64,000 nucleotides of DNA, taken from Microvirga lupini (GTDB lineage: Bacteria > Pseudomonadota > Alphaproteobacteria > Rhizobiales > Beijerinckiaceae). The stretch spans positions 310,001-374,000 of the forward strand of contig NZ_JACHWB010000001.1 of NCBI RefSeq assembly GCF_014191055.1, read 5' to 3'. Positions 1-64,000 of this stretch are shown here, piece after piece. The stretch's first letter is position 1, and each line of letters starts with the position of its first letter. Made by a program: the position numbers and the translations under genes. The notes below the pieces were generated by a model. The model was not told the origin of the DNA. It ran no database searches and worked only from the letters and a program-made list of their open reading frames with translations.

Positions 1-8
1 GCCGGGCT

Positions 9-1073
9 TTAAGCAGCTGCCTCCTGCTTCAGCGAGGCCATGTCGATCACGAAGCGGTACTTCACGTCGCTCTTGAGCATCCGCTCATAGGCCTCGTTGA
101 TCTTCTGGATCGGGATCATCTCGATCTCGGCGGTGATCCCGTGCTGAGCGCAGAAGTCGAGCATCTCCTGCGTCTCCGCGATGCCGCCGATCAGGGAGCC
201 GGCGAGCTGACGCCGCTTCATGATCAGGTTGAACACGGTGGTGGCCGGGTGCGGCTCAGCCGGCGCGCCGACAAGCACCATGGCGCCGTCACGGGCGAGC
301 AGCACGAGGTAGCTGTCGAGGTCGTGCGGAGCGGCGACCGTGTCGAGGATGAAGTCGAAGCTGTTGCGGTGCGCCTTCATGGCCTCCTGGTCCTTGGAGA
401 CGACCACTTCGTGAGCGCCCAGCTTCAGGGCATCCTCGCGCTTGTTGGGAGACGTGGTGAAGAGCACCACGTGCGCGCCCATGGCACGGGCGAGCTTCAC
501 GGCCATGTGACCGAGGCCGCCGAGTCCCACGACCCCCACCTTCTGGCCGGGCTGAACACGCCAGCGGCGCAGGGGCGAATAGGTGGTGATGCCGGCGCAC
601 AGGAGAGGCGCCGCAGCGGCTGGATCGAGACCGTCCGGTACCCGCAGGACGAAGCTCTCATCGACCACGACGGTGTCGGAGTAGCCGCCATAGGTGTTGG
701 CGCCCGTGCCCTGCTCCGGTCCGTTATAGGTGCCGGTGAATCCGACCTCGCAGTATTGCTCCAAACCGTCGCGGCACGACCGGCAGGTGCGGCAGGAATC
801 GACCATGCAGCCGACGCCGACGACATCACCTGCCTTGAACTTCTGCACACCTTGGCCAACCTGGATGACGCGGCCGACAATTTCATGTCCTGGTACGCAA
901 GGGTAGAGCGTGCCGCCCCATTCTTCCCGCACCGTATGCAGGTCGGAATGGCAGACGCCGCAATAGAGGATCTCGATCTGAACGTCGCGCTCACCTGGCT
1001 CCCGGCGCTCGAAGCGGAAAGGCGAAAGCGGTGTGGTTGCATCCTGGGCGGCATAGCCGAAAGCTTTGATCAC
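9..1073 (-). CDS. NAD(P)-dependent zinc alcohol dehydrogenase (YahK/cinnamyl-alcohol-dehydrogenase type)
   Basis: This 354-residue medium-chain dehydrogenase probably interconverts aldehydes and alcohols in the cytoplasm. Catalytic zinc ligands are visible at Cys41 (GVCHSD) and His63-Glu64 (PGHE). The structural zinc lobe carries four cysteines at about 94, 97, 100 and 108, and a GLGGLGH Rossmann motif lies near residue 180. The length is normal for the YahK/CAD subgroup. The start is GTG at 1073, with GGAG 8 bases upstream on the minus strand. The gene is transcribed away from prkA and seems to be a single unit. The substrate cannot be read from the sequence. Confidence 0.9.
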   Translation of the reverse strand: MIKAFGYAAQDATTPLSPFRFERREPGERDVQIEILYCGVCHSDLHTVREEWGGTLYPCVPGHEIVGRVIQVGQGVQKFKAGDVVGVGCMVDSCRTCRSCRDGLEQYCEVGFTGTYNGPEQGTGANTYGGYSDTVVVDESFVLRVPDGLDPAAAAPLLCAGITTYSPLRRWRVQPGQKVGVVGLGGLGHMAVKLARAMGAHVVLFTTSPNKREDALKLGAHEVVVSKDQEAMKAHRNSFDFILDTVAAPHDLDSYLVLLARDGAMVLVGAPAEPHPATTVFNLIMKRRQLAGSLIGGIAETQEMLDFCAQHGITAEIEMIPIQKINEAYERMLKSDVKYRFVIDMASLKQEAAA

Positions 1074-1620
1074 AGGAAAGTTCTCCGGATAGAGCGGACT
1101 GAAGGGGTAAGTCCCGCTAGGTATTCAGGCGCTACAGACGATAGGTTTGATCGAACAACCGTCAATGGATGCGGACAGGGTTTGTTCATTGAGGGTGACA
1201 CGCTTTTGCTGTGTTGCGGCAGAGGGCAGCTTTTCCACACGGTCACGGGCAAGTGAATCAGCAAAGGTTGGCTTCCTTGCCGGTCATCCCCACATCTTAG
1301 GTAAGGGTTTGTACTCGCTTGAGGAAACGGCGACTCATGATTGACCAGGTGGCAATGCGGCACACCGAAACGGGCGGCTCGTGAGAAACTTTAACTTGCC
1401 GTCCCGCCCGCAATCCGCGACGCTGGTTGTGAGGGCTGGCAAACTTCCAGGTCGCACGGACGGAGCCGAGATGAGCCGGATCTGTTGCGATCTGTTCATC
1501 AGCCGCCACAACGAAAGGGTTATGCCGCACCAATTGGCCGCATCATCGTATCGCATGGTCTGAGCAACCTTAGCGGTGCACAATAGTTATCTCTGAGAGG
1601 GATTGGATTTCGGTGGCGCC
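1074..1620. other. Divergent intergenic region between alcohol dehydrogenase and prkA
   Basis: About 550 bases separate two divergent genes. Short open frames occur on both strands, but none has both a good ribosome site and protein-like composition. The promoters of both flanking genes should lie here, but I could not pick out a convincing -35/-10 pair or operator. GAGAGGGA lies at 1595-1602, just before a TTG at 1603. Confidence 0.5.
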
Positions 1621-3567
1621 ATGCTTCATTCCGACGACCTGTTCTCGAGTTTCTTGAAGGCCTACGAGACCCGCCGCGAGGCGGAGATGTCCCTGGCGGA
1701 ATACCTGGAAGGGTGCCGCACCGATCCCATGATGTATGCAAGCGCTCCGGAGCGCATCCTGGCGGCCATCGGCGAGCCTCAACTCGTCGATACCTCGAAG
1801 GACGCGCGGCTTGGCCGCATCTTCATGAACCGCACGATCCGGGTTTATCCCGCCTTCTCCGAATTTTACGGCATGGAAGAGACGATCGAGATGATCGTGA
1901 GCTTCTTCCGTCACGCAGCCCAGGGACTGGAGGAGCGCAAGCAGATCCTCTACCTGCTGGGCCCTGTGGGCGGCGGCAAATCCTCCCTTGCCGAGCGTCT
2001 GAAGGCTCTGATGGAGGTCAACCCTATCTATGTCCTGAAGGCAGGCGACGAGATCAGCCCGGTGTTTGAAAGCCCGCTCGGGCTTTTCGATCCGGAGCAG
2101 ATGGGAGCCGTGCTGGAGGAGCGCTATGGTATCCCCCAGCGGCGATTGACCAATCTGCTCAGCCCCTGGGCGATCAAACGCCTCGATGAGTTCAAGGGCG
2201 ACATCTCCAAGTTCCGGGTGGTCAAGATCAATCCGTCCCGCATGCGGCAGATTGCGGTTGCCAAGACGGAACCGGGCGACGAGAACAATCAGGACATCTC
2301 GTCCCTTGTCGGCAAGGTCGACATCCGAAAGCTCGAGACGCTCTCCCAGAACGATCCCGACGCCTACAGCTATTCCGGCGGCCTCAACCGGGCAAACCAG
2401 GGCATCCTCGAATTCGTCGAGATGTTCAAGGCGCCGATCAAGATGCTCCACCCCCTGCTCACGGCCACGCAGGAAGGGAATTATGTCGGGACGGAGAATA
2501 TCGGCTCCATCCCGTTCACGGGCATCATTCTGGCCCACTCGAACGAAGCGGAATGGCAGACTTTCCGCACCAACAAGAACAACGAGGCGTTCATCGACCG
2601 CATCTACGTGATCAAGGTGCCCTATTGCCTGCGGGTCACGGAGGAGCAGAAGATCTACGAGAAGCTGATCAGGGGTTCGGAACTGGCAGGTGCTCCCTGC
2701 GCTCCGGCCACGCTCGAGATGCTGGCCCGGTTCTCGGTTCTGTCGCGCCTGCGCGCGCACGAGAACTCCAACTTCTACTCGAAGATGCGGGTTTATGACG
2801 GCGAAAGCCTGCGCGAGGTCGACCCGCGTGCGCGTAGCCTGCAGGAATACAAGGACTCGGCCGGGGTCGACGAGGGCATGGACGGGATCTCGACCCGGTT
2901 CGCCTTCAAGGTTCTGTCCGCCACCTTCAACCACGACACGATCGAGGTTGCGGCGGATCCGGTACACCTGATGTACGTACTCGAACAGTCGCTCCGGCGG
3001 GAGCAACTGCCGCAGGACGTGGAGCGGCGCTATCTGGAGTTCATCAAGGCGGAGCTTGCCCCGCGCTATGCCGACTTCATCGGCCACGAGATCCAGAAAG
3101 CCTATCTCGAATCCTATCACGATTACGGTCAGAACCTGTTCGACCGCTATGTGGCCTATGCGGATGCATGGATCGAGGATCAGGACTTCAAGGATCCCGA
3201 TACCGGCCAGCTTCTCAACCGGGAGCTTTTGAACCAGGAGCTGACCAAGATCGAGAAGCCGGCAGGCATTGCCAACCCGAAGGACTTCCGCAACGAGGTG
3301 GTGAAGTTCTCGCTGAGGGCGCGGGCCGGCAACAATGGCCGCAACCCGTCCTGGACGAGCTATGAGAAGATCCGCGATGTGATCGAACGCCGGATGTTCT
3401 CCCAGGTGGAGGAACTCCTGCCCGTGATTAGCTTCGGGTCCAAGAAGGACAGCGAGACGGAGAAGAAGCACGGCGAGTTCGTGGCAAGGATGATGGAGCG
3501 TGGCTACACCGAGCGCCAAGTCCGGCGTCTCGTGGAGTGGTACATGCGCGTGAAGCAGGCGGGCTGA
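1621..3567 (+). CDS. prkA: PrkA family serine protein kinase (YeaG-like)
   Basis: The 648-residue protein belongs to the PrkA/YeaG family, which has an N-terminal AAA-like ATPase and a C-terminal kinase-related domain and acts in starvation and stress responses with YeaH and SpoVR partners. A Walker A motif, GPVGGGKSS, lies near residues 113-121, and the N-terminal half is very close to my memory of E. coli YeaG (for example AIGEP, FYGME, HAAQGLEE). I prefer ATG 1621 because it aligns best with YeaG. An in-frame TTG at 1603 would add six residues, and the GAGAGGGA just before it is too close to that TTG and too far from the ATG, so the start is not settled. yeaH and spoVR follow on the same strand. 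Confidence 0.95.
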   Translation: MLHSDDLFSSFLKAYETRREAEMSLAEYLEGCRTDPMMYASAPERILAAIGEPQLVDTSKDARLGRIFMNRTIRVYPAFSEFYGMEETIEMIVSFFRHAAQGLEERKQILYLLGPVGGGKSSLAERLKALMEVNPIYVLKAGDEISPVFESPLGLFDPEQMGAVLEERYGIPQRRLTNLLSPWAIKRLDEFKGDISKFRVVKINPSRMRQIAVAKTEPGDENNQDISSLVGKVDIRKLETLSQNDPDAYSYSGGLNRANQGILEFVEMFKAPIKMLHPLLTATQEGNYVGTENIGSIPFTGIILAHSNEAEWQTFRTNKNNEAFIDRIYVIKVPYCLRVTEEQKIYEKLIRGSELAGAPCAPATLEMLARFSVLSRLRAHENSNFYSKMRVYDGESLREVDPRARSLQEYKDSAGVDEGMDGISTRFAFKVLSATFNHDTIEVAADPVHLMYVLEQSLRREQLPQDVERRYLEFIKAELAPRYADFIGHEIQKAYLESYHDYGQNLFDRYVAYADAWIEDQDFKDPDTGQLLNRELLNQELTKIEKPAGIANPKDFRNEVVKFSLRARAGNNGRNPSWTSYEKIRDVIERRMFSQVEELLPVISFGSKKDSETEKKHGEFVARMMERGYTERQVRRLVEWYMRVKQAG

Positions 3568-3596
3568 CAGAAGACGGAGGCAGATCAGGCGTTCCT

Positions 3597-4904
3597 ATGT
3601 ACATCATCGACCGGCGCCTCAACCCAGGAGGCAAGAGTCTGGCGAACCGCCAACGCTTCCTTCGCCGCGCCAAGGCGCAGATTCAGAGGGCCGTGCGCCA
3701 GACCGCAGGAGATCGGGACATCACCGATCTCGAACGGGGCGGGGAGGTCACGATCCCAGCCGATGGTGTTCGCGAGCCCAGCTTCCGGCGCTCGAACGAA
3801 GGCGGAGTGCATGATCACATCCTGCCCGGGAACAAGCGCTTCATCGAAGGCGATACGATCGACCGGCCGCCCGGCGGCGGGGGCGGCAGCTCGGCCGGCG
3901 GCGATAATGGCGAGGGTGAGGATGATTTCCGCTTCGCCCTGACGCGCGACGAGTTCCTCGATCTCTTTCTTGATGACCTCGAACTCCCCGACCTCGCCAA
4001 GCGAAGGGTCGCAACGGTCGAGACGCAAGGGCTGCGGCGGGCAGGCTACACGGTCACGGGTTCTCCGGTGAACCTGGCGCTGCTGCGCTCCATGCGCAAC
4101 GCCCTGTCGCGCCGCATCGCTATGCGACGCCCCAAGCCCCAGGAGCTCCTGCGCCTCGAGGAGGAGATCGAACGGCTCGAGAAGCAGGAGGGCTCGTCGG
4201 AGCATCTCACGGCCCTGCGGCAGGAGCTTGAGCAACTGAGGCTGCGAACCAAGCGCTTTCCCTATATCGATCCTCTCGACCTTCGCTATCGTCGCTTCGA
4301 GCCGATCTCGCGGCCGGTCGCCCAGGCGGTTATGTTCTGCCTGATGGACGTGTCGGGCTCCATGACGGAGCACATGAAGGATCTGGCCAAACGGTTCTAC
4401 ATGCTGCTCTACATCTTCCTGACGCGGCGCTACAAGCACGTGGAGATCGTCTTCATCCGTCACACTCACGAGGCGAAGGAGGTGGACGAGGAGACCTTCT
4501 TCAACAGCCCCGAGACGGGCGGCACGGTAGTGTCCTCGGCCTTGCGCGAGATGCAGCGCATCGTGGAGGAGCGCTATTCCCCGGATGCCTGGAACATCTA
4601 TGCGGCTCAGGCCTCCGATGGCGACAACTCCCCCAACGACGGCAGCACCAGCGCAGCCCTGCTCAGGGACGTGATCCTGCCCGTCTGCCAGTACTACGCC
4701 TATCTGGAGGTCGGCAGCGACAGCGACCGGATGCAGACCGGTTTCATCAACCACAAGACGTCCCTGTGGCAGACGTACGAGACGCTGCAGGAACAGGGCG
4801 CCCATCTCGCCATGCGCAAGGTGAACCACCGCCGCGAGATCTATCCCGTTTTCCGTGAACTCTTCCGCCGGCGCGATGCGGAGGCAGGAGCCAGGGTGCC
4901 ATGA
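3597..4904 (+). CDS. yeaH: YeaH/YhbH family protein (DUF444, VWA-like)
   Basis: This 435-residue protein is the usual partner of PrkA. The start at ATG 3597 gives the family N-terminus MYIIDRRLNP. A frame extending upstream to 3537 would overlap the end of prkA. A von Willebrand A-type metal site is visible as MDVSGSM near residue 250 (DxSxS). A glycine-rich linker near residues 85-105 and a charged helical stretch near 180-215 precede it. Its role in the PrkA pathway is inferred from the conserved prkA-yeaH-spoVR context. It overlaps spoVR by four bases (ATGA), which suggests translational coupling. Confidence 0.94.
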   Translation: MYIIDRRLNPGGKSLANRQRFLRRAKAQIQRAVRQTAGDRDITDLERGGEVTIPADGVREPSFRRSNEGGVHDHILPGNKRFIEGDTIDRPPGGGGGSSAGGDNGEGEDDFRFALTRDEFLDLFLDDLELPDLAKRRVATVETQGLRRAGYTVTGSPVNLALLRSMRNALSRRIAMRRPKPQELLRLEEEIERLEKQEGSSEHLTALRQELEQLRLRTKRFPYIDPLDLRYRRFEPISRPVAQAVMFCLMDVSGSMTEHMKDLAKRFYMLLYIFLTRRYKHVEIVFIRHTHEAKEVDEETFFNSPETGGTVVSSALREMQRIVEERYSPDAWNIYAAQASDGDNSPNDGSTSAALLRDVILPVCQYYAYLEVGSDSDRMQTGFINHKTSLWQTYETLQEQGAHLAMRKVNHRREIYPVFRELFRRRDAEAGARVP

Positions 4905-6445
4905 GTGTGATGGAACACGAGAAACTTCTGTTCCAGGGTGCCGATTGGGATTTCGGCCTTATCCAGCGCATCCACGATGCCATCGAAAAGATCGGCGTCG
5001 GGGAAATGGGACTCGACGTTTACCCGAACCAGATCGAAGTCATCACCGCCGAGCAGATGCTCGATGCCTATGCGTCGATCGGCATGCCTCTGTTCTACAA
5101 GCACTGGTCCTTCGGCAAGCGCTTCGCGCTCCATGAAGCGAGTTACCGCCAGGGGTTTATGGGTTTGGCCTACGAGATCGTGATCAACTCGAACCCGTGC
5201 ATCTCCTACATCATGGAGGAGAACACGGCGACGATGCAGACGCTGGTGATCGCCCACGCGGCTTTCGGGCACAACCATTTCTTCAAGAACAACTATCTCT
5301 TCCAGGAGTGGACGGACGCTGACGGGATCCTGGACTATCTCGAATTCGCTAAGGGCTACATTACGCGCTGCGAGGAGCGCTACGGCCACGCCGCCGTGGA
5401 GCGCGTGCTCGATGCCGCCCATGCGCTGATGTCCCACGGCGTCCACCGCTATCCGCGCAAGAAACGCCCGGACCTGCGTTCCGAGGAGCGCCGGGAGAAG
5501 GAGCGCCATCTCCATCAGGAGCAGACCTTCAACGATCTCTGGCGCACGGTGCCTACGAAAGGGGCCGCCGCGAAGCCCCAGTTGAGTGACGAGCGCCGGC
5601 GCGCCCTCCTGGAACTTCCGCAGGAGAACCTCTTGTACTTCCTTGAGAAGTCAGCGCCGCGCCTTCAGCCCTGGCAGCGGGAGATCCTGCGCATCGTCCG
5701 CCAGATCGCTCAGTACTTTTATCCGCAACGGCAGACCAAGGTGATGAACGAGGGTTGCGCCACCTACTGCCATTACCACATCATGACCCGCCTGCACGAG
5801 ACCGGGCAGATCAGCGATGGCTCCTTCCTGGAATTCCTGCAGTCGCACACGAACGTGACGCGCCAGCCCGAGTTCGACGATCCGCATTATGGTGGGATCA
5901 ATCCCTATGCCCTTGGCTTCGACATGATGCAGGACATCGAGCGCATCTGCACGAAGCCGACGGCCGAAGACCGGGAGTGGTTCCCCGAGATCGCCGGCAC
6001 CGGTGACGCCATGGCGGTCTTGCGCGATGTCTGGGCCAACTACCGGGACGAGAGCTTCATCTCGCAGTATTTAAGCCCGCATTTGATGCGCCAGTGGCGC
6101 ATGTTCCATCTCGTGGACGATCCTGACCGGCCAGATCTCAGGATCGAAGCCATCCATGACGAGCGCGGCTATCGCCGCTTGAGGCGCTCCCTGTCGCGTC
6201 ACTACGATGTCGGCTGGAGCGATCCCGACATCCAAGTGATCGATGTCGATCTTGCCGGCGACCGGCGCCTGATTCTCCACCATCATGTGCTCAATCGGAC
6301 CCTCCTCCACAAGGATGATGCCCAGAGGGTGCTGCAGATGGTGGCTAACCTCTGGGGCTATGCGGTCGTGCTCAAGGAGGTCGAGCCCGCCACCGGGGCA
6401 ATCTTCCAGGAGCATGTGGCTCATCCGCACGAAACTCTCTTCTGA
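4901..6445 (+). CDS. spoVR: SpoVR family protein (YcgB-like)
   Basis: The 514-residue protein is a full-length SpoVR/YcgB homologue, the third member of the widespread PrkA-YeaH-SpoVR module. In Bacillus SpoVR affects spore cortex formation. In non-sporulating proteobacteria its biochemical role is unknown, although the operon is tied to stationary-phase stress. Family hallmarks include W-D-F near the N-terminus, KHWSFGK near residue 68, NEGCATYCHY near 284 and the NPYALG segment near 332. ATG 4901 overlaps the yeaH stop. No signal peptide or membrane segment is visible, so it is probably cytoplasmic. Confidence 0.94.
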   Translation: MSVMEHEKLLFQGADWDFGLIQRIHDAIEKIGVGEMGLDVYPNQIEVITAEQMLDAYASIGMPLFYKHWSFGKRFALHEASYRQGFMGLAYEIVINSNPCISYIMEENTATMQTLVIAHAAFGHNHFFKNNYLFQEWTDADGILDYLEFAKGYITRCEERYGHAAVERVLDAAHALMSHGVHRYPRKKRPDLRSEERREKERHLHQEQTFNDLWRTVPTKGAAAKPQLSDERRRALLELPQENLLYFLEKSAPRLQPWQREILRIVRQIAQYFYPQRQTKVMNEGCATYCHYHIMTRLHETGQISDGSFLEFLQSHTNVTRQPEFDDPHYGGINPYALGFDMMQDIERICTKPTAEDREWFPEIAGTGDAMAVLRDVWANYRDESFISQYLSPHLMRQWRMFHLVDDPDRPDLRIEAIHDERGYRRLRRSLSRHYDVGWSDPDIQVIDVDLAGDRRLILHHHVLNRTLLHKDDAQRVLQMVANLWGYAVVLKEVEPATGAIFQEHVAHPHETLF

Positions 6446-6484
6446 TCGCCGCATCCACCATTTCGGATGAGCCCCTCGTTTGCC

Positions 6485-6510
6485 GCGGAAAACCGGGGCC
6501 ACTTTTCCGC
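6485..6510. repeat. Short palindromic intergenic repeat, copy 1
   Basis: An 8-bp inverted repeat, GCGGAAAA at 6485-6492 and TTTTCCGC at 6503-6510, encloses the core CCGGGGCCAC. The same architecture recurs at 9711-9735 and, reversed, at 47093-47114. I recall this motif as a common dispersed palindrome in Rhizobiales. It lies 40 bases after spoVR and may end or protect that transcript. Confidence 0.6.
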
Positions 6511-6615
6511 ACAGTAGGGTCGTTTGACGCAAAAAAGCCCGGGACTCAGGCGATCATAGGTTTCCCTGGGCTCGGCCCCGGATGTCAGGGTCGGCTCCGT
6601 TGCAGGAGAATACCT

Positions 6616-7077
6616 ATGGAACACAAGCCTGTAGAGAAGCTGCGTAGCGTCGCTGAGGTGCATGAGTTCAACCAAGGTTTCCTGTCCCGCCACGAGCGCC
6701 TGGAGCGTTGGGCGGAGGTGCTGGAGCGCCAGCCGAAGCGGCGTTTGAGGTCTCTGGGTGAGATCGAGTTCGTCCCGAAAGACAAGCGCCCGCAATTGCG
6801 ATCAGACGAGTCGCCGATCACGGTTGCCTTTGAGGATCCGGTCCTGCGGGCAGCTGGCCTGAAGGGCGACACGCTCGGGGATGCCATGGAGTTCTTCGAA
6901 TTGTCCGAGGGAGCCTCTCACCGCCTTCTCTGCTCCTGCATGAACGGCTGGAGCATGGAGGCCGGAACGACCGCACGAAAAGTTCATCGTATCGCGAACC
7001 CTGATCATCGGCTCACGTTATTGACGGCAGCCGGGTTGCTCACTGCGGCACCCGCTGTGCTCTATCTGCTGAGCTGA
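6616..7077 (+). CDS. Hypothetical protein with C-terminal membrane segment
   Basis: I do not recognise this 153-residue protein. The N-terminal 80 residues are highly charged and probably helical (LERWAEVLERQPKRRLRSL). The middle part, residues 75-125, reads like a small folded domain and contains two cysteines (LLCSCMNGW). The last 20 residues (LLTAAGLLTAAPAVLYLLS) form one hydrophobic segment suited to tail anchoring. The start ATG 6616 is preceded by AGGAG eight bases upstream. It lies 170 bases after spoVR on the same strand, so a role connected with the stress module is possible but unproven. Confidence 0.7.
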   Translation: MEHKPVEKLRSVAEVHEFNQGFLSRHERLERWAEVLERQPKRRLRSLGEIEFVPKDKRPQLRSDESPITVAFEDPVLRAAGLKGDTLGDAMEFFELSEGASHRLLCSCMNGWSMEAGTTARKVHRIANPDHRLTLLTAAGLLTAAPAVLYLLS

Positions 7078-7087
7078 AGAGACGCTG

Positions 7088-7126
7088 CAGCATCGAGCCT
7101 TCCTACGATAAGAGGGCTCGATGCTG
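7088..7126 (+). terminator. Hairpin after the tail-anchored hypothetical gene
   Basis: A perfect 12-bp stem (CAGCATCGAGCC at 7088-7099 pairing with GGCTCGATGCTG at 7115-7126) has a 15-base loop. It starts ten bases after a stop codon, as a terminator would, but no T-run follows. It is either a weak terminator or an RNA-stabilising hairpin. Confidence 0.45.
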
Positions 7127-7148
7127 ATCGATATGGGGGCTAACGAGA

Positions 7149-7439
7149 ATGACGAATGAGTCGGCACGTCGGATCGGACTGCCATGGTACCGACGTGAGG
7201 ATTACCAGCGCATCCGCGAGATGATGGCCGACCGGCACAATCTGGCCCCTGCCTACGAGACTTGGCTTGCGGCCGCCGAGAACAACGAATCCGTCGGCAG
7301 GGAAGCTGGCCTTCACGTCAATCGCATTCTGATTGAGCCTGAGGCTTTCGCCCGCTGGTGCACCGAGAAAGGCGTGGAACCCGACAGCGTAGCACGCAGG
7401 GACTACGTCGCGGAGAAAACCGCAGAAAGTGCTTCTTGA
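7149..7439 (+). CDS. Hypothetical small protein
   Basis: This 96-residue soluble protein has no family I can name. It is mixed charged and aromatic (LPWYRREDYQRI, ARWCTEKG), with no signal peptide or membrane segment, and looks like a small all-helical protein. Its codon use and composition resemble real genes. The spacing before ATG 7149 offers only a weak purine stretch (ggggctaacgag). It lies between a hairpin and an MDR dehydrogenase gene and may be transcribed alone. Confidence 0.65.
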   Translation: MTNESARRIGLPWYRREDYQRIREMMADRHNLAPAYETWLAAAENNESVGREAGLHVNRILIEPEAFARWCTEKGVEPDSVARRDYVAEKTAESAS

Positions 7440-7592
7440 GCGCGGCATACAGCCAAGCCTTGAAGTCTCCTCCCTGGTTCCTACTTGCTCGGGCATCATG
7501 GTGGAGGGCCACACTTGCTGAACGAAAACGGCACGAGCAGCGATATTTCCAATCCCGAGCACAAGGCTAGTCGAACCAGGGCGGCTCAAGCT

Positions 7593-8546
7593 ATGCGGGC
7601 TGCTATCCTCACAGGACCTGGACAGATCGAAGTGCGCCAAGTGGCGCGACCGGAGCCCGGTCCCGGTCAGGTACGGCTGCGTCTGGAAGGTTGTGGCGTT
7701 TGCGCCTCGAATTTGACCCCCTGGGCCGGGCCGGAATGGATGCAATATCCAACCGAGCCGGGCGCGCTTGGGCATGAAGCCTGGGGCTTTGTGGACGCGC
7801 TTGGCGAGGGTGTCCAGGATCTGGCGATTGGTGACCGCGTTGCGGCGCTCTCCTACAAGTCCTACGCCGAATACGACCTTGCCGATGCGGAGGCCGTGGT
7901 GCGGCTGCCGAAAGTGCTTGCAGGTCAGCCTTTCCCCGGTGAGCCGCTCGGCTGCGCCATGAACATCTTTCATCGCAGCGAGATTGAGGCCGGTCAGACT
8001 GTAGCCATCATCGGCATCGGTTTTCTCGGCGCGATCCTGACGAAGCTTGCAACGGATGCCGGCGCACGCGTGATCGCGATCTCGCGGCGGCCCTTCTCAC
8101 TCGATCTCGCGCGCCGTATGGGCGCAGCCGAGACGATCCCCATGGAGGATCATCACGCGATCATCGAACAGGTGAAGGACCTGACCGGCGGCACTTTCTG
8201 CGATCGTGTGATCGAAGCCGTGGGCAAGCAATGGCCGCTGGACCTCGCCGCCGAGCTCACCCGCGAGCGCGGCAAGCTGATCGTTGCCGGATACCATCAG
8301 GATGGCCCCCGCCAAGTCAACATGTGGCTGTGGAACTGGCGCGGCATCGACGTGATCAACGCCCATGAGCGTGACCCGAAGATCTACATGCAGGGTCTTC
8401 GCGAAGCGGTGGATGCCATTGCATCGTGCAGGCTCGATCCGAGCTCTCTCTACACCCATACCTATCCGTTGGAGCGGCTGGACGAGGCGCTCAACGCCAC
8501 CCGCGACCGGCCGGATGGATTCCTCAAAGCTCTGGTAACCTACTAA
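7593..8546 (+). CDS. MDR-family dehydrogenase lacking the structural zinc lobe
   Basis: A 317-residue medium-chain dehydrogenase/reductase, probably NAD(P)-dependent and acting on a polyol or sugar. The catalytic zinc site looks present (GCGVCASN near residue 31 and GHEAWG near 60). The four-cysteine structural zinc loop of classical alcohol dehydrogenases is absent, which explains the short length. The nucleotide fold carries GIGFLGA near residue 136. ATG 7593 gives the typical N-terminus MRAAILTGPGQ; an upstream in-frame start at 7485 is less likely. Its stop overlaps the next start by one base, so the two oxidoreductases are almost certainly co-translated. The substrate is unknown. Confidence 0.85.
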   Translation: MRAAILTGPGQIEVRQVARPEPGPGQVRLRLEGCGVCASNLTPWAGPEWMQYPTEPGALGHEAWGFVDALGEGVQDLAIGDRVAALSYKSYAEYDLADAEAVVRLPKVLAGQPFPGEPLGCAMNIFHRSEIEAGQTVAIIGIGFLGAILTKLATDAGARVIAISRRPFSLDLARRMGAAETIPMEDHHAIIEQVKDLTGGTFCDRVIEAVGKQWPLDLAAELTRERGKLIVAGYHQDGPRQVNMWLWNWRGIDVINAHERDPKIYMQGLREAVDAIASCRLDPSSLYTHTYPLERLDEALNATRDRPDGFLKALVTY

Positions 8547-9574
8547 TGGTGCAGCAGGCCCTTTTCGAAGAACAATCAGCAACGTCGCTTGCCCGTCCTC
8601 GCCTTGGCTTTCTCGGCGTCGGCTGGATCGGCCGGCATCGCATGCAGGCGATCCTCGGAACGGGAGCCGCCGATGTTGCGGTCATTGCCGATGCTTCGCC
8701 GGAAATGGCCTCGGAGGCGAGCAAGCTGGCGCCGGATGCGAAACTGGTCTCGACCCTCGACGATATCCTCGACCTCGGTATCGACGGTGTCGTGATCGCA
8801 ACGCCCAGCGCCATGCATGCGGAGCAGTCGATCCGCGCGCTGGAGCGTGGGGTGGCCGTGTTCTGCCAGAAGCCGCTCGGCCGCACGACCGCTGAAGTGC
8901 AGGCGGTAGTCGATGCCGCGCGCAGGGCCGATCGGCTTCTCTGCGTCGATCTTTCCTATCGCTATACGGAGGGTATGCGCCGCATCCGCGAGATCATCGG
9001 CTCTGGAGAACTGGGGCACATCTATGCCGTGGACCTGGTGTTCCACAATGCCTATGGTCCGGATAAGCCGTGGTTCTACGATCCGGCTCTCTCCGGCGGC
9101 GGTTGCGTGATGGATCTCGGCGTTCACCTCGTCGATCTGGCGCTGTGGAGCCTGAACAACCCCGGCATTGCCAGCGTCACGGGCAAGCTCTTCGCCGGCG
9201 GTGCTCCGCTCAAGGATACGGCCACTCAGGTGGAGGATTACGCAGTTGCGACCGTGGAGCTGGAAACCGGCGCCGTGGTACAGCTCGCCTGCTCCTGGCG
9301 GTTGCAGGCAGGACGTGAGGCCGTGATTTCCGCCACCTTCTACGGAACCCAGGGCGGCGTATCGCTGCACAACGTGAACGGCTCGTTCTACGATTTCACA
9401 GCGGAGCGCTATTGGGGCACGTCCAGCGAGATTCTCACGACGCCACCGGACGAATGGGGCGGACGTGCGGCTGCAGACTGGGCCTCGCGGCTTGCGGCGG
9501 GTGAGCGGTTCGATCCTGCTGCGGAACAACTGGTGGACGCGGCTCGTGTGTTGGACCGAATCTACGGGAGATAG
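8546..9574 (+). CDS. Gfo/Idh/MocA family oxidoreductase
   Basis: A 342-residue NAD(P)-dependent sugar or cyclitol oxidoreductase. The N-terminal Rossmann fold shows GVGWIGRHR near residue 20. The family motif for the catalytic lysine appears as FCQKPLGR near residue 108, and the C-terminal half has the expected GGGCVMDLGVH segment near 190. The start ATG 8546 shares one base with the upstream stop (TAATG). Members of the family oxidise myo-inositol, hexoses or NDP-sugars. Because an inositol-phosphate synthase lies nearby, a cyclitol substrate is a reasonable but untested idea. Confidence 0.88.
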   Translation: MVQQALFEEQSATSLARPRLGFLGVGWIGRHRMQAILGTGAADVAVIADASPEMASEASKLAPDAKLVSTLDDILDLGIDGVVIATPSAMHAEQSIRALERGVAVFCQKPLGRTTAEVQAVVDAARRADRLLCVDLSYRYTEGMRRIREIIGSGELGHIYAVDLVFHNAYGPDKPWFYDPALSGGGCVMDLGVHLVDLALWSLNNPGIASVTGKLFAGGAPLKDTATQVEDYAVATVELETGAVVQLACSWRLQAGREAVISATFYGTQGGVSLHNVNGSFYDFTAERYWGTSSEILTTPPDEWGGRAAADWASRLAAGERFDPAAEQLVDAARVLDRIYGR

Positions 9575-9600
9575 GGTCAGCTTCGACAGAGTTGAAATTG

Positions 9601-9635
9601 AAAGGGGCGGCCGAACAAAGTTCGGCCGCCCCTTT
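9601..9635. terminator. Strong hairpin between converging genes
   Basis: A perfect 16-bp stem (9601-9616 with 9620-9635) has a three-base AAA loop and a GC-rich centre with A/T ends. It starts 26 bases after the Gfo/Idh stop codon. AAA flanks one side and CTTTCTCT the other, so it may stop transcription from both directions between the convergent genes. Confidence 0.75.
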
Positions 9636-9642
9636 CTCTGAC

Positions 9643-9735
9643 TAAAGCATCGGACGTGAATTCGAAATCACGTCCGATGCTTTAAGTTTTTGGCTTGACG
9701 CATCTTTTCACGCAAAACCGGTGTCCACTTTTGCG
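9643..9735. repeat. Composite palindromic intergenic repeat, copy 2
   Basis: Two inverted repeats lie side by side. The first is a perfect 17-bp stem (9643-9659 with 9668-9684). The second is CGCAAAA at 9711-9717 with TTTTGCG at 9729-9735 around the core CCGGTGTCCAC. The second half matches the element at 6485-6510 and the reversed one at 47093-47114. Such composite palindromes are, from memory, abundant between genes in Rhizobiales. No coding potential is seen. Confidence 0.65.
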
Positions 9736-9761
9736 TTCGATGCTCTATTCAACGATTGGGT

Positions 9762-10691
9762 TCAGAGCGCTTCGAGAACTTTATTCGCCTGCGCTGGCTG
9801 GCTTGAGGGCGCATAGCGCCGGATCATGGTGGCGCAGAACTCGGCGAACTCTTCCTTCACCTGTGGGGCGCTGGTGTGATGCGGCGCGATCCCGCGATGC
9901 TCGGGCGTGAAGCAGAAGGTCACCGTCACGTCGAAATCGGCAAGCGCTTCCATCTGTCGGTCGAACCAGTCCATCGCGTTGGGACGAAAGCTGTCGGCCC
10001 AGGACAGGCCGGTGCGCAGATACTTCACGCCCAGCCGCTTCATCCATGCCACAGCATCGTCGAGGCGGTGATCCTCATAATGGAACCACTGGCACAGGCC
10101 CATCTGAGAAGCGTATTTCGCATATTCCTCAAGAGCCGGCTTAGGCGTGCCGTCCTCGCGCAGAAGGCCCATGTAGAAGTGTCGGTAATAGGACGAGCCC
10201 TCCGCCTCCCGGTGACGCGTGGTTGCCTCCCAGGCGCGGGGCAGGTCGTAGAGGCTGTACCAGTGGATCTTCGGGACTTTGCCGATCAGAAGCTCCGCAG
10301 TCCTGTTCAAGCCCCAAACCTGCACCTCCTCGGCCCCGAAGGTCGAGATGCCGACTTCGCTGACCCAAATGGGCTTGTCCGTCACTGCCCGGATCTCATC
10401 GATCTTCGCCGGCCAATCATGGATCTGCCACAGGTTCCAGTCGAGCGGGAAGCCGTGAACGGCCACGACATCGAGATGATCCAGGGCGCCGTGATCCTCC
10501 AGCTTCTTGATGAAGCCGGGGTCGATGGGGGAGATGCCTCCGAGCACGCGCGGAAGGTTAGGATTCTCCGCCTTGATCGCCTGACCGGCGGCGATCACCA
10601 TGTCGGAAAAGAGCTTCCAATCCGGATCGATCTCCGGATCCCAGTGGGACTTGTTATTCGGCTCATTCCAGATCATTGCGGCTTCGATCAT
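9762..10691 (-). CDS. Glycoside hydrolase (clan GH-A/GH39-like) with apparently circularly permuted barrel
   Basis: A 309-residue cytoplasmic protein with the hallmarks of a retaining clan GH-A glycosidase. The acid/base motif WNEPN lies at residues 8-12 (Glu10), and the nucleophile motif WVSEVG lies near Glu112. In ordinary family members the NEP motif follows about 150 residues that contain the first three barrel strands. Here those elements appear after the rest: LGVKYLRTGLSW at 220-231 and FDVTVTFCFTP at 253-263, then a helix ending in IRRYAP. The apparent strand order is therefore 4-5-6-7-8-1-2-3. ATG 10691 overlaps the methyltransferase stop as ATGA, which makes the short N-terminus firm; sequence in frame further upstream only overlaps the methyltransferase gene. 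It is the last gene of the leftward operon. The substrate is unknown. Confidence 0.8.
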   Translation of the reverse strand: MIEAAMIWNEPNNKSHWDPEIDPDWKLFSDMVIAAGQAIKAENPNLPRVLGGISPIDPGFIKKLEDHGALDHLDVVAVHGFPLDWNLWQIHDWPAKIDEIRAVTDKPIWVSEVGISTFGAEEVQVWGLNRTAELLIGKVPKIHWYSLYDLPRAWEATTRHREAEGSSYYRHFYMGLLREDGTPKPALEEYAKYASQMGLCQWFHYEDHRLDDAVAWMKRLGVKYLRTGLSWADSFRPNAMDWFDRQMEALADFDVTVTFCFTPEHRGIAPHHTSAPQVKEEFAEFCATMIRRYAPSSQPAQANKVLEAL

Positions 10692-11461
10692 GCGGTTCTC
10701 CCTTGGGCCGGGTAGACGGCGCCCGCGCCGGGCGGGGCATCGACACGGCGACAGATGTAAACTTCGGTTTCCGGATGCTGAACAATCTCGAATCCGGCGC
10801 TGCGGAGCATGGCTTCCACGCAGGCCGCGTTCGGCGCCCACCAGTTCGTCGGATCATCGGCATAGCGATGCTCGATGAAGTGCATCTTCGGATAGCGCGG
10901 ATCGTCGAAATGGTTCGTCTGCCAGAAGGTGTAGTTCTCATCGACCGGCATGGTCTCTGACGAACCGCGCTGCATCGACTGAAACACGAGGAGATCCTTG
11001 GCGACGTGCTCGTGAATGAGGTCGAGGGCGAGAACCGGATGCCGCAGGTGGTACAGGACGCCCATGAAGAGCACTACGTCGAATGTCTCGCCGAGCTGCC
11101 CAAGGTCGTAGACCGAGAGCTTGCGGAATTCGATGTCGTGGCCCATCGTCTGTGCAGCGAACCGCGCCTGGGCGAGATAGGCATCATCGAAATCGACGCC
11201 AAGCACGCGCTCCGCGCCGCGCTTCTTCATCTCCATGGAGTAGAAGCCGCCGTTGCAGCCGATATCGAGCACGCTCTTGCCGGTGAGATCCTGCGGGATC
11301 GCCTCTGAAAATTGCTGCCACTTCACGGCAGGGTAATTGCCCAGGAAGTGATTGGGCGCAGTCCAGACGCCGCCCTTCAGCTCGATGTTATGAAACCAGG
11401 GGCCAAGTGCCTCAGCTTTCCGGCGGATTTCTTCCGGCGGCATTGGGTCGATCGCATTCAT
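10688..11461 (-). CDS. SAM-dependent methyltransferase (TIGR04290-like)
   Basis: A 257-residue class I methyltransferase. The SAM-binding motif VLDIGCNGGFYS lies near residues 64-75, followed by an acidic strand end (GVDFDD near 87) and FDVVLFMGVLYHLRHP near 127. The pattern resembles tRNA mo5U34 methyltransferase CmoB and, as I recall, the TIGR04290 family often found in oligosaccharide clusters. The acceptor is probably a sugar or lipid-linked intermediate made by this cluster. Its stop overlaps the downstream hydrolase start by four bases. It lies 8 bases after the nucleotidyltransferase gene. Confidence 0.85.
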   Translation of the reverse strand: MNAIDPMPPEEIRRKAEALGPWFHNIELKGGVWTAPNHFLGNYPAVKWQQFSEAIPQDLTGKSVLDIGCNGGFYSMEMKKRGAERVLGVDFDDAYLAQARFAAQTMGHDIEFRKLSVYDLGQLGETFDVVLFMGVLYHLRHPVLALDLIHEHVAKDLLVFQSMQRGSSETMPVDENYTFWQTNHFDDPRYPKMHFIEHRYADDPTNWWAPNAACVEAMLRSAGFEIVQHPETEVYICRRVDAPPGAGAVYPAQGRTA

Positions 11462-11469
11462 CGTGGAGT

Positions 11470-12282
11470 TTACTCCCTGTTCAAATCGTGGAGGCCGCGC
11501 GGCAGCCGGCCGGCAGGCCAGCCCAGGGCGACCCGCGCGCCCGTGACATTCTCCTGCTGGGCCGCCTCGCTCAGCAAACCGATGGCGGACCGGTAGCCGT
11601 GCAGCGTTCCGACATCGACATAGGACACCCCGGCCTTGATCCCTACGGCCTCGCCTCCCTGTGCGAGATAGGCGTTCACCAGAGTGCCGAAATATTCATC
11701 CTCGCGACTGCGTGAGAGCCAGAGCCGGCGCAGGCCCTCAAGGACATGGCCCGGCATTTTGAAGGCGCCCCAGATCCACCGGGAGGACGCATCCTCCCGC
11801 TTCACTTGAATCTCCTGGACATGCATCGTCTCGTCCAAGACGACAGCGTCGAAGACCTGAGGGTTGTCGACCGGAAAGAGCAGAAATGAGAGTATTCCTT
11901 CCGGGAGTTCCGCGAGCGCCTTCTCGGGAAACCAGACGGTGTCCGGTAGGCCGACGATCACGCTCTCATCGGCTGGGATCAGAGGGGCAGCCTGGAAGAT
12001 GGCGTCACACAGCCCGCTCGCCTGCGGCTGGACTACATAGGCGATGGAGGCGGTGCCATAGCTTGCGCCGTAATATTCCATGATGTCGGATTTGCCGGGC
12101 GATATCACGAAGCAGATCTTGTCCGCGCCGCCATGAATCATGCGCTCTACGAGGTACTCGCTGACCGCGCAGGGGCGCTCGATGCCATCGTCGAGGCGGC
12201 TGCCTACCGGGAGAAGCTCCTTCGAGAAAGCCAGCGGCTGAATGCGGCTGCCGATCCCTGCTGCGGGTATGATCCCCCACAT
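11470..12282 (-). CDS. Sugar-phosphate nucleotidyltransferase (RmlA/GalU-like)
   Basis: A 270-residue protein that should join a sugar-1-phosphate (or similar phosphate) to a nucleotide. The signature PAAGIGSRIQPL lies at residues 6-17 and SKELLPV at 20-26, giving the usual nucleotide-binding loop and lysine. GLPDTVWF near 114 supplies the metal-binding aspartate region. The family includes glucose-1-phosphate thymidylyl-, uridylyl- and cytidylyltransferases; the sequence alone does not fix base or sugar. It starts two bases after the stop of the upstream CgeB-like gene. With inositol-1-phosphate synthase in the same operon, an NDP-cyclitol product is conceivable. Confidence 0.85.
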   Translation of the reverse strand: MWGIIPAAGIGSRIQPLAFSKELLPVGSRLDDGIERPCAVSEYLVERMIHGGADKICFVISPGKSDIMEYYGASYGTASIAYVVQPQASGLCDAIFQAAPLIPADESVIVGLPDTVWFPEKALAELPEGILSFLLFPVDNPQVFDAVVLDETMHVQEIQVKREDASSRWIWGAFKMPGHVLEGLRRLWLSRSREDEYFGTLVNAYLAQGGEAVGIKAGVSYVDVGTLHGYRSAIGLLSEAAQQENVTGARVALGWPAGRLPRGLHDLNRE

Positions 12283-12284
12283 GG

Positions 12285-13394
12285 TCAGGCCTCCATCATG
12301 GCGGCAGAGCCGCCGTTCGAGGACGAAATGGAACTGGCGCTCTCCAGCAGGATCTCAAGCTCCCGCGCCCGATGCTCCGAGGTATGCTCCGCGAGCACCC
12401 GCTCGCGGCCAGCGCTGGCGATGCGTTTCAGCTCTGCATCGGTGAGATCGAGCGCGCTGACTGCATCGTCGCTGCTCTCTGCAATGAGGATTTCCTGGCC
12501 GGGTTCGAAGAAGCTGTCGAGACCCTCCCAGTTGTCCGATAGGATCGGCGTGCCGCAGGCTGCCGCCTCGAACAGGCGTCCCGAGGGGCACCAGCCCATG
12601 TCGGCCATGGCCTGTCGGGTGATGTTGAGTGTCAGGCGCGAGGAGGAGAAGAAGGCGGGGTGCTCCTGCGGCGGTAGATGCCGGACGAAAGAAATATTGG
12701 GCTGCCAGGGGAAGTCGGCAGGGTATTGCGCACCCCCAATCAGGAAGCGTTGCTGCGGGCGCAAGCCCGCAGGATCAATGAATAGGCGCTGCAGGGCTGC
12801 CTGACGATCCGCCGCATAGGTTCCGAGATAGGAGAGATCCGACACGTAATGGTCTGCCGGTTGCACCGGATGATGCACGCTCGGATCCACATGCCCGTAA
12901 AGCGGCGCGACGCGGCAGGCTCCGAGTTCTGATTGAAGCCTATCGAGAGCGTAGCCGCCTGTGTAGCTGAGCGCCAGATCGAAATCGCGCAGACCTCGCG
13001 GCCCGATATAGTTGATGGGCTCACCTGCCTCCAAGCGCGAGAAGGTGACCGGCGTGTCGAGATCGTAGAACACATGGAGTGGATGTGGCGCATCGAGCAG
13101 GAGTTCGCTTGCCACGATACCATCCGGGCAATAGGACGTTGCCATAGCCACATCCGCATCAGCGAGTTCGGTCGCGGCCTGTTGGCGGATGTCCGCCCAA
13201 TCTTGATAGAGGACGAGGTCCCCGCCCGGAATCTCGAAGAAGTCCCGGTTCGATGCATAATAGGGCACGTCCTTCTCGAAAAACACGACCCTGTGTCCGC
13301 GTCGTGCAAGCGCACGGATCAGGCCGCGCCAGAGAGTTGCGTGACCATTGCCCCAGGACGAGGAGATCGTGAGCCCAAAAATGACGATCTTCAT
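12285..13394 (-). CDS. CgeB-like glycosyltransferase, paralogue A
   Basis: A 369-residue predicted glycosyltransferase of the CgeB/DUF3880 type with a GT-B fold. Key segments are the N-terminal SSSWGNGHAT loop (residues 11-20), the FFEKDVPYYAS block near 38, and the C-terminal donor-site segment GRLFEAAACGTPILSD near 275. It is strikingly similar to the product at 21087-22196 on the other strand (SSSWGNGHAT, ERDVPWYAAHRD, RLFEAAACGTPI), so the two are paralogues. No signal or membrane segment is seen. It overlaps the phosphatase gene by four bases. The acceptor and donor are unknown. Confidence 0.85.
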   Translation of the reverse strand: MKIVIFGLTISSSWGNGHATLWRGLIRALARRGHRVVFFEKDVPYYASNRDFFEIPGGDLVLYQDWADIRQQAATELADADVAMATSYCPDGIVASELLLDAPHPLHVFYDLDTPVTFSRLEAGEPINYIGPRGLRDFDLALSYTGGYALDRLQSELGACRVAPLYGHVDPSVHHPVQPADHYVSDLSYLGTYAADRQAALQRLFIDPAGLRPQQRFLIGGAQYPADFPWQPNISFVRHLPPQEHPAFFSSSRLTLNITRQAMADMGWCPSGRLFEAAACGTPILSDNWEGLDSFFEPGQEILIAESSDDAVSALDLTDAELKRIASAGRERVLAEHTSEHRARELEILLESASSISSSNGGSAAMMEA

Positions 13395-13990
13395 GCGCCC
13401 ACCATCTCGTTCAAACGCAAGACCTTAGAACCCCAGTCACCGACCACGAGAGTGCTGATGGAGGCGGGGTCGATGTCGAAGCGCCCATAGGCATCAATCG
13501 ACAGGCCCAGATAGTAGAGCAGGGCGGCCTTGATAACGTCGCTGTGGCTGACCAGGATGACGGACTGATCCGAATGGCGGCGGCGCAGCTGCTCCATGGC
13601 TCCAACGATGCGCGTCTGTGCTTCGAGCATCGTCTCACCCTCCGGCGGGCGGCTTGTGCTGCGGGACTTGTTCCATGCCGACCAGCCAGGATCCTGCGCC
13701 AGGGCTTCGAAGCTCCTGCCGGACCAGGTTCCGAAATCGATCTCGCTGATCGCGCCGCAGATGTCGAGGGACTGCCTGAGTTTGAGAGCAATGGGCTCGG
13801 CCGTCTCCACGGCTCGCTCCAGGGGGCTTGTGCGGATGCAGGCTATGGTTTCGCTGGCAAAGCGCACCGCCAGACGCTCGGCCTGATCTTTTCCGAAAGC
13901 TCCAAGATGCACTCCGGGCATGCGGCCGCACAAGATGGTTCCGACCCTGTCATGAGCCGCGTGGCGGACGAGGAAGAACGTGGTGGTCAC
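13391..13990 (-). CDS. Histidine phosphatase family protein
   Basis: A 199-residue protein of the phosphoglycerate-mutase/acid-phosphatase superfamily. The phosphohistidine motif reads LVRHAAHD (residues 7-14), an RHA variant of the usual RHG. The second arginine region (RTSPLERAVETA) lies near 54-65, EIDFGTWSGRS gives the catalytic Glu near 83, and VSHSDVIKA supplies the second histidine near 147. It probably dephosphorylates a small sugar or cyclitol phosphate. Lying between inositol-1-phosphate synthase and a glycosyltransferase, it could release inositol from inositol-1-phosphate, but this is only inference. The start is GTG 13990, twelve bases after the synthase stop codon. Confidence 0.87.
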   Translation of the reverse strand: MTTTFFLVRHAAHDRVGTILCGRMPGVHLGAFGKDQAERLAVRFASETIACIRTSPLERAVETAEPIALKLRQSLDICGAISEIDFGTWSGRSFEALAQDPGWSAWNKSRSTSRPPEGETMLEAQTRIVGAMEQLRRRHSDQSVILVSHSDVIKAALLYYLGLSIDAYGRFDIDPASISTLVVGDWGSKVLRLNEMVGA

Positions 13991-14002
13991 GTCCTCGCTC
14001 TC

Positions 14003-15085
14003 TTACTCTTCATCGCCGTCGATGAAGCGGATGGTTCTTTCACGGGCCTCATGGTCGGTGAACTGCTGCGGAGGCGACTTCATGAAATAGCTGGATGGAC
14101 CAGTCAGCGCGCCACCGATCTTGCGGTCCATTGCGAGCTTTGCACACCGCACGGCGTCGATCACGATGCCGGCGGAATTGGGCGAATCCCAGACTTCGAG
14201 CTTCACCTCCATGTTCAGCGGCACGCCGCCGAAAGTGGTGCCTTCGAGACGGATATAGGCCCATTTGCGGTCCGTGAGCCACGGCACGTGATCGCTCGGG
14301 CCCACATGGATGTCCCTGGCGGGCAGAGGGATGTCGAGCTGGCTGGATACGGCCTGAGTCTTCGAGATCTTCTTGGATTCGAGCCGCTCCCGTTCCAGCA
14401 TGTTCTGGAAATCGGTGTTGCCGCCGAAATTGAGCTGATAGGTCCGGTCGAGCCGCACGCCGCGCTCGCGGAAGAGATTGGCCAGCACGCGATGGACGAT
14501 GGTGGCACCGACTTGGCTCTTGATGTCATCGCCGATGATAGGGAGGCCGCGCTCCTCGAAGCGCTTGCGCCACTCCGGGTTTGAGGCAATGAACACCGGA
14601 ATGCAGTTGACGAAGGCGCAGCCCGCCTCCAGGGCCCGTTCGGCATACCATTCTGTCGCTTTCTGGGATCCTACGGGCAGATAGGAGACCAACACATCTG
14701 TCTTGGACTGACGCAGGATCTCCGTAACGTCGGCCTCGTTCTGGTCCGATTCCTCGATCTCCTCGCGCAGGTACTTGCCCAGCCCGTCGAGGGTCTTGCC
14801 ACGATGGACGATAATTCCGCTTTCAGGAACTACCGCGAAGCGCTGCGTGTTGTTGGGCTCGGCGAAGATGGCCTCCGAAATGTCCCGACCCACTTTCGAG
14901 GCGTTCACGTCAAAGGCCGACGAGACCTCGACATCGCTGATGTGATATCCGCCGATCTCCACATTCATCAGGCCTGGCACGGGCTCATTGCCCTTGGCGT
15001 CCTTGTAGTAGGAGAGGCCCTGCACGAAGGACGAGGCACAATTGCCGACGCCCACGATCCCGACGCGGACCTTTCCGATACTCAT
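14003..15085 (-). CDS. ino1: myo-inositol-1-phosphate synthase (inositol-3-phosphate synthase)
   Basis: A 360-residue synthase that converts glucose-6-phosphate to inositol phosphate using bound NAD+. Recognisable segments are [15 protein letters not shown] (residues 9-23, nucleotide binding), [15 protein letters not shown] near 134, the [11 protein letters not shown] block near 186 and [13 protein letters not shown] near 218. The length matches the compact prokaryotic/archaeal type rather than the ~510-residue eukaryotic type. It is the first gene of the leftward operon; GGGAGA lies eight bases before ATG 15085. Its presence points to de novo inositol for a product of this cluster. Confidence 0.94.
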
Positions 15086-15489
15086 GATCTAATCTCCCTT
15101 GTGCGAGCGGAAGAATGCTTCTTTACAGGCAAGCACGTGCCGGTTGGCCGCAGACATCAAGCCTCGGCTCTCTCCTAAGCTTGGCTTCCAACGATTGATG
15201 AACGTTTGTTGTTCCGCTCGGTTCGCAATCCTTGTGACTCTTGTCTTCCTCATTCAGTGCCCAAAGTAATAAAGCAGCTCAGGAACAAAGATGATGTTGG
15301 TTAGTTTCCTAAGAGTAACCTTAAGCTTGAGATGGGCTTCGCAGGGCGGATAATATCCGAAGCTTGCGCGATATATTCTCAAATAGGAATGCATGCATTC
15401 CCTGCATCACATTTCCAAAGCGGAAATGGGATGATGCTTCTTGCTTTATCCATCGGTGCTTAGACCAGAAACCAATCTGGAGATACCTC
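15086..15489. promoter_or_regulatory. Divergent promoter region of the glycan cluster
   Basis: This 404-base gap drives the ino1 operon leftward and the epimerase/glycosyltransferase operon rightward, so promoters for both should lie here. It is AT-richer than its neighbours, and the only clear symmetric element is the palindrome at 15386-15401. An open frame enters from 15364 into the epimerase gene, but the ribosome site favours GTG 15490. No RNA gene or riboswitch was recognised. Confidence 0.65.
15386..15401. promoter_or_regulatory. Perfect 16-bp palindrome, candidate operator
   Basis: GGAATGCATGCATTCC is a perfect palindrome without a loop, suited to a dimeric DNA-binding protein. It lies 89 bases before the GTG of the first epimerase and about 300 bases before ino1. 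The AT-rich GATATATTCTC just before it could be part of a promoter. No regulator gene is adjacent. Confidence 0.5.
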
Positions 15490-16602
15490 GTGACGGACAC
15501 CATCCTCATTACCGGCGGTGCGGGTTTTATCGGACGCTACGTTGCTCGGGCCTGCCTGGAGCGCGGCCATCGGGTTCGCGTGCTCGACAGCTTGATCGAG
15601 CAGGTTCACGGCGACAAGACGCAGGCCGATGGGCTTGATCCCGAGGTCGAGGTGGTTGTGGGAGATGTGCGCGACGAGACGGCTGTCCTGAGAGCGTTGA
15701 AGGGCGCTACCAAGGTGGTGCACCTCGCGGCGGAGGTCGGTGTCGGTCAGAGCATGTACGCCGTTGACCGCTATGTCTCCGTGAACGATTACGGCACCGC
15801 AGTGCTGTTCCAGCAGCTGATCGACAATCCAGTCAAGCGGGTGGTCGTCGCCTCCTCCATGAGCATCTATGGCGAGGGTCTCTACAAAGATGCGGAGGGG
15901 CATGTCCGTGAGGATGTCGTGCGCACGCCGCGCGCGACCGAGAATGATCCTTGGGATCCTCTCGACGAGCAGGGGCGCTCCCTCATTCCAGTACCGACAC
16001 CGGAATGGAAGAAGCCGGCATTGGCTTCCGTTTATGCTCTGTCGAAATATGTTCAGGAGCGGCTGACTCTCACTCTCTGCCCGGCCTACGGCATGGAGGG
16101 TGTTGCGCTCAGGCTCTGGAATGCTTACGGCCCGGGGCAGGCCTTGTCCAATCCCTATACCGGCGTTCTCGCAATCTTTGCCTCGCGGCTCCATAACGGC
16201 CAGCCGCCAATGATCTTCGAAGATGGTCAGCAGCGCCGCGACTTCGTTCACGTTGAGGACGTGGCCCAGGCCTTCGTCCTCGCCCTTGATCATGAGGAAG
16301 CAGCGGGCGGCGTCTACAATGTCGGCTGCGGTCAGGATCGCAGTGTTTCCGAAGTGGCGGAGCTGCTGTCCCAGGCCATGAACCGGCCCATGGCACCGGA
16401 GATCGCCGGCAAGGCACGCATCGGAGACATCCGCCACTGCATTGCCGACATCACGAAGATCCAGCAGGAGTTGGGCTACGCCCCGAAGAAAGACTTCTCG
16501 AAGGGATTGGCGGAGCTTGCCGAATGGGTCGCCAAGCAGGAAGCCAAGGATCTCGTGCAGGAAGCTCGTAAGGAGCTTGAGGCGAGAGGCCTAGTCGCAT
16601 GA
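15490..16602 (+). CDS. NAD-dependent nucleotide-sugar epimerase/dehydratase
   Basis: A 370-residue extended short-chain dehydrogenase acting on a nucleotide-activated sugar. GGAGFIGR at residues 8-15 is the NAD-binding glycine motif. The catalytic triad region is SSMSIYG near 120, with the YxxxK motif (YALSKY) near 180. The family resembles UDP-glucose 4-epimerase and dTDP-glucose dehydratase. The start is GTG 15490, with GGAG eight bases upstream. It opens the rightward operon and overlaps the next epimerase by four bases (ATGA). An insertion between the SSM and YxxxK motifs makes the protein longer than typical GalE (~330). Confidence 0.88.
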   Translation: MTDTILITGGAGFIGRYVARACLERGHRVRVLDSLIEQVHGDKTQADGLDPEVEVVVGDVRDETAVLRALKGATKVVHLAAEVGVGQSMYAVDRYVSVNDYGTAVLFQQLIDNPVKRVVVASSMSIYGEGLYKDAEGHVREDVVRTPRATENDPWDPLDEQGRSLIPVPTPEWKKPALASVYALSKYVQERLTLTLCPAYGMEGVALRLWNAYGPGQALSNPYTGVLAIFASRLHNGQPPMIFEDGQQRRDFVHVEDVAQAFVLALDHEEAAGGVYNVGCGQDRSVSEVAELLSQAMNRPMAPEIAGKARIGDIRHCIADITKIQQELGYAPKKDFSKGLAELAEWVAKQEAKDLVQEARKELEARGLVA

Positions 16603-17714
16603 AGACAACCGACGCTCAGGCCGGTGCTCCTGCTGTCCTTCGCCGGAGACCAGTTCTGGTCACCGGCGGTGCAGGCTTCATCGGCTCCAATCTCGCTGAC
16701 CGCTTCGCAAGCGAGGGACATGATGTTCTGATCTACGACGTTCTGGCACGCCCAGGCGTCGACCGTAACCTGGAGTGGCTGAAGAAGCGCCATCCAAGTA
16801 AGATTTCAGCTGTCATCGGTGATATTCGGGACGAAACGGCTGTGGCCGACGCCGCAAGCGAAGCTCAGGCCGTGTTCCATATGGCTGCGCAGGTTGCTGT
16901 CACCACAAGCCTCGTCGATCCACGCGAGGATTTTGAGATCAACATCCGCGGCACCTTGAACCTGCTCGATGCTCTCCGGCAACGCAACGAGCGGGTGCCG
17001 CTGATCTTCGCTTCTACCAACAAGGTTTATGGTGATCTTGCGGATGTGGAGCTTGAAAAGACGAACGATGCCTACAAACCCCGTGACCCCGCTATCCGGG
17101 ATGCAGGAATCGGCGAGACGCGCCCGCTCGATTTTCATACGCCCTACGGCTGCTCCAAGGGAGCAGCCGATCAGTATGTTCTGGACTACGCCCGCTCCTT
17201 CGGCGCTCCTACCTGCGTGATGCGGATGAGCTGCATCTATGGCCAGCGGCAGATGGGCACTGAGGACCAGGGCTGGGTGGCTCATTTCCTGATCCGAGCT
17301 CTCGAAGGTGAGCCTATCACGATTTATGGTGATGGCTGCCAGGTTCGCGATGTGCTTGATATATCCGACGCGGTCGATGCCTATGCGGCTGCGTGGAAGC
17401 AGATCGATTCGGTTCAAGGCCGGGCTTTCAATCTCGGCGGAGGACCAAAGAACGCCATCAGCCTGCGCCAGCTTATCACTCACATCGAGGATGTGATCGG
17501 CCGTCCGGTCGAGACGATCTATTCCGATTGGCGGGCCGGCGATCAGCGCTATTACGTCTCGGATACGCGTCTCGTGACACGGAAACTCGGCCTGAAGCAA
17601 CCGACCTCCTGGCTCAAGGGCGTGGCTGCTCTGGCAAGCTGGCTCCAGGCGGAGAGGGGGCTCGCGTCGTTGGGATCGACCCCCCTCCCGCAGGCCGCTG
17701 AGGCCCTGTCATGA
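16599..17714 (+). CDS. NAD-dependent epimerase, CDP-paratose 2-epimerase-like
   Basis: A 371-residue extended SDR. After a 20-residue leader the NAD-binding motif GGAGFIGSN lies near residues 24-32. STNKVYGDL near 135 and YGCSKGAADQY near 184 form the catalytic Ser/Thr and YxxxK sites. The STNKVYG form and the PRDPAIRD segment recall CDP-paratose (tyvelose) 2-epimerases, so a CDP-sugar substrate is possible. It is the second gene of the rightward operon, translationally coupled to its neighbour through ATGA. It is distinct in sequence from the preceding epimerase, so the pair is not a recent duplication. Confidence 0.87.
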   Translation: MKTTDAQAGAPAVLRRRPVLVTGGAGFIGSNLADRFASEGHDVLIYDVLARPGVDRNLEWLKKRHPSKISAVIGDIRDETAVADAASEAQAVFHMAAQVAVTTSLVDPREDFEINIRGTLNLLDALRQRNERVPLIFASTNKVYGDLADVELEKTNDAYKPRDPAIRDAGIGETRPLDFHTPYGCSKGAADQYVLDYARSFGAPTCVMRMSCIYGQRQMGTEDQGWVAHFLIRALEGEPITIYGDGCQVRDVLDISDAVDAYAAAWKQIDSVQGRAFNLGGGPKNAISLRQLITHIEDVIGRPVETIYSDWRAGDQRYYVSDTRLVTRKLGLKQPTSWLKGVAALASWLQAERGLASLGSTPLPQAAEALS

Positions 17715-17756
17715 GATTGTTCCTCGGGATCGGGTTGCTCATCGTCGAGAATTGCA

Positions 17757-18890
17757 ATGTCTGTGCCTGAAGCTGCAAAGAGCCTCCATGTTCTCATGAC
17801 GGCCGATGCGGTCGGCGGCGTCTGGCAATATGCTCTCGACCTTGCCCGCGGCCTGCGGACGCATGATGTGCGAACGACCATTGCGGTTCTAGGCCCTTGG
17901 CCCTCGGTGGATCAGCAGACGATGGCCGAAGCGGCTGGTGCGGAGCTTGTCGTAACAGGTCTACCGCTCGACTGGACCGCATCTCACCAAGGCGAGCTGA
18001 AAGAGGCGGGGCAGGCGATTGCTCGTCTTGCAGCGCAGATCCGTCCGGATCTCATTCATCTCAATACCCCGGCGCTGGCAGCCGATGCGTGTTTCAATGT
18101 TCCGGTTGTGGCAGCCTGCCATTCCTGCGTCGCCACTTGGTGGCAGGCAGTCAAAGGTGGGACGCTGCCGGAGGATTTCATCTGGCGCACGGACCTTGTG
18201 CGACGGGGCTATGCTTCTGCTGGCAAACTTCTTGCACCCACCCTCGCATTCGCTCAGGCAACATCTGAAGCCTATGATCTCACGCATCCTCCAGTCGTCG
18301 TGAGAAACGGAAGACGCGGCTCGCAGGGCAAGACGCATGCTCGCTCTGACGATTTCGTCTTCACAGCAGGGCGCCTCTGGGATGAGGGGAAGAATTTCGC
18401 CACCATCGATCGCATGGCAGAGCTTTTGCCGATTCAGGTTCTCGCCGCGGGCCCCTTGCAGGGACCAAATAGTGCCCAGATCGAAGCCCACCATGCCAAG
18501 TCCCTCGGCCGCTTGAGTGATGAGGATGTCGCCCGGCATCTCAGCAGGCAGCCAATCTTCGTATCGACTGCGTTCTATGAGCCGTTCGGGCTCGCCATAC
18601 TTGAGGCAGCCCAAGCCGGTTGCGCCCTTGTCCTTTCCGATATTCCGACCTTCCGTGAACTATGGGAAGGCGCTGCTCTGTTCGTGAATCCAAGGGATGA
18701 GAATGAGGCTGCCGATGCAGTCAAACGCCTAGTACAGGACATGGATGCCCGAGGGGTTCTAGGACGTGCCGCTAGGAAGCGGGCTGAAACCTATACCGTC
18801 GAGGCCATGAGTGAAGGCGTTCTGAGAGTCTATCAATCCGTGCTCGCAGGGGCATCCCGTCAATCTTCTCTTGAGGGCGCTGCCGCATGA
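17757..18890 (+). CDS. GT4-family glycosyltransferase
   Basis: A 377-residue retaining glycosyltransferase with a GT-B fold. The N-terminal glycine loop is DAVGGVWQYALDLARGL (residues 17-33). The donor-binding half contains FTAGRLWDEGKN near 201 and EPFGLAILEAAQAG near 272, the EX7E signature of GT4. There is no signal peptide, so it acts at the cytoplasmic membrane face or in the cytosol. It lies 42 bases after the epimerase gene and overlaps the next gene by four bases. It is the only clear GT4 member among the four consecutive transferases in this operon. Confidence 0.9.
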   Translation: MSVPEAAKSLHVLMTADAVGGVWQYALDLARGLRTHDVRTTIAVLGPWPSVDQQTMAEAAGAELVVTGLPLDWTASHQGELKEAGQAIARLAAQIRPDLIHLNTPALAADACFNVPVVAACHSCVATWWQAVKGGTLPEDFIWRTDLVRRGYASAGKLLAPTLAFAQATSEAYDLTHPPVVVRNGRRGSQGKTHARSDDFVFTAGRLWDEGKNFATIDRMAELLPIQVLAAGPLQGPNSAQIEAHHAKSLGRLSDEDVARHLSRQPIFVSTAFYEPFGLAILEAAQAGCALVLSDIPTFRELWEGAALFVNPRDENEAADAVKRLVQDMDARGVLGRAARKRAETYTVEAMSEGVLRVYQSVLAGASRQSSLEGAAA

Positions 18891-19999
18891 AGTTTGTCTA
18901 TTTCACCCATTCCCTTGCCTCATGCTGGAATCACGGCAACGCGCATTTCCTGCGCGGGGTCCTGCGCGATCTCGTCCATCGAGGGCATGAGGTGAGAGCC
19001 TATGAGCCCAAAGGCGCCTGGAGCCTTGAGAGCCTGTTGAAGGATCATGGTGAGGCAGGGCTCGATGCCTATCGCAGTCTTTATCCCGAGCTATCATCGA
19101 CTGTCTTCGATCCTGATCTCAATCTTGAGGAGGCTCTCTCCGATGCTGATGTGGTGATCGTCCACGAATGGAACGACCCTTGGCTTGTTGCCGCCATTGG
19201 AAAGGTGCGCAGGCACGGCGGCCGCTTCACGCTCCTCTTCCATGACACGCACCACCGGGCCGTGAGCGATCCGGAGGCGATCTGCCAGTTCGATCTGGAC
19301 GATTATGATGGTGTTCTGGCCTTCGGCGAAACGCTGGCGGAGGTCTATCGCCGCTGGGGCTGGGGTGAGCGCGTCTATGTCTGGCATGAGGCCGCAGATA
19401 CTCGCCTCTTTCATCCTCCCGCCGTAGAGGCCGAGCGGAAGGGTCTTGTCTGGATCGGTAACTGGGGTGATGACGAGCGCAGCGCCGAGTTGGAGGGCTT
19501 CCTGTTTCGCCCGGCGCGGACCGTTGGTCTGCCGCTGGAAATCTATGGCGTGCGCTATCCCGAGCACGCGCTTGAGACGCTCGCCCGCTATGGCGTGACC
19601 TATCGCGGCTGGCTGCCAAACGCCCGCGCGCCCGAAGTCTTCGCGCGGCATCTCGCGACCGTGCATGTGCCGCGCCGCTTCTATGTCGACCTTCTGCCAG
19701 GCATCCCCACCATCCGCGTGTTCGAAGCTCTGGCTTGCGGCATCCCGCTGATCTCCGCTCCGTGGAGTGACTCGGAGGGTCTGTTCGATTCGGGAGCGGA
19801 TTATCTCGTCGCGCGGGACGAAACCGAGATGGAGCACCATCTCAAGGCCGTCTGCAATGATGCCGACCTGCGCCGCTCACTGGTCGATAATGGCCTCAAC
19901 GCCATTCGTAACCGCCATTCCTGCGCCCATCGTGTCGACCAGCTTCTTGGCATCCTCGCCACTCACGGCGCCGGAGCGCCGATGGAGATGTCTGCATGA
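18887..19999 (+). CDS. CgeB-like glycosyltransferase, paralogue B
   Basis: A 370-residue predicted glycosyltransferase of the CgeB group. The N-terminus FTHSLASCWNHGNAHF shows the same S..S.WN.G.A loop as its neighbours, and the C-terminal donor site is RVFEALACGIPLISAPW near 277. It carries the DUF3880-like middle region with LFHDTHHRAV near 119. It is the most divergent of the four CgeB-like proteins in the cluster, suggesting a different acceptor. ATGA overlaps at both ends link it tightly to the genes on either side. Confidence 0.83.
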   Translation: MKFVYFTHSLASCWNHGNAHFLRGVLRDLVHRGHEVRAYEPKGAWSLESLLKDHGEAGLDAYRSLYPELSSTVFDPDLNLEEALSDADVVIVHEWNDPWLVAAIGKVRRHGGRFTLLFHDTHHRAVSDPEAICQFDLDDYDGVLAFGETLAEVYRRWGWGERVYVWHEAADTRLFHPPAVEAERKGLVWIGNWGDDERSAELEGFLFRPARTVGLPLEIYGVRYPEHALETLARYGVTYRGWLPNARAPEVFARHLATVHVPRRFYVDLLPGIPTIRVFEALACGIPLISAPWSDSEGLFDSGADYLVARDETEMEHHLKAVCNDADLRRSLVDNGLNAIRNRHSCAHRVDQLLGILATHGAGAPMEMSA

Positions 20000-21090
20000 A
20001 AATCGCCTTCTATGGCTCAAGCCTTCTCTCCTCCTACTGGAACGGCGCCGCCACCTATTATCGCGGTCTCTTGAGCGACCTCGCCCGTCGCGGCTACAGC
20101 ATTACTTTCTACGAGCCGGACGCTTTCGATCGCCAGAAGCATCGCGACATCGATCCGCCGGAATGGGCTCAGGTGAACGTCTATCCGGCGACCGAGGAGG
20201 CCATGCGCGGCGTCGTGGCAGAAGCGGCAAGGGCCGACGTGGTTGTGAAAGCCTCCGGCGTCGGCGTGTTCGACAATGAACTCCTCGAAGGCATTGTGGC
20301 GGCATCCCGTCCGGACGCTATCCGCATCTTCTGGGATGTGGATGCCCCGGCAACCCTGGCTGAACTGCGGGAAGGCCCGGATCATCCGCTCCACCGCACG
20401 ATGCCGGCGCTCGACTTGGTGCTCACCTATGGCGGAGGTCCGCCGGTCGTCGCGGCCTATGAGGGCTTCGGCGCCCGCCGCTGTATCCCAGTTTACAATG
20501 CCTGCGATCCGTCGACTCATCATCCGGTGCCGGCAGACGAGCGTTTCAAAGCGGATCTGTCCTTCCTCGGCAACCGCCTGCCGGACCGCGAGGCCCGCGT
20601 GGAGCAGTTTTTCCTGGAGCCCGCCGCCCGCTTGCCGAGCCGCAGCTTTCTCATCGGCGGCAATGGCTGGGAAACAAAAGGCATGCCGTCGAACGTGCGC
20701 CATATCGGCCATGTGTATACACGCGATCACAACGCCTTCAACACCAGCCCACTGGCAGTTCTCAATATCGCCCGCGACTCGATGGCCACGACCGGATACT
20801 CGCCCGCGACCCGTGTCTTCGAGGCGGCCGGGGCTGGCGCGTGCCTGATCACCGACGCGTGGGTCGGACTTGAGCTCTTTTTGAAGGAGGGTGAGGAAGT
20901 GCTCGTGGCCCGCGACGGCAAGGATGTGGCCGATCATGTCGAGGCTCTGACGCCAGAACGTGCCCGTGCCATCGGCGACGCCGCCCGAGCGCGGATCATG
21001 GCAGAGCACACCTATACCCGTCGCGGTGCGGAGGTGGATGCGATCCTGCGGGAGGAGGCATCCCTGAAGCGTGAAAGGAGCGTGGCGTGA
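19996..21090 (+). CDS. CgeB-like glycosyltransferase, paralogue C
   Basis: A 364-residue predicted glycosyltransferase. It has SSYWNGAATYYRGLL near residues 12-26, a WDVDAPATL segment near 114, and RVFEAAGAGACLITDAW near 274. The layout matches CgeB/DUF3880 proteins, with an N-terminal acceptor half and a C-terminal Glycos_transf_1-like half. The four-base overlaps with its neighbours support coordinated translation. The fold places it in the cytoplasm. The sugar added is unknown. Confidence 0.84.
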   Translation: MKIAFYGSSLLSSYWNGAATYYRGLLSDLARRGYSITFYEPDAFDRQKHRDIDPPEWAQVNVYPATEEAMRGVVAEAARADVVVKASGVGVFDNELLEGIVAASRPDAIRIFWDVDAPATLAELREGPDHPLHRTMPALDLVLTYGGGPPVVAAYEGFGARRCIPVYNACDPSTHHPVPADERFKADLSFLGNRLPDREARVEQFFLEPAARLPSRSFLIGGNGWETKGMPSNVRHIGHVYTRDHNAFNTSPLAVLNIARDSMATTGYSPATRVFEAAGAGACLITDAWVGLELFLKEGEEVLVARDGKDVADHVEALTPERARAIGDAARARIMAEHTYTRRGAEVDAILREEASLKRERSVA

Positions 21091-22196
21091 GCAAGCTTCG
21101 CGTCGTCGTTCTGGGCTTGAGCCTGTCCTCATCATGGGGGAACGGTCATGCGACGACCTTCCGCGCGCTGCTGAAAGCCTTTGCGGCACGGGGGCATGAC
21201 ATCATGTTCCTTGAGCGGGACGTGCCATGGTATGCTGCCCATCGCGATCTGCAGAGCCCGGACTTCTGCCGTCTTGAGTTTTATGCCAGCCTGGAGGATC
21301 TCAGACGCTATCGCGACGTGATTGCGAATGCCGATGCGGTGATCGTCGGCTCCTACGTGCCTGAGGGCGTCGCCGTTGGGCAATGGGTGCAGCAGACGAC
21401 AAATGGCGTGGTTGCGTTCTACGACATCGATACGCCTGTGACGCTCGCAAAGCTCGAACGAGGCGATTACGAATATCTCACACCCGCTCTCATCCGCGAT
21501 TACGACATCTATTTCTCCTTCACGGGCGGCCCCACCCTCGACTACCTCATGGAGCATTATGGCTCGCCGGCGGCGCGGGCGCTCTATTGTTCTGTCGATC
21601 CGAAGGCATACCCTGCGCTTGATCGCGAGAAGCGGTGGGACCTCAGCTATCTCGGGACCTACAGCCCTGACCGGCAGCCGACCCTTGAGCGGCTGCTGAT
21701 CGAGCCGGCACGTCGTGCGCCGCATCTGCGCTTCGTCGTGGCGGGACCCCAATACCCTGCCGACATCGAGTGGCCGTTCAATGTGGAGCGCATTGATCAC
21801 GTTCCTCCAGGCGATCATCCAGCGTTCTACGCGCAGAGCCGCTATACGCTCAATGTGACCCGGGCCGACATGATCCGCGCCGGCTACAGCCCGAGCGTCC
21901 GCCTGTTTGAGGCAGCTGCCTGCGGAACGCCGATCATATCCGATGTCTGGGACGGCATCGAGACTTTGCTCAAGCCGTGCCAGGATATCATTCTCGCGAA
22001 GAAACCGGATGATGTTCTCGACGTGGTCGGTACTTGGACCGAAGCCCGCCGAAAAGCCCTGGGTGTATCGGCGCAGGACCGGATTCTAGCCGAGCATACG
22101 GCGGCTCACCGGGCGGCTTCTTTAGAACGAGACCTTCTTGAAGCGATGGACCGTCCGCGCAGGGATTCCTCTCTCGCGTTGGAAGTCGAAGCCTGA
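21087..22196 (+). CDS. CgeB-like glycosyltransferase, paralogue D
   Basis: A 369-residue protein closely related to the minus-strand gene at 12285-13394: SSSWGNGHAT at the N-terminus, ERDVPWYAAHRD near 40, FYDIDTPVTLAKLE near 113, and RLFEAAACGTPIISD near 273. The equal length and collinear motifs suggest that one gene arose by duplication of the other before or during assembly of the two divergent operons. It is the last of the three CgeB-like genes in the rightward operon and starts four bases inside the preceding gene. Confidence 0.85.
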   Translation: MSKLRVVVLGLSLSSSWGNGHATTFRALLKAFAARGHDIMFLERDVPWYAAHRDLQSPDFCRLEFYASLEDLRRYRDVIANADAVIVGSYVPEGVAVGQWVQQTTNGVVAFYDIDTPVTLAKLERGDYEYLTPALIRDYDIYFSFTGGPTLDYLMEHYGSPAARALYCSVDPKAYPALDREKRWDLSYLGTYSPDRQPTLERLLIEPARRAPHLRFVVAGPQYPADIEWPFNVERIDHVPPGDHPAFYAQSRYTLNVTRADMIRAGYSPSVRLFEAAACGTPIISDVWDGIETLLKPCQDIILAKKPDDVLDVVGTWTEARRKALGVSAQDRILAEHTAAHRAASLERDLLEAMDRPRRDSSLALEVEA

Positions 22197-22307
22197 TTGT
22201 GTGAATTGATTCTGAGGCCGGCGTTGAACCAACGCCAAGCTTCAACGTTGGACCAGACAATGTTTGTACCTCGGGACCCTCTTGTCGGTCTGAGAAGGAG
22301 CGTTCGC

Positions 22308-23342
22308 ATGAAGAATGGCAAAGACAAGCACGTCCTTGTTGCGGGCGGTGCTGGATTTCTAGGATCCCACCTCTGCGATGCTCTTCTCAGCGAAGGCGCT
22401 CACGTGGTTGCTCTCGACAATTTCCAAACAGGACGGAAGCAAAATCTGCGCCATTTGGAGCGGGAGCCCCGCTTTGATCTTGTCGACAGCGATATCATCA
22501 AGCCATTGCCGGCTCGCCTGCGCTCCAAGCGATTCAAGTTCGATGAGGTTTATAATCTCGCTTGTGCGGCCTCGCCGCCCCATTACCAAGCCGATCCCGA
22601 GCACACGATGCTGACGAGCGTCATCGGAACGCACAACCTTCTGACATTTGCAGAGAGCATCGAAGCGCGATTCTTCCTCGCATCAACGAGCGAGATCTAT
22701 GGCGATCCCGAAGTTCATCCGCAGACCGAGAGCTATTGGGGAAATGTCAATCCCACAGGGCCTAGGGCTTGCTACGATGAAGGCAAACGCGCCGCCGAAA
22801 CCCTGACCTTCGACTTCGACCGCTCCGGCCGCGCCGACGTCCGGGTTGCGCGGATCTTCAACACCTACGGACCTCGCATGCGCGCCGACGACGGTCGCGT
22901 CGTATCCAATGTGATCTGCCAGGCCCTGGCTGGCGAGGACATTACAATCTATGGGGATGGAAGCCAGACGCGCTCCTTCTGCTACGTGTCGGACCTTGTC
23001 GACGGCTTCCTTCGTCTCATGGCCTATCAGGGTCTTTTTCCGGGCGCGGTCAATCTGGGCAATCCAGTTGAACTGACGGTTGGCGATCTTGCCGAAAGGG
23101 TCCTGGCGATGACGGGGTCTTCGTCCCGCATTGTTGCTCGGCCTCTTCCGGTCGACGATCCACGTCGCCGCCGTCCAGATATCACGCGCGCCAAGCAGCT
23201 CCTCGGCTGGTCCCCTCGGACGTCGCTTGAGGCCGGTTTAAAGGCCACAATCGCGTGGTTCTCCGATGAGAGGGCTCACGACGGCAAGTCCAGCCGCATA
23301 TCGCCTGCACAGGAGGGTGCGGTCACGATGGGGCAGGCCTAG
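22308..23342 (+). CDS. UDP-glucuronate decarboxylase-like NAD-dependent SDR
   Basis: A 344-residue extended SDR with strong resemblance to UDP-xylose synthase/UDP-glucuronate decarboxylase. [10 protein letters not shown] lies at residues 12-21, [11 protein letters not shown] near 82, [14 protein letters not shown] near 122, and the catalytic YDEGKR near 152, all typical of that enzyme group. It would supply UDP-xylose or a related pentose donor. ATG 22308 is chosen because GAAGGAG lies eight bases before it; an upstream frame from 22197 has no such site. It ends the rightward operon, 32 bases before a terminator. Confidence 0.88.
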
Positions 23343-23374
23343 TCTCATCATTCTCTGTTAGAGATCTCTACGAG

Positions 23375-23404
23375 TGCGCTGGTGACAGTCAGCGCATTTT
23401 TTTT
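23375..23404 (+). terminator. Rho-independent terminator of the rightward glycan operon
   Basis: A 7-bp stem, TGCGCTG (23375-23381) with CAGCGCA (23390-23396), is followed directly by eight Ts. It lies 33 bases past the stop of the UDP-glucuronate-decarboxylase-like gene. This is the clearest intrinsic terminator in the window. Confidence 0.85.
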
Positions 23405-23505
23405 GCTGCTCCGATGGTCTTTGGCTCACGGAGGAAGCTGGGCAACCGGGCTTCCTGATCAGGCATCTAAGGGGCTGGACGTTGTTCAAACCAACTGGGC
23501 ACAAA

Positions 23506-23535
23506 GAAAGGGGCGCTTCAGAAGAGCGCCCTTTC
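23506..23535 (-). terminator. Hairpin terminator for the YihY gene
   Basis: GAAAGGGGCGCTTC and GAGCGCCCTTTC form a long stem with one bulged base and a short loop. Read on the minus strand, it lies 19 bases after the YihY stop and is followed by TTTGT, fitting a leftward terminator. Confidence 0.65.
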
Positions 23536-23553
23536 GACTACATTCCGGCCGGA

Positions 23554-24741
23554 TCAACTCTTCGCAACACCGATTGTATCGGCCATCTGGGCGCCGCGGA
23601 CGCCCATAGGTTGATGGGTACCCTCCGTCGTATCCTTAGCTGTCTGGTGCTCCATCTCCGCGTTGATCTCGGCCCCGAGCAGCACAACGACACTTGAGAT
23701 CCAGATCCAGGTCATAAAGCCGATCACCGCACCGAGCGAACCATAGGTCTCATTGTAGCTGCCGAAATTCGCCACGTACCATGAGAACAGCATTGATACG
23801 GCAAGCCAAAGCACTGCAGCGATGATGCCGCCTGGGGTGACCCATTTCCATTCAGCCTTGTCCCGGCTCGGACCGTAGCGATAGATCAACGACAATCCGA
23901 ATACGACGACAAGCAACAGGATCGGCCAGCGCGCCAGCGACAGCAGCCATTCGAGGCTGCTGCCCAAGCCGATGAAATCCAGAACGATCGGAAGAACGAT
24001 GATTCCGGTAACGGAGAGGATAATGAAGACGATTGCTCCCAGGGTGAACGATAGAGACATCGCATTCAGTTTGATGAAGCTTCTTTTCTCTTCCTCGTCA
24101 TAGACGATGTTGAGGGCGTCGAAGACGGCCTTCATGCCGGCATTGGCGCTCCAGAGGGAAATGACCAAGCCGATGATGAAGCTGAGGCCCAAGGCTCCTC
24201 CACCTTGCGAGGCGATCCGCGTAACCTGTTCGCGGATGATGTCGAGGGCACCGCCGGGAAGGACGCCCGACAGAGTATTGAGATTATCCTGCAAGGACAC
24301 AGGATCGGCGAAGAGCCCATAGAGCGAGACCAGAGCGGCAATAGCCGGGAAGATGGCAAGGAGGGCATAGTAGGTGACGCCGGCGGCAACGGACATGACT
24401 CGGTCCTTGCCGAACTCCTCATAGGTGCGCCACAGGATATCCTTCCAGCCTTTCGAAGGAATCTCGGTGGGTGTGTCCGCGCTGCGCCCACGGCCTTTCT
24501 CATTGGCTGCATGAGGCGGCGCATGCTGCTTCTCTGAAAAACCCGTATCATGATCCCGATCTTGCCTCGCGCCCTGTCGAGCGCGTTGCGCCGGGCGTCG
24601 TCCTGCAGCCGCAACAGGGCGCCGCTCTCCGGAAGCAACGAGCCTCACCAGGGCCCAGCCGAGAACCACAGCCCACATGGTCGTGGCGGCCGAGGAAGAT
24701 TGCTGCGTTCCAGGTTGCTGGGCAGCCGGATTATTCGCCAT
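23554..24741 (-). CDS. YihY/virulence factor BrkB family membrane protein
   Basis: A 395-residue inner-membrane protein. About 90 N-terminal residues contain a hydrophobic segment followed by a basic, disordered stretch. The YihY domain then starts at FGKDRVMSVAAGVTYYALLAIFPA and shows about six membrane helices, with the family motifs SANAGMKAVFDALNIVYDE and a late WIWISSVVVLLGAEINAE helix. Function is unsettled; the old RNase BN name is incorrect and a transport role is suspected. ATG 24741 is preferred over a GTG eighteen bases upstream. It is transcribed alone and ends with its own hairpin. Confidence 0.9.
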   Translation of the reverse strand: MANNPAAQQPGTQQSSSAATTMWAVVLGWALVRLVASGERRPVAAAGRRPAQRARQGARQDRDHDTGFSEKQHAPPHAANEKGRGRSADTPTEIPSKGWKDILWRTYEEFGKDRVMSVAAGVTYYALLAIFPAIAALVSLYGLFADPVSLQDNLNTLSGVLPGGALDIIREQVTRIASQGGGALGLSFIIGLVISLWSANAGMKAVFDALNIVYDEEEKRSFIKLNAMSLSFTLGAIVFIILSVTGIIVLPIVLDFIGLGSSLEWLLSLARWPILLLVVVFGLSLIYRYGPSRDKAEWKWVTPGGIIAAVLWLAVSMLFSWYVANFGSYNETYGSLGAVIGFMTWIWISSVVVLLGAEINAEMEHQTAKDTTEGTHQPMGVRGAQMADTIGVAKS

Positions 24742-24953
24742 AGTCAGACACAGCCTCACTTGTCGGTTGCCAGCCGGAACGGCTTTGGCTCAACCGTAAA
24801 CCTCCCAAATAAGACAGCGGTTCCAATTGGTTGCCCAAGCCATTGCAAGCCTTGACTGCAGAATTCGGGAGGGCGGCCTTACAGGGGTGGGTTTCGAACA
24901 GGGGTGCACTACAACCAGACGATCCCTTCCAGCCTTGATCATGAGGAGCAGCA

Positions 24954-26132
24954 ATGGCGGCAGCGGCGCGCTGGATCACAGGCATCCTCATCGTCGTAGC
25001 GGCTCTGCTTGCGATCCACGCAGAGTTTTTCCGCATCATCCATGAGCCCGGCTTGTGGGACTTTGGGTCTTTTGTGGCGTCCGGACGCGCAGCGAGCGAA
25101 GGGCTCAATCCCTATGGGATCTACCCGCTGACCCTTCGCGTGGAACTGCCAGGGTTCGAGGCGTGGAACCCAAATCTCAACCCGCCGATCTCGGCGCTGC
25201 TGTTCCAGGCCTTCGATGTGGCCGATCCCTATGTGACATACCAGGTCTGGCGTTGGATCTCGGTGGTTGTCTATGCGGCGGCGATCCTCCTGCTCGTCAG
25301 CCGTCTCGGAAATCGTGCTGAGTCACTGGTCATCGCCGTGTGGGCTTTCGCGCTCGCGGGATTCTGGGACACGCTCTTTCTTGGGCAGATCTATCTGCCG
25401 CTGGTCCTTGCCGGCATTGCGGCATGGCTGCTGCTTGAGCGCGGAGCAGGAATCCGGGCAGGCCTTCTCATCGGCTTGGTCGTGGCCATGAAGCCGAACT
25501 TTCTGGTCTGGCCTGTGCTTCTCCTGCTGTCCGGGCATCATCGCTCTGCGCTTGTCGCCTTCGTCACAGCCGGCGCCATCGGCCTGATCCCGCTGCTGAT
25601 CTATGGGCCTGATGTTTACCGGCAATGGTTTGAACTCGTCGCCTCTGACGGAAACCGGGCTCTTTTTCTTACAAATGGTTCCTTCGCCGGGATCGCAGCG
25701 CGGGCTGGTGTCCCGTCTTTCGGCCTAGTGCTCGGCTTGATTCTCTTGGCAGCGCTGACGGCTTGGGCTTTGTGGCGGCGGCCCGATGTTCTCACAGTCA
25801 GCGCCATGGCGCTTCTGGCCTCAATCCTGGCTTCGCCGCTCGGCTGGATCCACTACACGCTGTTCCTGCTTCCCGTGATCGTGCGACACTGGAAGAACCC
25901 AGCCATGCGGGTTGTCGCCCTGCTGCTCATCGTGCCGGTACCCTTCATCATCGATCAGCTGGGCAAGCCGGCTTGGGTCCAGCTGACGATAGGGTCGGTC
26001 TATGGCTGGGCACTGGTGCTGTGTCTCGCCATTCTCATGATTGATGAGTGGGGGCGTATCCGGCAGGGTGGGCAGCGGAAACCAACTGCAATATCAATGC
26101 CTGAGCGCCAATACAGGCCAAGCGCTTCCTAA
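24954..26132 (+). CDS. GT87-like polytopic glycosyltransferase (DUF2029 family)
   Basis: A 392-residue integral membrane protein with roughly ten hydrophobic helices. It resembles the DUF2029/GT87 family, which uses polyprenyl-phospho-mannose or similar donors on the periplasmic side. The first periplasmic loop contains WDFGSFVASGRAASEG and NPYGIYP, the usual site of the catalytic aspartate in GT-C enzymes, followed by NPNLNPPISALLF. GAGGAG lies about eight bases before ATG 24954. It is convergent with the three-paralogue operon, leaving 12 bases between stops. It may use the lipid-linked sugar made by that operon. Confidence 0.83.
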   Translation: MAAAARWITGILIVVAALLAIHAEFFRIIHEPGLWDFGSFVASGRAASEGLNPYGIYPLTLRVELPGFEAWNPNLNPPISALLFQAFDVADPYVTYQVWRWISVVVYAAAILLLVSRLGNRAESLVIAVWAFALAGFWDTLFLGQIYLPLVLAGIAAWLLLERGAGIRAGLLIGLVVAMKPNFLVWPVLLLLSGHHRSALVAFVTAGAIGLIPLLIYGPDVYRQWFELVASDGNRALFLTNGSFAGIAARAGVPSFGLVLGLILLAALTAWALWRRPDVLTVSAMALLASILASPLGWIHYTLFLLPVIVRHWKNPAMRVVALLLIVPVPFIIDQLGKPAWVQLTIGSVYGWALVLCLAILMIDEWGRIRQGGQRKPTAISMPERQYRPSAS

Positions 26133-26144
26133 GGATGTGAGCGT

Positions 26145-27767
26145 TCAACCGCCACTCGAAGGAAAAATCTCCGGCTCTTCCTGCTGGGATTCTGGCGAAC
26201 GGCTGACGGTTTCCGCAGGTTCGCGAAGGACATAGACTTTCCAGTCTTTCGTTTCCTCCGCAAGGTCATAATGGTCGGACAGATAGGCTGCATAGATCTG
26301 ACGAAGGCCTTCAGCCGTTGTGAATTCAACCGGCCATTTCGGTGCCATCACGACGCGGACATCCTGAAAGAGCGTTTCAGGAGGGAGATGGTGATGCTCG
26401 TTGATCGTGCGTCCCCAATGGTGCCACGTAGTGTCACCCCGCGGCGGCGCAAGACCGAGGCCGGCCGAGAACGGGCCTACGAAGTCGAGAACGTGGACCC
26501 GCCCCGCTTTTTCGCCGAGCGCTGAAAGGGCACGGGCGCCATCACCGAGACTCTCGAGATAGCGGGAGAAGACGGGGTAATTGTCCTCGGTCCACAACTG
26601 CACGAGCCTGACCCGATCAAACTTCGGCAAGGGCACCGCTTGGCCCTGGCTCGTGCTGGCCAGAGCGGCATGGAGGCCAAGGGTTGCGGCATGATGGATG
26701 CTGCCGGGCAGAACGAAGGCGAAAAACAGCAGCTGAGTGCCTGCGGCCAGAGCCGGAGCCCTTCTGCTTGCCCATGAAGGCGCTGACCTGGCCAGGAGTT
26801 CTGCCGCCACGGCCGCTCCACCGACAAGGGTCACAATGCCGGAGACCTGGAAGTTCTGCATGATCAGCATGAAGCCGGAGCCGGCGCAGAACCCATAAAA
26901 CAGAAAATCGCGGATGCTGCGCGTGCGCCAGAGCGCGAGAGCAGCAAACAGAATGAAAATGGTATAGTCGGCCAGATTCCTGAGAATCAAGGAGATGAGT
27001 TCATCAAGAGACTTGAAGCTGCCACTGACACCGCCTGCGACAAGAAGGTCGTTGATGTGGGCTTCAGTGGCGCCCCAAAAGGATTCGACCAGCAGCCCTC
27101 CTGACAGGATCATGCCGAGCGCCGCCAAGGCCCATCGCCGCTGCTGCAAATCGAGCAGCATCAGGATGAGGAAGCCCAATGCCACCAACCCGTAGCTGAG
27201 CTTCATGTACAGCATGAGCAGGGTCAGCGAGGCGGCGCAGACGGCATCGAGCGCGCTTTGAAAAGAGCGGCGGTGGATCGGTCGGAGATAGAGGACCAGA
27301 AGGAAGCCTAGAGCCGCCCAGCCGACCCGGTTGTAGAACATGCCGAATGAGAGGCCGGCGATGCTCTCACCGAGATTGATGGGAACGGCTGCAACCAGGA
27401 TCAGGAAGATGGAAAGAGGCAGGGCAATGGCGGGTCTCAGGCGCGAGCTGACAATGTGGGCGGCAGCCAAGGCCATCATCATGACCAGAAGGGCCATACC
27501 CACGGGCATGGCTCCCCCCATATGGCCAGAGATCCAGTAGCCCAAGGCTGGCACGTAATAGACGAGGGGCCCGAGCGCCGTGTGGAAGTCACGGTTCGGG
27601 ACCTGTCCTTCGCTCACACGATGGACGCCATCAAGGAAGATAAACAGGTCATTCACGTAGCGCGTCGTGACCGTCTGGCCTGGCAGCGCAAGCAACAGGG
27701 CGCAGATTGCCGCCACAGCAATCACGAGGGCCACCACGGATGGCGGACGTATCTTCGAAACATTCAT
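26145..27767 (-). CDS. Putative GT-C glycosyltransferase, tandem paralogue 3
   Basis: A 540-residue polytopic membrane protein, last of three tandem paralogues. About eleven hydrophobic helices are followed by a soluble C-terminal part of about 150 residues. The first outer loop reads NDLFIFLDGVHR then GQVPNRDFHTALGPL, a layout typical of GT-C lipid-phospho-sugar-dependent transferases, where acidic residues in this loop are catalytic. The downstream block SFGMFYNRVGWAALG is shared by all three. I cannot assign a named family; a pentosyltransferase role is inferred from the upstream pathway genes. It overlaps the preceding gene by four bases. Confidence 0.75.
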   Translation of the reverse strand: MNVSKIRPPSVVALVIAVAAICALLLALPGQTVTTRYVNDLFIFLDGVHRVSEGQVPNRDFHTALGPLVYYVPALGYWISGHMGGAMPVGMALLVMMMALAAAHIVSSRLRPAIALPLSIFLILVAAVPINLGESIAGLSFGMFYNRVGWAALGFLLVLYLRPIHRRSFQSALDAVCAASLTLLMLYMKLSYGLVALGFLILMLLDLQQRRWALAALGMILSGGLLVESFWGATEAHINDLLVAGGVSGSFKSLDELISLILRNLADYTIFILFAALALWRTRSIRDFLFYGFCAGSGFMLIMQNFQVSGIVTLVGGAAVAAELLARSAPSWASRRAPALAAGTQLLFFAFVLPGSIHHAATLGLHAALASTSQGQAVPLPKFDRVRLVQLWTEDNYPVFSRYLESLGDGARALSALGEKAGRVHVLDFVGPFSAGLGLAPPRGDTTWHHWGRTINEHHHLPPETLFQDVRVVMAPKWPVEFTTAEGLRQIYAAYLSDHYDLAEETKDWKVYVLREPAETVSRSPESQQEEPEIFPSSGG

Positions 27768-29386
27768 GGTGACAATCCATCCCCGGCTCCAACACGGGAT
27801 GGTTGTGCATGTTCCAAAGGCTGTCCAAGGCCGCTGAGCATTCCTGTTTCGCGGCGCTTATAGACGGTCCAGAGTCCGGTATGACGGATGGGATCATATG
27901 CCTTTTGGATGTAAGCTCCGTAGAGCTCGCGAAGCGGGATACCGTTGACGCCGGCCTTTGGTACCATCAGCACGTCGACACCCCCAAACAGTTGCTCAGG
28001 AGGCGGGTGGTGGACATCATTGATGTTGCGCCCCCAGTGAAGCCATGCGTAGTCCCCGCGAGATGGCGGCAGGCCCAGGCCTGCAGTAAAAGGATTGGCA
28101 AAGTCCAGAACCGAGACGTTCTTGGGCTTCACCGGAAGTTCGCTCAGGAGGCGCGCGCCTTCACGGATGCTCATGAGATAATCGTCCATGAAGCTGCGGT
28201 CGCCTGGCACCCAAAGCTTAGTCAGTCTCAGCTCTCCGTAGCGAGGCAAGCCGAACGGCTCACCCACGCGTGCGGCGGCAACGACGGTATGAACGCCAAG
28301 CGCTATGAAGCATTGGACGGTTGTCGGCAGAAGAAGCGCGATCAGCAGAAGTGGAGCCCCTCGGGCCAGGAGTCCATTCCCTTTTGGATCCGCGATCTGT
28401 GGGGAGCGCAGCAGGATTTCCGTTGCGACGGCTGCTCCCGCGAACAGTGTGATGATTCCCCAGGGCTGCGAGTTCTGGCTCTGGATGATCAGGCCGGGAC
28501 CTGCGCAAATTCCGAAGAATAGAAGATCGCGCAAGCTGCGACTTTGCCAAAGCACCAGAACCGCGAAGATGGCGAGAAGCACGTAGTCGGCGAGATGGCG
28601 GAGGAAGGCCAGCGACAGATCGACGATGCCGCGGGTTCCGCTCACCCGGCCTGCGAGCGCGAGATCCTCAAGATGGGCGATCGTGGATTGCCAGACGGCT
28701 TCGATAAGAATGGCTGAGAGGACAAGAAGTCCGAGAGCCCACAGCACCCACCGACGCTGGCGGGCGTCGAACAGCATGAAGCCGAGAAAGGCGAGGGCAA
28801 CAAGCCCATAGGTCGCCTTGGTATAGATCATCACCAGACTCAGAGAAGCGGCGCAGAGAGCATCAAGCAGGTTCTGGCCGCTACGGGACTGCTCGGGCTG
28901 GAGATACATCACGACAAGCAGGCTGAGGGCTGCCCATCCGATCCGGTTGTAGAACATTGCGAAAGACAATGACGCGATGCTTTCGCCCAGATTCGTTGGT
29001 ACGGCGACGATCAGGAGCAGGAACAAGCCATAGGGGATCCCTACCATTGGCCGGAGGCGTGAACCGAGGATGTGGATCATCGGCAGGGCAAGCCCGATCG
29101 TCACGGCCGCCATGGCTGTGGGCATGGCACCACCCATGCTGCCGGAGATCCAATATCCAAGAGCCGGCACATAGAAAGACAGTGGGCCCAAGGCTGTATG
29201 AAAATCACGGTTGGGAACCTGACCGAACACGATCCGGTGTGCGCCATCGAGGAAGATGAACAGATCGTTGAGATAGGCCGTTGTGACGGTCTGGCCCGGC
29301 AAGGCAAGCAGCAACCCGAAGATGGCCGCGGCACAGAGAAGTGTGCCGGCTATCCAGGGTATCTGTCGTCCCGGAGGAGCCATCAT
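27764..29386 (-). CDS. Putative GT-C glycosyltransferase, tandem paralogue 2
   Basis: A 540-residue membrane protein collinear with its two neighbours. It keeps LALPGQTVTT near residue 26, NDLFIFLDGAHR near 40, GQVPNRDFHTALGP near 55, and SFAMFYNRIGWAAL near 143. The C-terminal soluble part has the shared pattern AGLGLPPSRGDYAW followed by a tryptophan- and histidine-rich segment. Four-base ATGA overlaps tie it to both flanking paralogues. The predicted topology places the conserved acidic loop and C-terminal domain on the periplasmic side, as in arabinosyl- and mannosyltransferases of the GT-C class. The substrate is unknown. Confidence 0.75.
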   Translation of the reverse strand: MMAPPGRQIPWIAGTLLCAAAIFGLLLALPGQTVTTAYLNDLFIFLDGAHRIVFGQVPNRDFHTALGPLSFYVPALGYWISGSMGGAMPTAMAAVTIGLALPMIHILGSRLRPMVGIPYGLFLLLIVAVPTNLGESIASLSFAMFYNRIGWAALSLLVVMYLQPEQSRSGQNLLDALCAASLSLVMIYTKATYGLVALAFLGFMLFDARQRRWVLWALGLLVLSAILIEAVWQSTIAHLEDLALAGRVSGTRGIVDLSLAFLRHLADYVLLAIFAVLVLWQSRSLRDLLFFGICAGPGLIIQSQNSQPWGIITLFAGAAVATEILLRSPQIADPKGNGLLARGAPLLLIALLLPTTVQCFIALGVHTVVAAARVGEPFGLPRYGELRLTKLWVPGDRSFMDDYLMSIREGARLLSELPVKPKNVSVLDFANPFTAGLGLPPSRGDYAWLHWGRNINDVHHPPPEQLFGGVDVLMVPKAGVNGIPLRELYGAYIQKAYDPIRHTGLWTVYKRRETGMLSGLGQPLEHAQPSRVGAGDGLSP

Positions 29387-31002
29387 GAGCGGCCATCCCG
29401 CTGCAGGGCGGCTTCAGGGCGTGATGGAAGACGCCGCCGATACAATTTCCAATGCTGCGTCTCCTCGGCCATGGCGAAATGCGTTGCGATGTAGGGACCA
29501 TAGATGGCTTGCAGCTGTGGCAGCCATCCCTTCGCAGCATCTAGACTATCTGCGGGTTTCGGCTCCATCACGAACTGCACATCGGCCAGCAGCGTCTCAG
29601 CCGGGATATAGCTCGTGTTGTTGAGGGTGCGATCCCATTGCAGCCATGACGCATCGCCCTTTGCCGGAGGAGCGTTGAGCGCTATCGAGAAAGCATTCCC
29701 TAAATCGAGCACAAAGATCCGGTCCGGCTTTGGATCGAGCCTGGATAAAGCGTCGATCCCGTCATGGAGAACCTCTTGATAGGCTGTGGCTGCGTCGTAG
29801 TCGTTCCATGTCCAGAGGTTTGCTACCCGAACCTGCTGCAATCCAGGGAGAGGGACGGCATTGCCTGCCCTGACACTCGCTGCCGCCGTGTGAAGGCTAA
29901 GTGCTATAAGGCAATGGATGCTGGTGGGCAGAACGACGGCCAAGAAAAGCAGTTTCGCGCCTGCAGCCGTCGACCAGCCTCCTGGATCGATAGTTCGTTC
30001 CGGTCGGTGGCTCTCAAATCTAAGGATCGTCTCGGCGGCAACAGCTGCCGCACCATGAAGCATGATGATGCCCCACGCCTGGAAGTTCTGATTGATGATC
30101 AGAAACCCTGCTATGGCGCAGAAGGCATAGAAAAGAAGATCCCGAACGCTGCGGGTGCGGTACATGGCCATTCCGGCAAACAGACCAAGCAGAACATAAT
30201 CGGTAAGGTTGACGAGGATGTGATCCGCGATCTGCCCCCAGGTGCCGCGCAACCCGCCTCCCACATCAAAGGCCAGGCGCAGATCGGCCAGATAGGCGAG
30301 GGAGGATTGCCAAATGAGCTCGATGATCAGCACAGCGAGGATCGTGATACCCAGTGCGCTGGCAGACCAACGGCGCTGCTCCCGGTCCGAGAGCATGAAC
30401 AGAAGGAAGGCAAGGGCCACAACACCGTAGCTGAGCTTGGTGTAGAGCATCAGCAGTGTCAGAGCTGTTGCGCAGGCCGTGTCCAGAATCGTTTGGCGAC
30501 GGCCAATGCTCAATGGGCGGAGATACATGATAAGGAGCATGCCCAGGGCAGCCCAGCCGATCCGGTTGTAGAACTTGGCAAAAGACAGGGAAGTGACGCC
30601 CTCACCGAGATTGACGGGCACCGCCAGGATCAGGAGCAGGAACAGGCCGTAGGGAAGAGCAATGAATGGATGCAGCCGCGAGCCGAGGATGTGCGTCATC
30701 GGCATGGCGAGCAGAAGCGTGATCAGGGCCATGGCGGTGGGCATGGTTCCGCCGAGACTTCCCGACAGAGCATAACCTGCAGCCGAGAGATAATAGGCAA
30801 AGGGACCTAACGGCGTGTGAAAGTCCTGGTTCGGCACTTGGCCTGCGGCGATCCGGTAAGCACCGTCCAGAATGACGAAGAGGTCATTCAGATATCGGGT
30901 CGTAACGGTTTGTCCTGGAAGAGCAAGCAGCAGGGCGAGGAGGAATGCGGCAGCCAGCAGGATCGGCCCCACCTTCATGGGGCGCTCAGTCCAGAGCCGC
31001 AT
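29383..31002 (-). CDS. Putative GT-C glycosyltransferase, tandem paralogue 1
   Basis: A 539-residue membrane protein, first of the three tandem paralogues and directly after the DprE2-like reductase gene (25-base gap). It has LALPGQTVTTRYLND near residue 27, LDGAYRIAAGQVPNQDFHT near 45-63, and SFAKFYNRIGWAALG near 145. In the outer loop it has NQDFH where its paralogues have NRDFH. ATG 31002 is supported by GGAGGAAG seven bases upstream. Position and topology match the place that AftA and the Emb proteins take in mycobacterial arabinan loci, but overall sequence similarity to those is not evident by eye. Confidence 0.76.
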   Translation of the reverse strand: MRLWTERPMKVGPILLAAAFLLALLLALPGQTVTTRYLNDLFVILDGAYRIAAGQVPNQDFHTPLGPFAYYLSAAGYALSGSLGGTMPTAMALITLLLAMPMTHILGSRLHPFIALPYGLFLLLILAVPVNLGEGVTSLSFAKFYNRIGWAALGMLLIMYLRPLSIGRRQTILDTACATALTLLMLYTKLSYGVVALAFLLFMLSDREQRRWSASALGITILAVLIIELIWQSSLAYLADLRLAFDVGGGLRGTWGQIADHILVNLTDYVLLGLFAGMAMYRTRSVRDLLFYAFCAIAGFLIINQNFQAWGIIMLHGAAAVAAETILRFESHRPERTIDPGGWSTAAGAKLLFLAVVLPTSIHCLIALSLHTAAASVRAGNAVPLPGLQQVRVANLWTWNDYDAATAYQEVLHDGIDALSRLDPKPDRIFVLDLGNAFSIALNAPPAKGDASWLQWDRTLNNTSYIPAETLLADVQFVMEPKPADSLDAAKGWLPQLQAIYGPYIATHFAMAEETQHWKLYRRRLPSRPEAALQRDGRS

Positions 31003-31027
31003 GACTTCTTCCTCCGTGGGTCAGGGG

Positions 31028-31771
31028 TTAGAGGCGCAAGCGCTTGAAAAACCGTTCGGGAATGCTGCCGACGGCCATCATGACGGGACGCCAGATCGGG
31101 CGCACATAGATCACGTCGCGGCCGCTCCTCTCGGCCGCTGTGAAGATGGCGCGCCCGACCTCGCTGGGCTCTGCGGTGAGGATGGGAGGCAGCTTCATGC
31201 CGGCGGTCATCTGCGTGCGCACGAAACCGGGTTTGACCGTCACCACCCGCAGCCCCTTGGGAGCCAAGCGGTTGCGCAGGCCCGACAGGAACGCCGTGAA
31301 ACCGGCCTTGGCCGCGCCGTAGAGGTAGTTCGATCCGCGGCCGCGATCGCCTGCCACGGAACTTACGCCGACGAGAGTGCCGGATCCACGCGCCAGGAAA
31401 CGCTCCGCGAAATACCCGAGCAGGAGCGCCGGGCCCTCGAAATTCGTACGCAGCACGAGAGATGCATGGGCCATATCGGTCTGCCCCTTCGCCTGATCGC
31501 CCAGTTCGCCAACAACACACACCACTGTATCCGGCAGCGTGGACAGGCTGTTGGCAAAGCTCTCGAAGGCGCCGCTCTCAAGAATGTCGAGCCGGTGCAC
31601 CGTCACCTCGGCGCCGGTCCGGGCACGGATGTCGTCGGCGTTGCGACGGGCTTCCTCATCATTCCGGGCGGCGAGCTGCACCTGCCAGCCAGCCTGAGCA
31701 TAGTGAAGTGCCGTGGCGCGCCCGATATCGGAGGTGCCGCCGACGAGGAGAAGGGTTTTCGAAGGTTCCAT
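31028..31771 (-). CDS. dprE2: SDR reductase, DprE2-like (decaprenylphosphoryl-2-keto-pentose reductase)
   Basis: A 247-residue classical short-chain dehydrogenase. The cofactor motif is GGTSDIGRATA (residues 11-21). Catalytic residues are the serine in GVSSVAG near 136 and the YxxxK in YGAAKAG near 150. The name rests on context: it follows a DprE1-like oxidase with one base of overlap, as in the mycobacterial pair that epimerises polyprenyl-phospho-ribose to polyprenyl-phospho-arabinose. The family-level SDR call is secure; the exact substrate is inferred. A hydrophobic C-terminus (MMAVGSIPERFFKRL) fits membrane association. Confidence 0.83.
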   Translation of the reverse strand: MEPSKTLLLVGGTSDIGRATALHYAQAGWQVQLAARNDEEARRNADDIRARTGAEVTVHRLDILESGAFESFANSLSTLPDTVVCVVGELGDQAKGQTDMAHASLVLRTNFEGPALLLGYFAERFLARGSGTLVGVSSVAGDRGRGSNYLYGAAKAGFTAFLSGLRNRLAPKGLRVVTVKPGFVRTQMTAGMKLPPILTAEPSEVGRAIFTAAERSGRDVIYVRPIWRPVMMAVGSIPERFFKRLRL

Positions 31772-33105
31772 CAGATGCCCAGCCGTGCCGACAGACGCGA
31801 AGAGATACGACCGGTTGCACCGATGCTCCGTCGCAGGTCGCGGAAGCGGAACAATTCAGGATAACCGGCCTCGAAGGTTGCAGGCGATTGCCTTGCGTCC
31901 TTGGCTAGATAGAGCCGTCCTCTGGCTTCGACCACCAAACGGTCAAGCTCCTCGAGCAGGGGGAAGACCTCGTCGCTGACCGGCAGGTCTAGGGTCAGGG
32001 TGAAGCCTTCGAACGGGAACGAGAGAAGGCCGTGACTCGGGCCGAGCTGCTTAAGCACCGCCAGGAAGGATGCGTTGCCATGCTTGGCGATGCGCTCGAG
32101 GATGCCGCCCAGGACAGCTTGAGCCTTCGCTGTAGGGATGACGCATTGATACTGCAGGAACCCGCGCCGCCCATAGATGCGGTTCCAGTTGCCGATCCCA
32201 TCGAGGGGGAAGAAATAGGGATTCCAGTGAACCAGGAACGGATAGCCGGATTTCACGACTCCTGCCCGGAAGTAGAGCTCATTGAAGGCAGAAACCGACA
32301 AGCGGTTGAGCGTGAAGGAGGGCAGGTCGAGCGGGATGCTCAGGCGGCCGAGCTTGGATGCGGGATAAGGTGAGGATCCGGGGCGAAGGGCGTCCAAATC
32401 CCTTTGGGTGGCATGTTCTGCCGCAAAGATCAGCGAACGACCAAGCGAAGCGCCACGGGCGAGGCAATCAACCCAAGCCACCGAGTAGGTTGCGTTGCTT
32501 GTCTCCTCGAGAGCCCGGATGGCGCTGTCGAGATTTTGGGCGACGGTGGTCGTCTGGCGCATCCACCCGGTCTCGATGCGCCGAAGATGGAAGGTGGCGT
32601 CCAGGATGGTGCCCGTGAGCCCCATTCCTCCAATCGTGGCGGACAGGAGTTCGGGATTCTCGTCACGCGAGCAGGTGACGATGCTTCCATCCGGCAGAGC
32701 CAGGGTCAGGCTTTCCACATGGTCGCCAAATCCGCCGTCCCGGTGGTGGTTCTTGCCGTGCACGTCCGAGGCGATCATGCCGCCGATGGTGACGAACTTG
32801 GTGCCCGGCACAACGGGAGGGAAGAGGCCCCTCGGGACCACGATATCGAGGAGATCGGAGAGCAGGACGCCCGCTTCCACCTGAATACGGCCTGTTGCCT
32901 GATCAAAGGCCCGGATACGATCAAGTCCCCGGGCCATGAGGGTGACCTGCTCTCCGATGGCGGCATCACCATAGGCGCGTCCATTGCCGCGGGCCACCAG
33001 CCCGGTCCGGGAGGCCATCAGGGAAGGGAAGGCTTTGGGGGACGTGGGGCAGAGGGTCTCTGACGGATGGCGGGGGTAGCGCCCCCAACCGGCGAGTTCC
33101 GTCAT
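31771..33105 (-). CDS. dprE1: FAD-dependent oxidase, DprE1-like (polyprenylphosphoryl-pentose 2-oxidase)
   Basis: A 444-residue VAO-type flavoprotein. The FAD-binding segments are RGNGRAYGDAA near residues 39-49 and PGTKFVTIGGMIASDVHGKNHH near 101-122, almost identical in pattern to mycobacterial DprE1 as I remember it (GGAIACDIHGKNHH). Further matches are GGMGLTGTI, WNRIYGRRGFLQYQ, LKQLGP and RLYLAKDAR. The position of the benzothiazinone-target cysteine appears to be threonine (FTLTLDLP in place of NICVDFP). It should oxidise C2 of a lipid-linked ribose before DprE2 reduces it. It overlaps GtrA by four bases and DprE2 by one. Confidence 0.88.
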   Translation of the reverse strand: MTELAGWGRYPRHPSETLCPTSPKAFPSLMASRTGLVARGNGRAYGDAAIGEQVTLMARGLDRIRAFDQATGRIQVEAGVLLSDLLDIVVPRGLFPPVVPGTKFVTIGGMIASDVHGKNHHRDGGFGDHVESLTLALPDGSIVTCSRDENPELLSATIGGMGLTGTILDATFHLRRIETGWMRQTTTVAQNLDSAIRALEETSNATYSVAWVDCLARGASLGRSLIFAAEHATQRDLDALRPGSSPYPASKLGRLSIPLDLPSFTLNRLSVSAFNELYFRAGVVKSGYPFLVHWNPYFFPLDGIGNWNRIYGRRGFLQYQCVIPTAKAQAVLGGILERIAKHGNASFLAVLKQLGPSHGLLSFPFEGFTLTLDLPVSDEVFPLLEELDRLVVEARGRLYLAKDARQSPATFEAGYPELFRFRDLRRSIGATGRISSRLSARLGI

Positions 33106-33497
33106 GCCTGCCGCTCCCTGAACACAAAGGTCCGATCCAGAATGAACTTGGTGGCATACCCGATGGCAAGTCCTATCACCGCACCGGTATACTTTGCCAG
33201 ATCCGTCTGCCAGATCATCCAGAAGGCCACCTCGAAGCCCCAGAATACCAGGGTGGTCAGGACGCTGAAGGCACCATAAAGGGTGATCTTCTGGACCTCC
33301 TGCCGGTGGCCGTCATAGTCATCGTCGAACACCCACTTCTTGTCGAGCACGTATTTCAGGATGAAACCGGTGGCCGTTCCCATCAGGATGGACAGAACCA
33401 AAGGTGCTGCCGGCGCAATCCGGATGACGACTTCCTGGGTGACCAGATTGACGAGTGTCGCGATGACGGCGAACAGAACATAGCGGACAAACATCAT
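33102..33497 (-). CDS. GtrA family membrane protein
   Basis: A 131-residue protein with four predicted membrane helices, matching the GtrA family. It starts MMFVRYVLFAVIATLVNL and has the family-typical FILKYVLDKKWVF between helices 2 and 3 and YATKFILDRTFVF at the end. GtrA proteins take part in moving or using polyprenyl-linked sugars. Rv3789, the mycobacterial GtrA protein next to dprE1, was proposed as a lipid-arabinose flippase and later as an accessory factor. The same position here supports a role with the lipid-linked pentose. Its stop overlaps the dprE1 start. Confidence 0.88.
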   Translation of the reverse strand: MMFVRYVLFAVIATLVNLVTQEVVIRIAPAAPLVLSILMGTATGFILKYVLDKKWVFDDDYDGHRQEVQKITLYGAFSVLTTLVFWGFEVAFWMIWQTDLAKYTGAVIGLAIGYATKFILDRTFVFRERQA

Positions 33498-33577
33498 CGG
33501 CCCGACTCCCTTGTAAGGGCCTGAAGAAGGGTCCGAGAAGGCTCTGTGCCCTCGATCGATTGCCGAAGAGACATGGC

Positions 33578-35125
33578 TTAGACGGCAGCTACGATCAGGG
33601 CGGCGGCAGCCGCCACCGTCAGAAGGCTGACCCGGTCCTTGAGGGCGAATACCACGGGATCGTCATCCATGATCCGGCGCCCGGCAAGCATCAGCGCCCG
33701 TGCAATCCAGAACATGAGGAGCGGGCCGACGAGCCAGAGGAGCTGAGGGCGCGAATAAAGCTCGTTGACGCTGTCGCTCGAGATGTAGAGCGCCAGGATC
33801 GTCACGGCATTGAAGCCCGCCGCCGCAGCCAGGGCGGCCACGATGTCCAGGTCGCTGTTCTTGTAGTCACGGCTGGTCGGGTCCGGGAGGTTGGCGTCAC
33901 GACGGGCCGCCAGTTCCACGTAACGCTTGATGAGGGCGAGGGACATGAAGATCATCATGCTGAAGGCGATCAGCCATTCCGAAACGGCAACGGATACCGC
34001 AACAGCGCCCCCAATCACTCGGACGGAGTAAAGACCAGCCAGGGTGATCACGTCGACCACCATCATGCGCTTGAGCACGAAGGAATAGGCAGTCGTGAGG
34101 GCGAAGTAGCCCAGCAGCACGCCTAGGAACGACAGCGACACAGTGGACCCGACAGCCAGCGCCCCGAGGAAGAGAACCGGTATGGCCATCACGCCATGCA
34201 TCAGGGGAATGGCACCGCTCGGCAGGGGGCGCTTGCTCTTGCTGCGATGCCCCCGATCGTCCTGCAGGTCCACCAGATCGTTGAGGATGTAGATGCTCGA
34301 GGCACAGAGCGAGAAGGCAATGAAGGCCAGAACGGCTTGGGTGATGGCTTCCAGCGTGAACAGATGTGCCGCCAGGAGCGGGAGGAAGATGAGGGCGTTC
34401 TTGGCGTATTGATGCACACGCAGCATCCTGGCCCAGGTCCGCCACGTCGGGCGCGTATGGGTCAGATGCTCGGCGTCAGGGCACTGACGGGCTAGCTTTC
34501 TCCTCACCCCGGCAGGGGTACGGATGGCGATCGATTGGGCAGCCTTCTCCCAGACGGGAAGATCGGCGGCGTCATTGCCGACATAGTCGAAACCGCGGTC
34601 GCCGAAGGCTTCGACGAGCTGCTGAGCCTTCCTGCGGCCGGCCAGATTCGTGGTCTCATCGGACGCGAACCATCCGGTAAAAAGGCCAAGGTGGTCGGCT
34701 ATGCTCTCCACCAGACGCTGATGGCTGGCGGATGCCAGGTAAACAGGACGCCCTGCCGCTCTGGCTTGGCGGATCAGGGACAGAACCTCAGGATCATACG
34801 GCAACGTTCCCGGATTGAAATCGACAGGTTCGGACAGGCGGTGCTTCAGGGCGGCCTTGCCGCGGGAGAGAGCCATCAGCATGTCGAGGATGGATTGTGG
34901 CCGGCGACCCAATTCCGAGAAGGCGGTTTCGATCAGCAGGTCGGACGCGATCAGGGTGCCGTCGAGATCGACGACGAGAGGCCGAGGCGCCTCTCGGTCG
35001 GGCGTCTCGATCTCAAGCGTTGTCCAATGCGCCTCATCCCTCTCATAGCGGCGCTCGGAGCGCTCATGGGGAAGGGGGGGGCGGGCACGATGGGGCAAAG
35101 TCTGCGGTTTGAGGTCAGATCGCAC
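33578..35125 (-). CDS. HAD phosphatase-UbiA prenyltransferase fusion (phosphoribosyl polyprenyl-phosphate synthase-like)
   Basis: A 515-residue two-domain protein. Residues 50-215 form a HAD-type hydrolase: DLDGTL near 53, a serine in YLASASH near 135, and GNDAADLP near 180. Residues 225-515 form a UbiA-type membrane prenyltransferase with about eight helices and the metal motif NDLVDLQDDR near 281, followed by KSKRPLPSG, the pattern of the decaprenyl-phosphate phosphoribosyltransferase subgroup (Rv3806c). It would make a lipid-linked phosphoribose, and the HAD part could remove the 5-phosphate. It starts at GTG 35125 or TTG 35128, behind GGGGAG, and heads the leftward operon. Confidence 0.86.
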   Translation of the reverse strand: MRSDLKPQTLPHRARPPLPHERSERRYERDEAHWTTLEIETPDREAPRPLVVDLDGTLIASDLLIETAFSELGRRPQSILDMLMALSRGKAALKHRLSEPVDFNPGTLPYDPEVLSLIRQARAAGRPVYLASASHQRLVESIADHLGLFTGWFASDETTNLAGRRKAQQLVEAFGDRGFDYVGNDAADLPVWEKAAQSIAIRTPAGVRRKLARQCPDAEHLTHTRPTWRTWARMLRVHQYAKNALIFLPLLAAHLFTLEAITQAVLAFIAFSLCASSIYILNDLVDLQDDRGHRSKSKRPLPSGAIPLMHGVMAIPVLFLGALAVGSTVSLSFLGVLLGYFALTTAYSFVLKRMMVVDVITLAGLYSVRVIGGAVAVSVAVSEWLIAFSMMIFMSLALIKRYVELAARRDANLPDPTSRDYKNSDLDIVAALAAAAGFNAVTILALYISSDSVNELYSRPQLLWLVGPLLMFWIARALMLAGRRIMDDDPVVFALKDRVSLLTVAAAAALIVAAV

Positions 35126-35128
35126 CAA

Positions 35129-35434
35129 GAGCCCGTGCTCCCCTTTTGAAATCCATCAAAGAACGTGTGTTCGCTTATTCTGGCGCTTGTACATGGAGCA
35201 CAGCGCCCTCATGCCAAGCTGTTTCTGGACCTTTAAGGCAATACGCATCGTCGTCTGGCTGAGCCAGACTCAGGCTTTTGAAGCAATTGGCAGAACTTGA
35301 CGGCAAACCAACAAACGCGGCTGTAAAAAGTTTCATGAATGAGTTTGGGGCGCAGAAAACGTTAACCATGACCCTTAACTAGGCCGCAAGGATGTTGGGC
35401 CAGTGTTTGTCTCAATCCATGAGGAGGATCTGAG
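35129..35434. promoter_or_regulatory. Divergent intergenic region with TTAACCAT motif
   Basis: About 306 bases lie between the UbiA fusion (leftward) and a small gene (rightward). TTAACCAT occurs at 35362-35369, followed by CTTAACT, resembling a CtrA half-site pair with non-standard spacing. Promoters for both genes should lie here. A short minus-strand frame at 35175-35369 does not look coding. Confidence 0.4.
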
Positions 35435-35650
35435 ATGGACGATTGGTCAGGGCGGAAATGGGAGCCGGTTACCGAGGAGCGACTGCTCCGGGCAATTGAT
35501 GTGCTCGTCGCAATCGCCAAGGAGCATGGCCCAGCCTTCGATCCTGTTCTGGAAACGGTGAGGCAGGAGCTTCACGATTTCCGGCATCGGCAGCAAGTCA
35601 CGGAGCTGGTCGAACGCGAATCTGGACTTCCCCTCCGCAAGGCAGGCTAA
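35435..35650 (+). CDS. Small hypothetical protein
   Basis: This 71-residue soluble protein has no recognised domain. It is mostly helical and charged, beginning MDDWSGRKWEPVTEER and containing RAIDVLVAIAKEHGPAFDPV. A very strong ribosome site, GAGGAGG at 35421-35427, lies seven bases before ATG 35435, which is the main reason to accept it as a gene. It stands alone between the pentose-lipid operon and a minus-strand small gene. The TTAACCAT element about 65 bases upstream may be part of its promoter. Confidence 0.7.
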   Translation: MDDWSGRKWEPVTEERLLRAIDVLVAIAKEHGPAFDPVLETVRQELHDFRHRQQVTELVERESGLPLRKAG

Positions 35651-35694
35651 GGGGCTGGCGTATAGATCTGACTTATGCAGTTGCGGCCCAGTTT

Positions 35695-35931
35695 TCAGAC
35701 TGGCTGCAACTGCTCCTCGCGGACGAGGCGCGCAGGGCCGTTATGGGTTCCTCGCACGTGATACTGAAAGCCTGCCTGGTCCGCGGGAAGGAGGCGGGTG
35801 ACCTCCCATACGTCGTCAGGGCGTGTGCTGTCGACGGTGGTCACCATGTTGAGAAAGGCCTCGACCGTATTGGTGCTTGTAAGCCTGACCAGACGCACCC
35901 GGTCTCCGATTTTGAACTTGTGCGACGTCAT
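35695..35931 (-). CDS. Small hypothetical protein (KOW/SH3-like)
   Basis: A 78-residue basic protein starting at ATG 35931 (MTSHKFKIGDRVRLVR). The KIGDRVRLV opening and the later WEVTRLLP and YHVRG strands suggest a small beta-barrel of the KOW/SH3 type, a guess based on pattern only. A frame extending upstream to 36003 would overlap the divergent response regulator, so the shorter start is preferred. Similar short proteins are common orphans in Rhizobiales. No operon partner is visible. Confidence 0.6.
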   Translation of the reverse strand: MTSHKFKIGDRVRLVRLTSTNTVEAFLNMVTTVDSTRPDDVWEVTRLLPADQAGFQYHVRGTHNGPARLVREEQLQPV

Positions 35932-36001
35932 GGCGCGATCCCCCGCTCGATAACCACCTGAGCAGTAGGAACTAACATAGGTTAGTTTCGTTCCACGCTG
36001 C

Positions 36002-36388
36002 ATGATGAACAGCTATTCACATCGCTCCCCCGTCGTGCTCCTGGTCGAGGATGAGCCGCTTGTGCGCATGGCCGCGGCTGACGATCTGCAGGATGCCGGC
36101 TTTCATGTCCTTGAGGCTGCCAATGCCGATGTTGCGCTGGCGGTTCTGGAATCGTGCTCTGACGACGTGCAGGTTCTCTTTACGGACATCGACATGCCAG
36201 GTTCCATGAATGGACTGGATCTTGCCGAAAGCGTCCAGCAGCGCTGGCCGCACATCTCGCTCCTGATTTCCTCAGCCTATCATCGCCCAGATCCGGAGAC
36301 GCTTCCCGATGACGGACGGTTCGTGCCGAAACCCTATTGCAGCGATGATGTCGTCCAGCAGATCCGCGAGCTCGTGACGAGCCATTGA
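36002..36388 (+). CDS. Single-domain response regulator (CheY-like)
   Basis: A 128-residue receiver domain without an output domain. The acidic pocket is VEDEP near residues 15-19, the phosphoacceptor is the aspartate of LFTDIDMPG near 61, a serine-rich strand (LLISSAYH) lies near 90, and the conserved lysine is in FVPKPY near 107. Such stand-alone receivers act in phosphorelays or in general stress signalling in alphaproteobacteria. No kinase is adjacent. Two start codons (36002 and 36005) follow each other; either is possible. It diverges from the small minus-strand gene with a 70-base gap. Confidence 0.85.
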   Translation: MMNSYSHRSPVVLLVEDEPLVRMAAADDLQDAGFHVLEAANADVALAVLESCSDDVQVLFTDIDMPGSMNGLDLAESVQQRWPHISLLISSAYHRPDPETLPDDGRFVPKPYCSDDVVQQIRELVTSH

Positions 36389-36404
36389 TCCGAGTATGCC
36401 TGTA

Positions 36405-37289
36405 TCATGTCGACTGCAGCTCTGGAGGCTTGACAGTAACCAAGATTGCAAAGCGTCGGGTTTCTTCGGGTTGAAGGATGACGGTTCCCGGCTTGTCTGA
36501 GAAGTCACCTGCGAAGTCCTGGGGATCCGCGTGACCCTGCCAAGGCTCAATGCAGATGAAACCCGCTCCCGGCTTGGTCCAAATTCCTAGATGCGGCATG
36601 TCTGGAAAGTCGACGCGAAGCGAAGCGCCACCGCGCGCGCCATAGTCCACAGAACGGCTTCTCAGCTGATCGAACACAAGAGCATCGGTCTCGAAAAGAT
36701 CGTCCCGCAGAGTAAGGGTTCGGTTCTGCACAGGAGTCGGTTCAGCCTCGCTCTTGATCAGACCTCCGAAAGGTCGGCGGATCGGCTCTGTTTCCTCCTG
36801 CTCGAAACGGATTTCATGAGCCTCGCGCGGTGCACCGTAGGGCAACGGCCATCGAAAGGCGGGATGAAAGCCGAAGGAGACCGGCATGCTGGAGGAGCCG
36901 GTATTCGTCACGGCTGCGGTGATGCTCAAAGTGGCGCCTTCAACCGCATAGCTTACATCGAGCTGAAACGGAAAAGGATAACGCTGAAGCGTGGATTCGC
37001 TGGAGCGGAGCCGAAAGCGGCATCGAGACGGGGCTGCTTCTTCGACTTCGAAACGCGACGTACGGGCAAAGCCATGCCTCGGCAGGTCATAGTCCGAGCC
37101 GTTGACCCGGATGCGATCGTTTCTCACCCGGCCGACAATGGGAAAGAGCAGGGGAGAGCGACCGGTCCAGAAGGCAGGATCTCCGTCCCACAGCCAATCA
37201 CGGCCCTGGTCATCCTGAAGGCGAACGAGCTCGGCTCCATCGGCAGACACTTCGGCGCGCATCTGTGGACTGGAGATGGTGACGTTCAT
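36405..37289 (-). CDS. Aldose 1-epimerase family protein (LacX-like)
   Basis: A 294-residue galactose-mutarotase-like protein that probably interconverts sugar anomers in the cytoplasm. Expected active-site elements are HGFARTS near residue 74, SFGFHPAFRWPL near 138, and the general-base glutamate in FICIEPWQGHAD near 252. The subgroup is the LacX/YeaD type rather than classical GalM. ATG 37289 gives a clean start. It converges with the response regulator gene and is not obviously in an operon. Confidence 0.88.
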   Translation of the reverse strand: MNVTISSPQMRAEVSADGAELVRLQDDQGRDWLWDGDPAFWTGRSPLLFPIVGRVRNDRIRVNGSDYDLPRHGFARTSRFEVEEAAPSRCRFRLRSSESTLQRYPFPFQLDVSYAVEGATLSITAAVTNTGSSSMPVSFGFHPAFRWPLPYGAPREAHEIRFEQEETEPIRRPFGGLIKSEAEPTPVQNRTLTLRDDLFETDALVFDQLRSRSVDYGARGGASLRVDFPDMPHLGIWTKPGAGFICIEPWQGHADPQDFAGDFSDKPGTVILQPEETRRFAILVTVKPPELQST

Positions 37290-37431
37290 TCTTCAGGCTC
37301 CCTTCCCATGGTGCTGATCCCGGCACAAAGGTGCGGAGAGGCAGATGGTGCTGGAAGCAGGATCGGCAAGGCGGATGGGAGAATGCAAGAGGAAAGCCCG
37401 GCCTTCCTCCGTTCAACCTGTGGACTATATG

Positions 37432-40398
37432 CTACGACATGCTGGCCGTTCTGTCGGGGCGAGGCCTGACGAGCATGGACTTCCACCGGCTCACGAGCTC
37501 CGGAACCTGGGAGGCTGCCATCGGCTTCGCATAAAGGAAGCCTTGGGCATGATCGCAGCCCAATTCGCGCAGGCGCCGGGCCTGCCCATGCGTCTCGACA
37601 CCCTCGGCCGTGACCTGAAGCTGCAGGCTCTTTCCAAGGCTGATGACTGCCGCGATGATCGCTTCGTCATCGGAATCCTGTTCGAGATCCCGTACGAAGC
37701 TCCGGTCGATCTTGATATGGTCTACGGGAAATTGCTTCAGATGGGTCAGAGAGGCATAGCCGGTTCCAAAATCGTCCAGCGCGATCTGGATTCCCTGCTG
37801 CCGGAACTGAGCGAGAGCAGAGGAAACGTTGTCTGAGTTCCTTCCGAGAAGAACCGTTTCCGTAACTTCCACCTCGAAAAGTGAGGACGGCACCCTCAGC
37901 CGATCGAGCGTCCGCAGCAGGTTGTCGACGATGCCCAGTTGGCTGAACTCAGCCGGTGAAAGGTTAAGGGCGACCCGGCCAAACACAAGATCCTGATCCA
38001 GCCAACTCCGGACATCTGCAGCAACTTTTGTGATCAGCTTCTTGCCGATGGAGGCCGCAATGTCATGATCCTCGAAGACCGCACCGAAATAACCAGGCGT
38101 GAGGATGCCTTGATTCGGATGCTGCCATCGTGCCAGTGCCTCAAGACCGATGATCTCTCCTGTCGTGAGACAGATCTTTGGCTGATAGAAGGGCACAATC
38201 TCATCATTGGAAATGGCCTCGCGCATGCTCCGTCCGAGAGAGACGCGCTGCTCGATCACATTGCGCATCCCGGACGAATACGTGATGACACGGTTCCTCC
38301 CCTGGGACTTGGCCTGGTACATCGCAATGTCGGCATCTTTGATGAGTTCGGCCGGATTCCCGTCGTGATCGGGATAGGCGGCGATGCCGATGCTCACCCG
38401 GCTGATCAGGGTTCGCTTCTGGTAGATGAATGGCTGCCGAAGCGCTTCGGCAATCAATGAGCCGAGCCTTGTCGCGTTCTCCAGCTTCAGAGGATCAACA
38501 ACGAGGACAGCGAATTCGTCTCCGCCAATCCGCGCCACGGTATCGCATCCACGGACCATTGTTGACAGGCGGCGGGCCGTTTCCTGCAGCAGCGCATCTC
38601 CGGCATCGTGACCAAGAGTATCGTTGATATCCTTGAAGTCGTCCAAATCGATCAGGAGAAGGCTGACGCTTGTGCCGTTCTGTCGTGCATGGTCAAGGGC
38701 AGCATCGAGACGATGCTGAAACAGGGTTCGGTTGGGAAGGCCGGTCAGCGCATCATGATTGGCCGAGCGCCAGATTTCCTCTTCAGCCTCCTTCTGCTCG
38801 CTGATGTCGAAAGTGACACCCACGATACGATCAGGGCCTGCTTGCTCACCACGGGCGCGAAGCCACCGTATCTCTCCGCTGGGAAGGACATAGCGACACT
38901 CGGTGGAGCTGCCTCCCACTGACTGGATTTCCTGCAGGAAACTATCGACCCTCTGATGGTCGTCGGGGAGGATGCCCGTCATGAATGTTCTATCGACACC
39001 CGGACGGATCCCAAGAAGCGCGAGGGAATTCTCAGAGCGGGTGGTTGCGCCGGATTGTGGATTGAACTCCCACGCGATCATGTGGGCGGCCTTCAGTGCG
39101 AGTTGCAGACGCTCCTCGCTTTTCCTCAGCGCCTGCTCCGATTGCTTGCGCTCATGGATGTCCATTGCAATGCCGAACCATTGCTCGATCTTGCCTTGCT
39201 CGTTCTTCAGGGGTTGCCCGCGAATGATGAACCAGCGGTACATGCCGTCCAGGGCACGACGCAAGGGCATTTCAATCTCGAAGGATTTGCCGTTGCCGAG
39301 AGCCTCATTCCATATCCCGAGGATGCGCTCCCGATGGAAGGGATCGATAACCGTGCTCCAACTTTGCGACGGCCCGTCGTCGGGACGGAAGCCGGTGTAT
39401 TCGTACCAGACGTTGTTGCAATAGGTGAAATCTCCATCCGGAGCGCTGAACCAGACGATCTGTGGGGAGTTCATGGATGCCGGCATGGCATCCACAAGAG
39501 TCCGAAGACGCCTCTCGCTTCTCCGAAGGCGCTCCTCCGTTGCGCGAAACTCAGTGATGTCTCGTGAGATGCAGAGGAAGCCTTGTGGGGCGCGGTCCTG
39601 CCCCATGACGGGGGTAACGACGACATCCCACCACTTCTGGATTCCAGTCATCGTCGCGCAGGGGCCCTGGAACCGCCCGATGCCGCCTGATTTGACAGCC
39701 TCGACAGCTGCAGCGGAGTCCTCGCCGGCAATGCTGCCCCAGATGTCGGTCCAGTGGCGGCCTTCAATCGTGCGGAAGTCCTCGACTTCCATGGCGCGCA
39801 TGCCGCCCTGGCTCATGAAACGGAGGCGCCCCTTCAGATCAAAAACTTTGATGCAATCGTCTGAGCTTGCCAGAAGGCGGCGCGTGAACTCCTCGCTCTC
39901 TGTTGCTGTTTTGCTGGCGAGTCGCAACTCGAGCTGACACATGACGGCTTGAGCGAGCGTGGCAAGCGCCTTGCCCTGCTGCTCGGTCAGCCCTTCGGGG
40001 CGCGCGACATGATCGAGAACGCAGAGCATTCCGAGAGGCAGGCCATCCTTCGTTCTGAGTGGAACGCCCGCATAAAAGGATAAATCTGGTTCTCCTTCTG
40101 AACGAACTCTATCCTTGAAGCGTGGGTCTAGGTTCAAATCGGAGACAACAAAGAGACCCGGCTGCATGATGGCATGATTGCAGACTGAGTTCTCGCGGGG
40201 AGTTTCGGAGAGCTCCAGTCCGATCCTGGCCTTGAACCACTGCCGATGTTCGTCGAGGAAGGAAATGTAGGCGATTGGAGCATTGCAGATCTGCGCCGCT
40301 AACTCCGCGATGTTGTCAAATGCAATGTCCGGCAATGTATCCAGAATGTCGAAGTTCTGGACCGCAGCAAGACGCTGGACCTCTTGCCAATGAGGCAT
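37432..40398 (-). CDS. GAF-PAS-GGDEF-EAL cyclic-di-GMP signalling protein
   Basis: A 988-residue soluble sensor. In order: GAF domain (about 5-165), three PAS/PAC segments (about 170-285, 300-420 and 425-535), GGDEF (about 545-710) and EAL (about 725-975). The cyclase site GGDEF at 626-630 is intact, and EAL at 753-755, DDFGTGYAS and EGVET are all present, so both synthesis and breakdown of cyclic-di-GMP are possible. No membrane segment is seen. I chose ATG 40398 because MPHWQEVQRLAAV fits the usual N-terminus of such GAF proteins; in-frame starts up to 40503 exist. Its location next to motility genes suggests control of the swim/attach switch. Confidence 0.9.
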   Translation of the reverse strand: MPHWQEVQRLAAVQNFDILDTLPDIAFDNIAELAAQICNAPIAYISFLDEHRQWFKARIGLELSETPRENSVCNHAIMQPGLFVVSDLNLDPRFKDRVRSEGEPDLSFYAGVPLRTKDGLPLGMLCVLDHVARPEGLTEQQGKALATLAQAVMCQLELRLASKTATESEEFTRRLLASSDDCIKVFDLKGRLRFMSQGGMRAMEVEDFRTIEGRHWTDIWGSIAGEDSAAAVEAVKSGGIGRFQGPCATMTGIQKWWDVVVTPVMGQDRAPQGFLCISRDITEFRATEERLRRSERRLRTLVDAMPASMNSPQIVWFSAPDGDFTYCNNVWYEYTGFRPDDGPSQSWSTVIDPFHRERILGIWNEALGNGKSFEIEMPLRRALDGMYRWFIIRGQPLKNEQGKIEQWFGIAMDIHERKQSEQALRKSEERLQLALKAAHMIAWEFNPQSGATTRSENSLALLGIRPGVDRTFMTGILPDDHQRVDSFLQEIQSVGGSSTECRYVLPSGEIRWLRARGEQAGPDRIVGVTFDISEQKEAEEEIWRSANHDALTGLPNRTLFQHRLDAALDHARQNGTSVSLLLIDLDDFKDINDTLGHDAGDALLQETARRLSTMVRGCDTVARIGGDEFAVLVVDPLKLENATRLGSLIAEALRQPFIYQKRTLISRVSIGIAAYPDHDGNPAELIKDADIAMYQAKSQGRNRVITYSSGMRNVIEQRVSLGRSMREAISNDEIVPFYQPKICLTTGEIIGLEALARWQHPNQGILTPGYFGAVFEDHDIAASIGKKLITKVAADVRSWLDQDLVFGRVALNLSPAEFSQLGIVDNLLRTLDRLRVPSSLFEVEVTETVLLGRNSDNVSSALAQFRQQGIQIALDDFGTGYASLTHLKQFPVDHIKIDRSFVRDLEQDSDDEAIIAAVISLGKSLQLQVTAEGVETHGQARRLRELGCDHAQGFLYAKPMAASQVPELVSRWKSMLVRPRPDRTASMS

Positions 40399-41194
40399 AT
40401 TGCTATGACCAGGACACTCTAACATGCAAAAAAACGGCCCGTTGGGAAGCATAGGAGCTGTTCTGAATGTCGGGTTATGACCGACCCAACGGAACGGCAT
40501 CATGCCTCGAGCTGCCGCTCGATCCGTTGCAAACCTATGATCCGGGCCGACCGGTAAAATGGCAGAGCGTCATGCCGATCCTCAGGGAAGACCTGCCATA
40601 GTGCTGATGACTTCTTGTCCGCAATGATTGAACGATCATCAAACACATGAGGTACTTGCCGCCTTCCATGCGGTCAAGAATCGGCATCGCGACATCCCGC
40701 TTTAGAGTTAACAGAGGCCTGATACTCACCTCAACTGCTGCAAGTTCCCGCTCCGCCCACATGGTGATTTGCCCTCCATTTAAGCTCGCAGGCCTCCCAT
40801 TTTCGCGGGTCGCGTAGGTAGTTCTACGTACATCTCGGATTTCGGAAACTACGTAGTTTCGGAAGATCATTACGGCGCCGCTGCAAGGTACTGGAGGGAA
40901 GGCGAAGTGCCATCCTTGGAAAAATACTAGGTTTAGCAATCTCTTGAGCTTGCCCGACAAGTGCCGTGCTCACGAGCCGATAAGGTATCTAAGGCCAGTA
41001 AGGTTCAGTTAACGTTAGTTAAGGAGCATTAACCATAAGACAGTAACAGCTCCCTTTATTTACGTATTGTGCGATGCAAGGCTAAATCATAATTTCTGCC
41101 TCAGTCGCTCGGTTAGATTAAACAAAGTAAATAAACCGAAGTGATCAATATCGAATGAATAGACGCACTTAATTACTAAGGCGGGGCAGAAAAT
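40399..41194. promoter_or_regulatory. Long AT-rich intergenic region upstream of ftcR
   Basis: Nearly 800 bases without a convincing gene. A 141-codon minus-strand frame (40535-40960) begins at TTG and lacks a good ribosome site, so I leave it out. The segment 40980-41194 is markedly AT-rich and should carry the ftcR promoter. Three phased TTAA motifs are listed separately. Confidence 0.5.
41009..41036 (+). promoter_or_regulatory. Three TTAA motifs in 10-bp phase, candidate CtrA-type site
   Basis: TTAA occurs at 41009-41012, 41019-41022 and 41029-41032, exactly ten bases apart; the last is part of TTAACCAT (41029-41036). CtrA recognises TTAA-N7-TTAA and TTAACCAT, so this resembles a CtrA site with N6 spacing. 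It lies about 160 bases before the ftcR start. Confidence 0.4.
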
Positions 41195-41881
41195 ATGTAT
41201 ATCGTCGTCGATGACCGGCAGATGGTTACGTCAGGATATGTTGCGAGCTTCAAGCGTGAAGGCATATCCTCCCTTGGCTTATATGCAGATGAGTTCAGTG
41301 ATTGGCTTGAGACGGCTTCTGATTCCGATCTGGAAGCCGTGCAGGGCTTCGTGCTGGGCAACTTCGAGGAGCGGGTTCACTCGGCCGAAAGCATCCGGCG
41401 CTACTCCAAGGCGCCAATCATCGCATTAAGCGATGTCCGCTCTCTCGAGGAGACCCTGGAACTCTTCACAGCGAAATTCGATGACGTCGTCCGTAAGCCC
41501 GTCCACGTTCGGGAAATCCTTGCACGGGCTGAAGCGGTCTGGCGCCGGGTGAATGCGAGCGCCGGGAAGAAGGTTCAGGACGAGAGCGACAGGCTCAAGG
41601 TTTTCTTCGATGGTCGGGATCCGGAGATCGACGGTCTCCCTCTCTCCCTCCCGCGTCGTGAAAGGCACATTCTCGAATACCTGGTTCGCAAGAAGGGTCA
41701 TCGCCTGACCAAGAAGCAGATCTTCGATGCCGTCTACGGGATCTACAGCGATGACGTCGAAGACAGCGTGGTCGAAGGGCATATCAGCAAGCTGCGCAAG
41801 AAGTTGAGGCAGCGCCTCGGCTATGATCCGATCGATGCCAAGCGCTATATCGGTTACTCGTATGTAGGGATCGCCTCCTAA
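41195..41881 (+). CDS. ftcR: Flagellar transcriptional regulator FtcR (Rem-like)
   Basis: A 228-residue OmpR-type regulator that activates flagellar genes in Brucella (FtcR) and Sinorhizobium (Rem). It opens MYIVVDDRQMV, typical of this family. The N-terminal half is receiver-like, but the strand that should end in the phosphoacceptor reads GFVLGNFEER, so the aspartate appears to be missing. The lysine in VVRKPVH is retained. The C-terminal winged helix (about 135-225) contains LPRRERHILEYLV and VVEGHISKLRKKLRQR. It precedes the chemotaxis genes and probably controls the flagellar operons in this window. Confidence 0.9.
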   Translation: MYIVVDDRQMVTSGYVASFKREGISSLGLYADEFSDWLETASDSDLEAVQGFVLGNFEERVHSAESIRRYSKAPIIALSDVRSLEETLELFTAKFDDVVRKPVHVREILARAEAVWRRVNASAGKKVQDESDRLKVFFDGRDPEIDGLPLSLPRRERHILEYLVRKKGHRLTKKQIFDAVYGIYSDDVEDSVVEGHISKLRKKLRQRLGYDPIDAKRYIGYSYVGIAS

Positions 41882-42523
41882 TTCTCCTCATTCAGCAAGG
41901 TGTGGCTGCTGCACTTGGATGCGGCAGCCATATCAATTTGATGGTCCTGCGAGCCAGGAGCAGCCTCAAGGCTTCTTTGAGACCATCGATCCAGGCAAGC
42001 TGGCAGTTCGGCATCTGGCGCGGGATCATGGCTGCCCATCTCCGAAGGCTGCAGACTTGCAGTCTCAGGCTTATTGCAACATTGATGCCATTCGACTGAA
42101 CGATTTTTATCTGAATTTGCGTCGATTAAGCGCTTATCCCCTACGGGCGTTAACTCTATTGCAGGAAACGCCGATTTATTCTTCCTCAACGTCATGGCTG
42201 CGATCCAAGAGGCGCGAAGCTCAATTGACCTGCACTTCGTCTGATTGCAGCCGAAGCAAGGATCAGGTCCAGCCGCTCAGCCTAAGGGTTGACCAAGTGA
42301 TGTAGTGAACGAGGCGTACTGGGGCATAGTTATGAAGATGAGTGGAAAGTCGCTGGCGACAGCCTGATCTTCAGTTCTGACTCGATACAAGCCCTTCAGT
42401 TCCCGCGCTTGAACATGAGGTTCAGCGTTTTATTGCCGGCGTGAAGGCCGCACGATCCTCCCAATCTGAAGCGCCAAATGACCGGCGCCGTTCAGTTCAC
42501 ATAGTGAGAGTTGAGACACGGCA
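41882..42523. other. Intergenic region between ftcR and cheA
   Basis: About 640 bases. An imperfect hairpin (41903-41912 with 41921-41930, nine of ten pairs) right after ftcR may be a weak terminator. Open frames of about 100-130 codons occur on both strands, but their composition is not protein-like (many Ser and Arg, no family features). The cheA promoter should lie in the second half; I could not identify it. Confidence 0.5.
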
Positions 42524-45325
42524 ATGGACGACCTTCTTCTTGAGTTTCTTACGGAGACCAACGAGCACCTCGAAACGGTCGACGTGGAGATGGTCCGTTT
42601 CGAGCAGGATCCGAACAACGAAGCGATCCTCAGCAATATCTTCCGGCTGGTTCATACCATCAAGGGGACCTGCGGCTTCCTTGGTCTGCCCCGGCTGGAG
42701 GCACTGGCTCATGCAGCTGAAACCCTTATGGGCAAGTTCCGCGATGGAATGCCGGTCACGACCCCTGCCGTATCCCTCATCCTCAGCACCCTCGACCGCA
42801 TCAAGGAAATCCTTGGGGAGCTTGAGCGTCAGGGTGCCGAGCCGGAAGGATCTGACGGCGATCTCATCCAGATGCTGGACAAGATGGCCTCGCAGGAACC
42901 GCCTGTTCCCGAATCGGCTCCGGCTCCGCAGCCTGCGCAGAGCACAAGCACCGCGGTTTATCAGGTGCTTGAGAGAGAGCTGAAGCCTGGCGAGGTCTCA
43001 CTCGACGAGTTGGAACGTGCTTTCCAGGAGGCGCCCGGTCCAGGGAAGGCCATGACCGCCGGCACCCTGACGTATCAGGTGCTTGAGCGGCCCCTGAAGC
43101 CGGGCGAAGTCTCATTGGATGAGCTGGAGCGCGCATTCCGCGACGCGCCAGGACCCGCCCCTCTTGTTATAGAAAAGCCTGCGGAGAAGACGTCCAGCGA
43201 AAAGCTCTCTGCTCCCGCGGCAGCACCTGCTGCACCTAAGAAGAATCCCGATTCGTCGGAAACCGGGGAGGGTGCGGAAGGTATCGCCGGTAAGGTTCAG
43301 ACGATCCGCGTTAACGTGGATACCCTCGAACACCTCATGACGATGGTGTCCGAGCTTGTTCTCACCCGGAACCAGCTGCTTGAGATTGCCCGACGCAGCT
43401 CGGAGGACCACGGTTACAAGGTCCCTCTGCAGCGTCTGTCGCAGGTCACGGCCGAGTTGCAGGACGGGGTTATGAAGACCCGGATGCAACCGATCGGAAA
43501 TGCCTGGCAGAAGCTGCCGCGCGTTGTCCGCGACCTTTCGAACGAGCTTTCGAAGAAGATCGAGCTCGTGATGCAGGGCGCGGACACGGAGCTCGACCGG
43601 CAGGTCTTGGAGGTCATCAAGGATCCCCTCACTCACATGGTCCGCAACTCGGCTGACCATGGCATCGAGAACCCGTCTGAACGAAAGGCTGCTGGTAAGC
43701 CGGAGAAGGGAACGATCCGCCTCAATGCCTATCACGAAGGCGGCTCAATCACGATCGAGATCGCCGACGATGGCAAGGGGTTGAACTTCGCGGCCATCAG
43801 GAAGAAAGCCGCCGAGCGCGGGATCGCAAACGACGCTGAATTGGAACGGATGAGCGATGCCCAGGTGGCGAAGTTCATCTTCCATCCTGGCTTCTCGACA
43901 GCCGCGAAGGTTACGTCCGTGTCGGGCCGCGGCGTCGGTATGGATGTGGTCAAAACCAATATCGAGCTGATCGGCGGAACAGTGGACATCCGTTCCGAGC
44001 AGGGGCGGGGGACGACCTTCACGATCAAAATTCCGTTGACGTTGGCCATCGTGGCCGCGCTTATCGTGTCATCGAAGGATCAGCGCTTCGCAATTCCCCA
44101 GGTGGCCGTATCGGAACTCGTCCGTGTATCGCCCTCTTCCGAGCATTCGATCGAGCGCATCAACGGAACGCCGATCCTCCGCCTGCGCGACCGGCTCCTG
44201 CCGATCGTCCCGCTCTCGAAGGTCATGGGCCTATCTGGCAATGAGGATGTCAACCACGGCTTCGTCGTGGTGACGCAGGTCGCGCATCAGCGGTTCGGCA
44301 TTCTCGTCGACGGTGTATTCCACACTGAGGAAATCGTGGTGAAGCCGATGTCCTCGAAGCTGAGGCACATCCAGCTCTTCTCGGGCAACACCATCCTGGG
44401 CGACGGCGCTGTCGTGCTGATCATCGATCCCAACGGTCTCGCCCGCATGGTAGGCTCGGAATCGAACCAAAACGAGTTCCAGAGCGATGCGAGCCTCGAA
44501 CAGGCGGTCGTTGCAGCAGACGAGATGACAAGTCTGCTGGTCTTCCGTGGCGGGAGCGAAAGCCTGAAGGCTGTTCCGCTTTCCCTGGTGACGCGTCTTG
44601 AAGAAATCGAAGCATCAACGATCGAGTGGTCGAGCGGTCGTCCGGTCGTTCAATATCGCGGGCGTCTGATGCCGCTGGTCTCCTGTGACGAAGAACTGAC
44701 GATCAAGCGTGAGGGCATGCAGTCGCTGCTGGTGTTCTCAGACGGTGACGTGTCCATGGGCTTGGCCGTCGCCGAAATCGTCGACATCGTAGAGGACAAG
44801 CTCGATATCGAACTTCTCGCTGAGCGCTCCGACCTTGTCGGCTCTGCTGTCATCCGGGGGCGCACAACCGAGATCGTCAATGTCGCCCATTATCTGCCGA
44901 TGGTTCTTGAAACGTGGTCGCGCAGGGAGCGAAAGAGCGGTCTCGAGAGATCTCTGCTCCTCGTCGACAGCTCGACCTTCTTCCGGGACATGCTGGTTCC
45001 GGTTCTGAAGGCGTCGGGATATCGTGTCCATACGGCATCGACTGCCCAAGAAGCGGTTCGCCTGCTGTCCAACGGACTGCATGTTGACGTGGTTGTCACG
45101 GATCTTGAACTTTCGGGACATTCCGGCTTTGCCTTGGTTGCGTCCCTGCGCGCCGACCCTCATCACAGTACGACGCATGTGATCGGCCTGACGGTCAAAC
45201 CTGATCCACAGCAGATCGCCCTGGCAAGAAAGCTGAACATCTCCGAGATCGTTTCGAAGATCGATCGTCGGGGGCTGCTCTCCGCTCTCGCGGAGTTCAA
45301 TGGAACGCTTGAAGAGGCTGCTTAA
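42524..45325 (+). CDS. cheA: Chemotaxis histidine kinase CheA with C-terminal receiver domain
   Basis: A 933-residue kinase that phosphorylates CheY in response to chemoreceptors. P1 HPt: phosphorylated His44 in HTIKGTCGFLGL. Residues 143-222 lack a recognisable P2 domain and instead hold two copies of a 38-residue repeat. P3/P4 (about 265-510) show the dimerisation helices and ATP site (NSADHGIENP, ADDGKGLNF, VSGRGVGMDVV). P5 is a CheW-like domain (about 512-650). A second CheW-like domain (about 665-800) and a receiver domain (about 810-925, VVTDLELSG) follow, so it is a hybrid CheA. It lies two bases before cheW and is co-transcribed with cheW, cheY and cheZ. Confidence 0.95.
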   Translation: MDDLLLEFLTETNEHLETVDVEMVRFEQDPNNEAILSNIFRLVHTIKGTCGFLGLPRLEALAHAAETLMGKFRDGMPVTTPAVSLILSTLDRIKEILGELERQGAEPEGSDGDLIQMLDKMASQEPPVPESAPAPQPAQSTSTAVYQVLERELKPGEVSLDELERAFQEAPGPGKAMTAGTLTYQVLERPLKPGEVSLDELERAFRDAPGPAPLVIEKPAEKTSSEKLSAPAAAPAAPKKNPDSSETGEGAEGIAGKVQTIRVNVDTLEHLMTMVSELVLTRNQLLEIARRSSEDHGYKVPLQRLSQVTAELQDGVMKTRMQPIGNAWQKLPRVVRDLSNELSKKIELVMQGADTELDRQVLEVIKDPLTHMVRNSADHGIENPSERKAAGKPEKGTIRLNAYHEGGSITIEIADDGKGLNFAAIRKKAAERGIANDAELERMSDAQVAKFIFHPGFSTAAKVTSVSGRGVGMDVVKTNIELIGGTVDIRSEQGRGTTFTIKIPLTLAIVAALIVSSKDQRFAIPQVAVSELVRVSPSSEHSIERINGTPILRLRDRLLPIVPLSKVMGLSGNEDVNHGFVVVTQVAHQRFGILVDGVFHTEEIVVKPMSSKLRHIQLFSGNTILGDGAVVLIIDPNGLARMVGSESNQNEFQSDASLEQAVVAADEMTSLLVFRGGSESLKAVPLSLVTRLEEIEASTIEWSSGRPVVQYRGRLMPLVSCDEELTIKREGMQSLLVFSDGDVSMGLAVAEIVDIVEDKLDIELLAERSDLVGSAVIRGRTTEIVNVAHYLPMVLETWSRRERKSGLERSLLLVDSSTFFRDMLVPVLKASGYRVHTASTAQEAVRLLSNGLHVDVVVTDLELSGHSGFALVASLRADPHHSTTHVIGLTVKPDPQQIALARKLNISEIVSKIDRRGLLSALAEFNGTLEEAA
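42959..43186 (+). repeat. Tandem 114-base repeat inside cheA (2 copies)
   Basis: Two in-frame copies start at 42959 (residue 146) and 43073 (residue 184). Each encodes YQVLER followed by LKPGEVSLDELERAF and ends in APGP. The copies differ at many synonymous positions, so the peptide is conserved while the DNA has drifted. Confidence 0.85.
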
Positions 45326-45327
45326 TC

Positions 45328-45816
45328 ATGAAGCTCATCGACTCAACTCCCTCAGGGAACGTGAAAATTGCCTCCAAGCAGATGGAATTCGTGACAGTCA
45401 CGGTTGCCGGACAGCTTCTGGGATTGCCGATCAGCCGCGTGCACGATGTCTTTGTCGTGAGCGAAATGACGACTGTTCCTCTTGCGCCTGGTGAAATTGC
45501 AGGACTGTTGAACCTGCGTGGCCGGGTTGTCACGGCGGTGTCTTTGCGCCGCCGCCTCGGGCTGGGCGATACCTACGAAGCCGGGCGGCGCATGGCGGTT
45601 GGTCTTGAGAATCAGGGCGAGGCTTATGGGCTGTTGGTGGACGAGGTCGGTGAGGTTCTCAAGCTCGACCCGGACGAGATGCAGCCAAACCCAGTTCACA
45701 TGGATCGGAGCTGGGTGGGGCTGTCGCAGGGAGTTCATCAGCTGCGGGACCAGCTGCTGATCGTGCTCGATGTGGACGCCGTTCTGGCCTTCGGGACTGA
45801 GCGTGAGGCTGCGTAA
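45328..45816 (+). CDS. cheW: Chemotaxis coupling protein CheW
   Basis: A 162-residue single CheW domain linking receptors to CheA. Family landmarks include LLGLPISRVHDVF near residues 30-42, PLAPGEIAGLLNLRGRVVTA near 51-70, and the GLLVDEVGEVLKLDPDEM segment near 97-114. It starts two bases after the cheA stop, so translation is coupled. The N-terminal 20 residues are a short variable extension. No unusual features were seen. Confidence 0.94.
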   Translation: MKLIDSTPSGNVKIASKQMEFVTVTVAGQLLGLPISRVHDVFVVSEMTTVPLAPGEIAGLLNLRGRVVTAVSLRRRLGLGDTYEAGRRMAVGLENQGEAYGLLVDEVGEVLKLDPDEMQPNPVHMDRSWVGLSQGVHQLRDQLLIVLDVDAVLAFGTEREAA

Positions 45817-45875
45817 GCCGGAATCGTCGAACGTATGTGCTTCAATTCATATAAACAGGATACAGGAAGTTTGCC

Positions 45876-46259
45876 GTGAGCCTTGATCTATCTACCCCTG
45901 TTCTCATCGTTGACGACTACCAGACGATGCTGCGCATTATCCGCAACCTTCTGAAGCAGATCGGCTTCAACGACGTCGACGAGGCGAAGGACGGCTCGGA
46001 GGCTCTGGGCAAGCTCAAGGAGAAGAAGTACGGGCTGGTGATCTCCGACTGGAATATGGCGCCCATGACCGGCTTCGAGCTTCTGCAGCAGGTGCGGGCC
46101 GACGCGGAGCTGGGCAGCCTGCCGTTCATCATGATCACCGCCGAGGCCAAGACCGAGAACGTGGTGGCGGCCAAGCAGGCCGGCGTCAACAACTACATCG
46201 TCAAGCCCTTCAACGCCGATACCCTGCGCTCGAAGATCAGCGCTGTCTTTGGCGCCTGA
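45876..46259 (+). CDS. cheY: Chemotaxis response regulator CheY
   Basis: A 127-residue CheY that carries the signal from CheA to the flagellar motor. The acidic pocket is IVDDYQ (residues 11-16), the phosphoacceptor aspartate lies in VISDWNM near 57, MITAEAK near 87 gives the Thr/Ala switch, and VKPFN near 109 the lysine. The start is GTG 45876, with CAGGA about ten bases upstream. It sits 59 bases after cheW in the chemotaxis operon. Its sequence is of the highly conserved alphaproteobacterial CheY1 type. Confidence 0.95.
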   Translation: MSLDLSTPVLIVDDYQTMLRIIRNLLKQIGFNDVDEAKDGSEALGKLKEKKYGLVISDWNMAPMTGFELLQQVRADAELGSLPFIMITAEAKTENVVAAKQAGVNNYIVKPFNADTLRSKISAVFGA

Positions 46260-46279
46260 GCGGAACGAGGGCGACGGTC

Positions 46280-46981
46280 ATGAACTATAGAAAGAGCTAC
46301 CGCATCGAGGCAAACTTTGGGGGTGTTTCGCAGGATGAGGGAACCCTGGAGCGTCATTCCGAAGTGATGGGAATGCTGGCCGCGATCAGGGAATCAATCG
46401 TTCCCGCGAAGGAGATATCGACTTCTCTTCTGGAGGAGCATCGCCGTGACATGCAGGAGGCACTTCGCCTGAAATCCGAGCTCGATTCGATCTACGAAGC
46501 CATCGAGCGCACGAAGAGAGAGATCGCCACTCTCCGATATGCCGGGGCTCAGGGAAAAGAGATTACCCGGGTCACGGATGAACTCGGCGCCATCGTCACT
46601 GGAACGGAAACAGCCACGAACTCCATTCTGGCAGCGGCGGAAAGAATCGATGAGCTCTCCAGCAACCTCTCCTCCCGATTGATTGGAAGTGATCAGGATA
46701 TCGCTCGCGAGATTCTCGATCACGTGATCAGCATCTTCGAGGCCTGCAATTTCCAGGACATTACAGGCCAGCGCATCAGCAAGGTTGTCGGCGCCATGAA
46801 GTTCGTTGAGGAGCGTGTCCATCACATGATGGAGATCTGGGGTGGAATGGAGAGCTTCAAAGATATCGAAACCATCGATGATCCAAAGCGCCAGGGAGAG
46901 AAGGCGCTCCTGAATGGGCCTGCTCTGGCTTATGATAACGGTGTCACATCCCAGGATGCCATTGACGCGTTGTTCAACTGA
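46280..46981 (+). CDS. cheZ: CheY-P phosphatase CheZ
   Basis: A 233-residue coiled-coil phosphatase that removes phosphate from CheY. The active-site helix segment EACNFQDITGQRISKVV lies near residues 154-170 and includes the conserved D and Q of CheZ. Long heptad-like helices fill residues 40-110. The C-terminal end ALAYDNGVTSQDAIDALFN fits the CheY-binding tail, which ends in an amphipathic helix. It follows cheY by 20 bases. CheZ is missing from some rhizobia, such as Sinorhizobium, which use a phosphate sink instead. Confidence 0.9.
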   Translation: MNYRKSYRIEANFGGVSQDEGTLERHSEVMGMLAAIRESIVPAKEISTSLLEEHRRDMQEALRLKSELDSIYEAIERTKREIATLRYAGAQGKEITRVTDELGAIVTGTETATNSILAAAERIDELSSNLSSRLIGSDQDIAREILDHVISIFEACNFQDITGQRISKVVGAMKFVEERVHHMMEIWGGMESFKDIETIDDPKRQGEKALLNGPALAYDNGVTSQDAIDALFN

Positions 46982-47015
46982 CCTAAGTTGAGCGGCAGGC
47001 GAGATTATGATCCCA

Positions 47016-47047
47016 AAGAAGCCCAGCCATTGCAGGCTGGGCTTCTT
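47016..47047 (+). terminator. Terminator after cheZ
   Basis: A perfect 13-bp stem (47016-47028 with 47035-47047) with a six-base loop lies 34 bases past the cheZ stop. Its arms begin with AAGAAG and end with CTTCTT. It should end the cheA-W-Y-Z transcript, although the following T-run is weak (ATGTAAAA). Confidence 0.75.
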
Positions 47048-47092
47048 ATGTAAAACAGGCAAAACTTACCGGAGGTTCCAGAGCATTTCTTC

Positions 47093-47114
47093 GGCGAAGT
47101 GGATCCGGTTCGCC
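47093..47114. repeat. Short palindromic intergenic repeat, copy 3 (reversed)
   Basis: GGCGAA (47093-47098) and TTCGCC (47109-47114) flank GTGGATCCGG, the reverse complement of the CCGG...CCAC core found at 6485-6510 and 9711-9735. It lies between the cheZ terminator and the heparinase-like gene. Confidence 0.55.
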
Positions 47115-47171
47115 GTCAAACAATGCGACAAATCCAGAAGGAGAGATGACTCCACGCAAGTGGAAGCAGCT

Positions 47172-49931
47172 CTAGCGTAGAAGATCCTGTACCTGTTGCG
47201 AAGCAATAAGGTTCATAAGCCTCTTCAAGCCCTCCTCCGTCATTGCGAGAATCACGCCTCCGCACAGTTCAGATGTGCCGGTGTAAAACTTATAGTTCAA
47301 CACATTTGCAGGCTTGAGACCGCTCGTGCCATTTGAGAGGAAGCCCTGCATGGATCCGGCTCGGCCAGCATGCCCGTTCTGAACCGTGAAGCCGGAAAAA
47401 CTCCCTTTGACAGCATGAGGAATGACCCGCAACCTGTCCCGCTTATGAAAGGCTATGGCGAGACTGCTGTTCGCAAGGGCGACAGCAATATTGTCTTCGA
47501 AGTGAAGGTTGGCCTCAGTACTAACGTTGCTTTGAGACGATTGAAAACGATCGAAGATAGCGATTGCGTTCATGTCGTCCAGGCATACGAAAATGCGAGA
47601 ATGCTTGTAGCAAGGGCCATGCACATTTGTTTCCACGCAGATTGCCTTCGCCTTGTCGAGCGTGAGTTCTGCCTCAACCCAGCCGAAGCCTGCAGTTTGC
47701 TCGCGAGAATCCGGAAAAGCCACATTGTGAGCCCTGGACGAAAGCAGATACTGGCGCACGGGGCCTGACTCCAGAGTCCCTGACCCGCCTGGATCCGTGA
47801 TCCACCTTACTCCGCGAGCAGAGTAGACGAAGGAGGTGCAGTCGTGGTGCCCACTGTCATGCTGTTGCTCGCAAATTGAGGCGCAGAGAAAGCTCCAATC
47901 CGGCCTCTGTACGTAATTTCGGAAGGCAATAAGACCCGCATGATCCGATATATGGAGCCTTGGACCCAAAGGATATGCCAGTTCCTCCGCAAGGGCCCGA
48001 TCCGACAGGAGATGTCTGCCATACCCGGAGATGAGGCGGCGGAACCAGGAGGCATGATGGAGTTTGCGCGGAGTATCCCCGAATGGAGCAAGCATGCCGG
48101 CCGGGTCGGTAACCGCCACGAGAGATCGTAAACTGTCTCCGAGCCGAGCACTGAGAAGCTTCCCAAGATCTTCAGCCTCACGATGATCCTTGAGATGCTC
48201 AGCGAGGATCATGGCAATGGAGATCGCTTCCAACCGGTAATGCTGAGACTGCTCATTCGACGAACCATGGGAGACGAGGAGATGGGCGAATCCGTCTCGC
48301 AAATGAACCAGAGCTACGGACTTCCAATAAGGAGAAAGAGCAAAGTTTCCGAGGCCAAACGATGTGCTCAGAAGAGCGCAGGCGATCCGCACCTGCAGAA
48401 TGGAATGCAGAAAGATGTTCTGGCTCAGAATCTCGGCGAGCGCGAAACTATGCAGAACGACCTCTGCAACCAATATGCTCAGCTTTTCAGGCGGTGTGCT
48501 CTTGGACGAAGCCGAGACTGCGAGCAGCCGGAGCAGAACCTCTGTGCGTATAGCAACGGATGCAGGATAGGCGCTCAGAGGATCCTTTGTGTGACCTGAA
48601 GGATTGGCGCGCGACCAGGATAAGGCGAGATCCACGGCTCTGTTCACCTCGCGCGCGCCCTGCTCGCGAACTAGATCTAGCAGCCAGGACAAGGAATGGT
48701 ATTCGAGGCGCCATGCGGGTGACTGATAAGGATCTTCGGTCCAGTCCGGCACCGAGGGCAAAGACCATGCCTGAAAGCTGCCGAGAGCCAGTTGATTTCC
48801 GGCAAGGGCTGCCGATTGGCCTTGCTGAACCGCTTGCAGCTTATCGTAGATGGTGGGGGCCGCCGCCAGGGTCTGTCGATCGATCAGACCGTCGATCAGG
48901 TTCGCATTGCTGATTTTCTCCCTGGAGCCAGGGTCCGGCCGAAGCCGCTTGAAGACTTCACCGACAAGAGTCGAAGAGTCCAGGGGTTCTTCGGTAAGGA
49001 TGCTTTCGAGAAGGAGATCGTCGTCCAAAGATGTCTCAAGCGGCGTCACGAGGCTGATCTCTGCTTCCTCGCGCCAGACCTGGAAGCCGAGGTCCACTGT
49101 CACGGCTTGGTGTGGCGGAGTGAGCTCAAGCGTGAAGCGCCGCGTCTGCCGGTTCACGGGAATGTCGATGTAGGTTCCGACTACAGGCGAGGTCGGCAGA
49201 TCGTCGGGCGAGGCGACTATTTCTCCCTGTCTGTTGCGGAAGATGACGCGCGCCAAGGCTCCCTCGGAGCCTACATTCTGATTGATCAGCTGACCGCGGA
49301 CAAAAAGTCTCTTGGCTGGGACAACTCCATAGGTCAGCCATGCTGGTTCAGTCTTCAGCCGCACCCAGGAGCGTCGAGGGTCATTCAAAGCTTGAGAGCC
49401 AGCTGCAGGGCTCGAATTGGCTTGAGTATCGTCGTTCGTAAGCCGGGAGGCCAGCAGAAGCTTAGGGTCGAGAATCGTGAATGGATGCGAGTTGCGCCAA
49501 CTGCGGATAGTGACCGAAATGTGCTTCGTCGGAGAAGGAACTAGAAAAGTGCAATGAACCCTTCCAACATGTGCCAGATCGCCGCTCCGGTTGTAGTAAT
49601 CGGGTCCTGGAATGTGGCAGCTTTGAGGGTCGATTTGAGCCCTGGTCAGACCCGGAACGTAGGCAAAGTCGATGCTTGATCCATCCTCGGTCAGGAAGTC
49701 GACCCCAACGACTGCGAAATCATGTGCTGCCCGGCTTTTCTCCTCAGGGTGCCAACCGATCTGGAAAGTGAGCTCACACCATTCGTCCTGTGGCAGATCC
49801 CTGAAGTCGAGCGTGGTTCGTGACCAGCGGTTCTGATTGGAAACAACGAATTGCCGTGTGCCTGCTTCTTCCTGAATTGCCTCGTCGCCGCGTATCCTAG
49901 GCGTCGGAAGGATCTGTCTGACATCGGCCAT
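47172..49931 (-). CDS. Heparinase II/III family protein
   Basis: A 919-residue polysaccharide-lyase-like protein. The N-terminal ~300 residues are beta-rich and unassigned. Residues 340-640 form an alpha-helical toroid region containing QSQHYRLEAISIAM. The C-terminal beta-sandwich, from about 690, carries the family signature with DSGHHDCTSFVYSARG, a DPGG turn and YLLSSRAHNVAFPD. No signal peptide is visible, unlike secreted lyases, so it may act in the cytoplasm or serve in glycan synthesis. It is a single gene between the chemotaxis operon and fixLJ, without local polysaccharide genes. The substrate is unknown. Confidence 0.83.
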   Translation of the reverse strand: MADVRQILPTPRIRGDEAIQEEAGTRQFVVSNQNRWSRTTLDFRDLPQDEWCELTFQIGWHPEEKSRAAHDFAVVGVDFLTEDGSSIDFAYVPGLTRAQIDPQSCHIPGPDYYNRSGDLAHVGRVHCTFLVPSPTKHISVTIRSWRNSHPFTILDPKLLLASRLTNDDTQANSSPAAGSQALNDPRRSWVRLKTEPAWLTYGVVPAKRLFVRGQLINQNVGSEGALARVIFRNRQGEIVASPDDLPTSPVVGTYIDIPVNRQTRRFTLELTPPHQAVTVDLGFQVWREEAEISLVTPLETSLDDDLLLESILTEEPLDSSTLVGEVFKRLRPDPGSREKISNANLIDGLIDRQTLAAAPTIYDKLQAVQQGQSAALAGNQLALGSFQAWSLPSVPDWTEDPYQSPAWRLEYHSLSWLLDLVREQGAREVNRAVDLALSWSRANPSGHTKDPLSAYPASVAIRTEVLLRLLAVSASSKSTPPEKLSILVAEVVLHSFALAEILSQNIFLHSILQVRIACALLSTSFGLGNFALSPYWKSVALVHLRDGFAHLLVSHGSSNEQSQHYRLEAISIAMILAEHLKDHREAEDLGKLLSARLGDSLRSLVAVTDPAGMLAPFGDTPRKLHHASWFRRLISGYGRHLLSDRALAEELAYPLGPRLHISDHAGLIAFRNYVQRPDWSFLCASICEQQHDSGHHDCTSFVYSARGVRWITDPGGSGTLESGPVRQYLLSSRAHNVAFPDSREQTAGFGWVEAELTLDKAKAICVETNVHGPCYKHSRIFVCLDDMNAIAIFDRFQSSQSNVSTEANLHFEDNIAVALANSSLAIAFHKRDRLRVIPHAVKGSFSGFTVQNGHAGRAGSMQGFLSNGTSGLKPANVLNYKFYTGTSELCGGVILAMTEEGLKRLMNLIASQQVQDLLR

Positions 49932-50101
49932 GGAGGCACCAAAGTTCTAGGTTGGAAGGGTGGTCGAGGGGGTTGCCTTACAAGCTTGCAGAGTCAGCGG
50001 TCTATCAGGCCTTGTTGACTTCTTGCAGGGGCGGCAGTCGTTTGACTTCCGATCTCCCGTCAGCAGAGTGGCCTGAGCTATGATATCGTCCGCTGGCGGG
50101 T

Positions 50102-50722
50102 TCAATGCCCTGTTGCGACCTCCAGAAACAGGGCCATGCGGATCAGTTCGGAAAGGCTCTTCGCTTCCATCTTGGCCATGACGTTCGACCGGTGAATCTC
50201 GACCGTGCGGATGCTGATGTTCAGCTCGTGAGCGATCATCTTGTTGGCCTTGCCCGCAACCAAGCCGTCCAGCACCTGCCGCTCCCGCTGTGAGAGAGAC
50301 TGAAGCCGTGCCTGAGTTCTGAGGAGTTCCTGATTCCTCCGAACGCTCTTCTCGTCACAGACCAGCGCAAAGCGGACCACCTCCAGGAAGCGGTCTTCGC
50401 GGAACGGTTTTTCGAGAAAGTCGATGGCTCCTGTCTTCATGGCTTCCACGGCTAGTGGAATGTCGGCATGACCCGTCATGACAATGACAGGGACATTCAG
50501 CCCACGCGCGTTGAGGCGCCGAATGAATTCCAGGCCATCGATGCCGGGCATCCGCACATCTGTAACAATGCAACACTGCCCTGGGTCGCTGACCTCGTCG
50601 AGGAAGGCTTTGGCGGACTCATATAGGCGAACATTCAGGCCAGCCGATACCAGCAGAAAGGAGAGGGCCTTTCGCACTCCGACGTCATCATCCACCACAT
50701 ACACGATCGGCGTGTTCGACAC
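50102..50722 (-). CDS. fixJ: FixJ-type response regulator
   Basis: A 206-residue two-domain regulator. The receiver domain has VVDDDVG near residues 9-15, the phosphoacceptor in VTDVRMPG near 54 and EKPFRED near 104. The C-terminal LuxR-type helix-turn-helix reads [22 protein letters not shown] near 143 and [13 protein letters not shown] near 170, typical of FixJ. It is paired with the FixL kinase upstream. The start is GTG 50722 behind AAGGAGG nine bases upstream; this start lies inside the fixL coding region, giving a 35-base overlap. Confidence 0.9.
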
Positions 50723-53426
50723 TGGCCATGTCCTCCTTGTCGACGGTTCTCAACGTAAAATGAAAGGTGGTGCCTTCACCGGGAAGCGACTCAGCCCAGA
50801 TCTTGCCGCCATGGGATTCCACGATCGTTCGACTGATCGAGAGCCCCACACCCATGCCGCTTCGCTTCGTGGTGGTAAATGGCTTGAAAAGGTTCTTCAA
50901 GACCTCCGGTGCAATTCCGGATCCCGTGTCCTGCACGCTGACCTGAACCACGGACTCAAACGGCACGGGCCTCGCCCTGATCACCAGTTCGCGGCGGTCT
51001 GCATCCTGCATCGCTTCAATCGCGTTGCGGATCAAGTTGAGCAGAACCTGCTGGATCTGAACGCGGTTTACGAAGACCAGCGGGTTCTCGGACGGAAAAT
51101 CATATTCAACCTTCACGTCCTTTTCCTTGGCGCCCACCAAGGCCAGGGCGCTGGCCTCCTCGACGAGCCGCTGGAGCCCCTCGATGTGATGCTCGCTTCC
51201 GCCTCTGGCCACGAATTCTCGCAATTGCCGGATCACTTCTCCTGCGCGCAGAGCTTCCTCAGCGGCTTCGTTCACAGCGTGGCGCACGAGGGAAATCTTG
51301 TCCCCCTCCACGTTGCTCAGGATGAGGCCACACCCTTTCAGGTAGCTTGTGATGGCTGTCAGGGGTTGGTTGATCTCATGAGCTAATGTCGAGCCCATCT
51401 CTCCCAGAGCCGTGAAACGGGACATGTAGGCGAGTTCGGACTGCAACTCCTGCATGCGTGTCTCGGTGCGCTGGCGTTCCGTCAGGTCGCGAATGAAGGC
51501 TGTGAAGAAGCGCTCTCCATCCGACTCCACCTCGCCGACCTGAACCTCCATCGGGAAGGTCGAGCCGTCCTTGCGCTGGGCTACCACCACGCGTCCGCTA
51601 CCGATGATCCGCCGTTCCCCTGTCTCGCGATAACGGCGGATATAGCCGTCATGCTGCTCGCGATAAGGTAGGGGCATCAGGAACTTGACGTTCGTGCCAA
51701 TGACCTCCTCGGGCTGATAGCCGAACATGTTCACAGCTGTCGCGCTGAAGGACCGGATGATGCCGCTTTCATCGGCCACGACCATGGCGTCGGGGACAGT
51801 CTCGAGAATGGACCTGAGATGCGCCTCGCTCGCGCGCAGGCGCTCCTCGCTCGAGCGCAGGGCGTTCTCAGCCAGTTTGCGTTCCGTGATGTCCTGAACC
51901 GTTCCGATCTTGCGGATTGGGCGTCCATCATCATCGACCAAGGTGCGGCCGATAGCGGTCACCCAGCGCTCCTCCCCTGTATCGGCGCGGATGATCCTGA
52001 AGCTGCCGCTATAGGTCAGATCGGTGCCCGGGAGGTCATCGTAGAAGGTAATCGCCATCCGCTTGCGATCATCGGGGTGAACGCAAGCGAGGATGACCTC
52101 GCGCGTGATGGTCACATCCTGCGCCAAGCCAAGGATCTGCCGCGCCTCGGGCATCCACTGGCGCCGGCCGGTGACAAGATCCTGGTCCCAAATGCCAAGG
52201 GCTGTGGTTTCGATGGCCAGGCGTAGCCTTTCCTCGCTGCTGCGCAGCCTCATTTCGGCTTGACGCTGATCATGGATATCCGTGACGGTGCCAACCCATT
52301 CCTGGACTTGGCCGTCCTCATTCACCAATGGAACAGCCCGGGTGAGCATCCAGCGATACTTGCCGTCAAGGCGACGAACGCGGTACTCGACCGTTCCCGG
52401 CTCTTCCGATGCACGGATGGCCTGCCACTGCGTGAGAAGCTTTGCCCGGTCGTCCGGATGGACGGTATTCAAGAAGCCGAAGCCCGTATAGTTCTCGTTG
52501 GACTGCCCGCTGAAGGTCTCCCAGCCCCAAACTTTGGTGATCGCACCATCGGTCGCCGCGCGCCAGACAATCGCGGAACTGGCTTCGATGAGAGCACGAT
52601 ATTGCTCCTCGCTTCGGCGCAGCCGTTCGGCAGCTATCTTTTGTTCATGGATGTCCGTGACGGTCCCGATCCATTCCTGGACTACTCCGTCGGCATCGCG
52701 AAGGGGGACGGCTCTCGTCAGAACCCAACGGTACTCGCCATCAGGCGCAAGCACCCGGTACTCGTTGGTCCCAGCTTCCTCTGAAGCCAGTGTTTCCAGC
52801 CATGCGGCAGTCGCGCGCTCCCGATCCTCAGGATGAACCGCATCCAGCCAAGCATAGTCTCCGCTGTTCCCAGGCGGTGTGCAGGGCGGAATGTGCCAGC
52901 TCAAGGACCCGTCAATGATCATCCCACTGGCATCTGCCCGCCATACCATCGCAGAGCTTGCCTCGATCAGTGCTCGGTAGCGTTCCTCCTGGGTTTTCAG
53001 GGCTGCTTCCGCAGCCATGAAACGGCTGATGTCGCGAGCCGTAAGAACGTAGTTGCGGCCCTGGCCCTCTTCGGTGCTGATCGCATCAAGCGTCACTCGA
53101 CACAGGATGTGAATACCTTCCTTTGTCCTGCAACGGATCTGATCGGCAGAGTGCCCCGAAGTGGCTGCTGAGGCGAGATCCTGAATGGGCTTCCCGTGAA
53201 GCTGCGCCTCAGAATAATAGAGAAACGAGAAGTGGCGATTTAGAACTTCATCCGATCGCCAGCCATAGATACGTTCTGCGCCAACGTTCCATGATACAAC
53301 GTTTCCCATCTGGTCGAGAGTGACTAGGGCAAAATCGGATATGGCGTTGAGAACATGTGCAGGATCGGGGCTCGCCTGACTTGCAGACGCGCCAACGGAA
53401 TCCTTTAACGCAGAAGTATGAGTCAT
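50688..53426 (-). CDS. fixL: FixL-like multi-PAS haem oxygen-sensor histidine kinase
   Basis: A 912-residue soluble kinase with five PAS segments (about 25-140, 150-270, 280-395, 405-520, 535-660), then a histidine kinase core. The last PAS is FixL-like: [13 protein letters not shown], with the candidate haem ligand His592, and downstream RIIGSGR that keeps both arginines lining the oxygen pocket of Bradyrhizobium FixL (Arg206 and Arg220). The phosphorylated residue is His683 in LAHEINQPL. The ATPase parts [10 protein letters not shown] and [10 protein letters not shown] follow. ATG 53426 (MTHTSA) is preceded by GGGGGT. It senses oxygen or redox state and phosphorylates FixJ. Confidence 0.9.
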
Positions 53427-53819
53427 AACCCCCCAACCCAAGAGCTGCGTTGCTTGCAGATAATTAACGTATTGGCAATTGATCGCGCAATCGGCAGTCC
53501 GGATCGGCTCGTGCAGTAACGGACAGTATTCCGGCGACCGGGCTCTTCATGAGGATAGCTGGCTGAAAATCAACTGATTCGGTTGCGACATGGTAGCACT
53601 CTCAGGCGCAGTGCAAGTCGGCTGAGATCCCCAACAATGCAATAGAGTTGCTGTTCAACCGTCTCAAGAGACAAACAAGACGAACCGGCGGGAGCTGAAC
53701 AAGCAAAGGGCCAAGCCCGGCTGCACTCGAGACGCTGCAGGTCCCTGCACAAGCCAAGTCAGCCTCGTGCAAGGTTGGAGGCTTAAATGCCTCTTTACCA
53801 TGTTTGCTCGGAGATTCCT
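53427..53819. promoter_or_regulatory. Divergent intergenic region between fixL and flgB
   Basis: About 390 bases that should hold promoters for the leftward fixLJ pair and the rightward basal-body operon. I found no clear sigma-54 (-24/-12) or FNR/FixK-type box. A second in-frame ATG for flgB at 53787 has its own TTGGAGG, so this region narrows to 360 bases if that start is used. No RNA gene was seen. Confidence 0.5.
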
Positions 53820-54209
53820 GTGACGGCACCTGTTTATCTGTTCGATCTGGCATCGCGACAGGCCCAGTGGCTTGCCACCCGCCAGACGACGATCTCCGGC
53901 AACGTCGCCAATGCCAATACACCCGGTTATCGCGCCCGGGACGTCGAGCCTTTCGCCGATGTGCTGGACAAGACGAAGCTGGTCATGGCGGCCACAAACA
54001 AGGGACATATCGGGATTTCTTCATCCCGTGCCGAAGCCACGAAGGTGAAGAAGTCCGAGAGCTGGGACACGGTCTATTCGAAAAACTCCGTAAGCCTTGA
54101 GCAGGAGCTCATCAAGGCAGGTGAGGTCAACCGCCAGCACTCTCTGAACACGAGCATCGTCAAGTCATTTCACAGAATGCTGCTGAACAGCGTGAGGACC
54201 CCGTCATGA
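53820..54209 (+). CDS. flgB: Flagellar basal-body rod protein FlgB
   Basis: A 129-residue proximal rod protein. The conserved N-terminus reads [17 protein letters not shown], followed by the rod signature [16 protein letters not shown]. The C-terminal helix ends [15 protein letters not shown] 53820, with GGAG six bases before, gives the usual [10 protein letters not shown] start; an ATG at 53787 with GGAGG would add eleven residues. It is the first gene of the operon and overlaps flgC by four bases. Confidence 0.93.
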
Positions 54210-54622
54210 TCGATCCCTTGATTGCTTCCGGCAAACTGTCCAGTGCTGGCCTGGAGGCGCAGTCGGCACGTTTGCGCGTGGTGTCCGAGAACATCGCGAA
54301 CGCGAACTCGACCGGGCGGACTCCAGGATCCGATCCTTACTCGCGCAAGACGATCACCTTCCGGTCTGAGCTCGACCGAGCGTTGGGTGCGGCTTCGGTG
54401 TCGGTGAAGGATGTCGGCCAGGACGAAGCTCCTTTCCCGGTTGAGTACGACCCCGGCAACCCGGCCGCCGACGAGAACGGCATGGTCAAGAAGCCGAACG
54501 TAAACATGCTGATTGAAATGGCCGACATGCGGGAGGCCAATCGCTCCTATCAGGCCAATCTGCAGATGATGAAGCAGGCGAGAGCCATGATCTCCGCAAC
54601 AATTGATCTCATGAGAGGCTGA
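54206..54622 (+). CDS. flgC: Flagellar basal-body rod protein FlgC
   Basis: A 138-residue rod protein assembled between FlgB and FlgG. The conserved [19 protein letters not shown] segment lies near residues 28-46, and the C-terminal helix [20 protein letters not shown] near 98-117 is typical. Translation is coupled to flgB by an ATGA overlap and the gene ends two bases before fliE. Nothing unusual was seen. Confidence 0.94.
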
Positions 54623-54623
54623 T

Positions 54624-54956
54624 ATGATCAGTGCCGTATCCTCCATCTCCTCAATGATTGACAGCCCTGCGGCAGTCACGGCAGTCCCAGCATTTGGCAC
54701 GGCCCAGCCGACTGCCGGAGCTGTCGCCGGCGCATCGCAGGTGAGCTTCAGCGACATGATGGCTCAAGTAGCCACGTCAGCCGTCGATACGATGAAGGCG
54801 GGCGAAGCTGCTTCGATTGCCGGCATTCAGGGGAAAGCATCGGTGCAGCAAGTGGTCGAAGCCGTGATGTCCGCCGAGCAGACACTTCAGACCGCGATTG
54901 CCATCCGCGACAAGGTGGTTGCGGCCTATCAGGAAATCGCACGGATGGCGATCTAA
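54624..54956 (+). CDS. fliE: Flagellar hook-basal body complex protein FliE
   Basis: A 110-residue protein that joins the MS ring to the rod. The first 40 residues are low-complexity and Ala/Ser/Pro-rich. The conserved C-terminal part contains SFSDMMAQVATSAVDTMKAGE and the VQQVVEAVMSAEQTLQTAIAI helix. It is slightly longer than enteric FliE. It sits between flgC and flgG, as in rhizobia. Confidence 0.92.
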   Translation: MISAVSSISSMIDSPAAVTAVPAFGTAQPTAGAVAGASQVSFSDMMAQVATSAVDTMKAGEAASIAGIQGKASVQQVVEAVMSAEQTLQTAIAIRDKVVAAYQEIARMAI

Positions 54957-54968
54957 GAGGATAATGCA

Positions 54969-55757
54969 ATGAGAGCGCTTGCGATTGCTGCCACGGGAAT
55001 GAATGCGCAGCAGCTGAATGTCGAGGTGATCGCCAACAACATCTCGAACGTCAACACCACCGCCTTCAAAGCGGCACGGGCGGAGTTCACGGACCTTCTC
55101 TATCAGACAGAGCGCTCCCAGGCTATTCCGAATCAGGCTGGCTCCAGCCCTGTTCCCGAAGGCGCCATGCTGGGCCTAGGCGTGAAGACGGCCGCCATCC
55201 GCAACCTGCATCGGCAGGGCTCCCTGACGAACACCTCGAACCAGTTCGACCTTGCCCTGAACGGACGCGGTTGGTTCCAGGTGAACGCACCAAGCGGCGA
55301 GATCGTCTATACCCGTGCGGGATCCTTCAATAAGAATGGCGATGGGCAACTCGTCACCCTCGACGGCTATACCCTCAACCCACCCATCATCGTCCCGCCC
55401 AACACGCTCGACGTGACGATCAATGAATCGGGTGAGATCTTCGCGAAGGTCGCCGGAGACGCTCAGCCTCAGAACCTAGGCCAGCTGACCCTTGCAAACT
55501 TCGCCAATGATGCCGGCCTGGAGCCGATCGGTGGCAACTACTATCGCGAGACCTTGGCTTCGGGCGCACCGGCCGTGGGCATTCCGTCCGATCCCGGTTA
55601 CGGAAAGATCCATCAGGGATATCTCGAAGCCTCGAACGTGGATCCCATTAAGGAAATCACGAACCTGATCTCGGCCCAGCGCGCCTTCGAGATGAACTCC
55701 AAGGTCATCCAGGCGGCGGACGACATGGCCGGAACCGTCTCAAAGGGCATCCGCTAA
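54969..55757 (+). CDS. flgG: Flagellar distal rod protein FlgG
   Basis: A 262-residue distal rod protein. The N-terminus [15 protein letters not shown] and [20 protein letters not shown] are highly conserved. The middle part has [11 protein letters not shown] and [10 protein letters not shown], and the C-terminus ends with [19 protein letters not shown]. The length is standard. It starts 12 bases after fliE and is followed by flgA after 24 bases. Confidence 0.95.
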
Positions 55758-55781
55758 ACGCGGTATCCGGGTAATCTCATC

Positions 55782-56246
55782 ATGAAGCATTTCGTCCAGC
55801 TCACTCTTGCGGCAACCATCCTCAGCGTCGGAACGCTGAATGGCGCGGCGGCCGAGGAGCGCATCCTCCCGGTTCCAGCCGTCACCATTTATGCGGGAGA
55901 TACGATTCAGGAGTCGATGCTCAAGGACAGGGCTTTCCCGGAGAATTACCGCTACCGTACTGCAGTCGTTGAATCGCCTCGCGTCCTGGCCGGAAAGATG
56001 GCACGCCGGACTCTCCTGCCGGGCGAGCCGATCCCGATGAATGCAGTCGACGACCCCAAGCTCGTCACACGGGGCGTTCAGGCTCAGATCGTTTTTGAAG
56101 AGGGCGGGCTCTCCATCATGGGAGTCGGCATTCCCCTGCAGTCCGGAACCATGGGTGAGACGATCCAGGTGAAGAATGTCGACAGCGGCCGGGTCATCAC
56201 CGGACGGGTCCAAGCGGACGGCCGGGTCCGGATTGGAGTCTATTGA
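55782..56246 (+). CDS. flgA: Flagellar P-ring chaperone FlgA
   Basis: A 154-residue periplasmic chaperone for P-ring assembly. The first 24 residues form a signal peptide (FVQLTLAATILSVGTLNGAA, then AEE). The SAF-like part follows with RTLLPGEPIPMNAV, and the C-terminal half has GETIQVKNVDSGRVITGRV, the FlgA signature. It is short compared with enteric FlgA (~220), as is usual in Rhizobiales. Its stop overlaps the flgI start by one base. Confidence 0.92.
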   Translation: MKHFVQLTLAATILSVGTLNGAAAEERILPVPAVTIYAGDTIQESMLKDRAFPENYRYRTAVVESPRVLAGKMARRTLLPGEPIPMNAVDDPKLVTRGVQAQIVFEEGGLSIMGVGIPLQSGTMGETIQVKNVDSGRVITGRVQADGRVRIGVY

Positions 56247-57343
56247 TGCTCCGCGTCATCCTTTTCCTCCTCGCCGCTCTGCTGGCAACGCAGGCTCAGG
56301 CTGCCACCCGCATTAAGGATGTGGCGTCGGTTCAGGGCGTCAGAGACAACCAGCTGATCGGCTACGGCCTCGTCATGGGCCTGCAGGGAACCGGCGATAC
56401 TCTTCGAAATTCCCAGTTCACCGAGCAGTCTCTGCAATCCATGCTCGATCGCATGGGTGTGAACGTTCGTGACATCAACCTGCGCACCCGCAACGTCGCA
56501 GCCGTCATTGTTACGGCCGACCTGCCCCCCTTCGTCGGAACCGGATCGCGCATCGACGTGACCGTCACCTCCATGGGTGATGCGACGTCACTGAAAGGCG
56601 GCACCCTCATGCTGACGGCCCTGCAGGGTGGTGATGGCCAAGTCTATGCAGTTGCTCAAGGGGCGATCGTGGTGTCCGGCTTCTCGGCGCAGGGCCAAGC
56701 TGAGACCCTGACCTCCGGCGTCGCGACGGCGGGCCGCATTCCGAATGGTGCGTTGATCGAGCGCGAGGTCCAAGGAGGCTTCGATGCTGTCGGTGGATTG
56801 GCATTCGAGCTCAAGAATCCCGACTACAAGACCGCGACTTTGATCACCGACGCGATCAACCAATATGCCCAGCAGCGTTTCGGCGTGCGGGTCGCTTCTC
56901 CCCGTGATTTTCGCACAGTCGTTCTGCAGAAGCCGAAGAACATCGCAGCGACCCGATTCATCGCCGAACTCGGCGACATTGAGATCAGACCCGATACGCC
57001 CGCTCGGATCGTCATCGACCAGCGGACCGGGACGGTCGTTATCGGCAAGAATGTGCAGATCTCAACCGTGGCCATCACTCACGGAGCTCTCACGATCCGT
57101 GTGACGGAGACGCCCGAAGTGTCGCAGCCGGATCCCTTCTCGATGGGCCAGACGGTGGTGGTGCCGCGCACGCAGATCACGGCAGCGGAGGAGCGTGTGC
57201 CCCTCGCCATCGTTCGAGGGTCTGATCTACAGACCCTCGTCAAGGGCTTGAACCAGATGGGTCTGAAGCCATCCGATGTCATCGCGATCCTCCAGGCGAT
57301 CAAGACGGCCGGAGCTCTTCAAGCGGAGTTGGTGATCCAATGA
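56246..57343 (+). CDS. flgI: Flagellar P-ring protein FlgI
   Basis: A 365-residue P-ring protein exported to the periplasm. It begins with a signal peptide (LRVILFLLAALLATQAQA) and shows RIKDVASVQGVRDNQLIGYG near residue 23, the standard family opening. LVKGLNQMGLKPSDVIAILQ near the C-terminus is also conserved. ATG 56246 is used; a TTG directly before it is less likely. It overlaps the flgA stop by one base and motE by four. Confidence 0.95.
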   Translation: MLRVILFLLAALLATQAQAATRIKDVASVQGVRDNQLIGYGLVMGLQGTGDTLRNSQFTEQSLQSMLDRMGVNVRDINLRTRNVAAVIVTADLPPFVGTGSRIDVTVTSMGDATSLKGGTLMLTALQGGDGQVYAVAQGAIVVSGFSAQGQAETLTSGVATAGRIPNGALIEREVQGGFDAVGGLAFELKNPDYKTATLITDAINQYAQQRFGVRVASPRDFRTVVLQKPKNIAATRFIAELGDIEIRPDTPARIVIDQRTGTVVIGKNVQISTVAITHGALTIRVTETPEVSQPDPFSMGQTVVVPRTQITAAEERVPLAIVRGSDLQTLVKGLNQMGLKPSDVIAILQAIKTAGALQAELVIQ

Positions 57344-57849
57344 TCTCTCGCATGGCGTATCAGACATTGAGGCAAATGGCGGCTTCTGCCTTGCTCCTGG
57401 GAGCTACGGCTTTCGGCACTCAGGCACAGGAAGCGAATGCAACCGCCAAGAACAGCCAGTACTGCACCAATATCGCCGATGCCGCCTCCGATGCGCGCTT
57501 TGCGCTGCAGAAGCAGGCGCTTGCCGATATGGAGAAGGAAATCGAAGGCCGCATCAAGGTCCTCGAAGCGAAGCGTGCGGAATACGAGGAATGGCTCAAG
57601 CGCCGCAAAGAGGTTCTTGAGAAGGCCGATGAGACGGTCGTCATGATCTACTCGCGGATGCGTCCAGACGCTGCGGCTCTCCAGCTTATGAACATGGACG
57701 AGGAGATTGCGGCTGCCGTAATTGCCAAGCTCAATCCGCGGGCCGCGAGCGCGGTTCTGAACGAGATGGAGCCGGCCCGGGCCGCTCAACTGGCCAATGT
57801 CATTACCGACGCTCCCAAGCGCGAAAAGAACCCCGTGAGGCAAAATTGA
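57340..57849 (+). CDS. motE: MotE-type periplasmic chaperone for MotC
   Basis: A 169-residue protein between flgI and flgH, the position of motE in Sinorhizobium meliloti, where it acts as a chaperone for MotC. It has an N-terminal export signal (ASALLLGATAFGTQAQ), a coiled-coil helix near 55-95 (KQALADMEKEIEGRIKVLE), and a C-terminal MgtE-N-like repeat (AAAVIAKLNPRAASAVLNEM). It overlaps flgI and flgH by four bases or fewer. The name rests on position and architecture. Confidence 0.85.
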   Translation: MISRMAYQTLRQMAASALLLGATAFGTQAQEANATAKNSQYCTNIADAASDARFALQKQALADMEKEIEGRIKVLEAKRAEYEEWLKRRKEVLEKADETVVMIYSRMRPDAAALQLMNMDEEIAAAVIAKLNPRAASAVLNEMEPARAAQLANVITDAPKREKNPVRQN

Positions 57850-58544
57850 AGCAGCTCATTGCCATCCTTGGTCTGTGTTTCCTTGCCGCCTGCGCGACAA
57901 GGCCGGAGGAGATCGGGCGCGAACCGGGCATGACCCCTGTGGGCTCGGGGATCGCTGTCGACCGCGAGCCGCTCCCGCACCTGTTCAAAGGCAACCGCAC
58001 GTCGGCTGCGAACTCCACCTGGAGCAACGCCAGTGCCGATCTCTTCACCAGCCCGCGGGCTCGGCAGGTGGGCGATATTGTGACAGTCAACATTCAGATC
58101 GACGACAAGGCGGAGTTTGAAAACGCCAGCGACCGCTCGAGGCGATCCTCGGTGAGGGGCGGCCTCGATTATGCCTTCTCGTTCGAGGGCTGGGACGCGG
58201 ATGGCACGGCTGATGCCGGCATCAACTCTTCATCCAACTCGACAGGGCAGGGGACCATTGATCGCTCGGAAAAGCTGCGCCTGTCGGTTGCCGCGGTTGT
58301 CAATGAGGTTCTGCCGAACGGCAACGTGGTGATCAGCGGTTCTCAAGAGGTGCGTGTCAACTATGAGCTTCGCGTGCTCAACATCGCCGGCATTGTACGG
58401 CCCCGCGACATCTCGCCGAGAAACACGATCAGCTACGACAAGATCGCCGAGGCCAGGGTGTCCTATGGTGGCCGCGGGCGTCTCATGGAAGTCCAGCAGC
58501 CTGCTTACGGGCAGCAGCTGTTTGATGCTGTGACCCCCTTCTAG
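57846..58544 (+). CDS. flgH: Flagellar L-ring lipoprotein FlgH
   Basis: A 232-residue outer-membrane L-ring protein. It opens with a lipoprotein signal, MKQLIAILGLCFLAAC, where Cys16 is the lipidation site. ADLFTSPRARQVGDIVTVNI and the C-terminal RPRDISPRNTISYDKIAEAR are family landmarks. The start is TTG 57846, with GAGG six bases before; it overlaps the motE stop. The rare start fits translational coupling to motE. Confidence 0.94.
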   Translation: MKQLIAILGLCFLAACATRPEEIGREPGMTPVGSGIAVDREPLPHLFKGNRTSAANSTWSNASADLFTSPRARQVGDIVTVNIQIDDKAEFENASDRSRRSSVRGGLDYAFSFEGWDADGTADAGINSSSNSTGQGTIDRSEKLRLSVAAVVNEVLPNGNVVISGSQEVRVNYELRVLNIAGIVRPRDISPRNTISYDKIAEARVSYGGRGRLMEVQQPAYGQQLFDAVTPF

Positions 58545-58563
58545 GCGGAAGAGGATCCGAACG

Positions 58564-59073
58564 ATGGCCAAGGCACTGGAACTTCCAGCACCAGCCGACA
58601 GCGCACCGGCCCGGGAAGGATCGTTGCGCTGGCTCCTGACGCTCGGCCTCCTGACGCTGCTCTCAGCTGCGATCGGGGGCGGATTCGGCCTCGTGATGGT
58701 CTCAGGCATCGAGAAGCGGGTTGAGGAGAAGTATAAGGCCCTGCCTGAAAAGCCTGAGGTTGCCAGTCCTTATGCGGGTAATATCGGGATCAAGAAGCTC
58801 GCTCCGGTGGTTACGAATCTCGCCGCCTCGAACGAGGACTGGGTGAGGGTGGAGGCCTCAATCGTCTACAAGATGAATGAAGAGCAGAACCCCGACGTGA
58901 TGGCCGGCGAGATCCGCCAGGACATTCTGGCCTACCTCCGCACCCTCTCGCTGGCCCAGATCCAAGGGCCGAGCGGCCTTCTGCACCTCCGGGAAGATCT
59001 CAACGAGCGCGTCAAATTGCGCTCGAAGGGTGTCATCCAGGAGCTTGTCCTCGAAACCCTTATCGTTCAGTAG
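58564..59073 (+). CDS. fliL: Flagellar basal-body-associated protein FliL
   Basis: A 169-residue single-pass protein near the stator. One membrane helix lies near residues 22-43 (WLLTLGLLTLLSAAIGGGFG). The periplasmic part contains APVVTNLAASNEDWVRVEAS and ends ELVLETLIVQ. It lies 19 bases after flgH and before fliP, the same order as in S. meliloti. Confidence 0.92.
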   Translation: MAKALELPAPADSAPAREGSLRWLLTLGLLTLLSAAIGGGFGLVMVSGIEKRVEEKYKALPEKPEVASPYAGNIGIKKLAPVVTNLAASNEDWVRVEASIVYKMNEEQNPDVMAGEIRQDILAYLRTLSLAQIQGPSGLLHLREDLNERVKLRSKGVIQELVLETLIVQ

Positions 59074-59129
59074 GTCGAATACAGTCTGAGTTTCCAAGCC
59101 GCCTGCCGATTTCCCGAAAGATCTTTGCC

Positions 59130-59867
59130 ATGCCTCTCCGTTTGATCCTCACTGGCGCATTCATCCTGCTGGCGTCCAGCGCCAATGCCCAGCTGGCGGA
59201 TCTTCAGGCTCTAGTTCCTTCGGGAGAAGGCGCGGTCAGCGGACGCATCATTCAGCTCGTCGTTCTCCTGACGGTGCTGTCCCTGGCTCCGGGGCTTCTG
59301 ATCATGGTGACGAGCTTTACGCGATTCGTGGTGGCCTTCTCGTTTCTGCGCTCGGGGCTTGGCCTCCAGAGCACCCCGGCCAATCTCTTCCTGATCAGCC
59401 TGTCCCTGTTCATGACTTTCTTCGTCATGGGCCCAACCTTTGACAAGGCATGGAATGAGGGTGTTCGACCGCTGACGGAGAACCGAATCACCGAGACGGA
59501 AGCCTTCACGAGGACGACGGAGCCGTTCCGGGATTTCATGCTGACGCATGTGCGGCCGAAAGACCTTCAGATGTTCAGCGATCTGGCGGCGGTTAATTAT
59601 CCGAAGCCAGAAGAGGGCGAGAAGATTGACCTGCGAATCCTGATCCCCGCTTTCATGATCTCCGAACTGCGGCGAGGTTTCGAGATCGGCTTCCTGATCG
59701 CCCTTCCATTCCTCGTGATCGACATGATCGTCGCCACACTGGTGATGTCCATGGGCATGATGATGATGCCCCCGACCGTGCTGGCGCTGCCGTTCAAGAT
59801 TCTCTTCTTCGTCCTCATCGACGGCTGGAACATTCTCGTGAGCGGCTTGGTGCGCTCCTACTTCTGA
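59130..59867 (+). CDS. fliP: Flagellar type III export protein FliP
   Basis: A 245-residue export-gate protein with a cleavable signal (LILTGAFILLASSANAQ) and four further membrane helices. Conserved parts include LLIMVTSFTRFVVAFSFLRSG near residue 55, LFMTFFVMGPTF near 95, and MSMGMMMMPPTVLALPFKI near 209. It ends the first flagellar operon. The following 124 bases before fliF are AT-rich and may carry a separate promoter. Confidence 0.95.
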   Translation: MPLRLILTGAFILLASSANAQLADLQALVPSGEGAVSGRIIQLVVLLTVLSLAPGLLIMVTSFTRFVVAFSFLRSGLGLQSTPANLFLISLSLFMTFFVMGPTFDKAWNEGVRPLTENRITETEAFTRTTEPFRDFMLTHVRPKDLQMFSDLAAVNYPKPEEGEKIDLRILIPAFMISELRRGFEIGFLIALPFLVIDMIVATLVMSMGMMMMPPTVLALPFKILFFVLIDGWNILVSGLVRSYF

Positions 59868-59991
59868 CGTTTTTCTGACCATGGGACCCTCTCATCAATG
59901 ATTTGAACAATCTCTGAGAGGCAGCAACCTTCGCACAAGGTTAGCGACGCAAAATTAATCTCGAGAACATTTATCAGTACCGAGATTCCTC

Positions 59992-61629
59992 ATGCCTGGT
60001 CGTCAACAAGCCGAAAGACTCTGGAGTAGTTTGCTGCTGCTGGGCCCGCGCCGCCTGGCTGCCCTGGCCGTGATTGGCCTTGCCGTCTTCCTGTCCGTCG
60101 GTGTTGGGGCCTATTATCTCAGCCGCCCGGCTCAAGAGACCTTGTACACCGGTTTGGACCGCGAAGACGTTGGCCGGATGGGCGCCGTCCTCAAGGATGC
60201 TGGCATCCCCTTCGATGTGAGCGCCGACGGAACAGCTCTCTTGGTCAGCTATGGCAACACAGCCCCGGCCAGAATGCTCCTGGCCGAGAAAGGGCTCCCG
60301 CACAGTACGAAGTCCGGCTACGAACTCTTCAACGACCTTGGCTCACTTGGCCTGACCTCCTTCATGCAGGAGGTCACGAAGGTTCGCGCTCTTGAAGGTG
60401 AGCTCGCCCGTACCATCCAGGGGATGAAGGGAATCAAGGCTGCCCGCGTCCACATCGTTCTTCCGGACCGCGGTTCCTTCCGCCGCGAGCAGCAGGCGCC
60501 CTCCGCGTCCGTGGTTATCCGCACGGTTCCGGCCGACGATGCATCATCGGCTCAGGCCATCCGGCACCTGGTCGCGGCCGCGATTCCAGGCATGGCAGTC
60601 GACAAGGTCACTGTCATGAATACGGACGGTACGCTGCTGATGTCTGGGGATGATGCCTCCAATGCTTCGACGGGTAAGATGGCCCGGCTTGAGAAGACGG
60701 TGGGTCTGGAGATCCAGGACAATGTCCGTCGCACACTGACTCCCTATCTCGGCACGGGCAATTTCGAGATCAGCGTGGCCGCACGCCTGAGCACGGACAA
60801 GGTCAACACCAGCGAGACGATCTTCAATCCTGAATCAAAGGTCGAGCGCTCGGTTCGCACGATCAAGGAGACGGAGGTCTCTCAGAACAAAAGCGGGCAG
60901 AAGCCCACTACCGTCCAGCAGAACCTGCCGGACGAGAGTGTCCGCGCCGAATCAGGCGACAGCTCGAGCGAAGACAACCAGCGCCGCGAGGAGCTGACCA
61001 ACTACGAGATCTCGTCGAAGACGATCCAGACCGTCAGCGACGGATATCAGATCAAGAATCTCTCGGTAGCCGTACTGGTGAACAGGTCTCGCATCGCCTC
61101 CCTGCTGGGTGAGACCGCCACTCCTGCAGAGATGGATGCGAAGATCACGGAGATCGAGCAGCTGGTTTCTTCGGCAACCGGGTTCAGCAAGACGCGAGGC
61201 GACCAGATTAAGGTTGCGGCTGTGAGCTTCGTCGATGATGGCGGCATGCTCCAGCCGGTGCCTGGGCCGTCCCTGGCCGAAATCCTCATGCGCCAGTTCG
61301 GCACAGTTGTGAATGCTCTCACCATTCTGGCCCTGTGCGCGATGATGATCTGGTTCGGGCTCCGTCCTGCCGTAAGAATGCTGATGGCACGCCATCAAGC
61401 CGAACTTGAGCTCCAGCGTGAGCAGGCTGCCGCTCTGGCTGCGGCCGAGGCCGAGGAGGCTGAGAACGAGAACGGAAGGCAGGCGCTTCAGGCTGCTCTT
61501 GAGCGGGAGGAGCAGAACCTCATCGAGATGCCCCGCACCCCGCAGCGCAAACTCGAGCAGATCATCGAGCTCAGCGAGGAGCATGCTGCAGCTGTCCTGA
61601 AGCAGTGGCTCGGGCGGGAGGCGGCGTGA
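59992..61629 (+). CDS. fliF: Flagellar MS-ring protein FliF
   Basis: A 545-residue MS-ring protein with two membrane helices (about 22-42 and 435-455). The YscJ/FliF-type domain is marked by YTGLDREDVGRMGAVLKDAG, and AARVHIVLPDRGSF near 151 is a strong landmark. The C-terminal tail (QRKLEQIIELSEEHAAAVLK) is the FliG-binding helix. Its stop codon overlaps the next start by one base. In S. meliloti fliF lies elsewhere in the cluster; here it follows fliP. Confidence 0.95.
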   Translation: MPGRQQAERLWSSLLLLGPRRLAALAVIGLAVFLSVGVGAYYLSRPAQETLYTGLDREDVGRMGAVLKDAGIPFDVSADGTALLVSYGNTAPARMLLAEKGLPHSTKSGYELFNDLGSLGLTSFMQEVTKVRALEGELARTIQGMKGIKAARVHIVLPDRGSFRREQQAPSASVVIRTVPADDASSAQAIRHLVAAAIPGMAVDKVTVMNTDGTLLMSGDDASNASTGKMARLEKTVGLEIQDNVRRTLTPYLGTGNFEISVAARLSTDKVNTSETIFNPESKVERSVRTIKETEVSQNKSGQKPTTVQQNLPDESVRAESGDSSSEDNQRREELTNYEISSKTIQTVSDGYQIKNLSVAVLVNRSRIASLLGETATPAEMDAKITEIEQLVSSATGFSKTRGDQIKVAAVSFVDDGGMLQPVPGPSLAEILMRQFGTVVNALTILALCAMMIWFGLRPAVRMLMARHQAELELQREQAAALAAAEAEEAENENGRQALQAALEREEQNLIEMPRTPQRKLEQIIELSEEHAAAVLKQWLGREAA

Positions 61630-62279
61630 TGTCAGGAGCAATTGCCAGCCTGCTGGAGGATTTCTCGTCTGGACCTCGGAGTGAAGCTCTGGGAATCGGG
61701 ATCCTGCGCGCCGCCAAGGCTGTTGCTGAGCCTGATCTGACACCGTCGCCACCGGTGGTGGACCGGCAGGCCGAACTCCTCAAGGCTGTTGAAGCGAAGG
61801 TAAGAGCTGAGGAGAGGGATGCTGCTCGGCTGCAGCTTGAAGAGGCGGTTGCGGCCGAGAGGACCCGCTACGAGGATGAACTGGCGTCACAGCGCGTCAT
61901 CTGGGTGGAGCAGCAGGCAGGTCAGCTCTCGACCTTGATCGTGGCGGGCATTGGCCGGATCGAGTCCATGCTCTCAGAGAGAGTTGCCAACATCCTGATA
62001 CCTTTCGTCTCTGAGGCTTTCCGGCAGCAGAGCATCACCGAACTCAAGGAGGCCCTCGCAACGCTTCTTCTCGGCGAGGAGATGGGGCCAATGAAGATTG
62101 CCGGGCCTGAGGACCTCCTGCAGGCGCTGAAGGCGAATCTTGGTCCTCACGGAGCTGCGATCGAGTTCCTCCCGGGCGACCATGTCGAGGTGAGCGTCAT
62201 CACTCGCGACACGACCGTGCAGACCCAGCTGCAAGCTTGGTCAGATCGGCTCGAGCAGGTTTTGAAGGCTGAGTCATGA
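61629..62279 (+). CDS. Putative flagellar assembly protein FliH-like
   Basis: A 216-residue soluble protein between fliF and motB. It contains a long, charged coiled-coil (about 50-110, AAERTRYEDELASQR) and a C-terminal half that may bind the export ATPase, the architecture of FliH. Sequence-level similarity to FliH is low, as usual for this fast-changing family, so the name rests mostly on position. ATG 61629 shares a base with the fliF stop. It overlaps motB by four bases. It could instead be an unrelated motor accessory protein. Confidence 0.6.
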   Translation: MSGAIASLLEDFSSGPRSEALGIGILRAAKAVAEPDLTPSPPVVDRQAELLKAVEAKVRAEERDAARLQLEEAVAAERTRYEDELASQRVIWVEQQAGQLSTLIVAGIGRIESMLSERVANILIPFVSEAFRQQSITELKEALATLLLGEEMGPMKIAGPEDLLQALKANLGPHGAAIEFLPGDHVEVSVITRDTTVQTQLQAWSDRLEQVLKAES

Positions 62280-63514
62280 CATCTAAAACGAACAAGCATG
62301 AAATTGTCATCGTCAGGAGAAGCGATGATGGCGAGGATGTTGTGAAGGGCGGGGCGTGGAAGATTGCTCATGCGGACTTCATGACTGCCATGATGGCCTT
62401 CTTTCTCGTGATGTGGCTTATCAGCCTGACGGATGAGGAGACGCGCAGCGGCGTGGCCAATTACTTCAACCCGGTGCAACTTGCAGAGTCGACCCCCAAT
62501 AAGAAGGGTCTCGATGATCCGCAGAACGTTCCTCCGGATAACGAGACCGACAATACGAAAGACGGAAAAGAAAAGGGGAGTGGCGAAGGCACAGGCGGGA
62601 AGTCTCATCAACTGCAGAAGCCTCGCTTCAAGGAGGGGGCCCTATTCCAGGATCCTTATGCCGTACTCGCCAGGATTGCCGACGAGATCGAGCCAACCCC
62701 ACACGACACTCTTGGTGCCGATGTCACTCCCGGCGAGAGCGATGTACCTGGGCTGAAAGCCGGTGAGGCTTTCCGTGATCCGTTCGACCCGCTCTACTGG
62801 CAGGTGGCACCGGTCGAAGAGATGAAGACGGACACGCCATTGAAGCCGGGCACGGCGCCGTCTGCGCCTTCCAAAGCCATCATGGATGCGATCGCGTCTT
62901 TGAGCGAAAAGCCTCAGACAGGTCGCAAGACGCAGCAGCAGGCCTCTGTTGAGGGTGATGCATCTCCGGAGGGAGCGGCCACGCCTTCAGCCAGGGGGCA
63001 GTCCGCTGCTCCCGGAGTCTCAGTCGAACAGAACGCTTCAGAAACGAATGCCGCAGATCAGAAGGCCGCGGAGCTGAAGCGCGAAATCCTCAAGGCTGTT
63101 CAACCGACGAAGGACGTTACGCCTCAGCCGCATATCGAGGTTCGTCGAACCGGTGCGGGAACCCTGATCAGCCTCACAGACGATTTCGATTTCACGATGT
63201 TCGCGGTTGGCTCCGCAGAGCCACACGCCAAGGTCGTACGCGCCATGGCAGAAATCGCCAAGATCCTTCAGGCACGATCTGGCAAGATCGTGATCCGTGG
63301 TCACACCGATGCCCGACCTTTCAAATCGGCCAACTATGACAACTGGCGCCTGTCTCACGCAAGAGCCCAGATGGCCTTGTACATGCTCGTCCGAGGGGGC
63401 TTGGACGAAAGGAGGATCGTACGCGTCGAGGGGCATGCAGACCGAGAACCGAAGATCCCAAGTGATCCCAATGCCGACCAGAACCGTCGCGTCGAGATTC
63501 TTCTGCAGGAGTAA
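62276..63514 (+). CDS. motB: Flagellar stator protein MotB
   Basis: A 412-residue stator subunit. The single membrane helix starts after AHADFMTAMMAFFLVMWLI (about 32-50), where the aspartate is the proton-binding residue. Residues 75-280 form a long, Pro/Glu-rich periplasmic linker, typical of rhizobial MotB. The OmpA-like peptidoglycan-binding domain follows, with IRGHTDARPF near 340 and NRRVEILL at the end. MotA is not in the window. It overlaps motC by one base. Confidence 0.94.
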   Translation: MTSKTNKHEIVIVRRSDDGEDVVKGGAWKIAHADFMTAMMAFFLVMWLISLTDEETRSGVANYFNPVQLAESTPNKKGLDDPQNVPPDNETDNTKDGKEKGSGEGTGGKSHQLQKPRFKEGALFQDPYAVLARIADEIEPTPHDTLGADVTPGESDVPGLKAGEAFRDPFDPLYWQVAPVEEMKTDTPLKPGTAPSAPSKAIMDAIASLSEKPQTGRKTQQQASVEGDASPEGAATPSARGQSAAPGVSVEQNASETNAADQKAAELKREILKAVQPTKDVTPQPHIEVRRTGAGTLISLTDDFDFTMFAVGSAEPHAKVVRAMAEIAKILQARSGKIVIRGHTDARPFKSANYDNWRLSHARAQMALYMLVRGGLDERRIVRVEGHADREPKIPSDPNADQNRRVEILLQE

Positions 63515-64000
63515 TGATGGTGAATGTGCACCTGCTCGCTGCTCTCTTCTTGATTCTGCTGTTTGCCGCCGATAGCGCCGCGAATGAGAGCAGCCGTCCT
63601 GCCGAAGCTACGGCTGAACCTGCCGTCGAGCAGGAGGCCAAATCAATGACGGTCCCTAGCCCTTTGCAGATGGTCCGCACGCTTCACCTTATGCAGGATC
63701 AGATCGCAACAGGCTCGACGGAGGCTCATATCGGGCAACGCGGCCTGTTGGGCGTTCTGGACATGCGGTTCATGGAGCTCGCACCGGAGGTCTGGCAGAG
63801 AGGCAAAAACGTTCATGCCGCGGTATCCTTCGTCCTGAGCGGCGGCAATCCTGGCCTCTTGCGGAAGCTTCTGGAACTGGGTTCCTCCGTGGTCACAGAG
63901 AATGACCGGCCTCTCGTCGAAGGCGCTCTCGCCTATGTCGAGGGTCGGGAGGAGGCTGCGTACAATGCGCTCGTGTCACTGGACCCGCGCAGCTTTCCTC
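63514..64000 (+). CDS. motC: Flagellar motor protein MotC (partial, cut by window end)
   Basis: The first 162 codons of MotC, a rhizobial periplasmic protein that interacts with MotB and sets flagellar speed. It starts MMVNVHLLAALFLILLFAADSAA, a signal peptide, followed by a proline/glutamate-rich spacer. LQMVRTLHLMQDQIATGST and LVEGALAYVEG match rhizobial MotC in pattern. ATG 63514 shares a base with the motB stop; a second ATG follows at 63517. The frame stays open to the last base of the window. Confidence 0.85.
   Translation, partial: MMVNVHLLAALFLILLFAADSAANESSRPAEATAEPAVEQEAKSMTVPSPLQMVRTLHLMQDQIATGSTEAHIGQRGLLGVLDMRFMELAPEVWQRGKNVHAAVSFVLSGGNPGLLRKLLELGSSVVTENDRPLVEGALAYVEGREEAAYNALVSLDPRSFP

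Follow-up and report, generated by a model that had tools for sequence, protein, structure and literature searches.

A predicted lipid-linked D-arabinose operon with three paralogous GT-C-like transferases in Microvirga lupini

The window analysed here, a 64,000-nucleotide stretch of Microvirga lupini DNA, contains a genuine operon of seven close-packed genes on the minus strand (26145-35128). In order, these encode: a UbiA/HAD protein; a GtrA protein; a DprE1-like protein; a DprE2-like protein; and three polytopic proteins. Neighbouring genes overlap by 1-4 bases at four junctions and lie 25 and 80 bases apart at the remaining two, which fits a single operon. The gene order is kept in all nine relatives retrieved, of which six carry the full set of three polytopic genes and the rest a single one, so the arrangement is not due to chance. 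On the plus strand, a GT87-family gene (24954-26132) faces the operon. Elsewhere in the window, a cluster at 9762-23342 encodes glycosyltransferases, epimerases and an inositol-1-phosphate synthase; a methyltransferase gene at 10688-11461 has a weak NodS match; and further on, at 42524-63514, are genes for chemotaxis and flagella, with an EAL-GGDEF gene lying between this region and the operon. Neither an Rfam nor a tRNA scan of the 64-kb window gave a match.

The first gene (33578-35128, minus strand) starts at a TTG at 35128 or, alternatively, at a GTG at 35125, the start implied by the end of the original prediction. Its product, P0007, is a predicted UbiA-type polyprenyl-phosphate phosphoribosyltransferase with an N-terminal HAD phosphatase domain. 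Pfam and NCBIfam place HAD at residues 52-192 and UbiA at residues 260-480, and the score for the UbiA-family model PRK08238 is 658.2 bits against a cut-off of 351. The best solved match of the C-terminal half is the DPPR synthase 8j8j (E 3.7e-22, residues 234-510). Inspection of the translation by eye locates the motifs NDxxDxxxDxxH and KRYxEL together with the HAD motif DxDGT; judged on domains and motifs, the protein is of the ORF15 type, having both the HAD nucleophile and the UbiA NDxxD. It scores below the equivalog cut-offs for decaprenyl-phosphate phosphoribosyltransferase (PRK12324; 141.9 against 234, 128.4 against 207 and 88.7 against 474). The second gene (33102-33497, minus strand) encodes a GtrA-family membrane protein, predicted to be a lipid-linked sugar flippase (PF04138, E 3.9e-13; NF037976, 165 bits against a cut-off of 50).

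The DprE1 homologue, P0005 (31771-33105, minus strand), is a predicted FAD oxidase of polyprenyl-P-ribose. Compared with solved chains, its best match is DprE1 (4aut, E 1.8e-78), and the first oxidase other than DprE1 follows at E 9.3e-10. Consistent with this, a tree groups P0005 with 4aut and separates it from three further FAD oxidases of the same genome, although the program issued a long-branch warning. The match to the DprE1 model NF053785 (E 2.4e-119) reaches 399.5 bits, short of the curated cut-off of 500, and the protein is therefore filed as a DprE1 homologue rather than an NCBI equivalog. Among 385 genomes sampled from the class, none reaches that cut-off, not even the 47 that match at 1e-60. 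The homologue retains Y60, H132, K134, W230, Q334, Q336 and K418, which we take, with their roles and in M. tuberculosis numbering, to be active-site residues of DprE1. Across nine DprE1 positions in a 51-row alignment, six are invariant in 51/51 rows and one in 50/51; Y314 and C387 are unconserved, and here are Phe and Thr. The DprE2 homologue, P0004 (31028-31771, minus strand), is a predicted SDR reductase. Its best solved match is DprE2 (21gq_C, E 3.3e-29; next, 9.9e-17); it passes PRK07102, an SDR model with no named function (349.4 bits, cut-off 267), and at 182.2 bits misses the equivalog cut-off of 250 for DprE2 (NF053786).

The original prediction had proposed a leftward seven-gene operon in this order, comprising a UbiA-type transferase, GtrA, a DprE1-like oxidase, a DprE2-like SDR and three polytopic proteins of GT-C-like character. 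The seven genes do all lie on the minus strand, and Pfam and NCBIfam matches (UbiA plus HAD, GtrA, FAD_binding_4/DprE1 and SDR/DprE2) bear out the four named identities; the comparison of neighbourhoods in relatives that had been called for shows the order conserved. The outcome that would have spoken against the prediction, an oxidase and SDR falling outside DprE1 and DprE2, did not appear, either in the tree of P0005 or in the best solved matches of P0005 and P0004. In profile searches the oxidase and the reductase match at family level and score under the NCBI equivalog cut-offs. Three features go beyond that prediction: the HAD domain on the UbiA protein, the paralogy of the polytopic proteins at about 50% identity, and the facing GT87 gene.

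The three polytopic proteins are encoded, on the minus strand, at 29383-31002 (slot 3, the first of the three), 27764-29386 (slot 2) and 26145-27767 (slot 1). They are paralogues, about 50% identical, slot 3 being 48% identical to P0001 and P0002. None has a significant match in Pfam, NCBIfam or PHROGs, and a profile search of solved chains yields no GT-C chain, so sequence does not place them with Emb or Aft. Structure comparison of the slot 1 AlphaFold model (pLDDT 94) identifies a GT-C glycosyltransferase fold, which supports the GT-C-like character proposed originally. The nearest structures are ArnT and AftA, with matches also to AftB, AftD and Emb, and the scores are moderate; among arabinosyltransferases, the predicted fold is nearest AftA. 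A GT-C fold by itself does not show the donor. In the model, D40 starts helix 38-52, just after the first long helix, and this residue is conserved in the family apart from 8 of 19 slot-3 rows, which belong to other genera. According to the AftB study (PMC12041299), an essential Asp at the tip of juxtamembrane helix 1 is common to every GT-CA enzyme.

The family tree resolves three old lineages common to Microvirga, Devosia, Paracoccus and Rhizobium kin. Slot 3 forms its own clade (19 rows; support 100, starred) and slot 2 its own group (25 rows; support 88, unstarred), while slot 1 is by best match the subtype closest to the single copy of roseobacters. The facing GT87 protein (PF09594, E 5.7e-27) is a candidate fourth transferase; it has no solved relative by sequence, and we take GT87 to be kin to AftC. 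Literature searches covered arabinosyltransferases in Hyphomicrobiales and Rhodobacterales, D-Araf with rhizobia, alphaproteobacterial DprE2, DprE1 with Azorhizobium, TfpW or Xanthobacter, and arabinose in Microvirga. Among the matches listed, no paper text joined GT87 with AftC-type names, and no title or opening abstract described this GT-C family, most subscription papers and all supplements being outside reach. On comparison with Pfam, NCBIfam, PHROGs and solved chains, the family is apparently undescribed.

Among 48 Microvirga genomes, 19 carry the GT-C family and 23 carry DprE1; DprE1 is present in all 19 GT-C-bearing genomes (Fisher p 7.7e-10, kinship ignored). All four cassette genes (UbiA, GtrA, DprE1 and DprE2) occur at 54/67 named GT-C loci, those with the cassette spanning Microvirga, Rhizobium kin, Devosia, Paracoccus, roseobacters and Parasulfuritortus, and a GT87 gene occurs at 31/67. 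A ribose-transferring variant at the five loci without local DprE1 (L052, L088, L089, L090 and L093) is unsupported, because all five genomes carry a DprE1 homologue elsewhere. DprE1 is missing from some genomes with more distant GT-C relatives (about 26-34% identity), namely those of L097/L098 and L099 (1e-20) and genomes G137 and G257 (1e-60), indicating that the wider GT-C family need not use arabinose. The donor cassette is not rare in the class, as 47/385 sampled genomes contain DprE1 homologues (NF053785, 1e-60). The cassette was accordingly dropped as a novelty; its chemistry is that of tuberculosis-type bacteria, and the donor pathway is published outside mycobacteria.

What was observed, namely which genes are present and in what order, their homologies and co-occurrence, the conserved active-site residues and the GT-C fold of the slot 1 model, forms the basis for a pathway whose enzyme activities, flipping step, division of labour and acceptor we infer. 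The cassette very probably provides a complete route from PRPP to polyprenyl-phospho-D-arabinofuranose, which would involve: transfer of 5-phosphoribose from PRPP to polyprenyl phosphate by the UbiA domain; loss of the 5-phosphate through the fused HAD domain; oxidation at C2 by the DprE1 homologue and reduction by the DprE2 homologue, converting ribose to D-arabinose; and passage of the lipid-linked sugar across the membrane via GtrA. D-Araf would then be added to a glycan of the periplasm or cell surface by the three GT-C enzymes, the facing GT87 protein probably taking part, with one linkage likely per paralogue. With good confidence, the operon can be read as making polyprenyl-phospho-beta-D-arabinofuranose for use outside the cytoplasm by GT-C enzymes on such a glycan. 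Homology supports the lipid-linked pentose of the original prediction, while its identity as D-arabinose is something we infer. On the best reading, the three paralogues are an independently evolved set of predicted D-arabinofuranosyltransferases.

What these transferases build admits several readings. That the GT-C proteins add single D-arabinose residues to side chains of an O-antigen or capsule, as in Citrobacter, with no arabinan in Microvirga, has a chance only a little under even. The enzyme logic and the HAD-UbiA fusion are shared with Citrobacter ORF15 (PMC11127046, available text), and 5 of 18 Microvirga loci have one GT-C gene. Degrading enzymes were sought in the window's genome (DUF4185/DUF2961, for GH183/GH172) and none matched; this agrees with single-residue addition, weakly, as control genomes gave none either. 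Against it, three old paralogues and a GT87 protein suggest several linkages, and the roseobacter loci point to a polymer there: a homologue of GH183, described as an endo-D-arabinanase family in the available text of PMC10115798 and PMC10509167, adjoins 14/15 roseobacter-type GT-C loci, and the one compared matches 8hhv at 2.7e-61. This adjacency supports D-arabinan in those loci. More tentatively, and with the odds against it, Alphaproteobacteria may build true D-arabinan through their own three-way GT-C set parallel to Emb/Aft, with the roseobacter polymer carried on a periplasmic glucan and trimmed by GH183.

For the Microvirga acceptor, the glycan made from the adjacent cluster at 9762-23342 is a possible though doubtful candidate. 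A marker glycosyltransferase of this cluster (21087-22196) is present in 15/15 slot-1 genomes against 16/32 others (p 5.9e-4 after exclusion of one genome) and missing from three slot-2-only genomes, and the glycosyltransferase and epimerase arm recurs in Rhizobium halophilum and Paracoccus benzoatiresistens. However, 16 Microvirga genomes that lack GT-C altogether also have the marker, Jannaschia has GT-C without the marker, and the association is uncorrected for shared ancestry, so that synteny alone could account for part of it. Flagellin was set aside as an acceptor, the intervening EAL-GGDEF gene being found at only 9/18 Microvirga loci (some contigs are short).

In roseobacters, an osmoregulated periplasmic glucan whose arabinan is trimmed by GH183 seems an unlikely acceptor, despite several points in its favour. 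MdoG/OpgG lies in the flank of 13/15 roseobacter-type loci and is followed in L090 by a GT2-type synthase, presumably OpgH-like, whereas GH183 and MdoG are both absent within the 15-20 kb examined at nine DprE1-homologue loci without GT-C (L163-L171). The argument is one of adjacency, at most loci on the opposite strand; no title or opening abstract among the matches listed for both terms concerned arabinosylated periplasmic glucans; and it carries no information on Microvirga. That the donor stays ribose or another pentose, the DprE1 and DprE2 homologues acting on a different lipid or sugar, is very improbable: although both score below curated cut-offs and the founding GT136 enzyme takes ribofuranose and xylofuranose donors (PMC11127046, available text), the conserved DprE1 active site, the best matches to DprE1 and DprE2, and the roseobacter GH183 link all argue for D-arabinose.

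The new element is an old protein family, so far without annotation, whose members are probable D-arabinofuranosyltransferases of non-mycobacteria; in roseobacters a likely degrading enzyme accompanies it. D-arabinan chemistry becomes testable outside mycobacteria, arabinosyltransferases gain compact models, and the question is raised of which alphaproteobacterial envelope glycan bears D-arabinose.

Several known systems offer comparison. Pseudomonas aeruginosa TfpW uses type IV pilin as its acceptor; none of the 39 window proteins scanned belongs to a pilin family. For this pilin arabinosylation, the proposed source of the undP-Araf donor is a DPPRS orthologue (PMC11127046). Azorhizobium noeCHOP, which acts in Nod-factor arabinosylation, is likewise an alphaproteobacterial D-arabinose gene set, and noeC, noeH and noeO are described as resembling mycobacterial D-arabinose precursor genes (PMC2443382, available text); a Pfam scan of 39 window proteins, by contrast, showed no nod operon.

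The likeness to mycobacteria claimed originally stands in part. The mycobacterial pathway (Rv3806c, Rv3807c, DprE1/E2 and Rv3789; AftA-D and EmbA-C) has the same order of chemistry, a homologous synthase, oxidase and reductase, and several GT-C transferases. It differs in that mycobacteria use Rv3807c where Microvirga has a HAD phosphatase fused to UbiA, and in that Cys387 of mycobacterial DprE1 is Thr in the Microvirga homologue. The Microvirga transferases match no solved chain by sequence, the mycobacterial ones included, and are about 540 residues long, compared with 1035-1312 in the Emb/AftD chains matched. In the three-component pentofuranose system of Citrobacter youngae O1/O2 (ORF15, GT136), a fusion of N-terminal HAD to UbiA, a lipid-linked pentofuranose and a GT-C transferase likewise occur, and the available text of that study notes that candidate Araf systems carry DprE1/E2 homologues (PMC11127046). 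Where Citrobacter pairs a MATE flippase with one GT-C protein, Microvirga has GtrA and three GT-C paralogues.

The window (G000:C1:310001-374000, in a 4.9 Mb genome) carries a seven-gene leftward operon at 26145-35128 on the minus strand. Four of its junctions overlap by 1-4 bases, and the other two leave gaps of 25 and 80 bases. In transcription order, it encodes: a UbiA/HAD fusion; GtrA; a DprE1-like FAD oxidase; a DprE2-like SDR; and three polytopic proteins, each 539-540 residues long. This is the gene order of the original prediction. Elsewhere, PrkA, DUF444 and SpoVR genes are consecutive at 1603-6445, and a CheA-like kinase, CheZ and the flagellar genes FlgI, FliP, FliF and MotB lie right of the operon (42524-63514). 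At 47172-49931, flanked by chemotaxis and sensor-kinase genes, is a 919-residue protein with a C-terminal heparinase II/III-like domain.

The operon very probably encodes a donor pathway for lipid-linked D-arabinose. The fusion scores 658 bits against PRK08238, above the cut-off of 351. Domain search identifies a HAD phosphatase at its N-terminal end, and its C-terminal half best matches the DPPR synthase 8j8j (3.7e-22). The same HAD-then-UbiA architecture occurs in Citrobacter ORF15, for which synthesis of farnesyl-P-ribose out of PRPP has been shown (PMC11127046).

The oxidase (31771-33105) has DprE1 as its top match (1.8e-78 for 4aut; next family first at 9.3e-10), and the SDR (31028-31771) has DprE2 (3.3e-29; runner-up 9.9e-17). 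The predicted identities hold as best matches, but both proteins fall below the NCBIfam equivalog cut-offs (399.5/500 and 182/250 bits) and are thus named only as homologues. Nine DprE1 active-site positions (mycobacterial numbering) were compared over 51 rows. Positions 60, 132, 134, 230, 336 and 418 are identical in 51/51 rows, and 334 in 50/51. The window protein has Phe at 314 (Phe 40, Leu 10, Tyr 1 over the 51 rows) and Thr at 387, the mycobacterial Cys387 (Ala 45, Thr 5, Cys 1). In a quick-method tree of 54 rows, including 20 of 55 local copies, it falls within a starred 22-row group, 19 of whose rows come from GT-C loci; the copies of loci L087 and L100 lie outside. 4aut groups with the 51 ingroup rows, and three further oxidases from the window's genome lie apart. 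Because the program flagged long branches meeting at that point, the DprE1 assignment rests mainly on search scores.

The three polytopic proteins (slot 1, 26145-27767; slot 2, 27764-29386; slot 3, 29383-31002) are pairwise about half identical, without a sequence match in Pfam, NCBIfam, PHROGs or solved chains. These GT-C proteins are likely, as predicted, to be D-Araf transferases. A quick-method tree of 86 aligned rows of 132 reading frames, the window's three included, separates slot 1 (22 rows, 98, starred), slot 3 (19 rows, 100, starred) and slot 2 (25 rows, 88, unstarred). Each group contains Microvirga, Devosia, Paracoccus and Rhizobium-type sequences; the slot-1-like rows L061 and L094 fall outside slot 1, and roseobacter proteins, present as single copies, group on their own (13 rows, 99, starred). 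Because the root is a midpoint, we claim from this tree no more than that the triplet predates its present spread, whether by descent or transfer. Among 18 Microvirga loci, 12 have three copies, five have one and the last runs off the end of its contig. Outside Microvirga, slot-3 paralogues often lack the otherwise conserved D40, H62, Y145 and W448 (alignment A2). There, the slot-3 protein is possibly a non-catalytic or altered partner.

Across 385 genomes of the class, DprE1 homologues occur in 47 (1e-60) and the GT-C family in three (1e-10), a count that may be low because few candidates were scored per genome. One of the three is the window's own; the remaining two matches are distant copies, with no DprE1 among the matches listed for those genomes. 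One distant copy, G257:C58:96747-98294, has an internal TGA. Among 48 Microvirga genomes (1e-40), GT-C occurs in 19 and DprE1 in 23: both in all 19, DprE1 alone in four (p 7.7e-10, shared ancestry ignored). A named-genome scan gave 67 GT-C loci, a set biased to close relatives because two conserved peptides located them; those nearest to the window's belong to Microvirga. By tblastn thresholds, 55 have DprE1, 56 DprE2, 58 UbiA, 55 GtrA and 54 all four; 31 have the GT87 gene, which in the window (24954-26132, plus strand) faces the operon. Of the 12 loci lacking DprE1, three are on contigs of at most 7.3 kb, and L101 is a mere 135-base match. Five (L052, L088, L089, L090, L093) have a more distant DprE1 homologue elsewhere in the genome; three of these homologues sit in a full cassette and two in a partial one. 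For L097, L098 (one record) and L099, whose GT-C proteins are 26-34% identical, no DprE1 was found in the genomes at 1e-20. These three, L161 and L162 are distant GT-C relatives in whose genomes DprE1 was not found at the thresholds used.

DUF4185, TMEM260-like and AsmA proteins adjoin 14/15 roseobacter-type GT-C loci, and MdoG 13/15 (Pfam naming rests on one or two copies per protein, with the others assigned by similarity). The block of GH183 (DUF4185), TMEM260-like and AsmA genes lies beside GT-C at L071, L075, L078, L079 and L083-L092. None of the four proteins was found in 15-20 kb at nine DprE1-homologue loci without GT-C (L163-L171; three roseobacter-type). DUF4185 is GH183, a family with tested endo-D-arabinanases according to PMC10115798 and PMC10509167. 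The L088 copy aligns to the endo-alpha-D-arabinanase 8hhv (2.7e-61) with two Asp-containing motifs, whose Asp we read as putatively catalytic. This neighbourhood supports D-arabinan as the product in roseobacters, with periplasmic glucan a candidate acceptor there.

GH183/GH172 were not found in the window's Microvirga genome by searches that matched no control genome either. A lead to the Microvirga acceptor, not a proof, is the divergent glycan cluster at 9762-23342: inositol-1-phosphate synthase, histidine phosphatase, nucleotidyltransferase, methyltransferase, epimerases and several GTs, PF13524-type ones among them. Conservation of its GT and epimerase arm extends to Rhizobium halophilum and Paracoccus benzoatiresistens (L172, L173). 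The cluster's marker GT (21087-22196) occurs in 31/48 Microvirga genomes: 15/15 with slot 1 versus 16/32 others, one set aside (p 5.9e-4, kinship uncorrected). Compared with known systems, the kind of pathway is familiar; new, within reach of these searches, are the transferase family, its old triplet and the GH183 link.
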